Assembly (NCBI GenBank): GCA_011800155.1
Contig: CM022372.1
Coordinates: forward strand, 1,922,001-1,986,000
Source: Flammulina velutipes
Lineage: Eukaryota > Basidiomycota > Agaricomycetes > Agaricales > Physalacriaceae
Direction of reading: 5' to 3'
Length of the DNA stretch: 64,000 bases
The notes below the pieces were generated by a model, which was not told where the DNA came from, searched no databases, and worked only from the letters and a program-made list of their open reading frames with translations. A program made the position numbers and the translations under genes. Shown in pieces: positions 1 to 64,000 of this stretch (position 1 is the first letter of the stretch; every line of letters begins with the position of its first letter).

Positions 1-721
1 GAGGACGACCAGGGCCGTATCGATACTCGTCGGGATATCTTTCGTTCTTCTTGATGTACTCGTAGAGACGCTTCATGACATCTGTCAGAGGCTCACGTGC
101 GTCCGAGGCGAAGACCCAGAGGCCTGTGGTCTTGAATGTGCTTTGTGACTCCTTGAATTCCTTTGTCGGGCGCGGCTCCGGGAAGCACCAGATGTCCGAG
201 TATGGCAACGCCGAGTCAGCTGGGTTCTCGTCGCGTATGTGGGCCAGGCGGCGCGAGGTGTATTCCGGATACGAGCGAGTCATAAAGTACCCGCCAACCT
301 CGCCAATGTCATCGTCCGGATACATACGTTGGATGTAGTCGCTCATCCCCGCACGGTTCAGCACGTAGAATCCGTATGGGGGGTATTCATTTCTGCAGAG
401 TCGTTCATGCCACTGCACCACGACGTGTAAAGGCGACACTCACCTTTCATATAGGAACATGGAGCCTTCGTAGCCCAGTTTCTCCCATTTCTCGGTGCGG
501 ATGTTAAAGTGGTAGACGCATACATGGCTGAACTGGTCGAATATCGATGTTATAGATGGATCGCGACGGCGTAGGACTTTGAGATTGTGGTCGTAGCGCG
601 ACGTCGGCGACATGCCCATGTTGGGCTTCTCGTTGGGCGTGAGCGGGCCAGACGACGGCGGGCGTTGCATTCTCGCTTTTGCATTGCCGTTTTGCTGCGA
701 AAGCGCTCGGTGGTGCGACAT
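1..721 (-). CDS. DCP1: mRNA-decapping enzyme subunit 1 (Dcp1), 5' part
   Basis: Dcp1 is the activator of the Dcp2 decapping nuclease and acts in cytoplasmic mRNA turnover. The first exon (721 down to about 451) carries a short low-complexity N-terminus and then the start of the EVH1/PH-like fold, with NLKVLRRRDPSI and VCVYHFN...EKWEKLGYEGSMFLYER. A GT-AG intron (about 391-450) leads to an exon with PPYGFYVLNRAG, the conserved Dcp1 strand, which stays open to base 1. The gene is therefore cut by the window edge and its C-terminus is missing. The start is the ATG at 721, the only Met in frame before the fold. It is divergent from nothing; the next gene upstream is also on the minus strand. The family call is firm; the N-terminal extension is less certain. 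Confidence 0.88.
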
Positions 722-941
722 GGTGGTGGGAGGAGGGAAGGCGGTCGGTGACCTGACGGTACGTGACGCGGCATGTCCGTGTCACTCTTCCCAATTTGGC
801 ATTGAACGCCAGAGAACAAAAGCCGTATCACTCGCCATTCACAATTAGGCTTCTAAGCTCAGAAAGCCCTACAGGACTTGCGTTTATAAAGGCGCTTATA
901 ATGCACGTCTATTGAAAAAAATATGACTGTACATATCAGCT

Positions 942-2007
942 TCAAACTTCATAATCTAGAGCAAGCGGATTGTCATAGAATTTCTTCGCTTCCTCTCGGA
1001 GAACGGGGACTGGGACGTCAGGATATAGCTTCCTAACATCCAGAGCTCCCCTGGACAACGCAGCAGAGAGCACGTTTTCACCCCGCAAGAACACGCTGTC
1101 GAAATACTCTGCCAGGACTTTGACAAACAGTTCGTCGCTCTGTTTGTTTCGCTTGATTTCTTCGTCGGGGACCTAATTATGAGTTAGCCGGGCAACTCAA
1201 ATTCATGCAATGAATGAACATACCCTTGGATAATCGGAAAAGTCCTCTCCCGACACTTCCGTGGCGATGGGCCAGGTTTCCGACAAGCTAGCTTCAAGGT
1301 CGTGGATAACCACAGTGTGGTTTAACGTGCGCGGGTCGGCGATTATCTTAGCCATGAACGTCCCGATGGATTCCAGGCTAGATACCAATATCTTCTGTTG
1401 GCGATCTCCAACATAGGTTTTTGGCGTGAAAGGGCTGTCCCGCATCGAATGCGGGTACGGGAAGAGTTGATGAAGCCACCACCCGACTTCGACAAAGGTA
1501 TAGGGAAGGCCCAGGTCTTTGATATACTCCCGGACGTCTAATTTCTGGAGAGATGTCAGCGCCACTCATGGAATGCAACGGCAAGCCTCACCAAATCGTT
1601 CATAAACATCGACCCGCGTGGCGCAGTAGGACCAAAGTCAGAAGGTATGGCTCTGCCAACACCGACCTTCTTCGCTGCCTTGAAGAGCGGTTTCTGATCC
1701 ACCATTGCTAACACGAGGGAGATAAGCACATCGACGCCTTGAAGGAATGTTTCGATGGTCTCTGGAGACTGTGTAATGTCTCCGATACGAATCTCGGCCC
1801 CAGCGGATTTGAGCTCCTGGTAGATAGGCTTGTTCAGAGATTGCTCTCGAGCAAGGATCGCTACTCTCTGATATCGTTGTGAGAAATTCATAGAAGCCGA
1901 ATAAACTTGCGAGAACATACGAATTTGTTCTCCTCGAGCAAGCTCCTGACAATAACACGTCCTGTATTTCCGGCGCCACCAACAAGGAGTACGAGAGGTT
2001 TAGACAT
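942..2007 (-). CDS. NmrA-like / isoflavone-reductase-like NAD(P)-binding protein
   Basis: An atypical short-chain dehydrogenase of the NmrA/isoflavone reductase group, probably a soluble NAD(P)H-dependent oxidoreductase; substrate unknown. The ATG at 2007 opens an exon whose residues 10-16 are GGAGNTG, the dinucleotide-binding glycine motif after a hydrophobic strand. Four exons join in frame by three short GT-AG introns: ...EENKF then RVAILAREQ; ...MNDL then KLDVREYIK; ...SDYPR then VPDEEIKR. Other family-like stretches are GVDVLISLV, AIPSDFGPT and LPYTFVEVGWW. The stop is TGA at 942-944, giving about 300 residues, a usual family length. It may instead be annotated as a PCBER- or NAD(P)H-azoreductase-like enzyme; the fold is clear but the reaction is not. 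Confidence 0.85.
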
Positions 2008-2992
2008 GCTGAGGCTGTTGAAAATGTTGTGCGGAAATTAGCTTGAAGTCGAGTTCTTTTTTAAGTTCTGTTCGTCTTGCAATCGAGCTGGGTTACTACT
2101 AGCCGGCAGAGAGTACAACTAAGCATATCCCGCATTTTCCGGAGAATGAAAGATCCTCTCAGAATCCTCTCAAGATCTGTAAAATGATTAATAAGTGATC
2201 CGGCTATTACTGATCTCACGGAAATGCCGGTAGCATCCTTTCCGGTCATTATCTATGGCGTTTGGCGGTGGTTGTATATCGAAATGTAATCACCCGAATG
2301 CATGTTGTACAGCTCGAGGACTTGGTTGATATAGAGTTGGAATAGGCAATCTCTTCTTGTTCTGGCCTTTAAAGATCAAGTGATCCTGTAAGTAGTGTTA
2401 TTAGTACATACAACTCCAACTTGTGTGGCGCACCTCGGTTGATTATCACGGTCAAAATAAACTTTTCCTCGGAACAAAATGAATGAAAATAGGAATGCTG
2501 CATCACGCAATGTAATGCAGATCAGATAGAGAGGTTGGCACTGTGTTGAAGCAGGCTGGAGTGAATGCGTCATCACGTGGCGACCTTGACGAGGACCATC
2601 ATGACACACCGTGGACAAGATAGTTTACCCTGCGTGGAAACTCTTTGACAAAACTCTTTTAGCTGATAAGACGAAATGTATTTAGATCTATGATTATGAA
2701 TTGCAATAATCCTTTATGTACATATTCCAATAGCAAAGTAATAAGGAAATAAAAATTTACCTGATTGGCATACGCACTTGTAAATGTACACACAAATCTG
2801 ATGAGTTATGATCTGACAAAAGCAATGTTTGAACTGGGTAGAAAGCATACACATATACAGGGCTGGGATAACAAATGGTGAACAATAAGTAGCTAGGAAA
2901 TAGAAAACAGTAGATATATTTGATGTTCCTTGTTCGATATCGCTGAAACCCATTAATATGTATTTTCTAGTACCTAGATATTGGGCGCGCGG
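2008..2992. other. Intergenic, no gene recognised
   Basis: AT-rich spacer between the NmrA-like gene and the 3' end of the transposase gene. Short open frames occur on the minus strand (about 2376-2618 and 2714-2953), but they are low-complexity or Tyr/Phe/Cys-rich and have no family features. The string TGTGGCGCAC, which recurs in the G-rich segment at 58.4-58.6 kb, is at about 2424. The transposon's left end should lie in this stretch, but I could not locate a terminal inverted repeat. Confidence 0.5.
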
Positions 2993-5900
2993 TCAGCGTC
3001 CGCCGGAGAGGCGACTAGCTACTGATGAGCGCCCAGCCTCCAACTGATCAAATGTGACGTCACTGCTGTGGAAAAGATGAGAACGCGCTTTAATGTGAAA
3101 AATGAGGAATCTCACCCGGCCAAGGTCAACGTTAACCAAGTGTCCGTTATACTTGAACTGTGCAACGTGACAGACAATGTTAAGCGGAGATATAACATCG
3201 AGATCGGCAACCGTCTCCAAAGAATAGCTGGTGGCGGGAAACCACGGAAACACAGAAAATGGGTCAAACTCGCCAGAAGGAAGAGGACGATAGCGTGAAA
3301 TATGGAACTGGACTTTTAAGCCATCCGACGAGGATGCGATCTTCTGTATGCTCCCCGTGTAGGTTGTCAATGATCCGGGAATTGAGTAACGCACTAAGCT
3401 GTTACCAAGATGAGTGCTTTGACGGGTGTAAAGAGCACCATCGTAGGCGTAGCGAGCTGTCTCGCCAGATTGTGTGCCTGGTGCAAAGTCGTTATTGTCG
3501 TCTGGTGAATACCGGTGCGACAAGGCCTTGTCCAAGAGTCGTTTGAATTCCCGGAGTATCGGTGGGCAATTTTGATGCCTCAGGAGTTTGCGTAGGTTCG
3601 ACCCTCGAGTAAATGACCTGACGATGGTCGTTTCAGCTTCGCCTATGGCAGTGAATCAGACCATTGCATATGACGGTTCTAAGAAACTCACCTCCGATAT
3701 GAGTGTTCGTGTTGATCTTCTGAACTGTCCCAATAAGACGCTCGAAGGGAAATGTCCACCAGGAATTCACTGGACCAAAAAGCTTCAAGAAGTCATAGAT
3801 ATGGAAAGCCGCGTGCACATTTGGTCTGCGCTTTTGCGTTTCGGTATGGGGATGAACCTTGTGTAATCCGTCGACCCATGTCTTTAGCAAAGCGCGATAT
3901 GCTTCCATTCGCTCAACGCTCACGCTGTAACAACAGAGGATGTTGACTGCTTGGAAAAGTGCCATGGTATGCGATAGGACCTCGCGTTCACGAGGCGAAG
4001 AGCTTTGAGACCCAAAAAGGGTGATGAGCGCGATAGGAAGGTAGATGGTCGACAGAGTACGCCACTCGTCTGCCTTGATGGTCCCCTCGACTGCTTCACC
4101 GAAGCGCTTTGGTACAGTGTTGATCCATGTGGGGACAGTACAATCTTTTATTACGGCCTGAATGTGGTCGATAACTTCCACGGTGATGTTTCGAGGGGGA
4201 GTCAAGGAGGGGCGAGGTTGATTATCGCGCTAAACATGGCGATCAGTAGTGTCCAATGCATGAGTTCAAGTCCTTACCCATTTCATCAAAGCTAGCGTGT
4301 ATTGTTCTTTATTCTTGAGAGGCGTGTTGATGATCTTGCGTTCGGTCTCGTCGCTCGCCGAAGTGAAGACGAGTGTTCGCTTCAACTCGTGGATTCCGAG
4401 TGACCAGGCCACGAATCGAAGCGCTGCTTTCGGCTGCTTGAGGAGACGACCTTTAAGAGTGTCGCGGGTCAAAGAATGTTCGCCGGATTCGAAGGGATGT
4501 TGCAGGAGGTCATGAATAGTATCGATAGCTGCTAAGCACTTTTTGAAGTTGTCCTTGGCTAGATTGATTTGGGCATTTGAGGGCACCTCCGCATGCACGT
4601 ACGCTTTCCACGAGTAAACGAAAGCGGCAGATGGTCTGAACTTCTTCTCGGCGGCTTTTTTGTCGATCTCAAGGACGTGACGGCAATGATAATGCACCAA
4701 TCCTTCCAAGACGCAATGCATGCTGTCGATAACAAGCATGCGGGTGGGATTCCAATAAGGCAACCTCCAAAACTCCGACCAGCGTATACCGTGAGCATCG
4801 AAGATTGCTTGCTGGCTGGCAGCGGTGTCGGCTCCTAAGTAGTCTTCAGCTGCCCTCCTAAGAGTGTTCACGTCCCGTAAGCTCCATGGAAAGGTGATAT
4901 TGTAACTTTGGGCAAATTGATCACAAACAGTGCACCATGACGAAAGAGGGCCCGCAGCGCCTCCAACCTTTCGAGCGGCAGGAAGGTCGTTGACAGAAAT
5001 GACGATTGCGAAATCCATGATACGGCCTGTGGAGGAAGATGCCGTTCGGGAAAGTCGTATCCCAGTGTTCCAGCCGACAACACATACGTCGATTATGGGT
5101 TCCATGTAGCATGGCAACTCGTCGTAGTCAGGTTCCTTCGGTCCTGGGATGATAGAGGCCATAAATATGTTTTCTGGCTTATAACGCATGTCGGCTGGAA
5201 GGTTGAGGATGGAAATAGAGACGATGCCAAGAGAGTCACTTGCTCCTCGAAGGGTAAGTCCGTTGGGATTGAAGAAGTCGACTTGCATCGCGAGAGCTAG
5301 TCGAGCACGATCTCCTCGATCAATGAAGAGTTTACGTGTGGTCGGTGAGGAAGGGGGAGCCTGGAATGTCCGTAGGAAGTCTCCGTCGAAGGCGTTCTGT
5401 AGGTTAGGTTGACATGCGGAGGTGGAGTCAGCATCGCGATTGACGCTGGCGAAAGCATCATCGCAGGCCTTGTCACAAAGCCGTTCGAGCTCTTCGTCGG
5501 CGAGGACACGGGCGAGATGATCCTCTAGCGAGGCGACAGGATATGCCTTTTTGGGGCGCAAAGTACCATGCCGTAGCACGGTCAGCTCGTCACCGCACGG
5601 ACGACGACGAGCTTGGGGATTTTCCTTGTCAATGATCATACACCCACACGTTTTGGGATATTTAGCAGTGACCGACACACTGCTAGAGAACTCGGGGCGG
5701 TGGCAATAGCTGCATGACGGGCATACAGCAAATATCGTGAGCTTCCCGTCCAGGTTGAGAGAGTTGAGGGAGGAGTATAAGGTGGAGGGGAGCTGTTCTA
5801 GGACATGATCATGGAAAGGGGTTTTCGGTTGACCCGACCGACCGACCTCGAGAGAAGCACCCGCAATGAGCCCAGCGATACTGATGATGAAGTCGCAAGC

Positions 5901-6964
5901 TGCGTGCGAGAGGCCGAGGATGAGATTGCACGCCAAACCCAGGAATATGACGAGCTGGGCAACGGCAGTCTTCCCCTGGAGAGGATCCTGAAAAAGAAGA
6001 CCTGCAACACATTAGTTCAGGAATATGATAGCTGGCGCTGAAATTATATACCTGTTTCAATGACAGGAGGTTCTGTCGTTACCCGCGGAGGCAAAGTCGT
6101 ACCAAGCAAACTGATGATCCCGTCTAGCTCTTGCAAGCTATCCCTGGCCGTGGCAAGTTCCGCAACGTAGTCATCCTTTTTCCGCCGTCGGACAGCGGAG
6201 AGATTCTTGCTTAGGCTACGGGCGGTATCACTGGCGGTGTCCAGCGTATTATAGCGTTGGTCTAGCGCTTGTTTATTGGTGACGTCAACAGGATGTAGTG
6301 ACCTGAGTTCTTCGACCAGTGCCTCTGCCTTGTCTGAGACGCTCTGTATGATGGTATGGGCTCGTTGGGACTTCGTAAGATGGACTCGACCGCCAGCCCG
6401 ATTGACACTTCGAGAGCCACCACGAAAAGTTGCTGGTGTCGCCTGTCCGAATAGGCCAGACTGAAAGACTGAGCGCACGCCATGTTCTAGATCACCAAGC
6501 GAAGCTCCCATTATGCTGGAAGGGATGGTAGGAGAGATGCTGGTTTGGTAGGCATCTCGTGAAGTCCACAGTCTGTGCGGAGCTTCATGTGCGGGAGGGG
6601 CATCGCTGATTGTCGTAGCGGCTACCATGTCGGCTAGTTGGTTGAATATCTCATCATCTGATCGAGAATCCTGTGTCGTGCGCGAAGACGTTGACCTATC
6701 TGCAAGATTGTCGATCCCGATATGTTCAGCGCCTACTCTGTAAGTCCCTCCTCGAGCCAGGCTGACTGGTTCGACGCCTTCAACCACTGGTGCAACATGG
6801 CCTGTTGTTGACTGACGCTGCAGAGAAATAAGGGATAAATACGACCTATGCATACAACAACTCACCAATGCCTGAATGCGCAAGTGTTCCGACTGCTGAG
6901 CAGACGTCACTTGATGCGGAGGATAGAGCGTACAGAGGCAGTTCTTGACGCGAGAGCGACTCAT
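2993..6964 (-). CDS. Tnp2-type (CACTA/CMC) DNA transposase, apparently complete
   Basis: Transposase-like protein of the Tnp2 group that is abundant in Agaricomycetes. The ATG at 6964 begins a Cys-rich N-terminus (CLCTLYPPH). Exons then join in frame: ...QAL/RQSTTGHV, ...VIETG/LLFQDPLQGKT, ...ALMKW/RDNQPRPSL and ...NTHIGG/EAETTIVRSF, through short GT-AG introns near 6.83, 6.03, 4.25 and 3.65 kb. Diagnostic stretches are a CPSCSYC cluster, WRLPYWNPTRMLVIDSMHC (the Tnp2 core), WWTFPFERLIGT and NTNTHIGG (a DUF4218-like tail). The product is about 1,250 residues with no internal stop or frameshift, so it may be functional. TGA is at 2993-2995. The 5' side faces hairpin cluster 1 (7.2-8.0 kb). Terminal repeats of the element were not found, so its boundaries are unknown. 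Confidence 0.85.
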
Positions 6965-7148
6965 GATATGAACGGCAACTCGAGGGTATGCAGGTCGCGT
7001 TGCAACATGCTCCTACATATAGGTAAGGACGACCAAATCGAGTACAAAGTCACCATGGCACTTACAATAAGTCAAGTTTTACCGCATAGGGTTCAATGAA
7101 CCATGTAAAGATGACATTTTGTAAAGGGCCTATGTGATAGATTAGTAA

Positions 7149-7606
7149 GTACACCTTGTAACGAAGAGAGAATAATGGGTGTACCTATGCCGAGCAACAT
7201 ATGGATGGTCCAACGATTTGACGCAAAGTCAAACCACAGAGAAAAACACGAAGTTTTTCCCCACTGAGGCGCTCATGAACGCAAAGTTCTCGAGCAATTA
7301 GTCGTATAGATGGCCATTGTGAATCTCGAAGGTGCATTGCCAGGTCCTCCATGAAGACTCCACAAGGGGTCAAGTTGATGGCCGCCTGACGGCCAGTGGC
7401 GTAATGCGAGAGCGCCTTGTGTCTTAAAGGATATGTTCGTGAGCCCTTGTTAGCAAGAAGAGAACAATAAACAAACATACCATGCCGAAACTAGTTTCAT
7501 CAGACGTAGGTCACCAAGATTTGAACGATTTGACACAAAGTCAAATCGCAGAGCAGAACACATAGTTCTGCTCCACTAAGATACTCAAGGACGCAAAGTC
7601 CTGAGT
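7149..7606 (-). repeat. Hairpin cluster 1, left arm (six 5-nt-loop hairpins)
   Basis: Six hairpins lie upstream of the transposase gene: 7217-7233 (6 bp, loop GCAAA), 7241-7259 (7 bp, ACGAA), 7271-7295 (10 bp with two mismatches, GCAAA), 7526-7548 (9 bp perfect, ACAAA), 7551-7573 (9 bp perfect, ACATA) and 7583-7606 (9 bp with one bulge, GCAAA). Stem sequences differ completely while pairing is kept, and every loop closes with C-G. Read on the minus strand, the strand of the neighbouring transposase gene, the loops are TTTGC, TTCGT, TTTGC, TTTGT, TATGT and TTTGC. Three looser palindromes are nearby: 7149-7155/7178-7184, a 6-bp stem with a 4-nt ACAA loop near 7354, and 7379-7395. Confidence 0.8.
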
Positions 7607-7878
7607 GAGTAGTGGTGGGCGCTGGGCAACCTTACAGAGATTGCTGACATAACCCGACGCCTGATCCGTCGTCCTCGATCTTCCTCGATCTTCCCGAGCC
7701 AACGTCTCATCTAAGTAACAGCTGTTCAATCGTCTCTGCGTTCTTCAGGCTCTCATGCACTCCTTATACTGTCTCTAGCCTGTATTATGCTGTCTCCTTG
7801 GGTTATCTCGTAAGACGGCGACTTGGGAAGTTTATTTCTCGGCTGAGTCAGCTTGCCGCTATTTCTATTCTAACTACG

Positions 7879-9184
7879 ATGTCGACCTCCAATCTGGATT
7901 ATTTTTTGGGAAGGTGCGTCTTTTTTTTTACATTTACCGTCCAAATCGCAAGGCCTTTGTGGTCTTGCTGAATGAAGACTTTGAGTCTTCAGCCGGTTTG
8001 AGAAGACTGTGAGTCCTCGCCCGTCGTTTACCTCCTTGGCCCATTTTCACCTCACAAAATAGGGCTCTGGTTACCCAAATCACAGTTGTCTCGGGAATGT
8101 ATGTATACTCCCCTCCTGTCTTTCTATAAAATCTAATCCATCGCAGAATGATAGGATGTACGTTGCGTTCTGTACTTTACGTTCATCGATTCACGATTAT
8201 AGTCGCCGTCTGCCAATATATAGGACTGTTCTCTCTTCACGGGTTGAATGGTAGAAGACTCGTCATCATCGTTCGTCGTTCCAGATTTTCGTATCCATCA
8301 GCTGCTGACTCCTTCCAGTCTTCTTTAGCCGGCATTCTTCTTCTTGCGCATTTCGGACTCGTCGACGCATTTCTGACAGGAGAATTGGACAAAAAAAGAA
8401 ACACCTGTCTTTCCGCCATCGCTTTGGCTCTCATGGGTTGTGCCACGGCGACCACAGATGGTTACTTCGTCTCCTCATTCTTTTCCTTTTCGAGGACCAT
8501 CCCTCGCCGAATTCAACGTCTTCTTCGGTCCCTAGTTTGGATTACCGCAACTACCATCCTCGCAAACACGGTCTTCAGTATTATCGCTGCAACAGAAATG
8601 TTACTAGATAATCAGACCTCCGCCAAGGCCTTCATCGTCGCGACTCACTCAGCTTCTATGGCCACGGACTTTCTGTGCGGGATGATGGCACATGTGATCA
8701 TTTCTCAGCTTGAAGAGGCCTCCATGGAAATGGTGCAGCGATACCTAAAGCAGCAGGTATATTACCATCGCTACTTTGTATCTCTACCAGCAATCAATGA
8801 TATTCATAGAAATACTTGATCATAGTCACTCGCGCTTTCACTGTATGCCTGTCGTGTGGTGTTATCACAACGGTGCGCTATTCTAACTCCAGCCCCATAT
8901 ACTTTATTGAATTGCCTCTCAGACAGCTGCTTCCAAAACAGAGATTGGGAGAATCATCGAATTGTTCATTGTTCCTAGTAAGGACCACTGATTCATATTT
9001 GACTATTCTAAGTTTTGTAGGTCGCGTTATTGCCATGTACGGGATTCTCAATCGTCGGAGGTGGAGGCATCAAAGTACGGACTGCGAGGTTCACTTCGTC
9101 CCGTCCGGAGATGCGTTCAACTTCGAAGATATAGATTTGAACGAATTCAGAGACAAAAGCGAGACGGAGGAGATGAAAGAGTGA
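7879..9184 (+). CDS. Multi-pass membrane protein, DUF6534-like
   Basis: Probable seven-helix membrane protein of the DUF6534 group common in Agaricomycetes; function unknown. The ATG at 7879 starts a short exon (MSTSNLDYFLG), and after a long intron (about 7914-8146) the main exon gives several hydrophobic helices, for example SSLAGILLLAHFGLVDAFL and LVWITATTILANTVFSII. A third exon from about 8810 (KYLIIVTRAFTVCLSCGVITT), a fourth with TAASKTEIGRIIELF and a last exon with MYGILNRRR, resembling the family's TLNAR end, follow and end in an acidic tail at TGA 9182-9184. All joins keep frame. Intron 1 is unusually long and contains hairpins 7938-8018. The similarity to DUF6534 is from architecture and weak motifs, so the family name is tentative, but the exon chain is convincing. 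Confidence 0.62.
7938..8018 (+). repeat. Hairpin cluster 1, right arm (three 5-nt-loop hairpins)
   Basis: Three hairpins: 7938-7958 (8 bp including a G.T wobble, loop TTTGT), 7973-7991 (7 bp perfect, TTTGA) and 8002-8018 (6 bp with one A/C mismatch, TGTGA). The loops now read T-N-T-G-N on the plus strand, opposite to the left arm at 7.2-7.6 kb and in the sense of the DUF6534-like gene whose first intron they occupy. Confidence 0.75.
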
Positions 9185-9355
9185 AATCACATAGCAAAAA
9201 TCTTGGTCACAACGAAAAAATGTATTATTATATCTTGTAGAATATACACGAGTCGCCCCAATATTGTCCGAAACGCAGCATCCTGATACTGCACATGTAT
9301 TATTAGAATTATCGTATACAGTCTTTGTCTGAAAATACAGGTGGACGCAGTAGGC

Positions 9356-10895
9356 CTAGAAACTACACAAACCATCTGTGAGGTGCGCTTTATGTGCCGC
9401 ATACGAGCGACACCGACCACAACCTTCACATTTGATTTCCATCGTAGATATCACGGCCCATACATCCCGAGGGACACCAATTCGCGAGTTCCACTCAATC
9501 AAGGCTGCAAGGCTCGGCGCGAATACATCGACCCAGTCGGGTGCCCCCTCCGGAAGAGTAGAGTTGCGTTGTAGAGGAGTTTCTCGCTGATCGATATCAA
9601 GAATCACTAATGAAGCTATTTAATGAGACAATTACTTCGGAGCAGGGGAGATACTGACCTTTGCGACGTTGATACCAGTTGTGGCAGTACCCACCCGCAA
9701 CGATGTGATCGAAATAACCCGCGTTTGAGAATACACATGAGCAAATCGAACAGACGACAGAATTATCCCGGATGATATGCCATGCTTCGGAGGGGATGCC
9801 ACACGTCGAATGGAGCTCCCGAATGGCATGACCGATGTCAGTTCCCATGAACTGGGTGAAATGGTTCGCATTACGCTGAGCCGCTCGATCCAAAGCCAAA
9901 TCCCATGGTCGTAGAACGTCAGCCGTAGTGTTGGTATGTGTTGGGTGGTCGACTAGGCCTGAAATCAAAAGTCTGAGAACGAGCTCATTGTTACAAGCGA
10001 AAGTTTTACCTGACGAGAAATCACCCTTGCGGTACGACGATTCCATCCGGGAGCAAAACTCGGTGTCTGGAAAGATAATCAACGAAATCTATGGGGCCAC
10101 TAGTAAAAGTAACTAACCATAGAGGGCACGCGAGTTAGCTTTTTCGCGGTTGAAGTAAACATGGAAGGGTGGAAGAGGGGCTTGGGCTTCTGGCGTGGGA
10201 GGGTAGTGAGAGTGCTCCCAAGCGAACTCGTCACTCAGAGGATCATTCAAGGTAGGGACTAGCACTACAAGCAGATCAATTTCCGCGTACAAAGGCTCAA
10301 AAAGCCGCTTACCACGAAGCGAGCATTTATGAAGATCATTTCGGGCCTCGAAGTAGTCGACGCCATCTGGAGTACGAAATAATGACATTGTACACTCCTC
10401 CAAACAGCGGTAGGGATTGAGTGAGTGCGGACAGATAAGCGTGGGCAGAGCAGAACCAAACTGGAAGCCATGCAGAGAGGTCATTGTTCCGTCGTCCCGC
10501 AGGATGAAAGGCCTGTGATGGCGGTAAGAAATGGAAGGTATATGTTAACATTTGACCTACCTATTAACCTCCTCCCACTGAACAGTGCGAGGGTTGAAAC
10601 TGACAATGAGGCCGCTGTCATACACAGTAGCTAATTGCCGGGCGCAAGATGCCATGAAGTCCTCCGATGGTTCATTAGCTGCAAAGAGCTTCTCGAAGAA
10701 CCTTGTGGATTTTCGAGCACGGCGAGCTTCCTCGGAAGGATGATTCAAATTGCTCTTGGGGCGAGGGCTACGAGTGGGACGCATAGGTGTGGGACTTCGA
10801 AGCTTCTGGGATTTCCTGGTCGATTTCTTGCTGGTCGCTGTCTTGCCGGGTGCTTTCTTGAAAGCGTATTTCTTCGATTGTTTGTAGGGTAGCAT
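9356..10895 (-). CDS. Unrecognised protein with a basic N-terminus and two tandem C2HC-like modules
   Basis: I do not recognise this family. The ATG at 10895 opens a Lys/Arg/Ser/Pro-rich N-terminus (SPTPMRPTRSPRPKS) that could bind nucleic acid or target the nucleus. A middle part with CPHSLNPYRCLEECTM and RNDLHKCSLRGKRLF follows. The C-terminal half contains two similar units in separate exons: AIRELHSTCGIPSEAWHII ... CSIC ... H-x5-C and AALIEWNSRIGVPRDVWAVI ... CEGC ... H-x7-C. Each is an 'I-E-x-x-S-x-x-G-I/V-P-x-x-W-x-x-I' stretch followed by a CxxC...H...C pattern. Exons join in frame through short introns; the last join gives RRK/VILDIDQRE, and TAG is at 9356-9358. It is divergent from the gene at 11486 across hairpin cluster 2. 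A role in nucleic-acid binding is an inference only. Confidence 0.6.
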
Positions 10896-11036
10896 GATAA
10901 TGAGAAGACGGGCATAACGGAAGACTTGTTTTATGATTATATATGCTAAGAAAAACTCACAATTGGGTATCCAAACGCGTACACAATAACGCAGAAAGTG
11001 ATGGGGCCGAAGTTCGCGCTTTGAAGACAATAATCA

Positions 11037-11308
11037 GCTTGGACACAGAGTCCAAGCGAAAGCCTAGCTAATGACACAAAGTCATTCGCATTTCAGGAAT
11101 ACCTCGGAGCAATGACCCACAGTCATTGCCTAGCACTCGTGGTGGTGGTGGTAGAAGCTGGTAGAGGTCTCGGGTAAGATGGCTGATGACATCAAATCAG
11201 CGGTTGGCTCATTACTATCATCTGAAGACTATGCGTCTCCAGATGATAGACCGAAGACTTTGCGTCTTCGGTGGCGATTCACTGGTGTCTGTTTCGACTT
11301 TGCGTCGA
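11037..11308. repeat. Hairpin cluster 2 between divergent genes (six 5-nt-loop hairpins)
   Basis: Left arm: 11037-11057 (8 bp perfect, loop ACAGA), 11070-11086 (6 bp, ACAAA) and 11109-11129 (8 bp perfect, CCACA). Right arm: 11216-11248 (14 bp with one A/C mismatch, TATGC), 11250-11272 (9 bp perfect, TTTGC) and 11294-11308 (5 bp, TTTGC). Polarity changes between 11129 and 11216, so each arm reads T-N-T-G-N in the sense of the gene it precedes (minus gene at 10895, plus gene at 11486). A decayed copy is at 11182-11201, and two other palindromes with longer loops, 11348-11357/11370-11379 (10 bp) and 11382-11387/11396-11401, continue toward the plus gene. Confidence 0.8.
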
Positions 11309-11485
11309 GTCAGTCTCCTTGATCGTTGTAAGGCCAACTGAATGGGTGGCTATTGTTTTTCGGTATGTGAACAATAGCCTAATTGTCTTGAAACTGACAA
11401 TAAGATAGATTTCCATCGCGCGGTAGTAGTCCGCCTTGCATCTCATATACGCTGTCTATCACTCCAGTCCTCCAACACCCAACCC

Positions 11486-13844
11486 ATGTCTGACGATACA
11501 TCCGATGTAAGATTCGTTTCACTTATCCAGCGCTTTTGTCTTAACTATTCTACAGTCTCCCAACAAGCGACCCCACCTAGGCGATGGTCCTTCACCATCA
11601 CCTGCTGCAACTCCAAAAAAGAAAGCGGCGGCCGTGGATAGGCGTAAACTCGTGAACGACTTGAAGGCTAAGCTAGAACAGGCCTATACGCGCGAAAAAG
11701 AGCTCAGGCGGGATCTATCTCAACGAGATGTGGACGTGCGAAAACTCTCCGAGGACATACGGAGCCGGGACCATGAAATTCTCCAATTAAATCTACGTGT
11801 TGCTGAAGGGAGTTACGACGGCGAGGATGTTGAGATGAGCAGGCTCGAGGAGCTCGAGGAGCTCGAGGAGAAATACGAGGTTTTGCAAGAAGCTTTGCAG
11901 ATATCGGTTCGTTTCTTTGGCTCTGATGGCGCTTGTCTTCCGTACTGACATTCCTTAGAATCGTCAAATCGAAGCTATCACTTTTGAGAAAGCTGAACTC
12001 GCTAAATCGACAATGGTTTTGCAACAAGACCTCTTATCAGCCACGAAAAAGCATGCTGATGACTTGGCGCAAGCTGCCGTGAAAACTGACGCATTGCTGG
12101 TTCGTGTTCTGCACATTATGCCGCTCTAGCGCTCATCGAATCTAGGTTGCCCAAAGAGAAACATTTGAAGCTCAAATTGAATCAAACGCTCGAGAGTATC
12201 ACAAAATCCTGGTATGTGCCCATAACCACGCGGTCTACGAAATATATTCAATCCATTCAGGAGCAGAGAAATATTCAGATTGTCAAATTGCAGTCACAAC
12301 TGGAACAGGTAAGGTACTGTCTCTTCGCAATGAAAAAAGGCGCTCATTCTCTCCAAGGCGTTCAGGTCACCTAGAAACCCATCCCCATCTCCAGAGCGAC
12401 ACAATGCACGTTTTCGACGGCCTACTCGTGGACGTGCGCGCGGACGCAAATTCGATCCTTCGAAACTGGCGGCTCCGCTTCCATCGCTTCCAGTTCGTCT
12501 TGAGGTGCCTATGGATGCGAGTACAGCTACAGGAGCATCGTCAATGGCCGATGACGCAGCGACTGCAGGAGCTTCTATGCCATCGTCAATAGCAAGTGAT
12601 GCAGCTCCTCAATCAAGACCTCGCGCTCCTCAAGTAGGAGAACCTCAGCCTCCAAAAACCCTAGTTCGCCTTGGCGTCGATCCTTCGCGCGGTCCTGAGG
12701 AACGGTTAATCTTTCATAGTCACTATTCCTGGACCAGAGTCATTTCCGATGAAAGGATAGCTTGGGCCAAGTACCTCGATCAACTCGCAGCTTATTACAA
12801 ATGTAATCGTTCCGACTACGCAAATGAATACCATGTAAGTTACTTTGCCTCTATTCCTTAGCCATGCCCTGATGTGTTGACTACCGTACCAGGCCATAAA
12901 TCGCGAATTGTGGAGAGAGATATACGGAGTTCCAGGCTACAGTGATTTTAGCGGTTACACTCCCGTGAGTGACGCTGAAGCGCAAGCCCTTTCGAATGGG
13001 ACTGGTGCAGGACCTGATGAAAAGTGTCATCTGTACTTTGGTGACCAGTTCACTAGTTCTATCTGGAACCGAAGAGTCATCGAACGACTTACTAGGCGCT
13101 TCAAGGAATTGGCCGCGCAGGAACAATCGTGGCTACCTCCCGTTTCTGACGGCTACCTCGCCGGACTGCTCCACAGTTCCCTCGTACAATGTCAAAAGCA
13201 CTGGAATCAATGGCAACCCAGGAGGGACGATACGAAGGACAGGCTAGAGACAGTAGACGAAGCTTTAGCTCGGGCGTCTTCTGAACGAGAACAGAGCCTT
13301 CGGCAGGCAAGCCTAACTACTATCCGTACAACAGTAAGTCCCTTTATTGCGTGTAGGAATTGCTAAGAACAAATCAATCTAGAAATTACAACGTCGACAG
13401 TACTGGGTCAACGTAATTCTGTCGATGAAGGAAGCCGAACAACCCCCGCCCCCAGATCTTGGTGTTTGGAGACAATGGGCTACGGGACTCTCCAAATGTC
13501 GTCCGGATGTCATGACTGACGAAGAATTTACCATCGAAACCAAGAGCGACGGCACCAAGCATAACGTGTACCTGATTGGACAGCCCCCTTGGAGAGACAC
13601 GACTCTTTCGCTGGCGCTCAGGACTATCGACAGGGAGGCGAAGGCGGCTGATTTAAAGGGAGTTCCGACGGCGATTGCGACAGAACGTAGATATACCAAC
13701 GAGATTAGCACGCAGCGCGCACCTGAAGGACTCTATAGGCCATTTTACGACTCCGCTTGGTTGACAGAACGCCTGAAGACATCGGATATGTATGTAGAAG
13801 AACCCGATTTCGATTGGCACGAGGTTACCATAACCAACTTGTAA
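11486..13844 (+). CDS. Coiled-coil, RGR-rich protein with conserved C-terminal domain; function unknown
   Basis: Multi-exon gene starting MSDDTSD/SPNKRPHLG (ATG 11486) and ending TITNL with TAA at 13842-13844. Residues of the first third form long charged heptad-like helices (RRKLVNDLKAKLEQAYTREK; several ELEE repeats), so a coiled coil is likely. Next comes an SP-rich linker (RSPRNPSPSPE) and a basic RPTRGRARGRK stretch resembling an AT-hook. The C-terminal half is globular, with HYSWTRVISDERIAWAKYL, AINRELWREIYGVPGYS and a late GQPPWRDTTLSLALRTID segment. Joins ...QLEQV/RSPRNP and ...NEYH/AINREL keep frame. I recall similar proteins, with a PWR motif, as lineage-expanded hypotheticals in Agaricomycetes but cannot name a function. 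It converges with the gene ending at 14028. Confidence 0.6.
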
Positions 13845-13873
13845 ATATAATCAATGTATTTATCCGCACACAG

Positions 13874-13919
13874 CAAAGGCCAACACTGGCCTTTGGCCAG
13901 CTTCTCGCCAATGGCGAGA
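13874..13919. repeat. Three abutting palindromes between convergent genes
   Basis: Just past the stop of the plus gene at 13844 lie three palindromes in a row: 13874-13882/13887-13895 (9 bp, 4-nt loop), 13886-13891/13895-13900 (6 bp, 3-nt loop, overlapping the first) and 13903-13910/13912-13919 (8 bp around one base). They differ from the other clusters in loop size and lack the T-N-T-G-N loop, and they sit at 3' ends rather than 5' ends. A role in 3'-end formation is possible but not shown. Confidence 0.6.
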
Positions 13920-14027
13920 TGGACCTTTGTGCGTGCTACTTCATAAACTTCAGTAAGACAGCGAGTAGTTCCAGGACTTTCTCAATGGTGACTGAAACCG
14001 CACGGCGAAATAGATGGATTACTAATT

Positions 14028-16236
14028 TTACAGCGACAACGTTGGATTTAAGGTGAAAGGTATGATAGGCGGGCGTCCCAAAACATCGTATGCAAGTTGT
14101 AGGTAATGTCCAATCAGCGCACGTTCCCAAAGCTCGCCATCTCGGAAAGGCGCGTCCCCTTTAAGGGTCTCCGGAAGTGGGACTGCCCATTCAGCCATGA
14201 CATCTCTCCACTTTTCGAGGTAAAGGGAGCGTAGTGCCCACTCTGGATCATGCAGACCACTGAGGGCACGATTTGCATCCACTGCCGTCAGAGACTTCTC
14301 AGGGAAGATGGAGAGGAGTTTGGTTGAATGATCCAAGTCTGCGCCCAGGGCCTCATCCTGCTCGTAAGCAATTGAATGCTTTGGGTTCTTGTACAGGCGG
14401 CTGTCGACACGACATAGATCACTGCGGAAGCCGATCTGTGAAATTTCCCAAAGTATGAGACGGCGTTCCTCTGCCTCGGTTTCGCCCATTTCGGGTGGCG
14501 CAACTAGAGACTGTTGGAATTCCATGCCTTGCATTTCAAAGCATTTACCGAGGACCTTCTTCGCCTCGTCAAATGAAGCGCGGGCCAGGGATTGCGGGTT
14601 ACCGGACTTCTCACTCGTCCGAAGGCCAAGTATTGTTCGCCATTGTTGTGTCGGGAGCATGGGAGATGATGATGCGACTCGATAGATTAAAACATCCCGG
14701 AGGTAGCGATATTGCGCAAAGTAGTCCGTCGATTTAGCAGTACCAACGAACATGCCAGGCGGGGGGAAAGCGTACTGATGTTTCGAGGGACGTTCGTCGA
14801 AGAAACGAGTGGATTGTATGTCGATCCTGGCATTCATCCCTGTCCAGTTTTGCGAGAGGGGGGGATAGTCACCTCCGACAAGATCTTGTAAGAGAGTGGG
14901 AGAGAGGTCTGCGAGGAACATAGATGATTAAACGTGTACATCATGCGAGAACCAAACTTGAACTTACTAATCTTGGGATTCTTAATGGTCTTTGTCTTCA
15001 TTTTTGCGTTAGGGCCAGCTCGGTAGGAGTCTCTCCGTTCTTGAACCTTTTGTCGAGTATAGCGAACGGGACCTGCGGTAGGCCCCAAGGATGAAGACGA
15101 CGCTGCTGGCGGGGGGATGGCTGGCGTTTGCGAATTCGAGCCACGGGCATCTCGGAAAGAATATGGGTCGGCGTAAGTGATGAAACGGGCGACGTAGATA
15201 GACATTTGGTGTAGGGCCTCTAATGACTTCTGCCCATGAGCGAAGACGACAGGGAGAGGTTTTTCTGGCAGGATGAAAGGGCCAAGATGGCCAACGTCGC
15301 ATGTGGATAAGATCTTGACATTGACGAACGCAGACCATGGGCGCATGAAATACGTCGGAATTTTCGCAGGAAGAAACAACTCGACAACATGTAGAGCTGA
15401 GGTGTAGACACCAACAACCCGGACTCGTAGCTCGCTCTCGCTATCAGGGACCGATCCATTCATGAGTGGTCGGTAGATGGTCATATAACGTATTGTGGCG
15501 AGGAGGAGGAGCCACGTCCTCTGGAGACCACGTGCAAGGACGCGCAAGGAAAGGATGTCCTTCGTCAACGAAGAAAGGCGGTCAGCGTATAGTTCCATAC
15601 GACGCAATAAGAGTGGCAATAGACTGCGAAGGGTTGAATTGTCAGAAATGTCATTGAGGTAGGTCTCAGTCTTGACTTTTAGAGCGGTAACGGATCGATT
15701 AAGTGGGTCCAGAAATTTGCGACTGACTCTCCCAATCCCGGATATGACCCCCTGAGTCCAGTCGACATCCTCAGATTTCAATAGGGCCCACATGCAGCGG
15801 TCTTCGTAAAGAGGATGCTGCGTATCATCCGGCGCTGGGCACAATGGGACGACTGCCAATTGAGGTATGGATTCGTGGTACCATTGCGGGGCACAGACGA
15901 AGTCGTGAGGGCCGAACGACCCGTCTCGATACACTGAAACCTCAGTCTCTGGGGGTGGCGGTGGGATAGACTTGACGGGACGATGACAAGTAATGAACGA
16001 CGTTTCGAATATTGTGCCTACGTAACCGTCGTTGGCCTTCAGGACGTCTGTAATATATGATGAGCACTTGGGTAGAACAGTAGGTCCGACGCAAAAGGAA
16101 GACTCCGAGCGTCTGAACAGAGCTCAAAGCTCTGCCAACTGACTACAAGGATCAAGAAGCACTCACTGGATTCTCCCTCCTTGGGTGCGTCTCGGGTAAG
16201 GTCATGGACGCGTAGAAACTTGCTCGTAGAAGCCAT
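14028..16236 (-). CDS. Unrecognised transposon-island protein (WRTILGL-type hypothetical)
   Basis: The ATG at 16236 starts MASTSKFLRVHDLTRD. An intron of about 115 nt (16051-16165) leads to a long second exon (NDGYVGTIFETSFITCH..., then a helical region with RRMELYADRLSSLTKDILSL), and a third exon starts NLSPTLLQDLV after an intron near 14.93 kb. The last third has QQWRTILGLRTSEKSGNP and ARASFDEAKKVLGKCFEMQG, typical of a hypothetical family that I recall as repeatedly found in Agaricomycete genomes. TAA is at 14028-14030; the product is about 640 residues. No catalytic motif is recognised. It is the third of a -,+,- gene trio separated by hairpins, and intron 1 itself contains a hairpin (16118-16134) with the same loop type in the sense orientation. 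Confidence 0.6.
16118..16134 (-). repeat. Single hairpin inside intron 1 of the 14028-16236 gene
   Basis: Stem CAGAGC/GCTCTG (6 bp perfect) with a 5-nt loop TCAAA on the plus strand, that is TTTGA in the sense of the host gene. The loop type and polarity match the intergenic clusters, although the base pair next to the closing C-G is G-C instead of A-T. Confidence 0.6.
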
Positions 16237-16320
16237 TCTGACCTAGGATTGATATGTCAGTTGAAAATCACCAATTTAGTCGATTGTCGACGAACAATAC
16301 GCGTTGAGGATGGACACGAG

Positions 16321-16598
16321 ATTGAAGAATTGACACAAAGTCAGTTCTTCAATTTCAGAGCGCAAAGTTCTGAAGTGGCGGGGGCCAAAAACACAAAGTT
16401 TTCGGAGAGTTTGAGATCGTAGTGAAAGCCAGAAAGCGCGAGGTTGTCGTGATCATGATTTGCCAAATGATGGGATCAATTCGTCTTCTCCACCCACCAC
16501 CAGCCGCCACCATCTCCAGTAGATCCAATGACTCTGAGTCATTGTATCTTGCTCTCCTGTACTTTGTGTACAGGATGGTGTTGATGACTATGCGTCAT
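16321..16598. repeat. Hairpin cluster 3 (six 5-nt-loop hairpins)
   Basis: Left arm: 16321-16353 (14 bp with one T.G wobble, loop ACAAA), 16354-16374 (8 bp with one G.T wobble, GCAAA) and 16385-16405 (8 bp with one A/C mismatch, ACAAA). Right arm: 16521-16549 (12 bp with one mismatch, TCTGA), 16555-16575 (8 bp perfect, TTTGT) and 16584-16598 (5 bp plus G.T, TATGC). The first two hairpins abut. The left arm is in sense with the gene starting at 16236. The right arm points toward a WD40 gene that runs in the opposite direction, so here the expected plus-strand partner gene is absent. Confidence 0.8.
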
Positions 16599-16726
16599 TC
16601 CATCGCCACGGTGAGGTGAGGCCTCTGGAACGTTCAAATTATCAATTGGATGTACGAACACGCATAGTTTCGACTTGTATCGAGGCAGCTACGTTATTGA
16701 CAACTGACTAAATAACTAACGCCGCT

Positions 16727-18458
16727 TCACTTAACTCTTGTAGCGTTTGTCAGGAATGTATCTGTCGGGAAATCTCCATCCGACAGCTCGCTGGTGAAGG
16801 TGACGGTACTGGTGGCAGTAGCAGTGACGGTGGTGGTGCTGGTGGTCGTGACGGCTGTATTGGTGGCGGCTGTACCGGTAACATCGATGAACTCGACTCC
16901 GACTGGGATCTCGTTTAGTGTTCCCTGTCCTGTTGTATCATTGTCTGGCATAATCTCCTACCCAACGGTTAGTTAATCGTCGCTTTGCTGAGAATATGAC
17001 CAACCTTGGAGATAATACCAGGTATCGTACCTAGATACGGACTCAATGTCGACCACGTTTGTTCCAAGTATTGTCTAACACTCAGCTGAAGGACAGGTAA
17101 GTGATCAGTAGGATTCAATGACAGAAGCTGACCTCGGATTCTACACAGGCCAATCTCCCGCCAAGAACGGCGAACACGGAGACCAAGATGACAAGGATTA
17201 CTTGGAATAGACGATGGACCCACGTCTTCCTGAAGACGAAGATGTCGCATCGGCCTCTGTTGGTCATTGCGTGGCCTGCAACGATTGCTGGAACACCGTT
17301 AATAGTTGTCGTCTTGGTATGTCAGATAATCAATTTGCGCCCACAACTGTTGAACTCACTGCAACAGCCTGAACCCAGGCGTCCTTACTTGTCTGGAGCC
17401 TTTGCAACACGGTCCCCGTCTTTCGATCGAACACGTAGACGATCCCATGGTCGCTACCACTGACTATGACAGTACAATCTTCGGCTAGCGCGACTTGTTT
17501 GGGCGCCGCTAGCTCCTTCTTCCGCGGGACTTCAAGCACTTTGAGGCGCGTAGCATCGTCCATTTTGTACAATGCCACACCCCCTAAGATGGTGTCGACA
17601 CAGAATACGTTCTTGGTAGCATTGCAGGCCGCAGCTCCACTTTGGGTATGTCAATTTCAGTCTATATGAAGTCGGCATGCATACTCACATCTTAATTCCA
17701 TGCAGCATCGACTGTGAATTATCCAACTGCCCCGTGCTCGAATTCAAGATCATACTACTGGGAATCAATAAATCGCATCATGAAAGCGACAGCGTACGAA
17801 CATGGCGTCGTGGAGGCCGAAAACCATCACATTCTTCGATATTGTGAAGGTAACGACTTTCGGGATGCAGTTGTCGACTCGGATAGTCCATAAATCAACT
17901 GTTGTGTGCATCGTAGACGGGTCCAAGCAAAACACCGTGATACAACCTTCTCTGTTTGCGGCGACCAGCTTGCAAGTTGCAGAGTCGTAGGTGATAGACG
18001 TGATCTCGCTAGGGAACGCCAGTCGGACAACTTGGGTTTCCTCGACACCGCTCTTTGCGAGGGTAAGTAACTGGCAACAAATCAATGGGTCGGAACTCAC
18101 TTCTCGTTTGTACCTGCAGAAGGCGATGTAGCCTTCCAGAGTACCGTATATGAACCCCTCTTCAGGACAGTCATCGCGTCGGATCCAAGTGATTGCAGTC
18201 GTCGCGCCTCGTACGTTAAATGTCGAGTAACGGTGCAACTCCACCATATCTTCTAAGCTCCAGACGAACGTCCCATCCCCACCTTGTTCAAGTGAGCACG
18301 TTGTCGAGAGAGATGAAAATGCGCTCACCTCCGCTTGCTAGGAGCTTTCCGCTCTCCGATATGGCCAAGCACAGGACATGGCTTTCGTGGCCCCGGAGGA
18401 CGGTCTTCTTGTTATAAGTATTCACAGCGCGGTACCAGCTTCGGAAATTCATGATCAT
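16727..18458 (-). CDS. WD40-repeat protein with C-terminal transmembrane helix and Thr-rich tail
   Basis: Propeller protein of unknown partner, predicted to be membrane-anchored. The chosen start is the ATG at 18458, MIMNFRSWYRAVNTYNKK; an in-frame upstream ATG at 18536 is possible. WD-type blades include VLRGHESHVLCLAISESGK, SGGGDGTFVWSLEDMVEL, NREGCITVFCLD and SGSDHGIVYVFDRKTG. After TTINGVPAIVAGHAM a helix RLFQVILVILVSVFAVLG forms a probable single membrane segment. The last two exons encode LSVRQYLEQTW... and a Thr-rich tail (TSTTTVTATATSTVTF), ending in TGA at 16727-16729. Exons are joined by several 45-60 nt introns, for example ASG/GGDGTFV and WVQAVA/TTINGV. The fold and anchor are clear; which side of a membrane the propeller faces is not. 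Confidence 0.75.
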
Positions 18459-18961
18459 TGCTGACGATTCTTCAAGCATACAGCTACTTATACCACCTGG
18501 CGCACAATAGACATGCGCTCCCGCTGGTCTTTCCAATTGTCAGTCCGCTCGGTATGAACTGCTCCGTTTTGGCCGCTGATGTTTCCTCAAATCGCGACGT
18601 ACGTAGACAATAGGTTTATTATGTTTCTATCTACTCCGATTATCTACTCATTGAACTCGCCATAGGCCTTCTGGTTCATCGAAACAATAGGCATACTTGC
18701 CAATTGTGAGTGCCCATTGAAATCCGTGGGCTCGTTGCGTCGTTTCCAGGGAGACCTCAATGACTGTTACGAGTATCAATAAACAATAGGTATGCGTTCT
18801 AATTGTGCTTTCCTCTTGAGGTTCCCTTCGTCTAATTGTTTCCCATCATAGGTGCTCGTCATCTGACTTAACTATTGTTGTTCTATAATCGGTCTTCGTA
18901 TTGTTTCATGCCATATGAATATGGCTAGCAGACCATCGAGCTAAGTATCTACAGTCTCATC

Positions 18962-19917
18962 ATGCCCAAGATACCATCCGTAACTTCCTTGCCAGGAGCT
19001 CATGCTAGCCGGCCGTATCCAAAGCCTCCCACCGTCCTCGCCCTCGCCCAGACAGGGTTTTCGGCAGAGACTCTCTCTGTCTTGCCTCTTGCACTGCAAG
19101 ATGTCAGGGAAACTACAGTTCAAGAATCACTCCCTCGTCAGCAGAAGGCCACGCAACGTCGTCCGACGTTTGCACTCTTCTCGAGGTTCCGAGGGCGTGA
19201 GGAGTAAGTAGCACTATTTACTCTACCGACCAAGGCTCACTCAGTCAATCCTTTGATCAGTGAATCTTCTGACTCCAATGTCACGCCGAGCGCCGATGGG
19301 TACGCAAAATCTATATCTCGAAAGACATACTCATAATCATTCCAGATCGAACACGGATAACAGTACTGGCAGTATCCCGTCACTGCCTACGGTTCCTTCT
19401 CCTCCCGTCGTCGCTCCTTCTGATATTTCGACTATCTTGATACCGCATCCGGGGAAAAGCACCGGCCGAGAGCAACTCAAGTTAAGGATGAACCTTGGGG
19501 AGGCCACAGAGGATATATGCGTGAGTTTCTCTTCAACTACATCTAGTTCTGGCTGATACATCGTGTAGCAATATGTCCAGGAACTGGCTCAAGAGTATCT
19601 TGACCTTACAGTCAGCTATGAACATCAGACACAAGATGCGCTCAATCTGGTTAAGCTCAAGGTCTGTTTTTCTCTGCCTCAAGTAGCTAATTCTCGGTCT
19701 AATCACATTGTTACAGGCATCTACCAGATATCCCCAACTCAACAACTACGTCGACGTCTGGCCTGTCAAAGACCTCCTCATCTTTGACTGCAAGGCTGGC
19801 GTTCAGAGGACGAAGACCCAGAAGACTAGGGAGACCAGGGTAAAAGCCAACCAAAGGAGCTCGAGCGAGAGGCCCACTGGGCGACCAGCTTCCAGACGGT
19901 CGACGCTGGCCGGGTGA
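18962..19917 (+). CDS. Hypothetical protein, five exons
   Basis: The ATG at 18962 opens MPKIPSVTSLPGAHASRPYP. Exons join in frame at GREDESSDSNV (intron about 19204-19259), PSADG/SNTDNSTGS, TEDIC/QYVQELAQEYL and LVKLK/ASTRYPQLN. The N-terminal half is low-complexity, Ser/Pro/Thr-rich. The middle part KLRMNLGEATEDICQYVQE is helical, and NYVDVWPVKDLLIFDCKAG precedes a basic, probably disordered C-terminus (KTQKTRETRVKANQRSS). TGA is at 19915-19917; about 230 residues. No family recognised. The consistent exon joins and codon-level continuity argue that it is a real gene. Confidence 0.55.
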
Positions 19918-21705
19918 CGCTTATCTTAGTAGGAGTAAATAACAATATGCCGGTACATATCGCGAAAGTTTAGTAATATCGATTATGTCTCCTTCTTTAT
20001 CTCGCGTAGTCAGTGATCTTCAAAATATGAATAAGATGCATGGACAAATTAGCAATTCATGTGCGAGTAGCTAACACATGTATCTCCGCAAGTTGCTATT
20101 TGGTAGAAAGCTATGTTATTCCCACACATTTATCTTGCGGCTCAGTACAACATTACTCAAAATAATTCACCATGACAATGACTATCCGGTATAATAGGAC
20201 TAAATTTCTCAATTACTGAGTCCTTTTCGGGAACACCAAAATAAATATTACCCAAAAGAGTTTCTCGGATACCTAAACTACCTTGTCCACGGTGTGTGAA
20301 CTTTGCATCAACCCAGCTCTTTATTCGACTTTCTACACACCGACGACACGTTTGTGCTCAACACTCACCCATGGCCATCCAATGCTCCTTGAGTAGTCAA
20401 GCCTTCAAGCTTGAACGTTCCCATTCGCTGGCACAATCACTATCAAACGTTGAGCTGTACGAGTAGGAGGATCCAAGTGAGTATTGCCGATATCCGACAT
20501 TGTATGTGTGTTCACAGAGCTTTAGGGATACTTTGTAGCCAGATGGGCGTGTCAACAAGAAAAAGCCGCGGTGGGAACAAGGGCGTATCTTCCATGATTC
20601 ACGGTTGGATCATCCTGCTATGTTCTCGGTGAGCCGCCAATGTATATTCTCAATGGGTTGCAGATACTCACCTAACAGTAGCTGCTCTGTCAAAGTCGAA
20701 ACCGAAAGCTTCTATTCCTGCTGTCACCCGCCCTGCCGTATTCGTTTAACGTTAGCCCCGGCAGTGTCCCGGCGTTCATGATTGCTAGCACCACGTGGGA
20801 AGTTATTTCGTCGTTTTCACCCAATATTTCCAGGACGTGTGGCAAAGCCAATACAGGCATTATGTGTGCCACACTGAGGCATAATCATCGTCTGTACGAT
20901 TTTATGCGCTTATCATGAGCGGAAGTGCCCAAATTGAATCTGGTATGGACTGCAATGCCCCGAAGTTGACGTGTAGGGATGTGATGCAACGCCCGCCACT
21001 ATTTCCTCAGATCGTCGGGATTCGAATCGACTTGGTACGCACCTACGAAGGGCGAAACGAGGTGCCATTGATTGGTTGTGTTGGAAAGGAACAGGAGAAA
21101 GGTAATTCTTATGAATTTGTTGGTGACAGTGGACCCACCTAGCAGATAGATATTTTCCGAGAAGAGATACACTGTCTTGTCTTGTGGGGCGTGGATATGT
21201 GGCTCAGTTCTGCCATTGACAAGTGTTTATCGCGACATCTTGTAGGCATGATTCTGACCTGCACGACCGCAACATTTCATGACCATCAGTAATCGACTAC
21301 GCCTCACATACGGAACTACTCACCCTTTCCCTTATTATTGACCTATGCGAACCTCTCCAACGACCTTTCTGGTTCCAACTGTGTATCTCCAGAGGTATGT
21401 CGTTTGCATGTCTTGTAGCGGTCCGGTTGATATTCATCGTAGATAGGGCTTTCAATTTGCATGTGAACAACGCAGTCTAGGTCTTCTTCGACGGTGGTAC
21501 TAGCTTTAAGCGTTATGCAGTCTATATTCTGGCCGATGCTGGTGTCTTATTTGGCGATCATCCTAACTGGGTCACTCAGACTGACGATTCGACATTGTTT
21601 ACGTCATCATTGGACACTTTGATTCTGACGCAGAACATTGAGGAAGTATCTGTAAGTTCGAATTCTGCACGCTAGTCAATTATTCTGAGTCTTTTACTAC
21701 ATCAG
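19918..21705. other. Intergenic, no firm gene; possible exon at about 21480-21651
   Basis: No convincing gene. Short open stretches near 20.37-20.75 kb look exon-like but could not be joined in one frame. An exon-like stretch at about 21480-21651 (acceptor CTAG before it, donor GTAAGT after it) encodes VFFDGGTSFKRYAVYILADA and could be a 5' exon of the BTB gene at 21706, since the join ...IEEVS/MISPTF keeps frame, but paralogues give no support for it. Confidence 0.35.
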
Positions 21706-22609
21706 ATGATCTCTCCAACTTTCAATCCGCTGGCACTCCTCGGTCCATCATCAACTTCACCAGATGAAGTACTCAGGTCGTTGGACGGCGTGCTCTTCTA
21801 TGTACACCGTGATATTCTACTCACCGCGTCGTCCAATGCTTTCGCAGGCCTACCTTTCTCAAGCCTGACGACGCCCCTCGACGTGCCAGAAACATCCCCC
21901 GTATTGAACATCATCTTGCACGTTGTATACAACTTATCCTGTGCCGCCTTCTCCCCGGTATTGGAGACGTTGGCGACTGCTCTCAATAACATGGGAAGGT
22001 ATGGACTGACGCCTAAAAGACTTGTCGATCCTACCACAGCCATCTTCGCGGTGCTCTATGCACAGGCACCTCTACGACCCATGGAGACGTTCGTGCTCGC
22101 TGCCCATCACGGCATTGAACCCCTCGCACAGCTTGCCTCGGGGCATCTTTTGTCCTTCCAATTGGACAGGCTCTCTGAGGAGATGGTAGATCAGATGGGA
22201 GCACGCTATATGAAACGGCTCTTCCTTCTGCACCTCAACCGAATCATTCGACTGAAGGCTATCATAATCACGCCACCAGAACCTGGACCTGGCTGTACAT
22301 GCATGACTAGTGTCGTGCAGAGTGCGTGGGTGTTGGCTGCAATTTCGTTGGTGAACGATGCGAAGCCTGGTTAGTGGATTTTCTCCCTCAGAGAATTTAA
22401 CTGATTGGCTTGGGGTGCAGACCTTTCCCCGTGTTTGCTTATTTCGAAGATGAGGATGGGGCTTGCCGAGGTGAATTGCATTTCTTGTAAGCAGGTCTAC
22501 GCACAAGTTGCAGACTCTGCCGGTTCTCGGTGGGCGAAGGTCCCTGTGAGTTATCCCCTAGCTCCGTGCACTAGTACCCTGCTAACTTATCTCGCAGGCT
22601 ACCATTTGA
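21706..22609 (+). CDS. BTB/POZ-like protein, lineage-expanded family (copy 1)
   Basis: BTB-fold protein, probably a protein-interaction scaffold; cellular role unknown. After MISPTFNPLALLGPSST the BTB core reads SLDGVLFYVHRDILLTASSNAF, then LDVPETSPVLNIILHVVY. A helical C-terminal part follows (LAAHHGIEPLAQLASGHLLS; MGARYMKRLFLLHLNRI). After an intron at the typical site (NDAKP/DLSP) comes a conserved CxxC segment, NCISCKQVY, and a Trp/Val-Pro end (RWAKVP). The final GT-AG intron leaves a 12-nt terminal exon encoding A-T-I-stop (22598-22609). Five further copies lie at 26785, 28134, 29384, 45915 and 48474. The start at 21706 is the first Met; an upstream exon is possible. Confidence 0.75.
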
Positions 22610-22666
22610 GATAAGTTTTCCTTACAATCAAGCTTCTATTGACTTAGGTTGTTCTCCTCTTTGCTG

Positions 22667-24564
22667 TAATAGGTTTGGCGGTAATACTGTTGCATAATTC
22701 AGCACTTTTTCCGGATTGATTTATGCACTTTCTCAATTCATTTTCCACTTCCTGTTCACATTTATTCACTTTGACAATTCAATTTGGGCTTTGGGAAAGC
22801 CTTTTCACTTGCAGGGAATCCAACACTCAGTTTTGAGAATAGCAATCTACTTCGACATTTGGATAACCCACTTCATCAATCCGCATCAATATCGTTCGGC
22901 TTGCGCCACTTCGGAGTTTGCCGTCCTACTGCTATTCTCCTACTCTCGTCATCCGGGCTCATCCCGCTTGCTGTCTCTTATTGGACTTGAGGGCTTGGAA
23001 CTCTTGCAGTACCGTAGGTTGTGCCCGGCGCCATTAATAGGTGATGAATGACCCGGAGATCAAACAGTAGAAGTGTCATGGAGGAGGCCAACTATAACCA
23101 GCTTTGACAGTATTGAGGGCATACATCGCCTCCACAACACATGAACCGGGAGATGCAGTTATCATGGATGATGGCTCAAGCCTCAGCGCTCATCGTGCCC
23201 CATACGGTAAGACTGCTAGCCTATTCCCTAATTTTGCTCCTCTTGCTGCTCGAAATCTGTCGCAGATAACCATCATATGAGCTTAAGGGCTATGACTCAT
23301 GATTCAGTAGTGAACTAGGCCGAGTAATATGAAGCTTCAGCCTCTTCAGCCTGTTCTTCAGCCTTACGAGCCGAAGGCCCACTCAGGTCATCGTCATCCG
23401 AGTCGTGAGTCCAGCCGGTGAGGATGGTCCCGGATTTGGCCTTATGTTATCGTTGGGCTGATACTGCCACTCATCTGACCGTAGTTACATGTAGTGCCAT
23501 TGCCCAAATATGCCGCCGCCGCCGCCGCGTTGAGACGATGGGCATGAATGGATATGCAAAAAATGAAAGACATTGATTACGCCAAATTCTCTCCAAATCA
23601 CCCATAAATAATGACATAGTAGGTGCTGACTGTCATCAACATATTGGCCGTACTGTTCAGCCCAAATTGAAACTTAGGCTATTTCACTCTCCGGGAGGAT
23701 GGAGGGAGGATCGGCGGCTCGTCCTCTCGTTATGGGTCAGTCCCTCAACACTGTATGAGCTCCTGGTACTATCCAAGCAGGTCTTCTATTCCAGAACCGT
23801 CTCAACCTACCTACTATGTCGTGCATGTGCAGTTGCATGCCTCAATGCCGCAGCAAACATCCTACTTGCCTTTGGTGTACTCTATACATATACTAGTGCT
23901 AGGGATCGTTAGTATGATGTATCACATATGTTGTGATAGGCTCCCGTCGTCTCTGTGTGGGTCTCTATGCCTTGGCACTATCCCAATGCCGCGGGCTATT
24001 GGTATTGGTATAGGACAAGATCTTCCCCGAATAGATGCATACAGTCTGCATGCCAGTGGACAGGGCATTTATTTTGGGCAACGTCGGGCGGTTCCCGAGG
24101 CTGACAGTGCGCGGGACGCGTCGAGAGAACGTCAACAAAGTTCAAGACACACAGGATGAAGTTTAGTACACGTTATGATTGATAGAGGGGGAAGGAAGGA
24201 AGAAGCTAACCCACGAGTAGGGTATTTTGTATAACATTGTTGAGAGCAGAGCCGAATCGGGAAGAAGTCTGAATTGGGAAAGGTAAGAACGCGCCGTGGC
24301 GCCATGCTTACGGAGAGACCCAATTCGGAAAAATAAATTGGCTATGTGAATGTGAATTATTGGAAAGTACAGCAATGTTTGCAGGAGTGGATGTGAATTA
24401 GAGAAAGTGAACTGTAAGATCAATGAAGTGAAGATTGATTTACCAGAGTGCCGCCACATTTGCTGAAGTAAAATCACAATTCAACGAAGTGAAATGTAAC
24501 CATCACAAATAAGAAAAAAAGTGCTGCATAGAATTATGCAACACTATACCGCCCATAAATAGGT
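22667..24564. mobile_element. Non-autonomous DNA transposon with TIRs, 1,882 bp (22675-24556), plus target duplications
   Basis: The left end 22675-22700 and the reverse complement of the right end 24531-24556 match over 26 positions, with two one-base indels and two mismatches; the inner 13 bases TGTTGCATAATTC are identical. AGCACTTTTT follows on both sides, displaced by a short TATGC insertion on the right. Immediately outside lie TAATAGGT (22667-22674) and AAATAGGT (24557-24564), an 8-bp target duplication with one mismatch. Inside there is no transposase-like frame, only low-complexity DNA with TTCACTT/GAAGTGA-rich arms and a GCC run near 23.52 kb. Eight-base duplications occur in hAT and some other DNA transposon superfamilies; which one applies here is not decided. 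Confidence 0.7.
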
Positions 24565-26784
24565 ATCGTATTGTACGTTGTAGCGCAAATTCACGGATTG
24601 TTGACATGACAAATGGCATCTAGCGCGAGTAGCATGCACGTAGTGGATCGTACTCGAAGAAATCAGTGCATTTATGGTTTCGCGCTCTGATGCTCGGTCT
24701 GCCAGTGCTGTATCGTTCACTCTTTGTATAGTCATTATGTCCTTTCTTTCTTCTCTTTCCTTCGTACTACTTAGCATATGGTGACGTAACTGTTCTTTGA
24801 GTTTCTCAGAGAGTGCATCACTGGTGCGTCGACATATATAATTCGATGCATCATCGAAGTTAGGGAGACTCGTCCATCAACATTAGAATTTTTGTGTGGA
24901 CATGTTACTAGCAGCCTATCCATAACAATACGTGCCGAAAATTAGGATCTATAAGGTTATTGGTTTCCTCGGACCGCCTCTGCGCCACATTTGACGTTGT
25001 CCGTGATTAGCCCAAGGAAAGCCCAACAATTTTCGGACGACGAACATATCATTGAAGATATACGCTGAGCCTCTCCCCTGTATCTACATAATACGTGGCA
25101 CTTGACCAATCGTCGATATGTGAACAGAGCAAATAGTGAAGTATACTAGTATACAAGTTTGAGCCACTGCTAATGCTATCAATGCCAGGCGGTATTGGGA
25201 CACTAATAGGGAGATCGCTAGAGCACTACCAATTGAGTCTAGCTGCGTCTTCAACCACACCCACCATAACTGAAAACTCAACACGCTGGCAATTTCTGCA
25301 CGTAGGCGTCCGAATGTGGCGAGAAAAGTACGATATTGGATTTTTCAATGTGTCATCCGGCACATCCCGCTACAAACGACGATGACCACCATCTGTCATC
25401 CTTTCTTCATATTCCGACGGGTCACCCGATGATATCTGCATCTCGTCCAGCCAAGCCCAGTGAGCTGATTGATTCCCTCGCCGGAGAAGGAAGACACGAT
25501 GGTCAACTTGTCGAGAACGATGCAGCCGCGCCGACCGTTCTCCTAACGCATGAAGTTCCAAGGACGATGGACTTGCTGGTACATAGGGCCCCCCATTGGC
25601 TGACGACAAGCACTAGCATCGAGAACAATTTGAGCGACGTCCATTAGAAACAGGCGAATGAAACGTAAAAACCTCATCTCACACTAGGACACGTCCAGAG
25701 GGACAGTCGTCAAAACACATACCACTTTCTATCGGACAGACAAGGGCCTCTTTCGTTCAGTACGTTGATTTCCTTCCAACGCCATATCTGACTATGGGTA
25801 CCCTAGCCTGGAACGTTTCGAAATCAGCACCTGTGTACACACATTTCCACCACTCACCGTTTATTACACTCCAGGAAGCAGCACAAGCGAACATCCAGGC
25901 AGTCCATAGCACCCAACCTGGATACTAGCACATGGGGAGGTGTGTGAGCATCATAGCTAGCCCACTGCGAGCTTCTGTCCAGATGATGAGCCTACCGTTC
26001 ACTTCAACATGGATGCCGCCACAACTCCCTACTCGAGTATGACCTCGACTTTTGTTTTCTATAGATCCTCCGAAATGATAGACCTTTTCCTCTATCTGGA
26101 TCGTTTTTCTCGTCGTAAGTCCTCGATCTTGATCCGAAAGGCTGGGACGAGTGCCCTCAACGAATGTGGCGGCAACGGAAATGTACCTTTTCAACCTGCG
26201 TGCTATGCTGAATGGTTGCCTACACTTGATATGTGTGTTCCCCTTTGTTCTTTACAGGGAACTGGCATGGATTCTCCCTGGACGCAGGTTATTCGGGACT
26301 GTGGGCTTGCTGGCCAACATGTCGTTTTTGGAATCGGCGATATTCCGTTGAGGTTGTAAGGATCTCCACTTGGTACGAAGAAGCTGGAAGTTCGAATAAA
26401 TGACATTTTTGGGGACAGACAGGGCAATGGATGCGCTACAGTGCTGGCGCGGTGTCTAGTATTTTCTTTAGTAAAATGACCGCTTAGAGCGTAAGACACA
26501 ACACACGCACACAGGATGGTATCTCGATGAGGCCAGCTGTGGATTCAAGCTCCTTCATACGGTTATGTCTACCTCTACGAGCAGCACGACATCATATGCA
26601 GCTAGTAGGGATCCCTCTGATGTCCTGGCGGGGGGTTTTGGCGAAGCCATTCATGGGGAATCGTTGGTATCGACTCCAGGACTAGAAGGCAAACAGCAGT
26701 ATAAAAATGTCGAAGAACCACAGGAGGTGAGCGGCGCTGTAAATAACCGTGTACGCTGCGTTGCTCAAGTTTGTTTAGGAGGAG
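24565..26784. other. Intergenic, no gene recognised
   Basis: Several 60-116 codon open frames exist (for example 25336-25647 plus and 26009-26359 plus), but none has conserved motifs or joins cleanly to neighbours. The sequence is of mixed composition, with no long repeat seen. Confidence 0.45.
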
Positions 26785-27810
26785 ATGGAGGAAAGAGTGA
26801 CCAGCGTCACAACTCTTCCTCTATCCGTCATCAACGACACCCAAGAGCAGTTCTCTCTGGCGCAGAACAACACAGTAAAAATCCCTCCTACCCTTAATTT
26901 ATTTGTGAAGATAGACTTAAATTCATTCGCAGCGTACCATCACCTCGAAGGTCTTTTACCAGGGCCTGGACAATAACCATACCGTCCTCAAATCTTCAGA
27001 CGGCGTCCTTTTTCACGTCAACTTCGCTATTCTGAATGATGCGTCCAACAACGCATTTGGTTCGACGCTCCAAGAAAATGTGGCGCATGCCCTCGCCATC
27101 GATGAATCCTCTGCAACATTGAACACCATTCTCCATGTGGTATATAACTGGCCGCTCGGGTCGACCCCCGCCCTTGGAGTTTTGCTCGACGCCGTGGATC
27201 GCATGCCTTACTATGGCCTCTCCATGCAACAGTTTATCCAGCCGTCGACTCATATTTTCTCTCTCATATCGTCAATGGCAGTCCATCATCCCGTGGAAAT
27301 ATACACTCTGGCGGCCCACCACTTCCTACATCCTCTCGCCGTCCTTGTATCCCCCCACCTGCTTTCCTGTGATCTAAACGCAGTCACAGACCCGACAATC
27401 GACAGGATGGGCGTTCTCTACTACAAGAGACTCGCAGAACTCCATATGACTAGAGTTTCGGCGCTCCAAAACATCGTGGGAAATTTTCCCGTAATTGAAC
27501 ATGCAGCCTGCGCAAAGGATGTTGATACGGCTTGGGCGTTGGCGGCGCTGGACGTTACGAGAGACGGAAAGCCTGGTAGCTATCCTTATACCCAGCTGTT
27601 CACCCTTTTCTAACATTCGTCATAGATTATTCACCCGACCGCATGACTACTACCATGACGGTATACGCACAATATGTACCATGCGAGAGATGCCAGCACA
27701 CTTTCTTACAGCTTGTCTCTGACGCTGTGGCCCAATGGGCAGCTGTTCCGGTTAGTCTCCCATTCCCCCATGTTTCCAACAAACTCATCAAGTCCAAGGC
27801 GACCATTTAA
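26785..27810 (+). CDS. BTB/POZ-like protein (copy 2)
   Basis: The ATG at 26785 (MEERVTSVTTLPLSV) starts a first exon joined in frame by a short intron (LNLF/RTITSK) to the BTB core LKSSDGVLFHVNFAILNDASN, then LNTILHVVYNW and the helical part YTLAAHHFLHPLAVLVSPHL and MGVLYYKRLAELHM. The conserved late intron falls at RDGKP/DYSP, followed by the CxxC segment VPCERCQHTF and VAQWAAVP. The last acceptor (TCCAAG) gives the family's 12-nt exon, A-T-I-stop, at 27799-27810; a later acceptor would give only two codons and fits the paralogues less well. The intact frame suggests a working gene. Confidence 0.75.
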
Positions 27811-28133
27811 TGAAAAAAGACTTGAGGTGTTACCGGTTGTGTTTCCTATCGCTTGTACATGCTTTACCATTCTAAGGCTATGGTTGTACTTCGAATTGCA
27901 AACCTTGTTTTCCAGCAGCCTCGGTGAATCACAGTCATGCCATCATGCCTTTCGTCATGGCCGCGTGTTTTGAACGACACTTTCTCTCCTACCAGTGACT
28001 GTGGTGTACCTCTAACCTTGAACATACAATGGACTGGGTGGATATTGATGGATATAACCAGAAAGGCATGAGCTGTCATTCAGCTACGAGTTACCGCCGG
28101 CTGACACCACTTACAGAACACTCTGCAGTTGAT

Positions 28134-29274
28134 ATGAGTGCGCCTGAGCACGATGAACCTCTCCGGGCTCAAGACTCTCCTGAGTTATCGGTAATTCACT
28201 ACGCTGGTGCTCGAGCATCGTTGAACGGCCTCGTCTCGCGTTCTAGGTGACGGATGTTCATGTTGGAGATTCAGCGGTCGATATTGATACTGGAGAGGCA
28301 GCGGACGACAAGCCCATGGTGACCAATCCAGCGTTATCAGCTGGCATGTATATACTCACGAGGCTACAACAGTGCTCCTCGCCAACCAACAAGATTTTCA
28401 AAATTCCCCCGGGCATATCTGTTGTAGGGAGCGGTACCGCGGACATCACTTTCGTGTCGACAGACCAAATGACCTTCCAAGTTCATCGGGCTATCATCCG
28501 TGCGAGATCGTCGAACGATTTTGGCTACTTCGTGCAGGACGACGAATTGACCATCGATATACCAGAGACGTCGGCCATTCTCAACGCCCTCCTATGTGCG
28601 ATCTATGATTTCCCAGGGGATGCAAGTCTGGACACCCTCAAAGTTGCCTTGGGGCGCATGGAGAAGTACGGCCTGACCCCTTCCCGCTTTATCCATCCCA
28701 CCAAAGCGGTGTTCGTCGAATTGTGCATGTACGCTGACCAGCATGCCATTGACGTCTTCATCCTAGCAGCAAAGCATGACTTATACCAACTCGCCCAAGT
28801 TGCCTCGTCGCACCTGCTGTCGTTCAACCTCCAGGCTGGTATCAGCGATGAGATGGCAGACGAAATGGGTGTGATTTATCTCCGAAGCCTCTTTTTGCTG
28901 CATATGGAGAGGTTGGATAGGCTGAAGGAATATCTCACGATAGCGCCTGTTGCGCACGACGCTCTGGAGACTTGTATGGGTAATAGTGCGAAGTACGCGT
29001 GGGCGTTTCCGGCTGTTGCTCTAATCACTACTGGGCGGCACGGTTCGTACATGCACTATTTAGTGGGATATGTCGTTTATCTGTTCTAGATATCTCACCT
29101 GAAGAAATCATGGAAGCCATGGTCTCGGGTGCCGATGGGCTTTGGTGCTCCGTTTGTTGCGGAAACTATATGCAGCGGGTTTCCGCAACGGTAGAAATGT
29201 GGTCTACAGTTAGGGTAAGCTGCAGTGGCTTGTCTTGAGGTATCATTAACCTTTTTGTGCAGTCGATTATTTGA
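28134..29274 (+). CDS. BTB/POZ-like protein (copy 3)
   Basis: The ATG at 28134 opens an acidic exon (MSAPEHDEPLRAQDSPELS) spliced to VTDVHVGDSAVD. The BTB core is diverged: the usual SSDGVLFxVH is VSTDQMTFQVHRAIIRARSSN. IDIPETSAILNALLCAIYDF, LAAKHDLYQLAQVASSHL and MGVIYLRSLFLLHMERL follow the family. The late intron (GRH/DISPEE), the CxxC segment WCSVCCGNY and the 12-nt final exon encoding S-I-I-stop (29263-29274) are all kept. It lies 0.3 kb after copy 2 in the same direction, consistent with tandem duplication. Confidence 0.75.
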
Positions 29275-29383
29275 TTGTATCTCTTTATCCCTGTTTTTCT
29301 TTTGTACTCATATGCGACCTCACAAACTACAAAGTAAATGTACCAATCATAACAACCATAGTCTATGTCCCGAACCACTGTCT

Positions 29384-30444
29384 TCATATCGTACACTTGG
29401 AAAATCATGAACACACAACAGACAAAGAATATGCATAGACTCACCTTTACTGCAGACCACTGTGCCGACAATGTCTAAGCGTGCATTTATATTTTGCAGA
29501 CATGTCCAGCAAGAAGTTAACGCAGTGACCTGCCTGAACTGTGATATCAACAGACTCGAAGACATCGCTAAAAAAAATAAGGTTCCGAAGCTTCTCTCTG
29601 ATCACACAAACGTACCAGGTGATGCATCGCGGCTCAAATACGCCACGACGATAGACCATTCTCCAATCATCGCCTCCTGATGTCGCGCCCTGCATGAAGA
29701 TGTCTCTGGATGTAAATTCGGTGGAATGAGGATCAAGTCCTTGAGAGCAGACAACCGATCTATGTGCATTCTGAAGAGTCTGAGAAGATACCTAGCGCCC
29801 ATTCGGCTGCACGCTTCGTCGGATAAGGAGCTCAGCTTCAGAGACAATAAATGGGACGAGGCAACCAGCGCTAGATCATACAAATCAAATCGGGCGGCCA
29901 GGGTATATAGTTCCAAGGGCAGATAAGGTGCGTGTCTGGCTAGCACCTCAAATGTTGATTTCGTGGGGACGATGTACACTGTCGGTTCCATCCCGTAGAA
30001 TACCAAGCGGTCAAGCGCCTGGCTAAGAGAGCCGAGAGACGGCTGGAAAGGCGCGCAGGAGATGTTGTAGAGGGTATGTAGAATGATATTTAGCACCACA
30101 GAGTCATCTTCAACCTGTATGGTGTCTCGACTTGCCGAAGGTGTTGTAGATACAACAAACGAATGAACGAAAAATTGCATGTCGTCTGACGAGACGAGCA
30201 TTTTATCAGGGGGAAATCCGTTGATGAGGGCATCTGGGTGGAACGTGCGAGAGACAATCTGTTGAAGCGATTCCGAAGGAGACTTTAGACGTGCTATTCG
30301 AACGTTATTTGCGTTATCAGAATTCGTACACTCACCATCGACGATGAAAGGGGCGTGTGATGATCGACGTCCGGCCCGATAAAAGTGTCCTTTGCGTAAA
30401 TGTAAATAATCAATTGTGTCGACCAAAGGCAATAAGTAGGACAA
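29384..30444 (-). pseudogene. BTB/POZ-like protein (copy 4), frameshifted near the 3' end
   Basis: Minus-strand copy facing copy 3. The core is LVSSDDMQFFVHSFVVSTTPS, then LNIILHTLYNISCAPF, LAARFDLYDLALVASSHL and MGARYLLRLFRMHIDRL. The late intron falls at RDASPG, as in other copies, and the CxxC segment is TSCWTCLQNINARL. From there the family frame (AQWSAVK, then a 12-nt exon C-T-I-stop ending at 29384) is reached only after a one-base shift near 29470-29485; without the shift the reading continues as unrelated sequence. The 5' end is uncertain because no clean start is seen near 30444 and a further exon upstream is possible. It may be a recent pseudogene or a sequence error. Confidence 0.6.
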
Positions 30445-32190
30445 CCCACTTCCAAGGCATAGTTATAATACGAACCTGGCAGTAGACAATCGTCAGTCAA
30501 AATCTCACAACTGGGGCACGGTACACGAACCTGGCGAGGTCGTGGTAGACCATCCAGCAAGACTTGAGCTGGAGCCCGCAGACATCTTCGGATGTCAATA
30601 GAACGAACGATCGCCTGCAATGCGAGGCAAAAAAAGACTCCAACGTCGTAGGGAAGACGAAGCAAGGAATAGCCAAAAGTCTAGCAGAGCATCATGGAGC
30701 CCTTATGTATTAAAGGAAGATGTTGATTGCACGGCAATTTGCACCACAGTCCCGAGTCTAGACTTTCCACGTCATCCCAGGCTATTCGGACTCAAATTCT
30801 CACCAGGCTAGCCTTGCTTTGCCATTAGCAGGCAGGAGTTGGGACTGAGTTTGGTAGATTTACCCATCTCAGCGCAAAGCTTCTTGGAACATAACGAAAG
30901 CGAACGTGCCTCGAAAACCAAATAGAGTGAGGTTTAGCGCGAAAGATTCCAGCAGAAATGAGGCCTTGAGGGATGAGACAGAGTGAGTTCACGACAGGCC
31001 GTCAAGATTTGCCGCCAGCATGATGTTGGTATAGAAGAAGGGATGGAATCCCTTGACGAGCCGTCGACGCGAGCACGAAGAACGAGTAAAATTTCGATGA
31101 GAATGGAAATGTAGATGGCAGCGAGATATGTAGTCAAGGACTATGAGGTCTGCGCAATGAAAGTGGTGAGCAACCAGACTCGATTCACGCTATGTCATGC
31201 AGCATGGTCGACAAAGGGCCATTCGGCAAGAGGAAAGCCCGATCCAGATCTTGGACACTGATCAAGCCACGCGAGCCAAATACCGATCAGGCGGCTGGCC
31301 ACTGAAGGGAATTTTAGTGGCGCAAGCCGACGTCCATCTACCTTAGTATTCCGATCTCAATTAGTAGTGCTCTCTCATGAAAGAAGGGTTTCTGCGAAGA
31401 TATGTAGCTTTCTGTGACTGATTCTTGCATAACATACTCGAATCCTTCCACTCAGAGATCTGGTATATTCTCACAGGTTGGGAGACCTTCTATTAGATGT
31501 GAAGTGAGATTATATGACATACGAATGGCTCTAAAAATTGTATTTTCTTGTGTCATGAGAGTGGTAGACGAACACGATAAGTGGCGCAGCGGTTATAAGG
31601 ACCGGAATCCTTGATTCATTGATGGCCGTGAAGGTCACGAGATCTTCCTCCTTCCTTTTTCTGGGGGCGGGTGGGTCGTGGGAATCGTTTCCAAGATCTG
31701 AATCGGGCTTTCCTCTTGCCATTCGGAGTTTGCCTTCACTCCTTTTGAATCTTATACAAAATTCCAAATACTCACCGCTTCTTCGTCTAAAATGGGGATA
31801 AGGCAAACTTGAAGCCATGGCAGCGCCGTGCCCGTTCTGCGTGGACACTCGTGGTATGGTCCAATTTGTGGGAAACTCAGCGCCGATATTGCTTCGGTTC
31901 AGCGTTAAGTACCTGCGATGACATGACCACTTTTTAGGTCGGCCTCCTGGTCGTGTCGCTCGACGCTATCATCTCAACACCGGGTATCCTGTTTGTGGTT
32001 CTATTTTTGCTCTACGACTTACTCTTCGATAGACATGACGAAGATTCCACCCTCCGTTCGTCGCCGCATCAAGAATACGAGCGCTGAGGTTATTCAGCGA
32101 GCGGTGGTCCGTGGATGGTTATTCAGCACGAGCCAGACAGGATGTCACTTATAAAAAGAGAAAAATATACGGCTTTGCTTCAGAACCTCA
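30445..32190. other. Intergenic, no gene recognised
   Basis: Open frames at 30294-30665 minus (with CPSC) and 31531-31848 minus (basic) lack family features and clear splice partners. A tRNA A-box-like string occurs at 31582-31595 without a B box. Confidence 0.4.
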
Positions 32191-33544
32191 ATGTCGGCTA
32201 CTAGTCTCAACGTTGTCATCTTTGGCGCCACCGGTACTACATAATTACGTGCTGTTCCGCCTAACGAAGACTGTAAGGTATATCGGAGGCTCGATCCTTA
32301 CGCTACTCCTTGACTTTCCCAATCTTTCCATCTCTGTGCTCGTTCGAAGCGCGGTGAAGGCCCAGAAATTGCGCGCACTAAACCTTGGAATCAACGTCTT
32401 GGAAGGTTCTCCTACATCTGACGCCAAGATCGTGGAAGCCCTCCTACTAGATGCAGATCTAGTAATCGACGCAGTTAGTACATGCGCTGTTTTCAAGTCA
32501 TGAAGACTAACGCCTTCCTGATAGTATGACCTTAATGATGTGGTAGGAACCACAAACGTCATAGAAGGATTGAAGAAATCGTCTAAGACGCCCCGAGTCA
32601 TTCATATTGTGCGTCAAACATTCATATTTGCCGGACAACACAAGGAGACTAAATTGAACGCAGTCTGGGCTTGGAGTTCTCCGCGATTTTGCTCAAGGAA
32701 AATCCCTTCAACAAGCAAACTATGTGCCATACGATGACACAGACCTCAAGCGGATAGCCGCTTTACCTCAGACAGGCCCAAATCGTATTGTCGACCTCAA
32801 GTTCCAAGAGGCTGATGAACAAGGTACTGTGCCATATCCTCTGCATACGATCAGCAACATTCTCACCACAATTATCAACTACTTAGGACATATTCTGTCG
32901 TACATAGTCTTTCCTGGTGCAATCTTCGGCCCGCCCAAGGGCATTTTAGTCGACGCAGGCATCGTAGCTGCTCAGGAGATAATCATCAAGCTCTCCGTGC
33001 AACCGATAAAGGCTTTGGGCGGCGCGGTAGCTCTGACCGTGGGAGAGGGCCTGAACCTTTGGCCCGTCGTTGAGATACATGAATGTTTGTCGACCATCCG
33101 TCATCTTCGGAAATGTTTATACACTAAACAACCTCCTGATAGGTGTCGACTTGGTGATGCTCATTATCAATAAACTACTCTCACCAGAATGGGAGAGCGT
33201 CCCTCATGGTACCAAGGGATATTATTTCGCTGAAAACGGGACGGTCGAAATGAAGCAACTTGCGCTCACCGCCGCTCGCATATTTTCCGGCCAAGCAAAC
33301 CCAGAGCACAGGCCGTTTACTCAAGAGGAGATGGACAAAGTGTTCCCCTTTGCTGTACGTCTTTTCAATTTCTTGTAGCGCGTAGTTTGACAAAGTACGA
33401 TAGGTGATCCCGGACATCATTGGGTCGAACACTGGAGGCACGGCCACAAGGAGTCGGTTGCTTGGGTGGAAGCCTATACAAGGTCCTGAGGAATTTTTGA
33501 ATGCGACTGCGCGTGTTGCGCAGAGTCTGGTGGAAGATAATTAG
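32191..33544 (+). CDS. NAD(P)-binding Rossmann-fold protein (epimerase/NmrA-like)
   Basis: Extended-SDR-like protein; substrate unknown. The ATG at 32191 gives MSATSLNVVIFGATG, the glycine-rich nucleotide loop, followed after the first intron by YIGGSILTLLLDFP, SVLVRSAVKAQKLRAL and LVIDA. Later exons give GTTNVIEGLKKSS, PRVIHI/SGLGVLRDFAQG, YIVFPGAIFGPPKG, VGEGLNLWPVVEIHE and GTKGYYFAENG. The C-terminal exon ends LGWKPIQGPEEFL...LVEDN with TAG at 33542-33544. Most joins are clean, but the only good GT-AG pair for intron 1 puts the glycine loop and the following helix one base out of frame. The gene could therefore carry a one-base deletion, or use an unusual splice site. Confidence 0.7.
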
Positions 33545-33674
33545 ACAATTACCTTCAACAGGACAGTGGAGACTTCTCTATGAGTCGCGTATATACGGTA
33601 GCCGTTAGAGAAGGAAGCAAGCAATTAAATCTTTTTGAATCTAATCGAATGTGATAACAGTGTGACTTGTGACG

Positions 33675-34426
33675 ATGAATAGCTTTCACTTTAACCACCT
33701 CCAGCGCTGCCAAGTAGCCCACTATGCACTCTATACGCCAGTCAAAAACGCTGCAAATATAAAGGAACGCATAATAGCTGCTGCAAAGGCCGAGGGAGAT
33801 GAAGGCAACAGAGAACGCGACGAAATCAATTTCGCGTTCATCGATGCGACTCTGGTGCGCGCTACCTGCTATCAATAGTATTTCTCTCATTTCCACAGAT
33901 TTCGAGTCTGCTGCATCTACAGACAGCGATATACCAGGCCATTCTAGCAGAATTACACGGTGCTCTGCGGACGAAGACTATCCACTCGGAGATCCTGTGG
34001 TCGCTGAATCCGACGAACAATGTACATTTCATGGCCTTTCATTATTGCATAGCAAGCGCTTATAGACGTCCAGATAACTGAAGCAATCCGCCGCTACGGA
34101 ATATCGGATACGACGAAAGCTCTGTTAGTCGTACACATTGCTGACAACGATATATCCTCGTCCGACGTCCAAGCCAAGTTACAACGAGTCGTAGATGGAA
34201 CCCTTGTGCCGTCTTCATTTCTGTCTGAGATTACAGACTGGGCGAAAATCAAGAAGGTATGACAATTTCACTTATCTCCTCCCATCCTCTATTGATTCCT
34301 TTTCAGTACTACAAACTGAACGACGAGGCGGCGATAAAGGCTCTCAACGCAGACATTCCTAACCAGCATGCCTTGATTGATAACATCATCGTTAGCGCCG
34401 TAGCTATGAAGAGCGTTATGGGCTGA
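33675..34426 (+). CDS. CGI121: EKC/KEOPS complex subunit Cgi121
   Basis: Cgi121 (TPRKB in animals) binds tRNA for the KEOPS complex, which makes t6A37 on ANN-decoding tRNAs, and links to telomere upkeep in yeast. Four exons: MNSFHFNHLQRCQVAHYALY..., then LRTKTIHSEILWSLNPTNN/ITEAIRRYGISDTTKALL, GTLVPSSFLSEITDWAKIKK and YYKLNDEAA..., ending MKSVMG with TGA at 34424-34426. The third exon uses the acceptor GTCCAG, which gives the family motif NNITEAIRRYGISD. About 185 residues, the usual size. It follows the NAD(P)-binding gene by 130 bp in the same direction and converges with the LPMO gene. Confidence 0.9.
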
Positions 34427-34578
34427 ACTCCCATTCGTCGATGCTGTTCGGGATAGCTATCTGAGGACGGGGTCCATCCCTTCTTAACACGGGCTACCGT
34501 CTATAATACTTCTTCATGCCGATGAAATAAAAGTACAGAAACAACATTGCAACTAAACCCTCGAAATATCGGAAACAT

Positions 34579-35597
34579 CTATCCACGCCACACAGCGGGG
34601 CCAGCTACAAGAGCAGATCCATCAATCACAAGACTATCATTCAAAACAAAGTTAAGCTACTCACGAGCAGTGTATCCGCTATATCCGCCGGGTAGGTTGT
34701 AGATGTCTACATTCGAACATGAACACAACAACTCCGAAAAGAGAGGAATTGAAACGCACTAAGCATAATTCCCGGCTCGTTCCCCGTGTACGCACCCGGG
34801 AACGAAACAAGCGGGCCTGGTGATCCAGATCCTCCGTTGACGATGTTGATCTGCGCGCATCCAATGTAGAGCTGAGCGCCGGCGAAGCTGCTTGCGCCGT
34901 GCAGGGCGATATGCTCCCCACGAAGGAGGTATTGCCTGCAAGGTTACATATAAAGTGAGGCAACAAGAACGGAAATACATACCCGCTAGGTGTGCTCTTT
35001 GGAATGGTGAACGTGAAATCCGTCAAGCTCGTGTCAAACGCCAGCTGGCTCCCAGATACGGTGGGAGTCTTTTCCCAAATCTTGAACCAAGTATTACCGA
35101 GACCAGCATTGGTCGAGTTGGCGGAAGGCGAGGCGGTGGATAGGTATGCTGAGAAGTACTACGGAATTTTGAGTTTGAGAAACGATAGCATTAGTTATAC
35201 GTACACCGGGGTGGTAGATGTTGCTGTTGGCGTGGAAGCCGACTGTGGAGCCCGCCTGCACGGTCGCGATGCCTGCTGAACCGGCCGATGTCGAGTCAAG
35301 CTCGTAGCATCGGATAGCAGCGCTCTTTACATCCGTGACCTGAATTTGGTCAGTCCGTGTTGATGTTTTTGAGTAAGAAGATCATTCTGACAGGTCCGTT
35401 ACTCCAGTGGTTTGCAGTAGTCCGAACGTACTGCCAGTCGGCGGATGTCTGGCCATTGAAGATGAGACCAGGGAAAGTGTCTATGGGGAATAACCAGGTT
35501 AGATCATACAGTCCAGCACTACATATCAACATAAACACGCACAGTGTCCAATTGCGAGGGGCAACACAAGCAGACTAGCTAGGAAGGCGTAAATCAT
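34579..35597 (-). CDS. AA9 lytic polysaccharide monooxygenase (formerly GH61)
   Basis: Secreted copper enzyme that cleaves cellulose or hemicellulose chains oxidatively. The ATG at 35597 begins an 18-residue signal peptide ([17 protein letters not shown]), and the mature protein starts [11 protein letters not shown]; His1 of the histidine brace is residue 19, split by intron 1. The second His is in NIYHPGYFSAYL, and the conserved Gln/Tyr region is [12 protein letters not shown]. Six or more exons join in frame: SNGP/VTDVKS, YHPG/YFSAYL, TPSG/QYLLRGE, GIML/NIYNLPGG and YTA/PGPAVWRG, ending in TAG at 34579-34581. About 240 residues, with no CBM1 or other appended module. Likely induced on plant biomass like other AA9 genes (inference). 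Confidence 0.93.
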
Positions 35598-35902
35598 TTC
35601 GAGAGGACCGTCACTTAATTACTGGGGAAAGATCTATGTTCGACGAAGAGGCATTTATGCATTGCGGAAATTCATAGGACCGATAAAAGTTCGTGTTCCT
35701 ACCAGTTTTCTATGAGTAATCAACGACCTGAAGGCAGAATTAGACTTACCAAGTCCTTCGTAGCACGCTGGTCGACCCACCTGATGAAAATAACTGACCG
35801 AAAAGGAACCGCCTTTCCGAGATAATATCGCATACCGCCAATTTCTACTACTCTGGCACAACTGCCTCTCAGCTTGATGATCAATAACGAACGACCGAGT
35901 CC

Positions 35903-37764
35903 TTAGTTATCTCTGGCAAAATCAACCATGCAAACAGCTCGCAACGTCGCGTCCACTCTGTCGTCTGGGGGGCGATGACGTTCAGTCAATGCCACGCCCT
36001 ACACGAGAAACACAACTCACCCTGACCCTCAACATGCCTAATCTCAACACCACCAAAAGGGTCTTCATATTCTATAGCGCATTATAAGCATTACCACCAT
36101 CCATTATTTAAGGACTCACGGAGATACTGGATTGCCTCATCCAGATATGCACTGAAATCAACCCTCTCTTCTCCCTCTTCCTCCGGATAGGGATATTTCC
36201 ATGTCAACCAAAGAGCTGTGTCCGACATTTGCAGACAAGACACCTCTGCAAGGGCATGCGGGCGATCAAGAGCAACGACTCGACTCATGGACAGTGCAGT
36301 GTTAGGTCCGAGTCCATCCTCTTCAAGGGATGGAAGGTGAACAACGTAGATGCTTGTATCTGTCGCCACAGCTATCCGAGATCCGTCGTAGGCCAGATAA
36401 CGAGTTAGGCGTCCACGAGAACCCAACTCGATTTCTATAACAATATCCACGAGGCGGATTGGAGGCGAGTGCGAAGAAAAGAGTCGCTCAAAGAACGGTA
36501 TGAACAGGAGACGGGATGTCATGGCTATAATAGCAAGATGGCGTCCACAAGGCGAAACATGAACTAAAAGCAATGTTTAGACGGGGGCACACATAGCAAG
36601 GGGGAACTGACCTGCAGCGAACTGGTCGTATATCTGACGTATACGCGATGGATATGCAGGAGTGTACTCCCGACCTGTGTGAACGCCCAACGCCGATCCT
36701 GGGAATACATTCATGGTCTTGCTGAGGCAGTGAATGCTATCGGAGTACCGGATGTTATTCGAAGGGATATCTAGGACCACGCGACCGGTCTCTCTGGATA
36801 CTATTCTCAAAGAGGGATAGCCACAGACAAAAACGTGGCGCTGGCTGAGCTCGACGTAGGTGATTATGGTTTGGTTGTCAAGTTCTGGCTCCGTGATGCT
36901 AAAATCCTTCTCGAGTTGTCCCGAAGGAATGTGATAGAGGAAAAGTCGTCGACGCGTCGCGGCAAGCAAAGTAGGATAGACAAAGCGGAACGCAGATGTT
37001 GGTGTCGGGGTGTTCAGCGTGCACCAGGCTTCGAAATGTCCCCGTGGATACGTCGATGCATGTGCTGATCGAGAGAGGTCAGACTGTCGTTGTTGTTGCC
37101 CATCAGCGCCCACGAGAGGTATATCTGCATGTGAGCCAATAAGCCGCCACACTTCTTTGCGCAGACCGCGCATGTTGAAAATCATGAACCCGTTTTCATA
37201 TTCAACGTGAGGAAATTCAACCACGTATGTCTGGATTGTTAATATGTAGTCCTATTCAATAGAGGGTACACTCACCTCGGGTAATGACCATAAAGTCTGT
37301 CCGCTTTCGAGGTCAGACACAGTGATACAGCCATTCACCGTGGTGGTTATTACGAATCCGGCGCGTTCGTCTACTTTGAGACGATGAACGTCGTCTTGAG
37401 TAGGTGAAAATGTCCTGATACTAGATCGGTGTTGGCCCCTCCACGTCTGGTTAAGTCGCAGTCGCGCTTGACCTGTACACAGGCATTATCAGCCAGCTAT
37501 TGTGAGCTTTTAGGACGTAGACGAACAGAGTGATTTCCAGTCTACAACGCCGCGAAGAGCCCTGGGTGAGTAGATATCGTTCCATGGGCAGTCCTTGGAT
37601 GCGATAAAACCATGGAACATCGCAGCATTTCGATATATTGCTGACTCGTTCGCTTCGAGCAGTGACTTGACAGACCCGGAGACGAGATGAAGAGCAATGA
37701 GGGTCGGTATGTCGAGAAATGCGAGTATCTCGACGATTATCTCTGTTGGGAGAGTGCCGAACAT
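35903..37764 (-). CDS. F-box protein with propeller-like C-terminal part
   Basis: Probable substrate adaptor of an SCF ubiquitin ligase. The ATG at 37764 gives MFGTLPTEIIVEILAFLDIP, an F-box in the first 45 residues (LPTEI...L..LDIPTLIALHLVS). After the exon ending DWKSLC, a long beta-rich part follows with repeating blade-like strands: GFVITTTVNGCITVSDLESG, TLLAATRRRLFLYHIPSG, VFVCGYPSLRIVSRETG and RIAVATDTSIYVVHLPS. Short GT-AG introns separate the exons. The last two joins give IQYL/QYEDPFGG and EGQ/DDRVDATLRAV, ending in TAA at 35903-35905; if the final intron is not used, the frame would stop at 35986 instead. Substrate unknown; this is one of a large Agaricomycete family. Confidence 0.8.
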
Positions 37765-37929
37765 GACTGTGGCTGAGCAACGTGAATGATGATAATAAAT
37801 TATGATGCAATCGCCCTGGGCAACTCCCGCCGGCGACGAACTACGTACGTGAAGTGATGTCTAGATGCTGAATACCACATAATGCATATGTTACATTAAA
37901 TAGGACCGTGTTCACAGAAAAGAATATGG

Positions 37930-40469
37930 TCACGCAATGTCATCCTTCCTACCCGCAACACCACCATAGGCAAAACTTGCATCAACCATCCCAGCCTTCC
38001 TCAGATTGGTCGTCGTCGGATCCTCCACGTTACACACCCCTCTCGTAACGTCATCCCTACCACTCAGAAGCCAAATCATAGGCAAGATTCCTCCAGAGTG
38101 GACTGGAAGCGTATTGCGGTCAAAGACCAGCGGCAAAACGAGGATGAAGAGAAACAATGATATGGCCACCCCAAAATAGGCCTAGTATTGTCAGTTAAAA
38201 GAAAAAGAAAAAAGAGGAGACTCACGTATGCCATATTCAACTACCGGGGAAAAAAGAGTACATTAGAAAGAGGAGAAGTGAGAAAGTGAGAAAACGTACA
38301 GTTAAGATATACATTACTGTATCTTTGAACACCTCCCTCTCCGACTCATGTGTGATGAGGGCGAGGTCTATCGGGACATCAAGAGTGCGTGCAAACATCA
38401 AATTATTAAACTTGTGGTTTTGTCCCCGAGCCTCTGACAGGAATATGTTGGCGAATAGCAAAGAATTCGGCATGTAAAACTCACGCGACCAAAAGTATAT
38501 CGCAGTCATGTTCGACAGCATACCCTCAATATCATGTAGTGCCAAAGTGGAATTAGGCGGCACGTCCGAAAAAATGATATCGGGGAAAACTCCAAGTTCC
38601 TGCATCGAAAACCTACCCCCAACTCAGTCAGACGTACAAAAAAATGACATCGGCGCAGACTTACTGGTCTACCGCAGTTATGATATCACAAACTTCGTTT
38701 CCATTAGTCTGGCAGATTGTCTGATACGCAAAGCCGTCTGGTGAAGGTGTCTCAGCCAGAGTCATGATCGCCCACTATCAAGTCAAAGATGAGCTTCAGA
38801 GCTGTGGGTGTATGAAGGCACTCACAGCAGAGTACAAAACATCCATTAGATCCGTATCATTGAACGGCGCGGTCCTTATCTCTCTCGGGAATTCACCCAT
38901 CGTTGACGAAGTCTTCTGCGTATTATTGCTAAGGGACAGCAAAGTGGAGTTGAACGAGTCGACGGTAGCTGCCATTGGTATGATGGTGAGGTTGCATGCC
39001 ATTGCTGTAACCGAGTTGACGGAGACCTGTTCAGACGAATTCGATATGTCTATCAACATAAGGTCAGGGCTCAGATGGAGAAGAAAAGCAAAATAACATA
39101 CACGTCATGGGCGGTGATACTACGCTGGTAGGCGCAAAGTTTCCATCCGAGTCCGATATGGGAATTGTGGATAGAAATACAAGACCGACAGGGTCGCGCT
39201 CTTCCTAAAGTCAAGGAAGGTTATCAATGAGAGTGTCAAACTAAGACAAGATATAGCGTACAAGTGACAATCCCCACGGCGCTGTAATCACAGACAGACC
39301 ATTCTGTGCTATTAAACAGTCAGCAACCAACCAGAGAAGGCTTAAACAATTCTGACTCACAAATAATGTGAGGCACGGGTATCTGTCGCATCTGTCGCAT
39401 CTGATAATCTGTGGCCAAAAATCTTTGCCCATCCTCGGTCGCGTTTATCCATGCATGATCCCCAAGATATCCACACGTTACGTTGAAATACGTCGCAGAG
39501 GTCTCGTAGCTTGGAGTAGCAGGCATCTGAGTCGTAGGGTTAACCGGAAGGTCAAATATCGTTCCTGCCGTGAATCCTGGTAGACTAAGATAGTCAATGG
39601 AGCCGATTGTCAGAAGGGCGCTCGCTCCGCTGAGTTTGGAATTAGTCAGAGTCGCATCAAACGAGGTAAAGACCACCCACGTCATGAGATTGGACAACGA
39701 AGTCGAAAAGCTCGGCAAACCTGCCGTCTGGAAGGTGACCATCTCAGTCTGGTTCACGTAGACAACACCGAACAGTGCTGCGGCGGTCGTATTAAATAAT
39801 GCTATACCGCCGAAGTACGCCAGAGCGCGTAGTATGGGTAGCAAAGAAGACCGTTGCGATACTTGGCGAGCTAGCGTGACGAGGGATGAGCCCAATCCAG
39901 ACCACGCAGTGTCGGTATCGTGTTTGGCTGTCAAAGGACCGTGCATGTTCAGTTGTCGACGAAGGGCCAGCCACTGCGCCATAAGAACCATCACCGTGCT
40001 GAAAAACTAGAAGCTCAAGGTTGAGCTCGCTATACAGGGGAAAGAAAAGTAAGCTTACCAAGCCTATGAGATGTCCTGTTACACCAGCCACAGCCGCACG
40101 CGACGAGGTCGACGTGGAAAAGTCCGCATTGCCTTCCCACGTCTTATCCAAGTACTTGGTATAGCTTTCGACGTTGGGCCCAAGCATGTCGTTCACCGTC
40201 CCGAAGGGGTAAAAGGACAAGATAATGAACGCCAGTAAGACGATGAGGTGCACGACGAAGCAGGCGATCTTCGTCGCGTCGAGCCATGCCCGTATCCCAG
40301 TCTTGGGCTCGTGGTGTATCTTGCGTTCTATATTCTTCGCGTCAAAAAGGATTTAGGAAGAAGGGAAGAGCATACCCATAGACGGATTATCGGACGTCGA
40401 TGATTGTGCGTGTAGTAAAGGCGACACCTGGGCACTATATGATTGCAGAGCTTGTTGGTGGTAGGCCAT
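37930..40469 (-). CDS. Multi-exon membrane protein with large extracellular loop; function unknown
   Basis: The ATG at 40469 gives MAYHQQALQSYSAQVSPLLH, spliced via the acceptor AATATAG to ERKIHHEPKTGIRAWLDATK and a first helix FVVHLIVLLAFIILSFYPFG. Further segments are LAYFGGIALFNTTAAALFG, a long Thr/Asn-rich domain with possible glycosylation sites (YFNVTCGYLGDHAWINATED), ANIFLSEARG and, in the last exon, a helix ISLFLFILVLPLVF. The end is VEDPTTTNLRKAGMV, a C-terminal signature I recall from a widespread Agaricomycete family of unknown function. TGA is at 37930-37932. About ten exons are implied; several small ones between 38.6 and 39.3 kb are uncertain in detail. Confidence 0.7.
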
Positions 40470-43344
40470 TAAAAGTCCCGGTGGAAGGTACCGGTAGACA
40501 AATAGCTAAACCTGTTCTTCTTAAGTACCAGGAGCGAAACATAGATATCAAAGAACATGAGGATGTTTGAGTGGATCATAGATGGGCGGTGATTCTTAAC
40601 ACACCAACTCCTGAGCCATTTGGATCAAATTTCAATTTACAGAACGACTCGAGTGGTAAAACGTGGTTCCAGACATCGTCGTCGTTGTGCTAGGTCGAGG
40701 TCTTCCATCCAGTTGGGCATGATCAAGAGTTGGACGTCTTTGCACATTGTGAGCAGCGGAGAAGGGCCAGGAAGGAAGAATATACCTTTATGAGGCCATC
40801 AAATGCAAAATAAAAAACCAGGGTCAATCAATGTGGCGTAAACACAGCTATTCTGTTGTCAATGATTGTCGTTTAGACGACGGGGCCAATAATCGTATTT
40901 TGATGGACGCCGGACAGTGGGCCTTGCCTTGTACGATAAAAATTGGATGTATGGGAGAGAATGAGATGCAGAGAGCAGGCGCACGGCATCAGCAAGAACA
41001 AGAATGGTAATAGGCACTGTGCAAAGAATTTGTATGACGGAACGAGGCGCGACGTGGAATGACGAACGGGTCCGCTCGAATCGTCCAAGATCATCGTGGA
41101 TTACAATTGATGATGATAGACATCTGGAGACCAGAACCAGATCTTGAAAAGATTATGTAGGAACAGAAGGTGGGCTTAGTATTTCGTGCACATCTAATAT
41201 CGCAGTCAGTCGAAGAGTGCGAGGGTTCAATGTGAGGAATCCTTTACTGATGAATAGAGTCTAGTCAATGAGCAGGAAATTGCTGGTCATTGATAGGTTA
41301 TAATTATCAGTTTCAACCAGCGTTTTACCTGTGCGATAGGGAGTTAATTGGTACAACGGTAGCTTGAAGTTCAAGCGCTCAACTTGGAGATTTGTTAACG
41401 TTCTTAGTAAAGGCATCTAAGAAATCTTCAGTTCGACCTGGCCTACTACGATCCTCTCACTGGCAAGTCCGGAGAACCAGTGTCTGTCGAAGCCTTTAGT
41501 AAAACAAACAATATTTCTGTTCATGTTGAACACACGTAGATGTAGCGCTGTCAGGTTCTGTCACGATGCTCCAAGTCGTAGTTGATGATTAGACCTATAG
41601 ATTGTGTGTCCTTTCAAGTCCTTGCTAACCGCGCCGTATACTAGGCCGCATAGTCATCCGAAGTCATTCGTACCTGTTTTATCGAAAGTTGCACGCTGTT
41701 AATGACTCTGCGTTACTCGTCGATGGGAATGATGATAGAAAGCAGAAAGAGATGTAACGTGATGTCGTTGGGGCGCGCTCAAAAGGATGGCGGTAGTACT
41801 TAGTAGTAACATTGACAAGTTACCTTGCTTGTCAAGGTCCTTCATTTTCGATAATTCTTACCGCCGGCTTTTTTTTTACAAATAAATACAAACCGTCGGC
41901 TACCTCCGGCATTTTCCGTTCCCTTGCGCCACCAAGCTCTCTTGTCCTTAATTCCCTCCCATTCATCATTGCGTCTTCAGAAAACACTTATTAAATTTAA
42001 GGGCATCATGTCACTTAGGCAACTGTAGCTCCCCATATATTAAGTACAATAACATCAATCTTTGCCGCGCACCTTCAGTGCTATGGAGATATCTTAAGGC
42101 TTATGCTCTTGATACTGGCATAAAATTAAGCAAATTATATACCTGGTGCGACACTTTCCAAATGCTTGTCGCTGCGGCCACCGCTGGATGCCTATCGCAG
42201 CTGACCTCGTTTCCCAGGATTATATTCCGTTGGGGCACAGAGGCATTAGTACATTTTCCACTCTCTTGCTACACATATCTAGCATCACTGACTTAGACTA
42301 GCCCAAAAACTTCATTATACTCAATGAGGCCCAAGCCCGAGATATTATAAATTGCCTTACACTCGTTCCTCCGTCGCGGCAACTCAACAAGACATATAGA
42401 GAATGGTACTCTCACTATCAATCCGGGGATCAGTCCCATTCACTAGAAACAGACTGACCGCGAAACTTGTGCATGGGCTCTACAAGCAAGGTTGCCCGCC
42501 GCCACAGGCGGAGCTTCCCGAGTGTAACAAGTGGCAATAAAAAGCCATCATTTGATCGACGGGATTTGGCGGCCCGATTCCGAACCCTGACTGCCATCCA
42601 TCGACATTCAAACAATTCCGAGAAAGACTCCAGGACATTTTGGCGGCACATCAGTCTAAGTACCATTCGCAAGTTTTTCCTATTTTCATGCGACGCTGGC
42701 TGCTCGATATCCCGATTCCCGATTCCCGTTCTTTCCAGATCTGAGCTGCCGAGAATATCCAAAGTTCAGCTTCCTCTTTTTGTTGCGCACTTCCCAGAAT
42801 AGTCCGCTTCCGCTTGCTCAAACAACCAGTACTGTACCCTCTCGACTGCTTCCCGACAGATTTGACCGCCTTATGGACACCCTACAGAACAGCGAGACCA
42901 AAGGCAAGCTCAGGCGTCAACCACGGTATGGTTACTACCGACTCTATCACTCAGGAGTTGAGTGGACTATCTCCATCGTCGGACAGTGGCGTCGGCGGAG
43001 ACGATAATTTGTCAGCTCGAAGAGTACTCGATAACCTCATTCCATCGTCACTGTCGGCGTACTCCAACTTTACTCTGCTTGAAACAGCTCAGTATTTCCT
43101 CGCTCTCGCTCTCAAGCGCTGGGCCGCCACCAGATCCACGGTCCACCGCCCAACTACCTCAAATCGCCTGCCTAGATCACTGTATCCTTCGACGACCGTG
43201 TCGGCATTACGATTACTCGGTTTCGGTCGCCGGCAGCGTACTTGCGATGCGTACCATGGGCCACAGGACAAACCTGCGTAACTGACTTTCAAGCTATATA
43301 AGCTCCGCCTACAGAGAGTCCGAATCCCTCAGCCCCATTCCAAC
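40470..43344. other. Intergenic, no gene recognised
   Basis: Nearly 2.9 kb without a supported gene. Open frames at 42430-43290 on both strands overlap one another and have Ser/Arg-rich, non-conserved translations. The stretch at 41.1-42.4 kb is AT-rich. I see no repeat of note beyond a short triplicated ATTCCCG-type run near 42.71 kb. Confidence 0.45.
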
Positions 43345-45364
43345 ATGCGTGGCTATATCCTCTCCATGATCGTCTTGGGCGCCCTTAGTGTCTCTGCGCA
43401 ACGATGTAAATGTCTTCCTGGAGACGACTGCTTCCCTTCTGCAGATGAATGGCAGGCTTTCTCCGACACTCTTAGCCAACCACTGCTTACCGACCAGAGG
43501 CCTCTCGGCGCGGTCTGCTGACAAGAATCGGAAGATTTTGACGCTGCGCTCTGTGCGCAATACAGGGAAGGCTTGTCCACATCGTTTATCGTGGAACATC
43601 CAAACACACTCATGTTCGGGAGTAACGAAGGTTTGATCACGGAGACTGAGGTTCAGAACTGTCCTTTGGATGCATCCGCGTCTGTCAATGGTACCTGCTT
43701 TCAAGGCCGGGTTCCGAGCTATCTAATTACGGCAACTACTGTGGAGGATATCCAAAACACAATTGTGTTTGCGACAGAACACGACTTACATTTGGTGGTG
43801 AGGAACACGGGGTACGCGATCCGCTTCTTGCCTTCCTGAACTCAATTGCGAATTCTTTGTAGACATGAATTCATTGGTCGCGCGTTTGGTGTTGGGGCAG
43901 TTGAATTGTACACACACAACTTCCAGGGCATTGAATTCAGCGACAGTTTCATCCCGCAAGGAGCACCGACAGACACTGTTGGTCAGGATGGTACGAATGT
44001 CCACCAATATCAAAACATTTGAGGGCTAAAGGTCGCTCGTCTAGCCATCACTATTGGCTCTGGTGTTAGCTGGGGAGATGTCTATAAAGCAGCCAACGAT
44101 AATGGGCGAACCGTCGTAGGCGGATGGTCTGTGGAAGGATCTGTTGCAGCTGGAGCTGGATGGCCTCTAGGAGGCGGACACAGTATATTGGCACCATACT
44201 ATGGTTTAGGTAACAATCTTCACTTCTACTCATATGCTGCTTCAAGCTCACTTCTCTTTTCTACTAGGCGTGGATAATCTTTTGGAGATCAATGTCGTTC
44301 TGCCCAATGCTTCCTACGAGACCGTCAACGAGTACCAAAACCCCGACCTTTGGTGGGCTCTGCGTGGTGGAGGCGGCCCCAATTTTGGTGTCGTGACCTC
44401 CGTCACCTACAGGACGCACCCCAACCCAGTGTACACCGTCGCATTCTTCGTCGCTACAGCCGACTCCACCGACTCCTTCGTGACCCTCCTTACCACCTTC
44501 ATGCGATTCCACAACCCCATCTCTGATGCTGGGTGGGCGGGGACGTATGTATACTTTGCAAACACTCTGTACCTCACGTTCTCCTCGCAAGGCCCGCCTG
44601 AGTCCAACCCAGTCGCAAATTCCACATTCGAGGAATTCTTCACCGAGGCGAGGTCCTTGCCAGGCCTCGACATCACCCAGGCGTTCTCAGTGCAGTACCC
44701 TAACCTTTACACCTTTATCTACGACAACCTGTTCGACTCTTCGCGAGGTTTCGGATTCAACTGGACTGCCTTAGTGGCCCCTGGCTCCCACGGTGGCTCC
44801 AGCTCGTGGCTTATTCCTCGGGATGTCACCGCGCCTGAAAATGCAGAAGCGATCACTACAGTTCTTGCCAAAATCGATGTCGGAGTTGGCTTGTACGTCC
44901 TTATTACCCTGATGTGACTCTCCCTCATTTCGTTACCAGCTTTACAAGCGGTGGTGTCGTCGCAGACGTCCCCGAGGATGCAATGGCGGTTAACCCAGCC
45001 TTCCGCCGCTCGATCTCCGATTTCACGAGCTCGCTTCCCTGGGAACCTACTTCCTCGGCAGAAGAGATTCACGCGACACAGCAAGCGTTATTTGCGCAGA
45101 TACAGACTCTGCGGGATATTGCTCCTGCAGGAGGACAATACGTGAACGAGGCATGTGTTCGGGCATATCTTGGTTTGCTTGGCAGCACTGACCTACGGAC
45201 AGCCTGATCCCCTTCTCTTCGAGGGCTGGGCTGAAGCGACATGGGGGACCAACTATCCTCGTCTTCTTGCTCTCAAGAAGGAGGTCGATCCCAACGATTT
45301 GTTCATCGTACGCCAGGGCCCTAACTCTGAGGGTTGGGATTTGGAGGGGATTTGTAAATCTTAA
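43345..45364 (+). pseudogene. FAD-linked oxidase (berberine-bridge-like) with two in-frame stops
   Basis: Secreted flavoprotein oxidase of the FAD_binding_4/BBE type. The ATG at 43345 starts a signal-like N-terminus (MRGYILSMIVLGALSVSAQ) and the typical CLPGDDCFPSADEWQAF. FAD-domain signatures follow: LHLVVRNTG/HEFIGRAFG, LAITIGSGVSWGDVY, GGWSVEGSV, GWPLGGGHS and PDLWWALRGGGGPNFGVVTS. The C-terminal BBE part is NYPRLLALKKEVDPNDLF...GPNSEGWD, ending KS-stop at 45362-45364. In-frame TGA codons at 43519-43521 and 44020-44022 cannot be removed by a plausible intron (the only GT-AG options are about 22 and 33 nt). Everything else, including four introns, is intact, so inactivation looks recent, or the stops are sequence errors. 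CGA-to-TGA changes would explain both. Confidence 0.8.
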
Positions 45365-45914
45365 ATTGCATACCTGCTTCTCTTTGAGTTTAGTCTCGTT
45401 ATTTGCTTCGATTCATAGCCTTCATTTCGACTTCCTTCCTCTCTAAGATGATCCTGCCATCGAAGCACTAACATGTGGCGTCGGCAGTACCCTCTGTCAA
45501 GAGCCTAACCCCCGATGTCATCAGCTAAACCTTTTTTTGAGGACCATTTGCTGTTCCCGTAACGTTACAAGTCGTTGTATTCGTCGTTATAGGAGAAGTG
45601 TGGTGTACGCTAAAATTTCACCATCAGTCACTGAGTCGTGGTGGAGGTAACGCAAAACGGGTGATACTATGAGATGGTATCTATCACAATCTCCGTGTCC
45701 CTCTGTTCATGTGAATTCATTGTATGCAGTTGAAGTTGATGAACTACGTGATACTCGTGCGAAGGTGAGAATCTGGTCATGAGGCACGGGGATTTCTTGT
45801 TAGGGTTTAGCCAGATGTTCATTCCGGTGGATAACAGATAAGGCACTTGATGATTTCGACAATAGCTACAAATACACTGAGCAAAAACTAAGGAAACCCG
45901 ACAGAAAGATGTGG
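45365..45914. other. Intergenic, no gene recognised
   Basis: Spacer between the 3' end of the FAD-oxidase pseudogene and the 3' end of the convergent BTB copy 5. No open frame or repeat of note. Confidence 0.5.
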
Positions 45915-47117
45915 TTAGATCGTAGCCTTGAAATTCGATCAGTGGATGGTCGACAATTGAAAAGAAGAGTGTAAATTACTTTGACCATACTCCACTGCTT
46001 GACGGCGTCTTTAACGGCGTCAGAGAAGATTTCTTTGCAACTGGCACAATGAATATTGTCTGCCAATGGTTTCATGGTAGCGTCCAATAGCATGGGCGAT
46101 AGCCCTGAAACGTATATCAGTCTTCTTGTGCATCGAATTGAACAAATGACTTGCCTGGGTCCATGATCTTCAACACTGAAAATCCTGCGAATGCCCAAGC
46201 ACCACAAGGGTCTGCCGGGCACTCATCAGCAAAGGGAGGCGCTTTAGCCAGAATATCCATGAGCTCTTGGTTTCTGGACATCTGGAGTTCAGACAATCTT
46301 TTGAGATACTGTCCGCCAATCCGATCGATCGTCTCTTCCGGGAGAGATGACAGGTTGAACAAAAGCAAATGGGACGACGCTAGGATGGCAAGGGCGTCTA
46401 GAGAATGATACGCCGCTAAAGCATAGATATCCATGGGGTTGAGATTGGTCATCGAGGATAGAAGAGTAAAAAGGTTTGACGTCTGTTGGACGAGCTGGGG
46501 TACCGATATACCGTATATTGGCATGCGATCCACGGCACGAATTAGCTGCAGAACCGTGGGAGAGAATTTGTCGCTTGGGCGATCGTAGACTGCGTGAAGT
46601 ATGATGTTTAAGGTTTCTGCATCATCATCGATAGCAATGAGAGATTTCCCAACATTGCCCGCACCAAATCCATTGTCGGACGATCTGTCCAGGATGTGGC
46701 GGTGAACGTAGAAGAAGACGGCATCCGACGATTTGAGTACAGTGTCGACACTCTGTTGGTCTGGTCCGAAGGCCGTCGCAGAATTTCCTCCAATGTCGTA
46801 CTGCCGATATATCAGCTTGAAATTATGCTTGAGCAACGAAAGAAAGTAGCGCACTAGGACAGTCGGAGCCTGACAATCTTGAGAAAAAGATGCGATGGTA
46901 ATCATTCCTCCCTGTGTATCCACCAAGTAAGTGCACTAAGCATACAGTCGTCGAAACAATTTACCTGCTCAAGCTGATGTTCGTCAAATGATTCGCTACT
47001 TTGCACAACACGACGCCTTACCTGGGATGGGCTGAGGACATTCTGTGAAGCCAGGCCGCTATCATCAACGGAAGCGTAGGCGTGCGTCGGGGAGCTGTGG
47101 TCGTCAGTGTCCGACAT
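45915..47117 (-). CDS. BTB/POZ-like protein (copy 5), with a GC-AG intron
   Basis: The ATG at 47117 opens an acidic exon (MSDTDDHSSPTHAYASVDDS) joined in frame (HQLEQ/GGMITIA) to the core VLKSSDAVFFYVHRHILDRSS, LNIILHAVYDRPS, LAAYHSLDALAILASSHL and GGQYLKRLSELQM. The conserved late intron at MDP/GLSPML has a GC donor (CAG/GCAAGT, intron 46105-46154); the nearby GT donor gives an early stop and loses the conserved CxxC segment IHCASCKEIF. The last intron leaves a 12-nt exon A-T-I-stop, with TAA at 45915-45917. No other defect is seen. Confidence 0.78.
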
Positions 47118-48473
47118 GGTTGCAAAGACGAGGCCTGAAAACGGCCTTACCGTCTTTTTAACGGGTCCTGTGTACGTGTGTTATGTTTGCAGCTTACTGC
47201 CTGTTGCAGAATCAGCCGCAAATATCGTCTGGTGGCATGCAGTATTATGCCAAATTGTCGTCATCGCTCGAAAAGTCATTCGCTTCGAAAACACTAGTGA
47301 CTTCAGTGGAGGATCAAAGCTCCGCAAGTGGCGTACTCCAAACGAAACGTCGTGCGTAGCTACGACAGCTAAGAGAAACCCATTGGTATATAGCATGAGA
47401 GTGTGATCAAAGGTGTGCATTTGATCGTCCAAGTCGTCCCCAGTAATCGAAAGTGGCCGGAATCCCCGCTCTGGCCTGTTGGCCAGCCAAGCCATCGTCA
47501 AGGACTACAAACCAAGAAGGTAATGACTCTGACAGGGCTTAGTAGACGGAGAGATGAGAAAAAACAACTTCGGTGTGCCCTTACTTCAATTTAGCTTTGC
47601 CGCATACATACCGCTCGTAGGTCATTGTAGGAAAGGTATCCCGTCTCGCGACTTGCGGTACTTCTGGTCTGAGTAATCTCCAATTGCCTTCGCGTCTCTG
47701 AGACGACCCGCGTTATTTTTTTTTTGTCGGATTTTCTCAAATCTGGATTAAGGACTATGCCTATGATTATTATTGATAGGATTTCCTGGAATAATGTATC
47801 GGGGTAGAGGCTTACCTAGCACGACGACACGGTGTTTACCACGCAGCGCTGAACCCTGGGTGGTAGTAGAAGGACAAGTGAAGCAAACCGCATTTTTTCC
47901 GGACGACTCTAGTACAATTGTTTCAATCCCGAAAAGATATGGCCGGTGGCCGTTCCTAGCCTGATGAGGGCGACTTGAGCTGGTTTGGAGCAATTGCGCA
48001 TCTCAAATCGCCAATGGGATTCACTGAAAGCCTTTGTTAGTATCAGAAAACATGGTCGCACTCTTAGGACATCATCTCCTTACGTTGAACGGCACGTTAG
48101 CAGTGATTAGTAGCCGAAATGCCCTACGAGACAGGAGGAGGAGGAGGAGGGGTCTCAGACTCTCAAAGCGGCCACGCGGGAACCCTCATCGGAGACTCCC
48201 GCTCCCATCCCTCGGCCAAGGGTCCAACAAGGGGCCTTCTTAATCAAGTTTGTTTGTGGACGGCCACGGCACACAGACATAACTTCAGGATAGCGTCAGT
48301 GAACATCTTATAGTCTCATGACAGCTACGGTCGAATACTGGTCTTTCTACACTGATACACTCTGAGTCAAGATATTGATATATGGATGGTACGGTTGCAA
48401 CAGAGTGTAGAATACAGATATTTTTGGAAGAATTAGAACAAAAGAGATATATTGTGGCGTAAAGTAAAACTTC
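47118..48473. other. Intergenic, no firm gene
   Basis: Minus-strand open frames at 47181-47495 (FAADSATG, RHLRSFDPPLK) and 47748-47993 (VCFTCPSTTTQG) are slightly exon-like but could not be joined and match nothing I recognise. A GGAGGAGGAGG run is near 48.13 kb. Confidence 0.35.
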
Positions 48474-49486
48474 TTAGTTGGTGGCCTGAGGAAGAATCAG
48501 GATGGAATAAGCCAAAAGAGACAAAAATCCACTCGCCGGGACCAATGCCCAAAGTGCCCCCACCGTGTCTGCCCTCTGTATATAGGCACGCTTACAACAG
48601 TGACAGTTAACATCACCTGCCCCAATCCTCATCAGCGACACAAGCAGTTGAGGTGACAAATCTACGAATCCTAGCTCCATCAGCTCCATTCCTTGCATTA
48701 TGGTCAATAAAGAGGACGACGGACCAGGTTTCGCGTCATTCACCAACGATACTGCAGACCATGCCCACGCGCTCCGCATGGTATCAGATTTGCACTTGCA
48801 ACAGCTATAATCTGGCGGCATGGACACGATACCTCTGAGCTGTGCAAGTCGGTTGAGCTGCAGGAAGTAAAGCCTCTTCATATATCGTGACCCCATGCGC
48901 TCCACCAGACAACTCGAGAGTGTGTGCATAACGAAAGACAGCAGATGCCCCGAAGCCAATTTGGCGAGCGGCTCGATACCATGGTGGGCGGCGAGAGCAT
49001 ATATATCAATGGGATGCAGGGGCGTATGTGCGTAGAGCACTGAAAATAGGGAATTATTCAGACCAATGAGGATACGCGTCGGCAGTCCATACTTGGCTAT
49101 GGTATCGACGGCAGTCACTAACACCGTTAATGTAGGGCTGGTGGCGACACAGGAGATGTCATAAACAATATGCAGGATTATACTGAGTATTTCTGAGGTC
49201 TCGGGGATGTCGAAGCAGCCCACATCGGTCGAGAGGAGAGTGAGATGACCGTCGAAAGCGTTGAACGACGCTGAGAGCAGGCGGTCAGAGTGGACAAAGA
49301 ACAAGACGCCGTCGGAAGATTTGAGGATGACATCGGGTATTTCCGTGGGCCCGACGAGGAGAAGAGGATGAAACGTGCTGGACACCGTTGACTGAGGACG
49401 TTACGGTAAACAAGCGATACCGGGACACTGACACCTTGACTCACTGAAGTTGTATCTTCATCCTCGGAAGGCATGAACTGATCCAT
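48474..49486 (-). CDS. BTB/POZ-like protein (copy 6)
   Basis: The ATG at 49486 gives MDQFMPSEDEDTTS, spliced to STVSSTFHPLLLVGPTE and the canonical core LKSSDGVLFFVHSDRLLSAS, FDIPETSEILSIILHIVYD, LAAHHGIEPLAKLASGHLL and MGSRYMKRLYFLQLNRL. It is closest to copy 1 in sequence. The late intron (NDAKP/GFVDLSP) and the CxxC segment NCHCCKRAY are kept. The final intron 48486-48536 has a GC donor (GCGAGT) and is 51 nt, so it can be spliced to give VP-A-T-N-stop like the paralogues or be retained in frame. TAA is at 48474-48476. Confidence 0.75.
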
Positions 49487-50717
49487 GACGTCGTTAACGA
49501 CGTCAGCCTGTCATATGGAACCGTCAGAAACAGCTGCGAAAAAATGGCTAGTTTGCTAGTTTGAACACTGGCCTCGACCATGGAATTCCTAGGATTCAGA
49601 TAGTCTAATGCATCCAGAAAAGGCAAAGCTACAGGTGGTATCGACAGGTAGTTCATATAGGGTCCTTCATACACTGTAGAGGCGCAGGAAGAATGTCAAC
49701 AGCTTGACAAAGCCAGGCAACGATGAACGTACCGTACCGTTTTGATCGTCTAAAGAAATAGTACTGGTGCCCAGAGGTTCGTTCATTGTCGCAGCCAGTG
49801 GAGGGGAAAGACGAAAGGACACAAGTTGACGTGTCATGTGGTTTTATCGAAATGCACTCAAAGGTATCCTGTACGCAAATGGAAACATGCGTACATTGGT
49901 TGGCTAATTGGCCCGCATCAAAGTTTTGTCACATAATCAGGTTGTTTGAGAATTTCAGCGGTTGTTCGCAGAAAGAACCCGGCTGAGGCTTGTATGGGCT
50001 ACGTGAGATGAATTCTCCGCGAAGCCGTCCTTTCACATGGCTTCCAAGTGGCAGGCTGACAAACGGCTTCCCTGTCATAGTAGCTCGTTCAAGATAAGGC
50101 AGTGTATACTAGAATGATATGCCCCCATTCAAAAAATAGAAGCCAACACGCCACATATGTTTATTTGTAGACAGACAATATGGCCGCCGAATGCACGAGT
50201 GAACAGAGTCAAAGAAAGAAGGCGACAGCTAGTGACCAAGTCAATTTAGTTCTAGGATTCTCGATGACGATGATGATATTTGGGGTGCACAAGAGCGTGC
50301 ATTGTTTCTTGTTGCGCACAGCAACTTGTTACGAAGCGTTATACCGTAGCGCCGGATAGGCTTTCGAAGGCCAAGTTCAACATTTTGCCAGAGGATAGAC
50401 ACTGGAAAGCCTGACGAAGCTGAGATTGGACGAACACATGTTAGAGTGACATGATGATGATGATGGTCGGTGACGGAGCTCAGCATGGAGCCTTGGACAG
50501 AGCGAGACGTCTATTATGTAATGCTACTTCGACACAATACAATCCACAAGAGGCGCCAAAAGACGTTCGATTTTGGCTATGCCGTAAAACCATTTCACTT
50601 GCAAAAATTCGCTTGCTGTCGGAAGTCGTAACTTGTCTTCGTTGAAACGTGTTGTGAAGAGAGACCTCACAAGATCTACTCTATACTCATGCTAACGCGG
50701 CACGCTACCATTCACGT
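49487..50717. other. Intergenic, no gene recognised
   Basis: A minus-strand open frame at 49441-49674 could be a 5' exon or leader of BTB copy 6 but has no family support. ATGATG-type short repeats lie near 50.26 and 50.45 kb. Nothing else stands out. Confidence 0.4.
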
Positions 50718-52471
50718 TCACCAGTTTTGCACCCTTTGATTGGGTACGACCGCCCACAAAATCATCATGAATCCCATCATCGCCACCAGCCTACACAAAC
50801 ATACAGCAATTAGCACCAATCCCTAATGTTAGCTCTGGAAGGACGTACAAAGGCTGCAAGCTCATTATGCCGACTTTGTTGGCGAGCGCTCCCGTGATAA
50901 ACGGAAATAGAGCGCTGCCTGCCTGGCCGAAACCGGCAATCCATCCTATAGCACCTGTCAAGGTCCACGGAGGGAGAATACGACCAGTGTGGTTCATCAC
51001 AATGGGATACATGGGTCCCAGGAAAAATCCGATGAAGGAGACGGCGACAGCATTCCCTATGACAGATGGCACAAACCATACCACAAATTCAAGGCTAAGA
51101 TAATGAGTGAGCCGTTGTGCGCTGCATATAGAAAAGATTTGAGGTACGCAATGGCGAGAACAGTGTAAATGAATAGGATCCGTCGTTCCCCAACCTGGAA
51201 AGTGAATCGGTTAGATTAAGAGAAGGAGACAGACAGCAATCCTTACCTTTTTATTCACCCATATAAGAAGGACGCGACCAAGCGTAATACCTATCGTAAA
51301 GGATCAAATGATGACTTTGATAGGTAGCAGAATGCCTACCGCCAAAGAACCCAGAAGAGACATAACCGGCAGACTTTCCCCCTCCTCGCTCATTGATTAA
51401 GAAAGTAACGATCCACCCGCCTATCGTTACCTCTACACCAACATACACCAGAATGAAGAAAGCCAACAGATGCACAGTCTTCTGACCAAGAACCTGGCGG
51501 AACTCGCTGTGTTGGCTGGTACTCTTCTCTCTAGGTGCTTGCCCAATTTCAGCCATACAACCTAGTGTACCGTGAGTTAGAACATGAACGAATGGAAGAG
51601 AATAAAAACTTCGTACTCTTTCAGCCAAAAAACGGCAACCGACAGAATCGTATTCAGAATAGCAATACCTAAGGAACACAGATAGTGGAACGACCATCGA
51701 GGAAGATAGGCAAACTGCGTAGACACAAGGGGTGCACATAATGCGCCAAGTCCTGTGTGTCAATTGAGCATGGATGTGCGAGGTAATCATAAACAACCAC
51801 ACCATAGACCGCATGAAGCAAACCCATTTTCGTTTCCGAATTCTCCATGGACGCGATATATCCGTTAGCATGCGCGTCCTGTGTAGGTTGTCGTCAACGA
51901 AGACATCCCAAAATTATGTGAGGGCCAAGTTACCTGGATCGCCATCCCCACACCATTGATCGTGAACGAGATGAGATATACAGGGAACGGCAGCGCCGCA
52001 CATTGTAGAACATATGCAACAATCTGGAAGACTGATCCCAGCGCCAGCATCTTGCCATAGCCCAGCTTGGGCGACAGAGGAATGTTAATTACTGCGCCAG
52101 AGACGAAGCCCTGTTAACGTAGAATGAAAACAGGGAGGAAAAAAAAAGAGAATGGGTTTACAACACAGGCTAGGACAAACAGCAGCGAGACGATGGTGTA
52201 GTTGACCTGGAGCGGCGTTAGTCCCCCGCTATTCATGAAGGCTTGTAATAATTACATTATAAACCTGTTCGATTCGCGGCAACAGTGGACCAATAGAGCC
52301 GTCGTTCCACCCAGCAAGGAACATACACACGTAGAGTGCAAAAATCTGGAGATACTCTCTGTGCTTTTGTTTCTTCTTGAGGTAGGAAGAACGGGACTGT
52401 GTTGCATCTTCGAGCTCCAGATTTCTGTTCTCCTTCTCGTCAGCAATTGTTGCGAGCTCTGCAGTAGACAT
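50718..52471 (-). CDS. Major facilitator superfamily transporter
   Basis: Twelve-helix-type membrane transporter, probably in the plasma or vacuolar membrane; substrate unknown. The ATG at 52471 gives a hydrophilic N-terminus (MSTAELATIADEKENRNLEL) and the first helix IFALYVCMFLAGWNDGSIGP. Following exons give GFVSGAVINIPLSPKLGYGK, a cytosolic-loop-like segment before LGSVFQIVAYVLQC, then VHLLAFFILVYVGVEVTIGG, VIGNAVAVSFIGFFLGPMYP and ALFPFITGALANKVG. The last exon joins QPL/LVAMMGFMMILWAVV and ends VPNQRVQNW with TGA at 50718-50720. Many short introns; some small middle exons (51.1-51.9 kb) are approximate. It resembles fungal BSC6/FucP-like MFS members that share the WNDGxxGPLLPR motif. Confidence 0.82.
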
Positions 52472-52846
52472 GGTGGGGGGATAGGATAGAAACGGCCGTA
52501 GGTCAGGTCTTTATACGCCTTGCATACGTGGTCGAAGGGCAAGTCACATTTCGAGATCCGGAGAATTGTCGGTGAAACGTTTGATGATTTTGATGCCGGC
52601 GGCAATGCTTCTAATAAGCATTGTGGCGTTGACGGCACCTTTGTATCACTGTATGAGGCCAAGCTAAATTGTTTGGATATTTCTTCTTGAGTACGTACAA
52701 TCTCATCTGCGACGGATGGGTATAATCTTTAGAGAAAAATGTATTTGACGCTCTGATTAAGGCTCAGCTCGAACCTCCATTGGTATGTCCACCCACTGTG
52801 ATGTTTTGCTAAGCTCGTATAGCGGTAGCATGAGGGTATGAAAGGA

Positions 52847-53778
52847 CCCCGGCATATACGGCAAGAGGTCCGATACAAAAAACCTGTTTTAGAGCGATTT
52901 ATGTACTCGGAACAGGGGGGGTTCACCCGAAAAGCCGCTGGGATAACTGGTCTTGGGGGGCCACTGTTTACTTAAGCACGGACATCGCCAAGCAATTTCG
53001 TGGTGCAGCTATCGCTTGTAGATGGAGGCGCTCCTATACCTGCTTTTGACTCCAACTTTTCCATGGAATAACTAGCACTCGCTTACGGTGTAGTTTCTTT
53101 CAATTGAGATCGGCCAAAGATGGGAAGAGATTTCACTAGATGCAATGGAAGACTTTCTCCTCACTTTGTTGAGGTGTATAGAGAAATAATTACAAGAGAA
53201 TAGGTTAACAGTAGCTCTAGTGTCTTGCAATGTGAGAGAACGATGAGTTTTCACAACGCTCAGCAGCGGCGGCATGGGGGGTTGTTCAGGGTTTGATGAA
53301 CGCACTTGTTTTCACGGATTTACCGGCCGCTAACCCCTTGACTTGGAAGTCGATGAAATATGTATGAGTTTGACCTCGGGGCTGGTGTTTTTCGGCCAAA
53401 AATATACTACTTTTGTATCGGACCTCAGGTGCGACCAGCGCCGACCACGCTTGTTTTTTTACCTGTGTCGATGGGGATTTATGTACTAATTTCTATCGAA
53501 CCTTCGTTTCGACCACCATAGAGAGGGTTTTCGTCCTGTAACCGCTGGAAAGGGCCCAAAATCTTGTGCGCCACCTCGAAATGATGACTTTGGCAACCAA
53601 GAAATGTACAATTCGTATCGGACATTGGTACCGGCGGCTCTTTTGTGTATGAGTTTTCCCTCTGACATACCCTTCAAAATGGCCGAAAATGTACTACTAA
53701 ATATCGGACATCGAGGTCAAATATCGTCGAAAATGTACGACTTTTGTATCGGACCTCATACCGCATATGCCGGGGTCC
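52847..53778. repeat. Inverted-repeat unit with five related internal motifs
   Basis: About 38 bases at 52847-52885 (AGGACCCCGGCATAT... to GGTCCGATACAAAA) recur in inverted orientation at 53739-53778 with only a few differences. Between and including these ends, a motif of the type TGTAC-NACT-TTTGTATCGGACCTC occurs five times in plus orientation, starting near 53404, 53484, 53606, 53690 and 53733; each is preceded by A/T-rich bases such as GAAAATG. There is no long open frame. It could be a small MITE-like element or the decayed end of a larger one; target duplications were not identified. Confidence 0.55.
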
Positions 53779-55518
53779 TGGTATGAAGCGGCGTTGTTTC
53801 GGATCTTGAAGCGAGCGCGTTGATACACCTTGTAATATTTGGATGGGCAAAGACCCCATATTTTGCGATTTGGTACAAGGCAAACCAGGCAGAATGGACA
53901 TAGGAAGAAGGCAATATGGACGGAATATACCACTCCACACCAGGCTAGCAGTACGGAGAAGGTCCTTGTTACTGGGACTCATCCTTGGAACCTTGAAGTC
54001 ATGCACTGGTTCAGCCAGGCAATCGACCCCGCTCTCGAAGCGGGAGGAACCTAAAACTACAATACAAGTAACTCGACTTAGGTCGATCAATAAAACCAGT
54101 ACTCAGTCTTGCACCCGCCATCGTGTCGGGTACTTAGAAATAAGGATCTCACTCTTCCAAGGACAGTTCACGAACCACCCGCTACACTTGGACGGACTTA
54201 GCTACCAAAACGCAGAGGACGGAGATCGACCATCGAATCCATCAAAGGCATGTTGCGTCATGAGTCATGATCTCAGGGGAAGTAAACCTTATTCCTGAAT
54301 CATGCTCTGACTCCCTGGATCTCATCAATATAATCCAGATCGGGCAGATCTCCCAGATTGAGCACAGAAACCCAAGTCCCTCTGTTGGATAGCATTCGGG
54401 CTCTGCATAGGAAATGCCAGAGGCACTGTAGGACCCACCTAGGAGTTGAGCCGCCAACACGACGGGCCTGATTCCTGGGCGGGGCATTATTGGAAATAAG
54501 GCCTCTCTATCGAGAGAGGAAAAACACAAGACAACAGGGACCATGCGGGTGCTAATTGAAGGTCCGCGCGGATCGCCTAAGAATGGAGAGATACACATGG
54601 AACAAGCATGCCAGCTGACCTTGGATCACTCAGGAGCTGTGTACCCGCACGGTACGCCACTCCTCATTGGGTGCATCCAGGACAAATACCTGGCTAAGAA
54701 TGATGAAGGCCATATGGCCCAGGGCACAACGAGGTTCACGGGGCCCGCCAACGTGGCGGCCGCTCCTGTGGCGGGTAAAATACAGTAAACCAGCTTTAGT
54801 CACGCTCTTTAGAAATACCTATATAATACGCTCGTTAGCATACTGTAAATTAGCTTAGACCCCCAGTAGACGCAGCCCACAAAGCAGTATTTACCGTCGG
54901 TTAGCTCGATAGGATTGAATAGAAGTTCTGTCACATAGGTGACTTTGAATCTGAAAGCAAAAGGAACTTAGAGCCATTGGAGCTACTTTGAGTAATTGAA
55001 GTTTAGCCATTGCCTGTGCCATCGACGTTCCCGGCGCTGTCTCAGAACAGTCATCTAACTACTTGAAAGAATCTGATTGGAAGACCCAGTCCCCATTGAG
55101 TGTGGTTTAGACTGCAGCTAAGCTATCGTTTTAAGCCGCGGACAGAGTCCGTTGAGTCTTAGAGCACTAGATAGATACCAGGGTATCTGGACGCAGACCT
55201 CTTAGCGTGGTTGAAGATTGACGGACCGGTTGGAGCTTTATTAAGTCTGCCTCACACATCCCAATCGGCCTGTGACTCTTGTTGGCCTCTAGTTTTCAAC
55301 TAAAGATCAGATCCCTGTTACCCCTCGAACTTGTTATACATTTTGAACTGTTGCAATCGAACCCCCATACCTTCCCGAAACCCCAAAGACCAGTTCATCG
55401 AACTCTAAACAATTAAAAGCAGACCTGCTATCGAAGCGGACTTGCATTTCCATGCCTACTTGTTAGTGTGTGTGTGTGTGTGATTTGGTGGTGTTCTTTT
55501 GCACTGCACATCATATTT
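53779..55518. other. Repeat-rich stretch, probable LTR/leader of the retroelement; no gene
   Basis: No supported host gene. The sequence is rich in CTTAG/TTAG tetranucleotides and carries two members of the CCGCT-type hairpin family near 54.75 kb, one at 54028-54044 and one at 55425-55439. A GT dinucleotide run is at 55466-55482. A frame near 54543-54788 (containing GPANVAAAPVAG) may be a retroelement fragment. The 5' LTR of the following element should end near 55.51 kb, but its outer border was not found. Confidence 0.4.
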
Positions 55519-58111
55519 TGGAGCCCACCGCGAGGGGTGATAAATTTGACTTAGTCGATTCTTCGTAAAACAAGAGTTAACAAGTTATTTCTACACCCAA
55601 TCCAAAATAGCCCCAAAAGCTAAGCCAACCGCTAAGTTGTCGGAAACGCCAACTAGTCAAAGCTCAGCTTTAGAACAACAAAACAACCGTAGAGCGAACT
55701 TGGGTGAAAACTCAGGTGCTCCAGTTGTAAGGAATCTACGCGAAAATCGTCCTAAACCAGGCGATCTATTCAACGGATATCCAGACGAACGCAGACCGCG
55801 TCCGCCAAACAAAAAGCCTAAAAAGCTACCACCCGACTTAGTGTCGGAGCCAGCCTATCCCCCTGGATTTATATTATCCACAGTCCCGCTTTCGAGTCGT
55901 CTTCCAAGACTTTTACCAAGTCCAATACCCCGAAGACCTCACACCCCTTCACCAAACGAACTTAGTCCGTTTGCAGAACGATTTGATCTCGATCAAGTCC
56001 ACCCGCTATTTGAGAAATTTAGACAGGCTGTACCTTTAGGACAACCTCTATTTCCAATAGCAGATCAGGAAAACAACAACACAGGAGGGAACACGGGCCA
56101 AGCTGCTGGACAGCCAAACCTAGCTCCCGTTAACAATTTCGTGAACCAACTTAGTACGCAAACACAAGCAGAAATTGTGGGCAAGAAACTACCGGCGCCT
56201 GGAAGTAAAGATGCCCCCCGCTTCAGAGACGGGGGAATCAGAGAATACTTCATGGGACTGGAATGGATCTACTCAGTGAACCGCGTAACCAACCCTCAAG
56301 TTTAGATCAAAATTGCAGGAGTCTATGTAGACTATGACATACGGAGATAGTGGGTCGCCCTACCCGAATACTCGGCAGGTGACTGGTTAGCATACAAAAA
56401 GGCCATCCTTAAGCTATACAATAAGGGTGAGCAAGATCAAGAATATACCATGCAAGAGGTCGAAGAACTTTTGACGCACTACAAGGCGCGTCCCATAGGC
56501 TCAAAGGATAGAATGATGGAGTTCCGCCGAGAAGTCGTGCACAAACTTCAATATCTAATCGATATTGGAGATGTCACCCAGAAATCGGTTCTCGATCTAG
56601 TCCAGCAGTGCTTTGTGGGACCCGCTTGGGCAGCGATCTACAATGATTTACGAGCGATCCCTGTCCCTCCGAATAGACTGCTGGGACAGCGGTGGACTCT
56701 AGGCGAAGTCATTAAAGTCGCAGAAAAGTACTTAGAGGAAATAGAGACGTTCGGTGGTGCCCCAATGAGAACAGGGAACACGTACGAACAGGAACTCATT
56801 TCCCCGTCAACAACGCGGGTCAAGATCGAAGATATGCATGACCAAGTTGCCAGCATCAACTCGTTGGCAGATACACTCAAGGCCATCGAGAAGGCTCGAC
56901 AGGACGAAATGAGGGAGTTAGAGAAAGTCCGACAGGAAGAATCCCGCAGGTTAATGGCTATGATGGATAGGATGGGAACTCGACAAATACAAATGCAGAG
57001 TTACCCTACTGAACATATGGGGAACTATGTGCAACAAAACACGTCGTACCAAGCCCCTAGACCTCCAATACAGCCGATGCCAAAAGAAATACTTCCTGTC
57101 CCGGCGAACTTTAACCCGTCACGTGCCCGCTCCCTTAGCGGGAAATGTTATTTCTGCGACGAACATGGGCATTTCCTCACAGAATGCCCTGAGAAGAACA
57201 AGTTCGAGAAAGAAGGCTGGATATATAAACCAGGAAACTCCAATTGGTACTTCACAGCCAATGGAATTTCGCTAAGCAAGCGCAAAGATGGCATGTCTCC
57301 AATGGAACAAGTACTTAAGTACATTAGAGAACATGGTCCCAATCCACCCGCTAGCGCACAAAACTACGAAGGGCTTTTTCAGGAAGACTTCTTTCCTCCG
57401 ACTGAACAGATAGATCGGACGGTTTTCCTTCAACAGCAGATGATCGACCCCGCCTACTTGCAGGAGGGTTTCGATTAGGCTCGAGGACGGACGGGGGTTC
57501 CTCTGAGTTACTACTTAAGAGAACTGCCCCTCCTGAGAGCCAGAATACTATTCGTAGTACTCGAAGCCATACTGCTAAGGAAAGAGAACCAGTTATACCC
57601 AATATACCCAATATACCCAAAGAAAACCCGATAAAGCCCGGCCCCACGAAGGGACTTAGAGTAGAAGTAGTGTTGCCTAGTAGGCCCAAGAAAGTTCAGT
57701 TCGTCGCACCTCCTGAAGAGGAAGAGCCAGAACTGAGTGATCTATTGGAAGAAGTGTTGGAAGGACCGGAGCCCGCTATCGAAGCGGGCCCCGCTAAGAA
57801 ACGGACAGAGGCCGCTATTCCGGCGGTTTCTGTAGAGGAAGCAGAGGATGCTCCCCCAAAGGAAGAAAACAGTACTCCAAAGGAGCCGGAAAAGCACAAA
57901 AGCTATCAGCGCATTTCGAAGCTCAAGGACCTCCTACTCAGAAACCCTGGTTGGAGGTCCCTTTGGAAGACACTCCTTCCAGAGGAACTTCTTGCCACGA
58001 ATGAAGCCTGGCAGAAGGATTTGCTAGAGAATCTCAAAGCAAAGAATGTTAAAGTTAACATTCAACAAATGTCTGAATTAGACTCAGGCAGCGGACCCGC
58101 TATGGAAGCGG
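54028..58111 (+). repeat. Dispersed CCGCT-N5-AGCGG hairpin family
   Basis: Copies: 54028-54044 (6 bp, loop CTCGA), 54745-54759 (CCGCC/GGCGG, AACGT), 54760-54774 (one T.G, CCTGT), 55425-55439 (one T.G, ATCGA), 57126-57142 (6 bp, CCCTT), 57771-57789 (7 bp, ATCGA), 57812-57826 (one T.G, ATTCC) and 58097-58111 (5 bp, ATGGA); a shorter one is at 56623-56635 (TGGGC). The stem is nearly constant, the 5-nt loop is variable. In the Gag frame the copies encode PAIEAG, PAMEAE, PARSLSG and AAIPAV-like hexapeptides, so they lie in the same reading phase. Confidence 0.65.
55519..55537 (+). other. Putative retrotransposon primer-binding site
   Basis: A TGG-starting, G/C-rich 19-mer (TGGAGCCCACCGCGAGGGG) lies about 70 bp before the gag frame opens, where a tRNA primer-binding site would sit just inside a 5' LTR. 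The primer tRNA was not identified, so this is positional evidence only. Confidence 0.35.
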
Positions 58112-58251
58112 AGTATCACCAAAGTGAAGACCCACAATATTACTCAGTAAATCTACAAGATACAACCCAGTTACCACTAGGGTCTGTAGTAGTGCACGAC
58201 TTAGTCGAGCAACTGTTTAATCCACCCTATGCTATACCAATAACTAGTTAA
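55607..58251 (+). pseudogene. Decayed Ty3/gypsy-like Gag (with pre-protease linker)
   Basis: Nucleocapsid-type polyprotein of an LTR retrotransposon, broken in several places. The region upstream of the capsid-like part is Pro-rich. The capsid part has YIPEYSAGDW-like sequence (here LPEYSAGDWLAYKKAI) and RREVVHKLQYLIDIGD. The zinc knuckle CYFCDEHGHFLTEC (CCHC) is near 57150. The expected start context at 55607 reads ATA GCC rather than ATG GCC. In-frame TAG codons interrupt at 56303-56305, near 56348 and at 57476-57478, and shortly after the last stop the frame shifts into an acidic linker (57.5-58.25 kb) resembling the segment before the protease. No protease, reverse transcriptase or integrase follows, so the element is also truncated. 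The breaks are described only; no repaired protein is inferred. Confidence 0.75.
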
Positions 58252-59414
58252 AGCCCTATACTGGCGGGGCGAAACAACTAGTTATTGGCTCTACTTAGGT
58301 CGGGGTCAGGTAGGTAGGCGGGGCTGCTCCAGGCGGGCTGGGGCGGGCGGGTAGCTACAGCGGGATACTACTATTAGGGGACGGCGGGGTAGGTACTATA
58401 AATACTGGCACGGGCGGGTGTGGCGCACGGGGAAAACATGATCAGGGCACTTGATCAGATCAGGACCCTGCGGGGTGGGGGATCATCCACGACACTCGAT
58501 AATCGTGGGGGCACCGGAATGCCTGGACCGGAAATGTGGCGCTCTGGGATGCCCCGTAGCAGCGGGGTACGACCGTAGGTGTGGCGCACTAAAAAATGTC
58601 AGAAATATAAAAAATGAAATGTTACCATAACGGTGCGTCGGAACGCGTCACCGACACCGTCATCGCGCGCGCAAATTGAAAACGAAATTGTGGCACAATA
58701 GAAACGGGAGCACTGGATGGGGTCCTTGCATTGCACAGCCACGGAAAGGAATAAAAAAAGGGTTCGAATGAATTGGTAGGTGTATAGCGGAAGCGTATAT
58801 AGCAGTACGTATGAGAAAAGGGAGAGGAGGGGAACAGGATGCCGGGGGGAAATAGAAATGGCGGGCTCGGGGGTGGTATGTAGAGAAGAAAGGGCGGGAA
58901 AACACAGAAGATAGAATATAGAATGAAGTCGTCAAGTAGGGAAAGAAGGAGACGGGACGAGCGACTGGAAACCTCGAAAATGGTGGTGGATGGATGGTCG
59001 GATGGTTGGCCGTTGGCATTGCATTCAGCGTGCTGGGACGCATGAAAAAAGAATATCGTGCATATATGCGAGGGCGGGAAAATTGACGAAAGCATGGAGG
59101 GCGCGTTGGGCTGCCAGCAAATGGCTATGTCGTTCCCTCACGGGTCGGTCCGCGGTTTGGCTGCTACGTCGCAGTGGAATACACCAACAGCGATAAGACG
59201 CGCTGCTGTTGCATGAGCGCTAACGAGCACCAACGAGAGGGTACGCGAAAGAGGTGACGGCGACGACACGACATCAAAGTCAGAGGTAGCCTGCACTGCA
59301 CCGCAAATTCCGTACAAGTCCAACGCCGGGATGCCCGGCATCCAATCAAATTCCTATAATATACAGCGACAACACAATGTAAATTCTGCTATCATATGCG
59401 ACGACTACACTACG
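58252..59414. other. G-rich segment and spacer, no gene
   Basis: 58.26-58.60 kb is strongly G-rich on the plus strand (GGCTGGGGCGGGCGGGTAGC) and contains TGTGGCGC three times (about 58420, 58533 and 58578). A weaker relative occurs at 63.85-63.98 kb in the same orientation. The rest (58.6-59.4 kb) has only low-complexity antisense open frames. Confidence 0.5.
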
Positions 59415-60473
59415 TTAATGTTTACTACGCTGATAAGAAAACTTAGAGTTAGAAAGTGGATAGAAATGATAGAAATGACACACCTTTGAAGGCCTTGATG
59501 ATACCTTGTCAATAGCGTGGCGTATCATATGGTCAAGTGCCCACGCTACATCATTCACTGCCTGCTCCCAGTCCGCATGCTCACTAGCGACATCAGTACC
59601 TTCAATATCGTCCAACGCGTCGCGCCACCAAAGCAACGAACCAACAACAGTCACCATTCCATTCTGCCCGCACATCTGGGGAAGGTCATTCCAGACGACG
59701 TCTTCAAGTTGCACAAGACGTCGCGAACGATCTTGCTGCTCGAAGCGCCCGTCCGGTTGAAGACCACGCCACCAGTCCCACCATGCTTTCTTGTGAGCCT
59801 CAATGCTTTCACCAATCACATATTTTCGTTTCCAAGAGTGAGCGTGCTTGAAAAACACCCCGATGATTTTTGGGCGTTTCCCCATCTTCACGTCGAGGCG
59901 CCCTGGGAAACCATGGCGACGTTCGAAAACAATCACCGAATGGACGAGACGGAGCCACGACGATGAAACATGGCGAATCCGTTTGCAAGCCTCGAACATG
60001 CCCCCGACGTCCTTGGACCAGGACGATGAGTCAACATCATCCCACGACAGCACGGCATCATCAGCTTCGTCGTCGTCGTCACTGGTATCCTGCGCAGCTT
60101 GAGCATCTCGCTTCCTAGACGGTTGCAGCGACATAGTGGTTGACGGCGGTACAGGAGGAGGTGTCAGAGGAGCGGGAGGATCAACATCCATGTCGAGTGA
60201 GTCTGGAGATGGCTGTCTAGCGCGATCATTGAGTGGAGATGGTGACCGAGGGGGAAAATTGTTGTTGTCGTCGGGCTCTGATGGTGGGTAGCTAGAGAGC
60301 CGTGGTTTCAGAATCGGAGTTTTCTCAGCGGCGACAGGCCAGCGCTCCGCTTTCTCCAACTCGTACTCGTACTGCAAAATGGCTTGCAGTTGCGCCTCCA
60401 GACGTTGAATGCGGCCAGACGGACGTAGGCGGCGACAGGTTGTAAATATGCTGGGGGAGCACTTGTAGCCCAT
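59415..60473 (-). CDS. Transposon-associated-type hypothetical, C-terminal part (WWRGLQP family)
   Basis: The frame opens with MGYKCSPSIF at 60473 and contains a helical region (RIQRLEAQLQAILQ), a disordered Pro/Ser/Asp-rich part and a folded C-terminal domain: LRLVHSVIVFERRHGFPG, GKRPKIIGVFFKHAHSWKR, AWWDWWRGLQPDGR and MVTVVGSLLWWRDAL. I recall this domain as part of larger, lineage-expanded Agaricomycete hypotheticals, where it follows a domain like that encoded at 60486-62211. Here the two frames are identical in phase and separated only by one TAG codon and four sense codons, so this is probably the C-terminal part of one interrupted gene. TAA lies at 59415-59417; a small 3' intron near 59.5 kb is possible. 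Confidence 0.5.
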   Translation of the reverse strand: MGYKCSPSIFTTCRRLRPSGRIQRLEAQLQAILQYEYELEKAERWPVAAEKTPILKPRLSSYPPSEPDDNNNFPPRSPSPLNDRARQPSPDSLDMDVDPPAPLTPPPVPPSTTMSLQPSRKRDAQAAQDTSDDDDEADDAVLSWDDVDSSSWSKDVGGMFEACKRIRHVSSSWLRLVHSVIVFERRHGFPGRLDVKMGKRPKIIGVFFKHAHSWKRKYVIGESIEAHKKAWWDWWRGLQPDGRFEQQDRSRRLVQLEDVVWNDLPQMCGQNGMVTVVGSLLWWRDALDDIEGTDVASEHADWEQAVNDVAWALDHMIRHAIDKVSSRPSKVCHFYHFYPLSNSKFSYQRSKH

Positions 60474-60485
60474 GGCCCGAGCACG

Positions 60486-62211
60486 CTAATTAGCGCGGGC
60501 TATCGTGTTTTGCTTTTCGAGATCGGCAAGGGACATCTTTGCGAGGTCCTTGGTGACTGATTCTTTGTCCTTGCTATCGAGCATGCTGAGCTCCCAAGAG
60601 AACTCGCGGGATGGGGTAAAGCGAGCGTCCATCGTCGTTGACCGTGTTTGGCGCGTGTTGCTAGGTTTGTATCCTTTTTTCATTTGTTGCGCGAGGGGAG
60701 TGTCATCGTCCGAGTCGTCGTCGCTATCATCGCTAGAGTTGTCGGGATCTGCAACAGTTCCCTTCTTCGACTTTCTTCCTTTTTTTGCCGTCTTCACCTT
60801 AATAGGTGTTGCGTCCGTGTCAGCGTCAGCGTCGTTTAGGTCATCATCAGACGCGAGATCTTGTCTGAAATTTCCATCGGCTTCATGTTGGAATGAGTAC
60901 ATATCAACGTAGGCAGAAATCATCACTCACGAAATACCTTCTGTCCGAAACGCACAAGACTCGCCTCAAATGAATTCCATGTTGTCGCATCAAAATCGGG
61001 GTAGTTTGCGCCTGTGACCTTGGTCCTCCCGGCATGGCAGCTACAACGAAAATGTAATTATTAGTAAAATGTGCCAATGCCACGATTAGCAACGCACCTG
61101 CGGACGGTTGGTACTCCTTTGTCATCCGGACCTACGAGAACGATGGTACAAGCCATACCAAAGTGTACGGCAAATGCTCGGGCGACCTTGGTGATATACG
61201 TGGCTCCCTCCTCAAGTGCACTGCGTGAAGTGTCAGTATGCGAATGAGGGGGACGACAGTTAGTACTTACACAAGGTAGTCCCCCGGGGCATACTCAGCA
61301 ACCGGCTTCCTGACCTGATTATAGGTGGCAAGGCGCTTCTGGTATCGCATCTCCACCTCCTCCCCCACCTGGCTTTTGACCTCCTCTGTTGACTTCTCGT
61401 AGAGTTCACGCCCAAGAGAATGGAGAATGTTGAGAAATTTCTTCTTCTTGGGATCGTACTGCTTGAGGGCGGCAGGAATGACACTGCCACCGAGATCCAC
61501 AGTGTTCTCCTCGTCGTCGACATCCTCTTCGGTATCCTGATCGTCGGGAGCACGGCCAGTCGCCACATTGTCCCGCGAGAGATTAGCTGCGTCGGTGTCC
61601 CCGGCCTCCTGCGCACTACTTTTCAAAAGGTCCCAGTATGCGGCGGTGACAGCCTCGCCAACATAGTCGTCCCAAAACATGTTGCAAAATGTTTGAACAG
61701 TTTGACCACGTCGAGGACGCGGAGTGTGCTTGAAGATGTGCGAGAGGACATCGGAAATGTCGGTGCTGCGCTGCGCTGCCTTTTGGGGAGCCTGTTCTCG
61801 ATACCATTTGAGAATTTTCTGTCTTATTCATTAGTTGGAACCCAAAAGAAAAGACGGCTGACGCACATCACGAAACTTCTTGTTCTTCTCCTTCTGGATG
61901 GCTTGTTCCTCTGGTGAAAGAGCAGCCAGCTCCAACGCTTTCTGCTTTGTGTACTGCGCGAGCTCGATATCTGAAGGCATGTCGGGAGTGATCTGATCCG
62001 GGAGGTCGTCGTTGACCGAACGAAGTTGGCCATAGCAGATATCGTAGGCGGAAGCCATACTGGCAGCGAAGGTCTGAAGTTAACCATTTTGTTTGGCTTG
62101 CATCCAGTCAGGCTGACGACGAGAGAAGAAGGAAATTTTGCTGCCATGAATCCAGTGCGCTGGGCCACGCCCACGGGTGCCCTTCGTTGTGGTCTTTGCA
62201 GTCTTGCCCAT
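60486..62211 (-). CDS. Transposon-associated-type hypothetical, N-terminal part
   Basis: The ATG at 62211 gives MGKTAKTTTKGTRGRGPAHW. Exons then read KKFRD/KILKWYREQAPQKAA, RPRRGQTVQTFCNMFWDDYV, ALEEGATYITKVARAFAVHF and VPTVRS/CHAGRTKVTG, with NSFEASLVRFGQKVF/PDGNFRQDL leading to an acidic/basic disordered tail (DDSDDDSDDDTPLAQQ) and SLADLEKQNTIARAN before TAG at 60486-60488. The layout (W-x-R basic segment, then a VGP/HxG-type domain) matches a large Agaricomycete hypothetical family I recall near transposons; function unknown. The first intron (near 62.1 kb) could not be placed without a one-base mismatch. See the entry at 59415 for the probable continuation. Confidence 0.5.
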
Positions 62212-62288
62212 TGAACGTTGACACCAAAGAAATTTGAACCCTAACCATATGTTATATTCACGTAAAAACTAACGCGCCTAAAATGAAT

Positions 62289-63166
62289 CTAAAATCCCCC
62301 CCATGTTTGAATAATGCTGTTGACATCGTTTCCCGTTTTCATACGCACACGCCATCCAGCAAGATGAAGGCTAGTCATATACGCCATCGCTTGGTCACTA
62401 AAATACGAATTAGTAAGTTGGAGTTATAGTAGTGAGATATCGTACATATTGTCAAACGTCTCCGGACCTTCTTGATATGTAGAGAAGACGACGTGCCACT
62501 GAAACGGGACTGAGTCACTCCCCTCTGCCAAGGTGGGGCCAGGAGAAGTAGACGCCATAGGAGACGCAGGCGGGACGGAAGTTTGCCTGGTCTTCGTTTT
62601 CTTTGAGGGAGTGCTCGGTAGAGCCGACGGTGTCAGCGGAGTTGGAGTGAATGTCTGAGCCAAGTCGGGGGGGATGGTAAGAGTGTGCCCACGGCCACGG
62701 GGAGTGCGTGGGGGAGTTCCAGGCGGAGGTGATAAATGGTTGTCGATACGAGTAGCAGGCAGTTGCGAGAGACCTATGGCTTTGAGAGGACGTCCAGGAA
62801 ACGTAGACGGCTCGGAGACGAAGGTGGACAGGCAGGTATGTGGACCCGACTCTCCATGTTTATCACGCAACCACTCCACAGCTTCGTCCCAAGTTCTGAT
62901 GCCTTTCCATCTCGCGCCGCTGAGTTTATCGCCTTTCTCGTTTTGTACCAGCTTCTGAGCACAGGGCCTGGGAGTGTCTGGTCATTTAGAGATTGGAAAT
63001 AGGGGAGAGAAAATACGCACCATCCAGTACAAAGGACAGCTGATCTCACCCCGCATACCACGATGTACATGTTATCTGAAACCTGCAGATTGAGGCGATT
63101 CTCGTGACCTGTGTCGAAGAGGAAGAGAGGAAGGCAGATGTGCACGGAGGGAGGAGGTTGAGCCAT
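62289..63166 (-). CDS. Hypothetical protein, three exons
   Basis: The ATG at 63166 gives MAQPPPSVHICLPLFLFDTG and MYIVVCGVRSAVLCTGW, joined via the acceptor CTCCCAG to PCAQKLVQNEKGDKLSGARW and TWDEAVEWLRDKHGES. A Pro/Thr-rich middle (SPPPGTPPRTPRGRGH) follows. The last exon is DQAMAYMTSLHLAGWRVRMK...WGGF with TAG at 62289-62291. The arrangement of a short strand-rich unit followed by 'eA..W' resembles the RNase-H1-N/viroplasmin-like domain found in Agaricomycete transposon-associated proteins, but this is a weak resemblance. It lies 78 bp upstream of the next minus-strand gene, in the same direction. Confidence 0.5.
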
Positions 63167-63491
63167 AGTGATGGTCAAGACGAAAGTTGTGATGCTGGCT
63201 GTTTATCGATATCGCTCATCATCAACTGACCACGAACTGTCTTCTCACCTCACATGGTCTTGACTTCCACGCAGCGTATGTTACCGATATGAATTCATTG
63301 GATCTCTTCTATCTAACCAATTTCTCCGAACAGGTAGAAGACCAGGACAGCTGACAGATTAACAGTATCATTTTTTGTTCGGTTCGTTCTATGGGTTTGA
63401 GTTTTTATAACATCGTGCTGATTCAACACACAGACTCGCTGTCCTCGCCTGGTTCTCGCCTTGACAAACTCTCAAATATCAAAATAGCCTT

Positions 63492-63755
63492 ATGTCTAAT
63501 ATCCACATCGCTAGTCCAACGCCAACGTCTACCTCTGGATCTGTCAAACGCAAGAAAGGAACTGAACGGTCTATGTTCCATCAGACCCAAAGTGTCGCTG
63601 TCGCCACCAGGATCACGGACGACGATGACGCTGACAGGCCACCTGTGAGGCAGCGCACTGTCTATATCGCTGAACCCGATGTCAATGATACCGAGGAGGA
63701 TACCGATACGCTCGCTCGGGCTTCACAGCTTGAGGGATTCTCCTCACCCTATTAA
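63492..63755 (+). CDS. Small acidic hypothetical protein
   Basis: Single-exon frame of 87 codons, MSNIHIASPTPTSTSGSVKR to EGFSSPY, with a basic patch followed by acidic runs (DDDDADRPP; NDTEEDTDT). It is divergent from the gene at 63166, with a 325-bp gap that could hold two promoters. No family recognised; it could be a chance frame. Confidence 0.3.
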   Translation: MSNIHIASPTPTSTSGSVKRKKGTERSMFHQTQSVAVATRITDDDDADRPPVRQRTVYIAEPDVNDTEEDTDTLARASQLEGFSSPY

Positions 63756-64000
63756 GTTGTCCTATCTAGATATAGTACTCTAGTGGTGGGGGGTAGTATT
63801 TAAATGTGCATCTCATGTTATAGGGTCTGTAAGAGGAGGTCAACAACTAGATGTCTGCACGCTCCGGCGCGCTGGGGCAGGTAGCTCTAGCTGGGCTATA
63901 TAGGGATAGGATTATTGATGGTATTGATGGGGCCAGATGATGGGGAGCAGGGGATGGGGGAAATGTGGCACCAGGAAAATCCGAACCTAGGGATTGATCA
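63756..64000. repeat. G-rich segment resembling the one at 58.3 kb
   Basis: Shares AACAACTAG, then GCTGGGGC...AGGTAGCT-CTAGCTGGGCTA, then TGTGGCACC-AGGAAAAT with the segment at 58.27-58.44 kb, in the same order and direction but with gaps and changes. It runs to the window edge, so its full extent is unknown. Confidence 0.4.

What the first reader, a model, noticed from the sequence alone, without database searches (positions are those of the whole stretch)
7217..16598. At least 22 hairpins with variable stems and one conserved 5-nt loop, in three clusters and one intron
Stem sequences are unrelated between copies yet pair over 5-14 bp, with wobbles and single mismatches (for example 16321-16353, 14 bp with one T.G; 11216-11248, 14 bp with one A/C). 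Every loop is exactly 5 nt, closed by C-G in all 22 and by A-C/G-T in 19. Read on the appropriate strand, the loop has T at position 1 and G at position 4 in all 22, and is TTTGC or TTTGT in 12. Structure rather than sequence is kept, which suggests RNA or single-stranded-DNA hairpins recognised through the loop. The counts were made by eye.
Basis: seen in the sequence. Interest (0 to 1): 0.88.

Follow-up and report, generated by a model that had tools for sequence, protein, structure and literature searches.

The report
Transposon gene leaders carry triple hairpins
An 18-kilobase jumping gene in a fungal genome carries, in front of most of its genes, sets of three small hairpins whose stems change but stay paired while three positions of the five-letter loop stay fixed, which looks like a shared RNA tag for controlling the element's own genes.

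Summary
They belong to a 17.7-kb EnSpm/CACTA-type DNA transposon (window 2605-20296; termini CAC..GTG, 3-bp target duplication, tnp2-type transposase). Five copies lie in this 38-Mb genome, plus three 222-bp elements with the same termini (the two I read lack the hairpins).

The hairpins form triplets. In four distinct copies all 29 chosen regions hold three (87 hairpins). The loop is T-N-T-G-N; positions 1, 3 and 4 hardly change (0.6%), 2 and 5 change at 41%. Stems covary: 233 two-sided changes against 87 after shuffling. All 12 genome matches of a two-hairpin pattern fall inside the five elements.

Five of six sets lie upstream of a gene, loop in the sense direction, and move with it when gene blocks are inverted. 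One set has no clear gene after it, and two genes have no set. Best reading: sense-strand leader RNA stem-loops bound by one factor, a shared regulon working like phage nut/boxB. RNA rather than single-stranded DNA is inferred: wobble and energy tests did not separate the strands. The binding factor is unknown.

The parts
2605..20296 (.). Whole DNA transposon (17,692 bp), EnSpm/CACTA type, with TGA on both sides
   Evidence: Inverted termini CACACCGTGGACAAG...CTTGTCCACGGTGTG and flanking TGA; same termini on other copies
2605..2619 (+). Left terminal inverted repeat
20282..20296 (-). Right terminal inverted repeat
2993..6964 (-). Gene T, transposase (tnp2-like), 5 exons in a rough model
   Evidence: Pfam Transposase_21 E 5.2e-12, 45.9 bits, cut-off 28.6, on the ORF 4266-5936; model
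7215..7295 (-). Hairpin triplet T1, nearest edge 250 nt from the modelled start of T
7526..7602 (-). Hairpin triplet T2, tandem relative of T1
   Evidence: (76.6% direct repeat)
7948..8018 (+). Hairpin triplet A
8148..9184 (+). Gene A, small hydrophobic (membrane-like) protein; start uncertain
   Evidence: conserved exons between copies; model
9356..10895 (-). Gene B, unknown protein with a Lys/Arg-rich N-terminus
   Evidence: no Pfam match at E 0.1, no PDB match at E 1
11037..11129 (-). Hairpin triplet B, 141 nt from the modelled start of B
11215..11313 (+). Hairpin triplet C, 172 nt from the proposed start of C
11486..13844 (+). Gene C, unknown protein with a charged, coiled-coil-like N-terminal part and an Arg-rich stretch
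   Evidence: no Pfam match for a model lacking exon 1 and most of exon 2
14028..16236 (-). Gene D, unknown protein, 3 exons; relatives at 36-37% and one at 28% identity elsewhere in the genome
16118..16134 (-). Hairpin in the first intron (16048-16166) of gene D, loop in gene sense; counterparts before the same exon in the three other distinct copies
16318..16405 (-). Hairpin triplet D, 81 nt from the proposed start of D
16521..16598 (+). Hairpin triplet X; no gene found downstream on this strand before gene F (18962)
16727..18479 (-). Gene E, WD40-repeat protein; the 3' exons are read by eye; no triplet upstream
   Evidence: no model hit upstream
18962..19917 (+). Gene F, unknown protein; no triplet upstream
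   Evidence: no model hit

Best explanation
The hairpins are RNA stem-loops in the transcribed leaders (and one intron) of genes of a multi-gene EnSpm/CACTA-type transposon. Shown: each set is three stem-loops with loop starts 20-41 nt apart; stems covary; the loop is C(U-N-U-G-N)G with positions 1, 3 and 4 nearly fixed; loop direction equals gene sense for five of six sets and follows the gene through inversions; close pairs of the motif are confined to this element family. Inferred: the sense RNA folds, the loop makes a UNNG-type turn with the fifth base pushed out, and one RNA-binding protein (of the element or the host) reads several loops on each transcript, so that the tagged genes are controlled together, in the nucleus or at translation. 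It would work like the boxB hairpins of lambda-type phages: one hairpin tag near the start of several transcripts of one mobile element.
For: Covariation: 233 cells changed on both sides vs 87 shuffled; score 0.684 vs 0.184, and 0.095-0.159 when slid; 74 double Watson-Crick differences vs 21.6. Loop: with no loop condition, 83 of 84 strong 5-nt hairpins in the 29 regions read T..G, 0 flipped; differences between copies 0.6% at loop 1,3,4, 41.5% at loop 2,5, 4.1% at pairs 1-2, 21.6% at pairs 3-8, 54.7% at pair 9 (T1, G4 and C-G closing were conditions when the set for these rates was chosen, T3 was not). Direction: sets T, A, B, C and D all point into their gene. The B-C block is inverted in C7b/C9 and the D block in C12/C7a, and the sets travel with the genes. 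Transcription: in three relatives of gene D (36-37% identical) two hairpins with AC/GT next to the loop lie just before the gene; in the one examined 11 nt separate the second from the proposed AUG, with no in-frame AUG back to the upstream stop. In the four distinct copies one or two hairpins lie in or at the first intron of D, in sense. Confinement: 12 of 12 genome matches of the pair pattern are in the five elements, reversed control 1. Two of three 222-bp elements with the same termini were read and lack the hairpins, so moving does not seem to need them. Published UNNG sequences can adopt Z-turns, and a UCAGu pentaloop does (passages of PMC5311481).
Against: Wobbles do not favour the sense strand: in 71 unique hairpins G.U 24 vs A.C 14, as base composition predicts (p 0.87); inside stems 15 vs 11, or 10 vs 9 under a stricter rule. 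Folding energy is lower on the sense strand in only 18 of 29 triplets, and the z-score favours the antisense in 24 of 29. Triplet X has no gene after it on its strand, and genes E and F have no triplet. The one distant element examined has no such hairpins before its transposase gene. The D hairpins of the relatives have loops TTGT and TTTTT or TTTTGTT, not TNTGN, and score only 12.7-13.7 bits with the model (E about 1-2), so they rest on the stem scan and their place. No RNA-binding domain was recognised in B, C or D. The fold model of D is unusable (mean pLDDT 36). No transcript data were available.
Confidence: 0.58

Rival explanations
1. Single-stranded-DNA or cruciform hairpins extruded upstream of the genes, read by a protein through the loop of one strand, for example as promoter signals (like hairpin promoters of phage N4, recalled).
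For: No G.U excess over A.C once composition is counted; no clear energy preference for the sense RNA; most sets sit between divergent genes, where negative supercoiling would favour extrusion (inference).
Against: A cruciform shows the loop on one strand and its complement on the other, so flipped loops should be tolerated (inference); 0 of 84 are flipped. Hairpins also lie in an intron and 11 nt before a proposed AUG. Triplet D stays intact where inversion has moved it away from its divergent partner.
Confidence: 0.2
2. The pairing is kept mainly by mutation: template switching during DNA replication repairs imperfect short inverted repeats, and the loop is an ordinary DNA motif.
For: Such creation and maintenance of hairpins is published; the same paper says loop inversions were extremely rare and describes a route that fixes the stem while keeping the loop (passages of PMC8794818), so the absence of flipped loops is only weak evidence against it. 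One whole stem is replaced by another perfect 10-bp stem (set C, hairpin 2, copy C7a). Lack of a wobble preference also fits.
Against: It does not explain frozen loop positions 1, 3 and 4 beside free positions 2 and 5, three hairpins per set, direction with the gene, or confinement of close pairs to these elements. It could also act together with selection on RNA.
Confidence: 0.12
3. Triple hairpins are small mobile repeats of their own, like the double-hairpin elements of fungal mitochondria, that inserted between the transposon's genes.
For: Sets have been duplicated (T1/T2; X1/X2 in two copies), and sets T and D resemble each other.
Against: Sets lie at corresponding places of the copies and no close pair occurs outside the elements. 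Direction follows the gene.
Confidence: 0.05
4. Double-stranded DNA binding sites (inverted half-sites GAC-N5-GTC) for a dimeric regulator such as a TnpA-like protein.
For: GAC/GTC next to the loop is the commonest flank.
Against: Pairs 4-9 vary in sequence yet covary, which a duplex reader with fixed half-sites does not need; loop positions 1, 3 and 4 form an asymmetric centre.
Confidence: 0.05

Closest known systems
EnSpm/CACTA DNA transposons of fungi (CMCT clade)
   Same: CAC..GTG termini, 3-bp target duplication, tnp2-type transposase (criteria from passages of PMC12730594)
   Different: About seven genes, gene-block inversions among copies, and the hairpin triplets; the word hairpin does not occur in that paper's main text
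boxB hairpins (nut sites) of lambda-type phages (features recalled; boxB papers seen only in the listing)
   Same: A mobile element marks the start of several of its transcripts with a sense-strand pentaloop hairpin
   Different: Loop is U-N-U-G-N, not GNRA-like; three hairpins per set; eukaryotic; no binding protein known
UNCG/UNNG loops with Z-turn, including a UNNG pentaloop (passages of PMC5311481)
   Same: U1 and G4 fixed, N2 and N5 free, C-G closing
   Different: Position 3 is U in 85 of 87 and C in 2, so most are UNUG; fold not measured
Double-hairpin elements of fungal mitochondria (search listing only)
   Same: Small hairpins between genes
   Different: Here nuclear, at fixed places inside one transposon family, direction tied to genes
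Structured leader of the bacterial ISPpu9 transposase mRNA, and translational control of IS10 transposase mRNA (search listing and starts of abstracts only)
   Same: Transposase expression controlled at the 5' part of the mRNA
   Different: Bacterial, single gene; no shared loop code that I know of

Membership tests
EnSpm/CACTA DNA transposon | Termini 5'-CAC..GTG-3' | tested here: met
   CACACCGTGGACAAG at both ends in the window, C7b, C9 and C12 without mismatch; one mismatch at both ends of C7a
EnSpm/CACTA DNA transposon | 3-bp target site duplication | tested here: met
   TGA (window) and CTT (C7b): 2 of 2 copies with both flanks read
EnSpm/CACTA DNA transposon | tnp2-type transposase | tested here: met
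   Transposase_21 45.9 bits, cut-off 28.6
EnSpm/CACTA DNA transposon | C(2)C and H(3-4)H motifs between catalytic residues | not tested
   Not examined
Plavaka | Plavaka transposase above cut-off; termini TGT..ACA or CATCA..TGATG | tested here: not met
   15.5 bits, cut-off 26.3, on one exon; termini differ
boxB / nut hairpin | GNRA-like pentaloop (recalled) | tested here: not met
   Loop is TNTGN. Works-like claim only
boxB / nut hairpin | Binding by an arginine-rich peptide of the element | not testable with these tools
   Needs binding assays; B and C have basic stretches
UNNG-type Z-turn loop | U1 and G4 in the loop | tested here: met
   T..G in 83 of 84 strong 5-nt hairpins without a loop condition
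UNNG-type Z-turn loop | Measured U1.G4 pair and Z-step | not testable with these tools
   Needs NMR or crystals
Known Rfam families | Score at or above a gathering cut-off | tested here: not met
   0 matches in the window
Mobile double-hairpin elements | Independent insertion at unrelated sites | tested here: inconclusive
   12 of 12 pair-pattern matches lie in the five elements, but only pairs with loop starts 19-26 nt apart and these letters were covered

The most novel reading that the evidence does not exclude
A eukaryotic DNA transposon has evolved a shared RNA code: triplets of stem-loops with a UNUGN loop in the leaders of its separately transcribed genes, read by a protein of the element itself, giving nut/boxB-like or TAR-like control of all tagged transcripts at once.
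Probability: 0.28. Interest if true: 0.87.

Novelty: new variant of a known kind. Interest (0 to 1): 0.74.

Why it matters
Eukaryotic cut-and-paste transposons are usually thought to be controlled at their DNA ends and by host silencing (recalled). A structural RNA tag repeated in front of most genes of one element, with stems rewritten while a three-letter loop code stays fixed, would mean that a DNA transposon runs its own post-transcriptional or co-transcriptional regulon. It also offers a natural data set of 87 hairpins for asking how compensatory change proceeds, and a loop motif for finding an unknown RNA-binding protein. My searches of the open library listed nothing of this kind; most subscription papers are not in it, and I saw only listings of these.

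Tried and rejected
Rfam: no match at gathering scores. Wobble asymmetry as a strand test: no signal once composition is allowed for; the raw 44 vs 25 counted near-identical copies and chance hits. Folding energy as a strand test: inconclusive. Homologues of protein C (model lacking exon 1 and most of exon 2): none among 7994 scored candidates. Homologues of the large exon of D: 3 metagenome proteins at 91, 68 and 64% identity among 7996 scored candidates, no DNA context; none in viral contigs. AlphaFold of that exon: mean pLDDT 36, not used. PDB sequence searches for B and for that exon: nothing at E 1. I looked for a plus-strand gene after triplet X and found none convincing; the open frames there are better explained as the 3' part of gene E. 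The 99.9% identical copy C9 was left out of the covariation counts. The host species was not identified. On checking I lowered the best explanation from 0.60 to 0.58 and raised template switching from 0.10 to 0.12, because the passages of PMC8794818 make the absence of flipped loops weaker evidence than I had first written.
Full report
What is there. The window is part of a 38.1-Mb genome in 23 contigs; its genes have short GT-AG introns, as in fungi (inference). Without any condition on the loop letters, the three clusters hold ten times more 5-nt-loop hairpins than shuffled sequence or the rest of the window. No Rfam family matches.

The element. Homology between this stretch and four other places of the same genome runs from about 2600 to about 20300. 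It ends in perfect 15-bp inverted repeats, CACACCGTGGACAAG and its complement, at 2605 and 20296, flanked by TGA on both sides; copy C7b has the same ends flanked by CTT (these are the two copies with both flanks read). Termini CAC..GTG, a 3-bp duplication and a tnp2-type transposase (PF02992, 45.9 bits, cut-off 28.6) fit EnSpm/CACTA as used in PMC12730594 (passages read). The Plavaka model stays below its cut-off (15.5 against 26.3), and the Plavaka termini given there differ. A terminus search found the other copies at C7:2528949-2546950 (C7b), C9:1880162-1898165 and C12:2003643-2021815, a longer one at C7:916959-962536 (C7a) with one mismatch in each terminus, and three pairs of termini 222 bp apart. 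C7b and C9 are 99.9% identical over the stretch compared. Aligned blocks of over 1 kb are 66-87% identical between the window and the other copies.

Genes. Comparison of open frames between copies and a rough splicing model give genes T (transposase, minus), A (plus), B (minus), C (plus), D (minus), E (WD40 repeats, minus) and F (plus). Start codons of T and A are uncertain. A, B, C, D and F have no Pfam match above a cut-off; D was scanned as two open frames, C incompletely.

The triplets. The 22 hairpins fall into seven groups of three plus one in the first intron of D. I took the regions of these groups from the four distinct copies: 29 regions (T1 in 3 copies, T2 in 4, A 4, B 4, C 4, D 4, X1 4, X2 2), chosen because the scan had shown hairpins there. 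All 29 gave three hairpins each, loop starts 20-41 nt apart, 87 in all, 82 distinct over 23 bases. C-G closing and T..G in the loop were required here; position 3 is then T in 85 of 87, the second pair A-T in 82 of 87, and positions 2 and 5 are mixed. Repeating the scan of the 29 regions with no loop condition, 83 of 84 strong 5-nt hairpins read T..G and none is flipped.

Selection on structure. On the ungapped alignment of 82 hairpins, 86.6% of cells pair (58.9% shuffled), 233 cells differ on both sides from the commonest pair (87 shuffled, 0 of 500 shuffles as high), and sliding the partner by 1-3 columns drops the covariation score from 0.684 to 0.095-0.159. These rows are related, so the shuffles overstate independence. 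Counting only homologous hairpins between copies gives 74 double Watson-Crick differences against a shuffled mean of 21.6 (maximum 43 of 1000), spread over 23 of 168 pair columns, 105 columns being invariant. In set C, hairpin 2, copy C7a has a wholly different but fully paired 10-bp stem. Differences between copies (seven sets, X2 left out) are 0.6% at loop positions 1, 3, 4, 41.5% at 2 and 5, 4.1% at the two pairs next to the loop, 21.6% at pairs 3-8 and 54.7% at pair 9.

Direction. Read with the T-rich loop, sets T1 and T2 point into T, A into A, B into B, C into C, D into D, at 81-250 nt from the modelled start codons for the nearest sets. The block holding B and C is inverted in C7b and C9, and the block holding D in C12 and C7a; the sets turn with their genes. 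Set X points away from D and has no clear gene after it; on the other strand lies the 3' end of E. E and F have no set in the window. So a triplet lies before five genes of seven.

Are they transcribed? Three relatives of D (36-37% identity; C5:2208577, C9:451237, C9:1767031) have two hairpins with AC/GT next to the loop just before the gene: TTGT and TTTTT loops, TTTTGTT in one. In the one examined in detail, 11 nt separate the second from the proposed AUG, and no in-frame AUG lies between that AUG and the upstream stop. Unless transcription starts within those 11 nt, the hairpin is in the leader. They score poorly with the model (12.7-13.7 bits, E about 1-2), so their kinship rests on stem, AC/GT and place. 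In the window the D intron itself (16048-16166) has one such hairpin, and the other three distinct copies have one or two at the corresponding place, all in sense. A fourth relative (28%, C3) showed none of this kind, nor did the region before the transposase of the C5 relative.

Distribution. GACTTTGCGTC occurs 41 times in the genome, 15 in the five elements (reversed control 13); 11 of the 26 outside sites were read with 10-kb surroundings and none has a cluster. GACTTTGTGTC occurs 36 times, 15 in the elements (control 11); the 21 outside sites were not read. The pair pattern ACTTTGNGT-N(10-17)-ACTNTGNGT occurs 12 times, all in the five elements (control 1); it covers only pairs with loop starts 19-26 nt apart. 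Two of the three 222-bp elements were read and have no hairpin of this kind.

Which strand works? Two tests failed to favour sense RNA. G.U and A.C mismatches occur in the proportion expected from base composition, and predicted energies do not clearly prefer the sense strand. The case for RNA rests on direction with the gene, on lack of flipped loops, on the intron hairpins and on the position next to the AUG. A sense single-stranded-DNA structure is not excluded.

Loop. Fixed U1 and G4, a pyrimidine at 3, free 2 and 5 and a C-G closing pair are what a UNCG-like turn with one extra base would need (inference). [quoted passage not shown] PMC8794818 (passages) states that UNCG is stable only in RNA, that template switching can create hairpins and may maintain them, that loop inversions were extremely rare, and that one route keeps the loop. 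Template switching is therefore the main non-selective rival; frozen loop positions beside free ones, triplets, and direction with genes speak against it as the whole story.

Verdict. A real and unusual structural feature of one transposon family: leader stem-loop triplets, probably read by a shared RNA-binding factor. What it works like: phage boxB (recalled). What it is a member of: no RNA family that I could test. The regulator and the effect on expression are unknown.

Noticed in passing
window 9314-13933 and about 13950-16410; L010-L017: Gene blocks are inverted between copies of the element; in C7b/C9 the B-C block is bounded by 75-bp inverted repeats (93% identical) that match window 13860-13933, as expected of an inversion through staggered breaks.
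   Followed up: partly
window 13880-13940: Two further palindromes (TGGCC-TTT-GGCCA and TCTCGC-CAATG-GCGAGA) lie between the convergent 3' ends of genes C and D; perhaps transcript ends.
   Followed up: no
C1:1429503-1429724, C4:2991899-2992120, C13:259566-259787: Three pairs of the 15-bp termini lie 222 bp apart, like miniature elements; two were read and have internal inverted words of their own.
   Followed up: partly
C7:916959-962536: One copy has termini 45.6 kb apart, so it may hold further inserted DNA.
   Followed up: no
window 2605-2680 and 20240-20296: AAACTCTTT-like words recur in both orientations near the ends, as in subterminal repeats of CACTA elements.
   Followed up: no
L048 (C5:2202001-2205200) and L044: A distant element has genes resembling C (by eye), T and D on one strand, with no hairpins before T.
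   Followed up: partly
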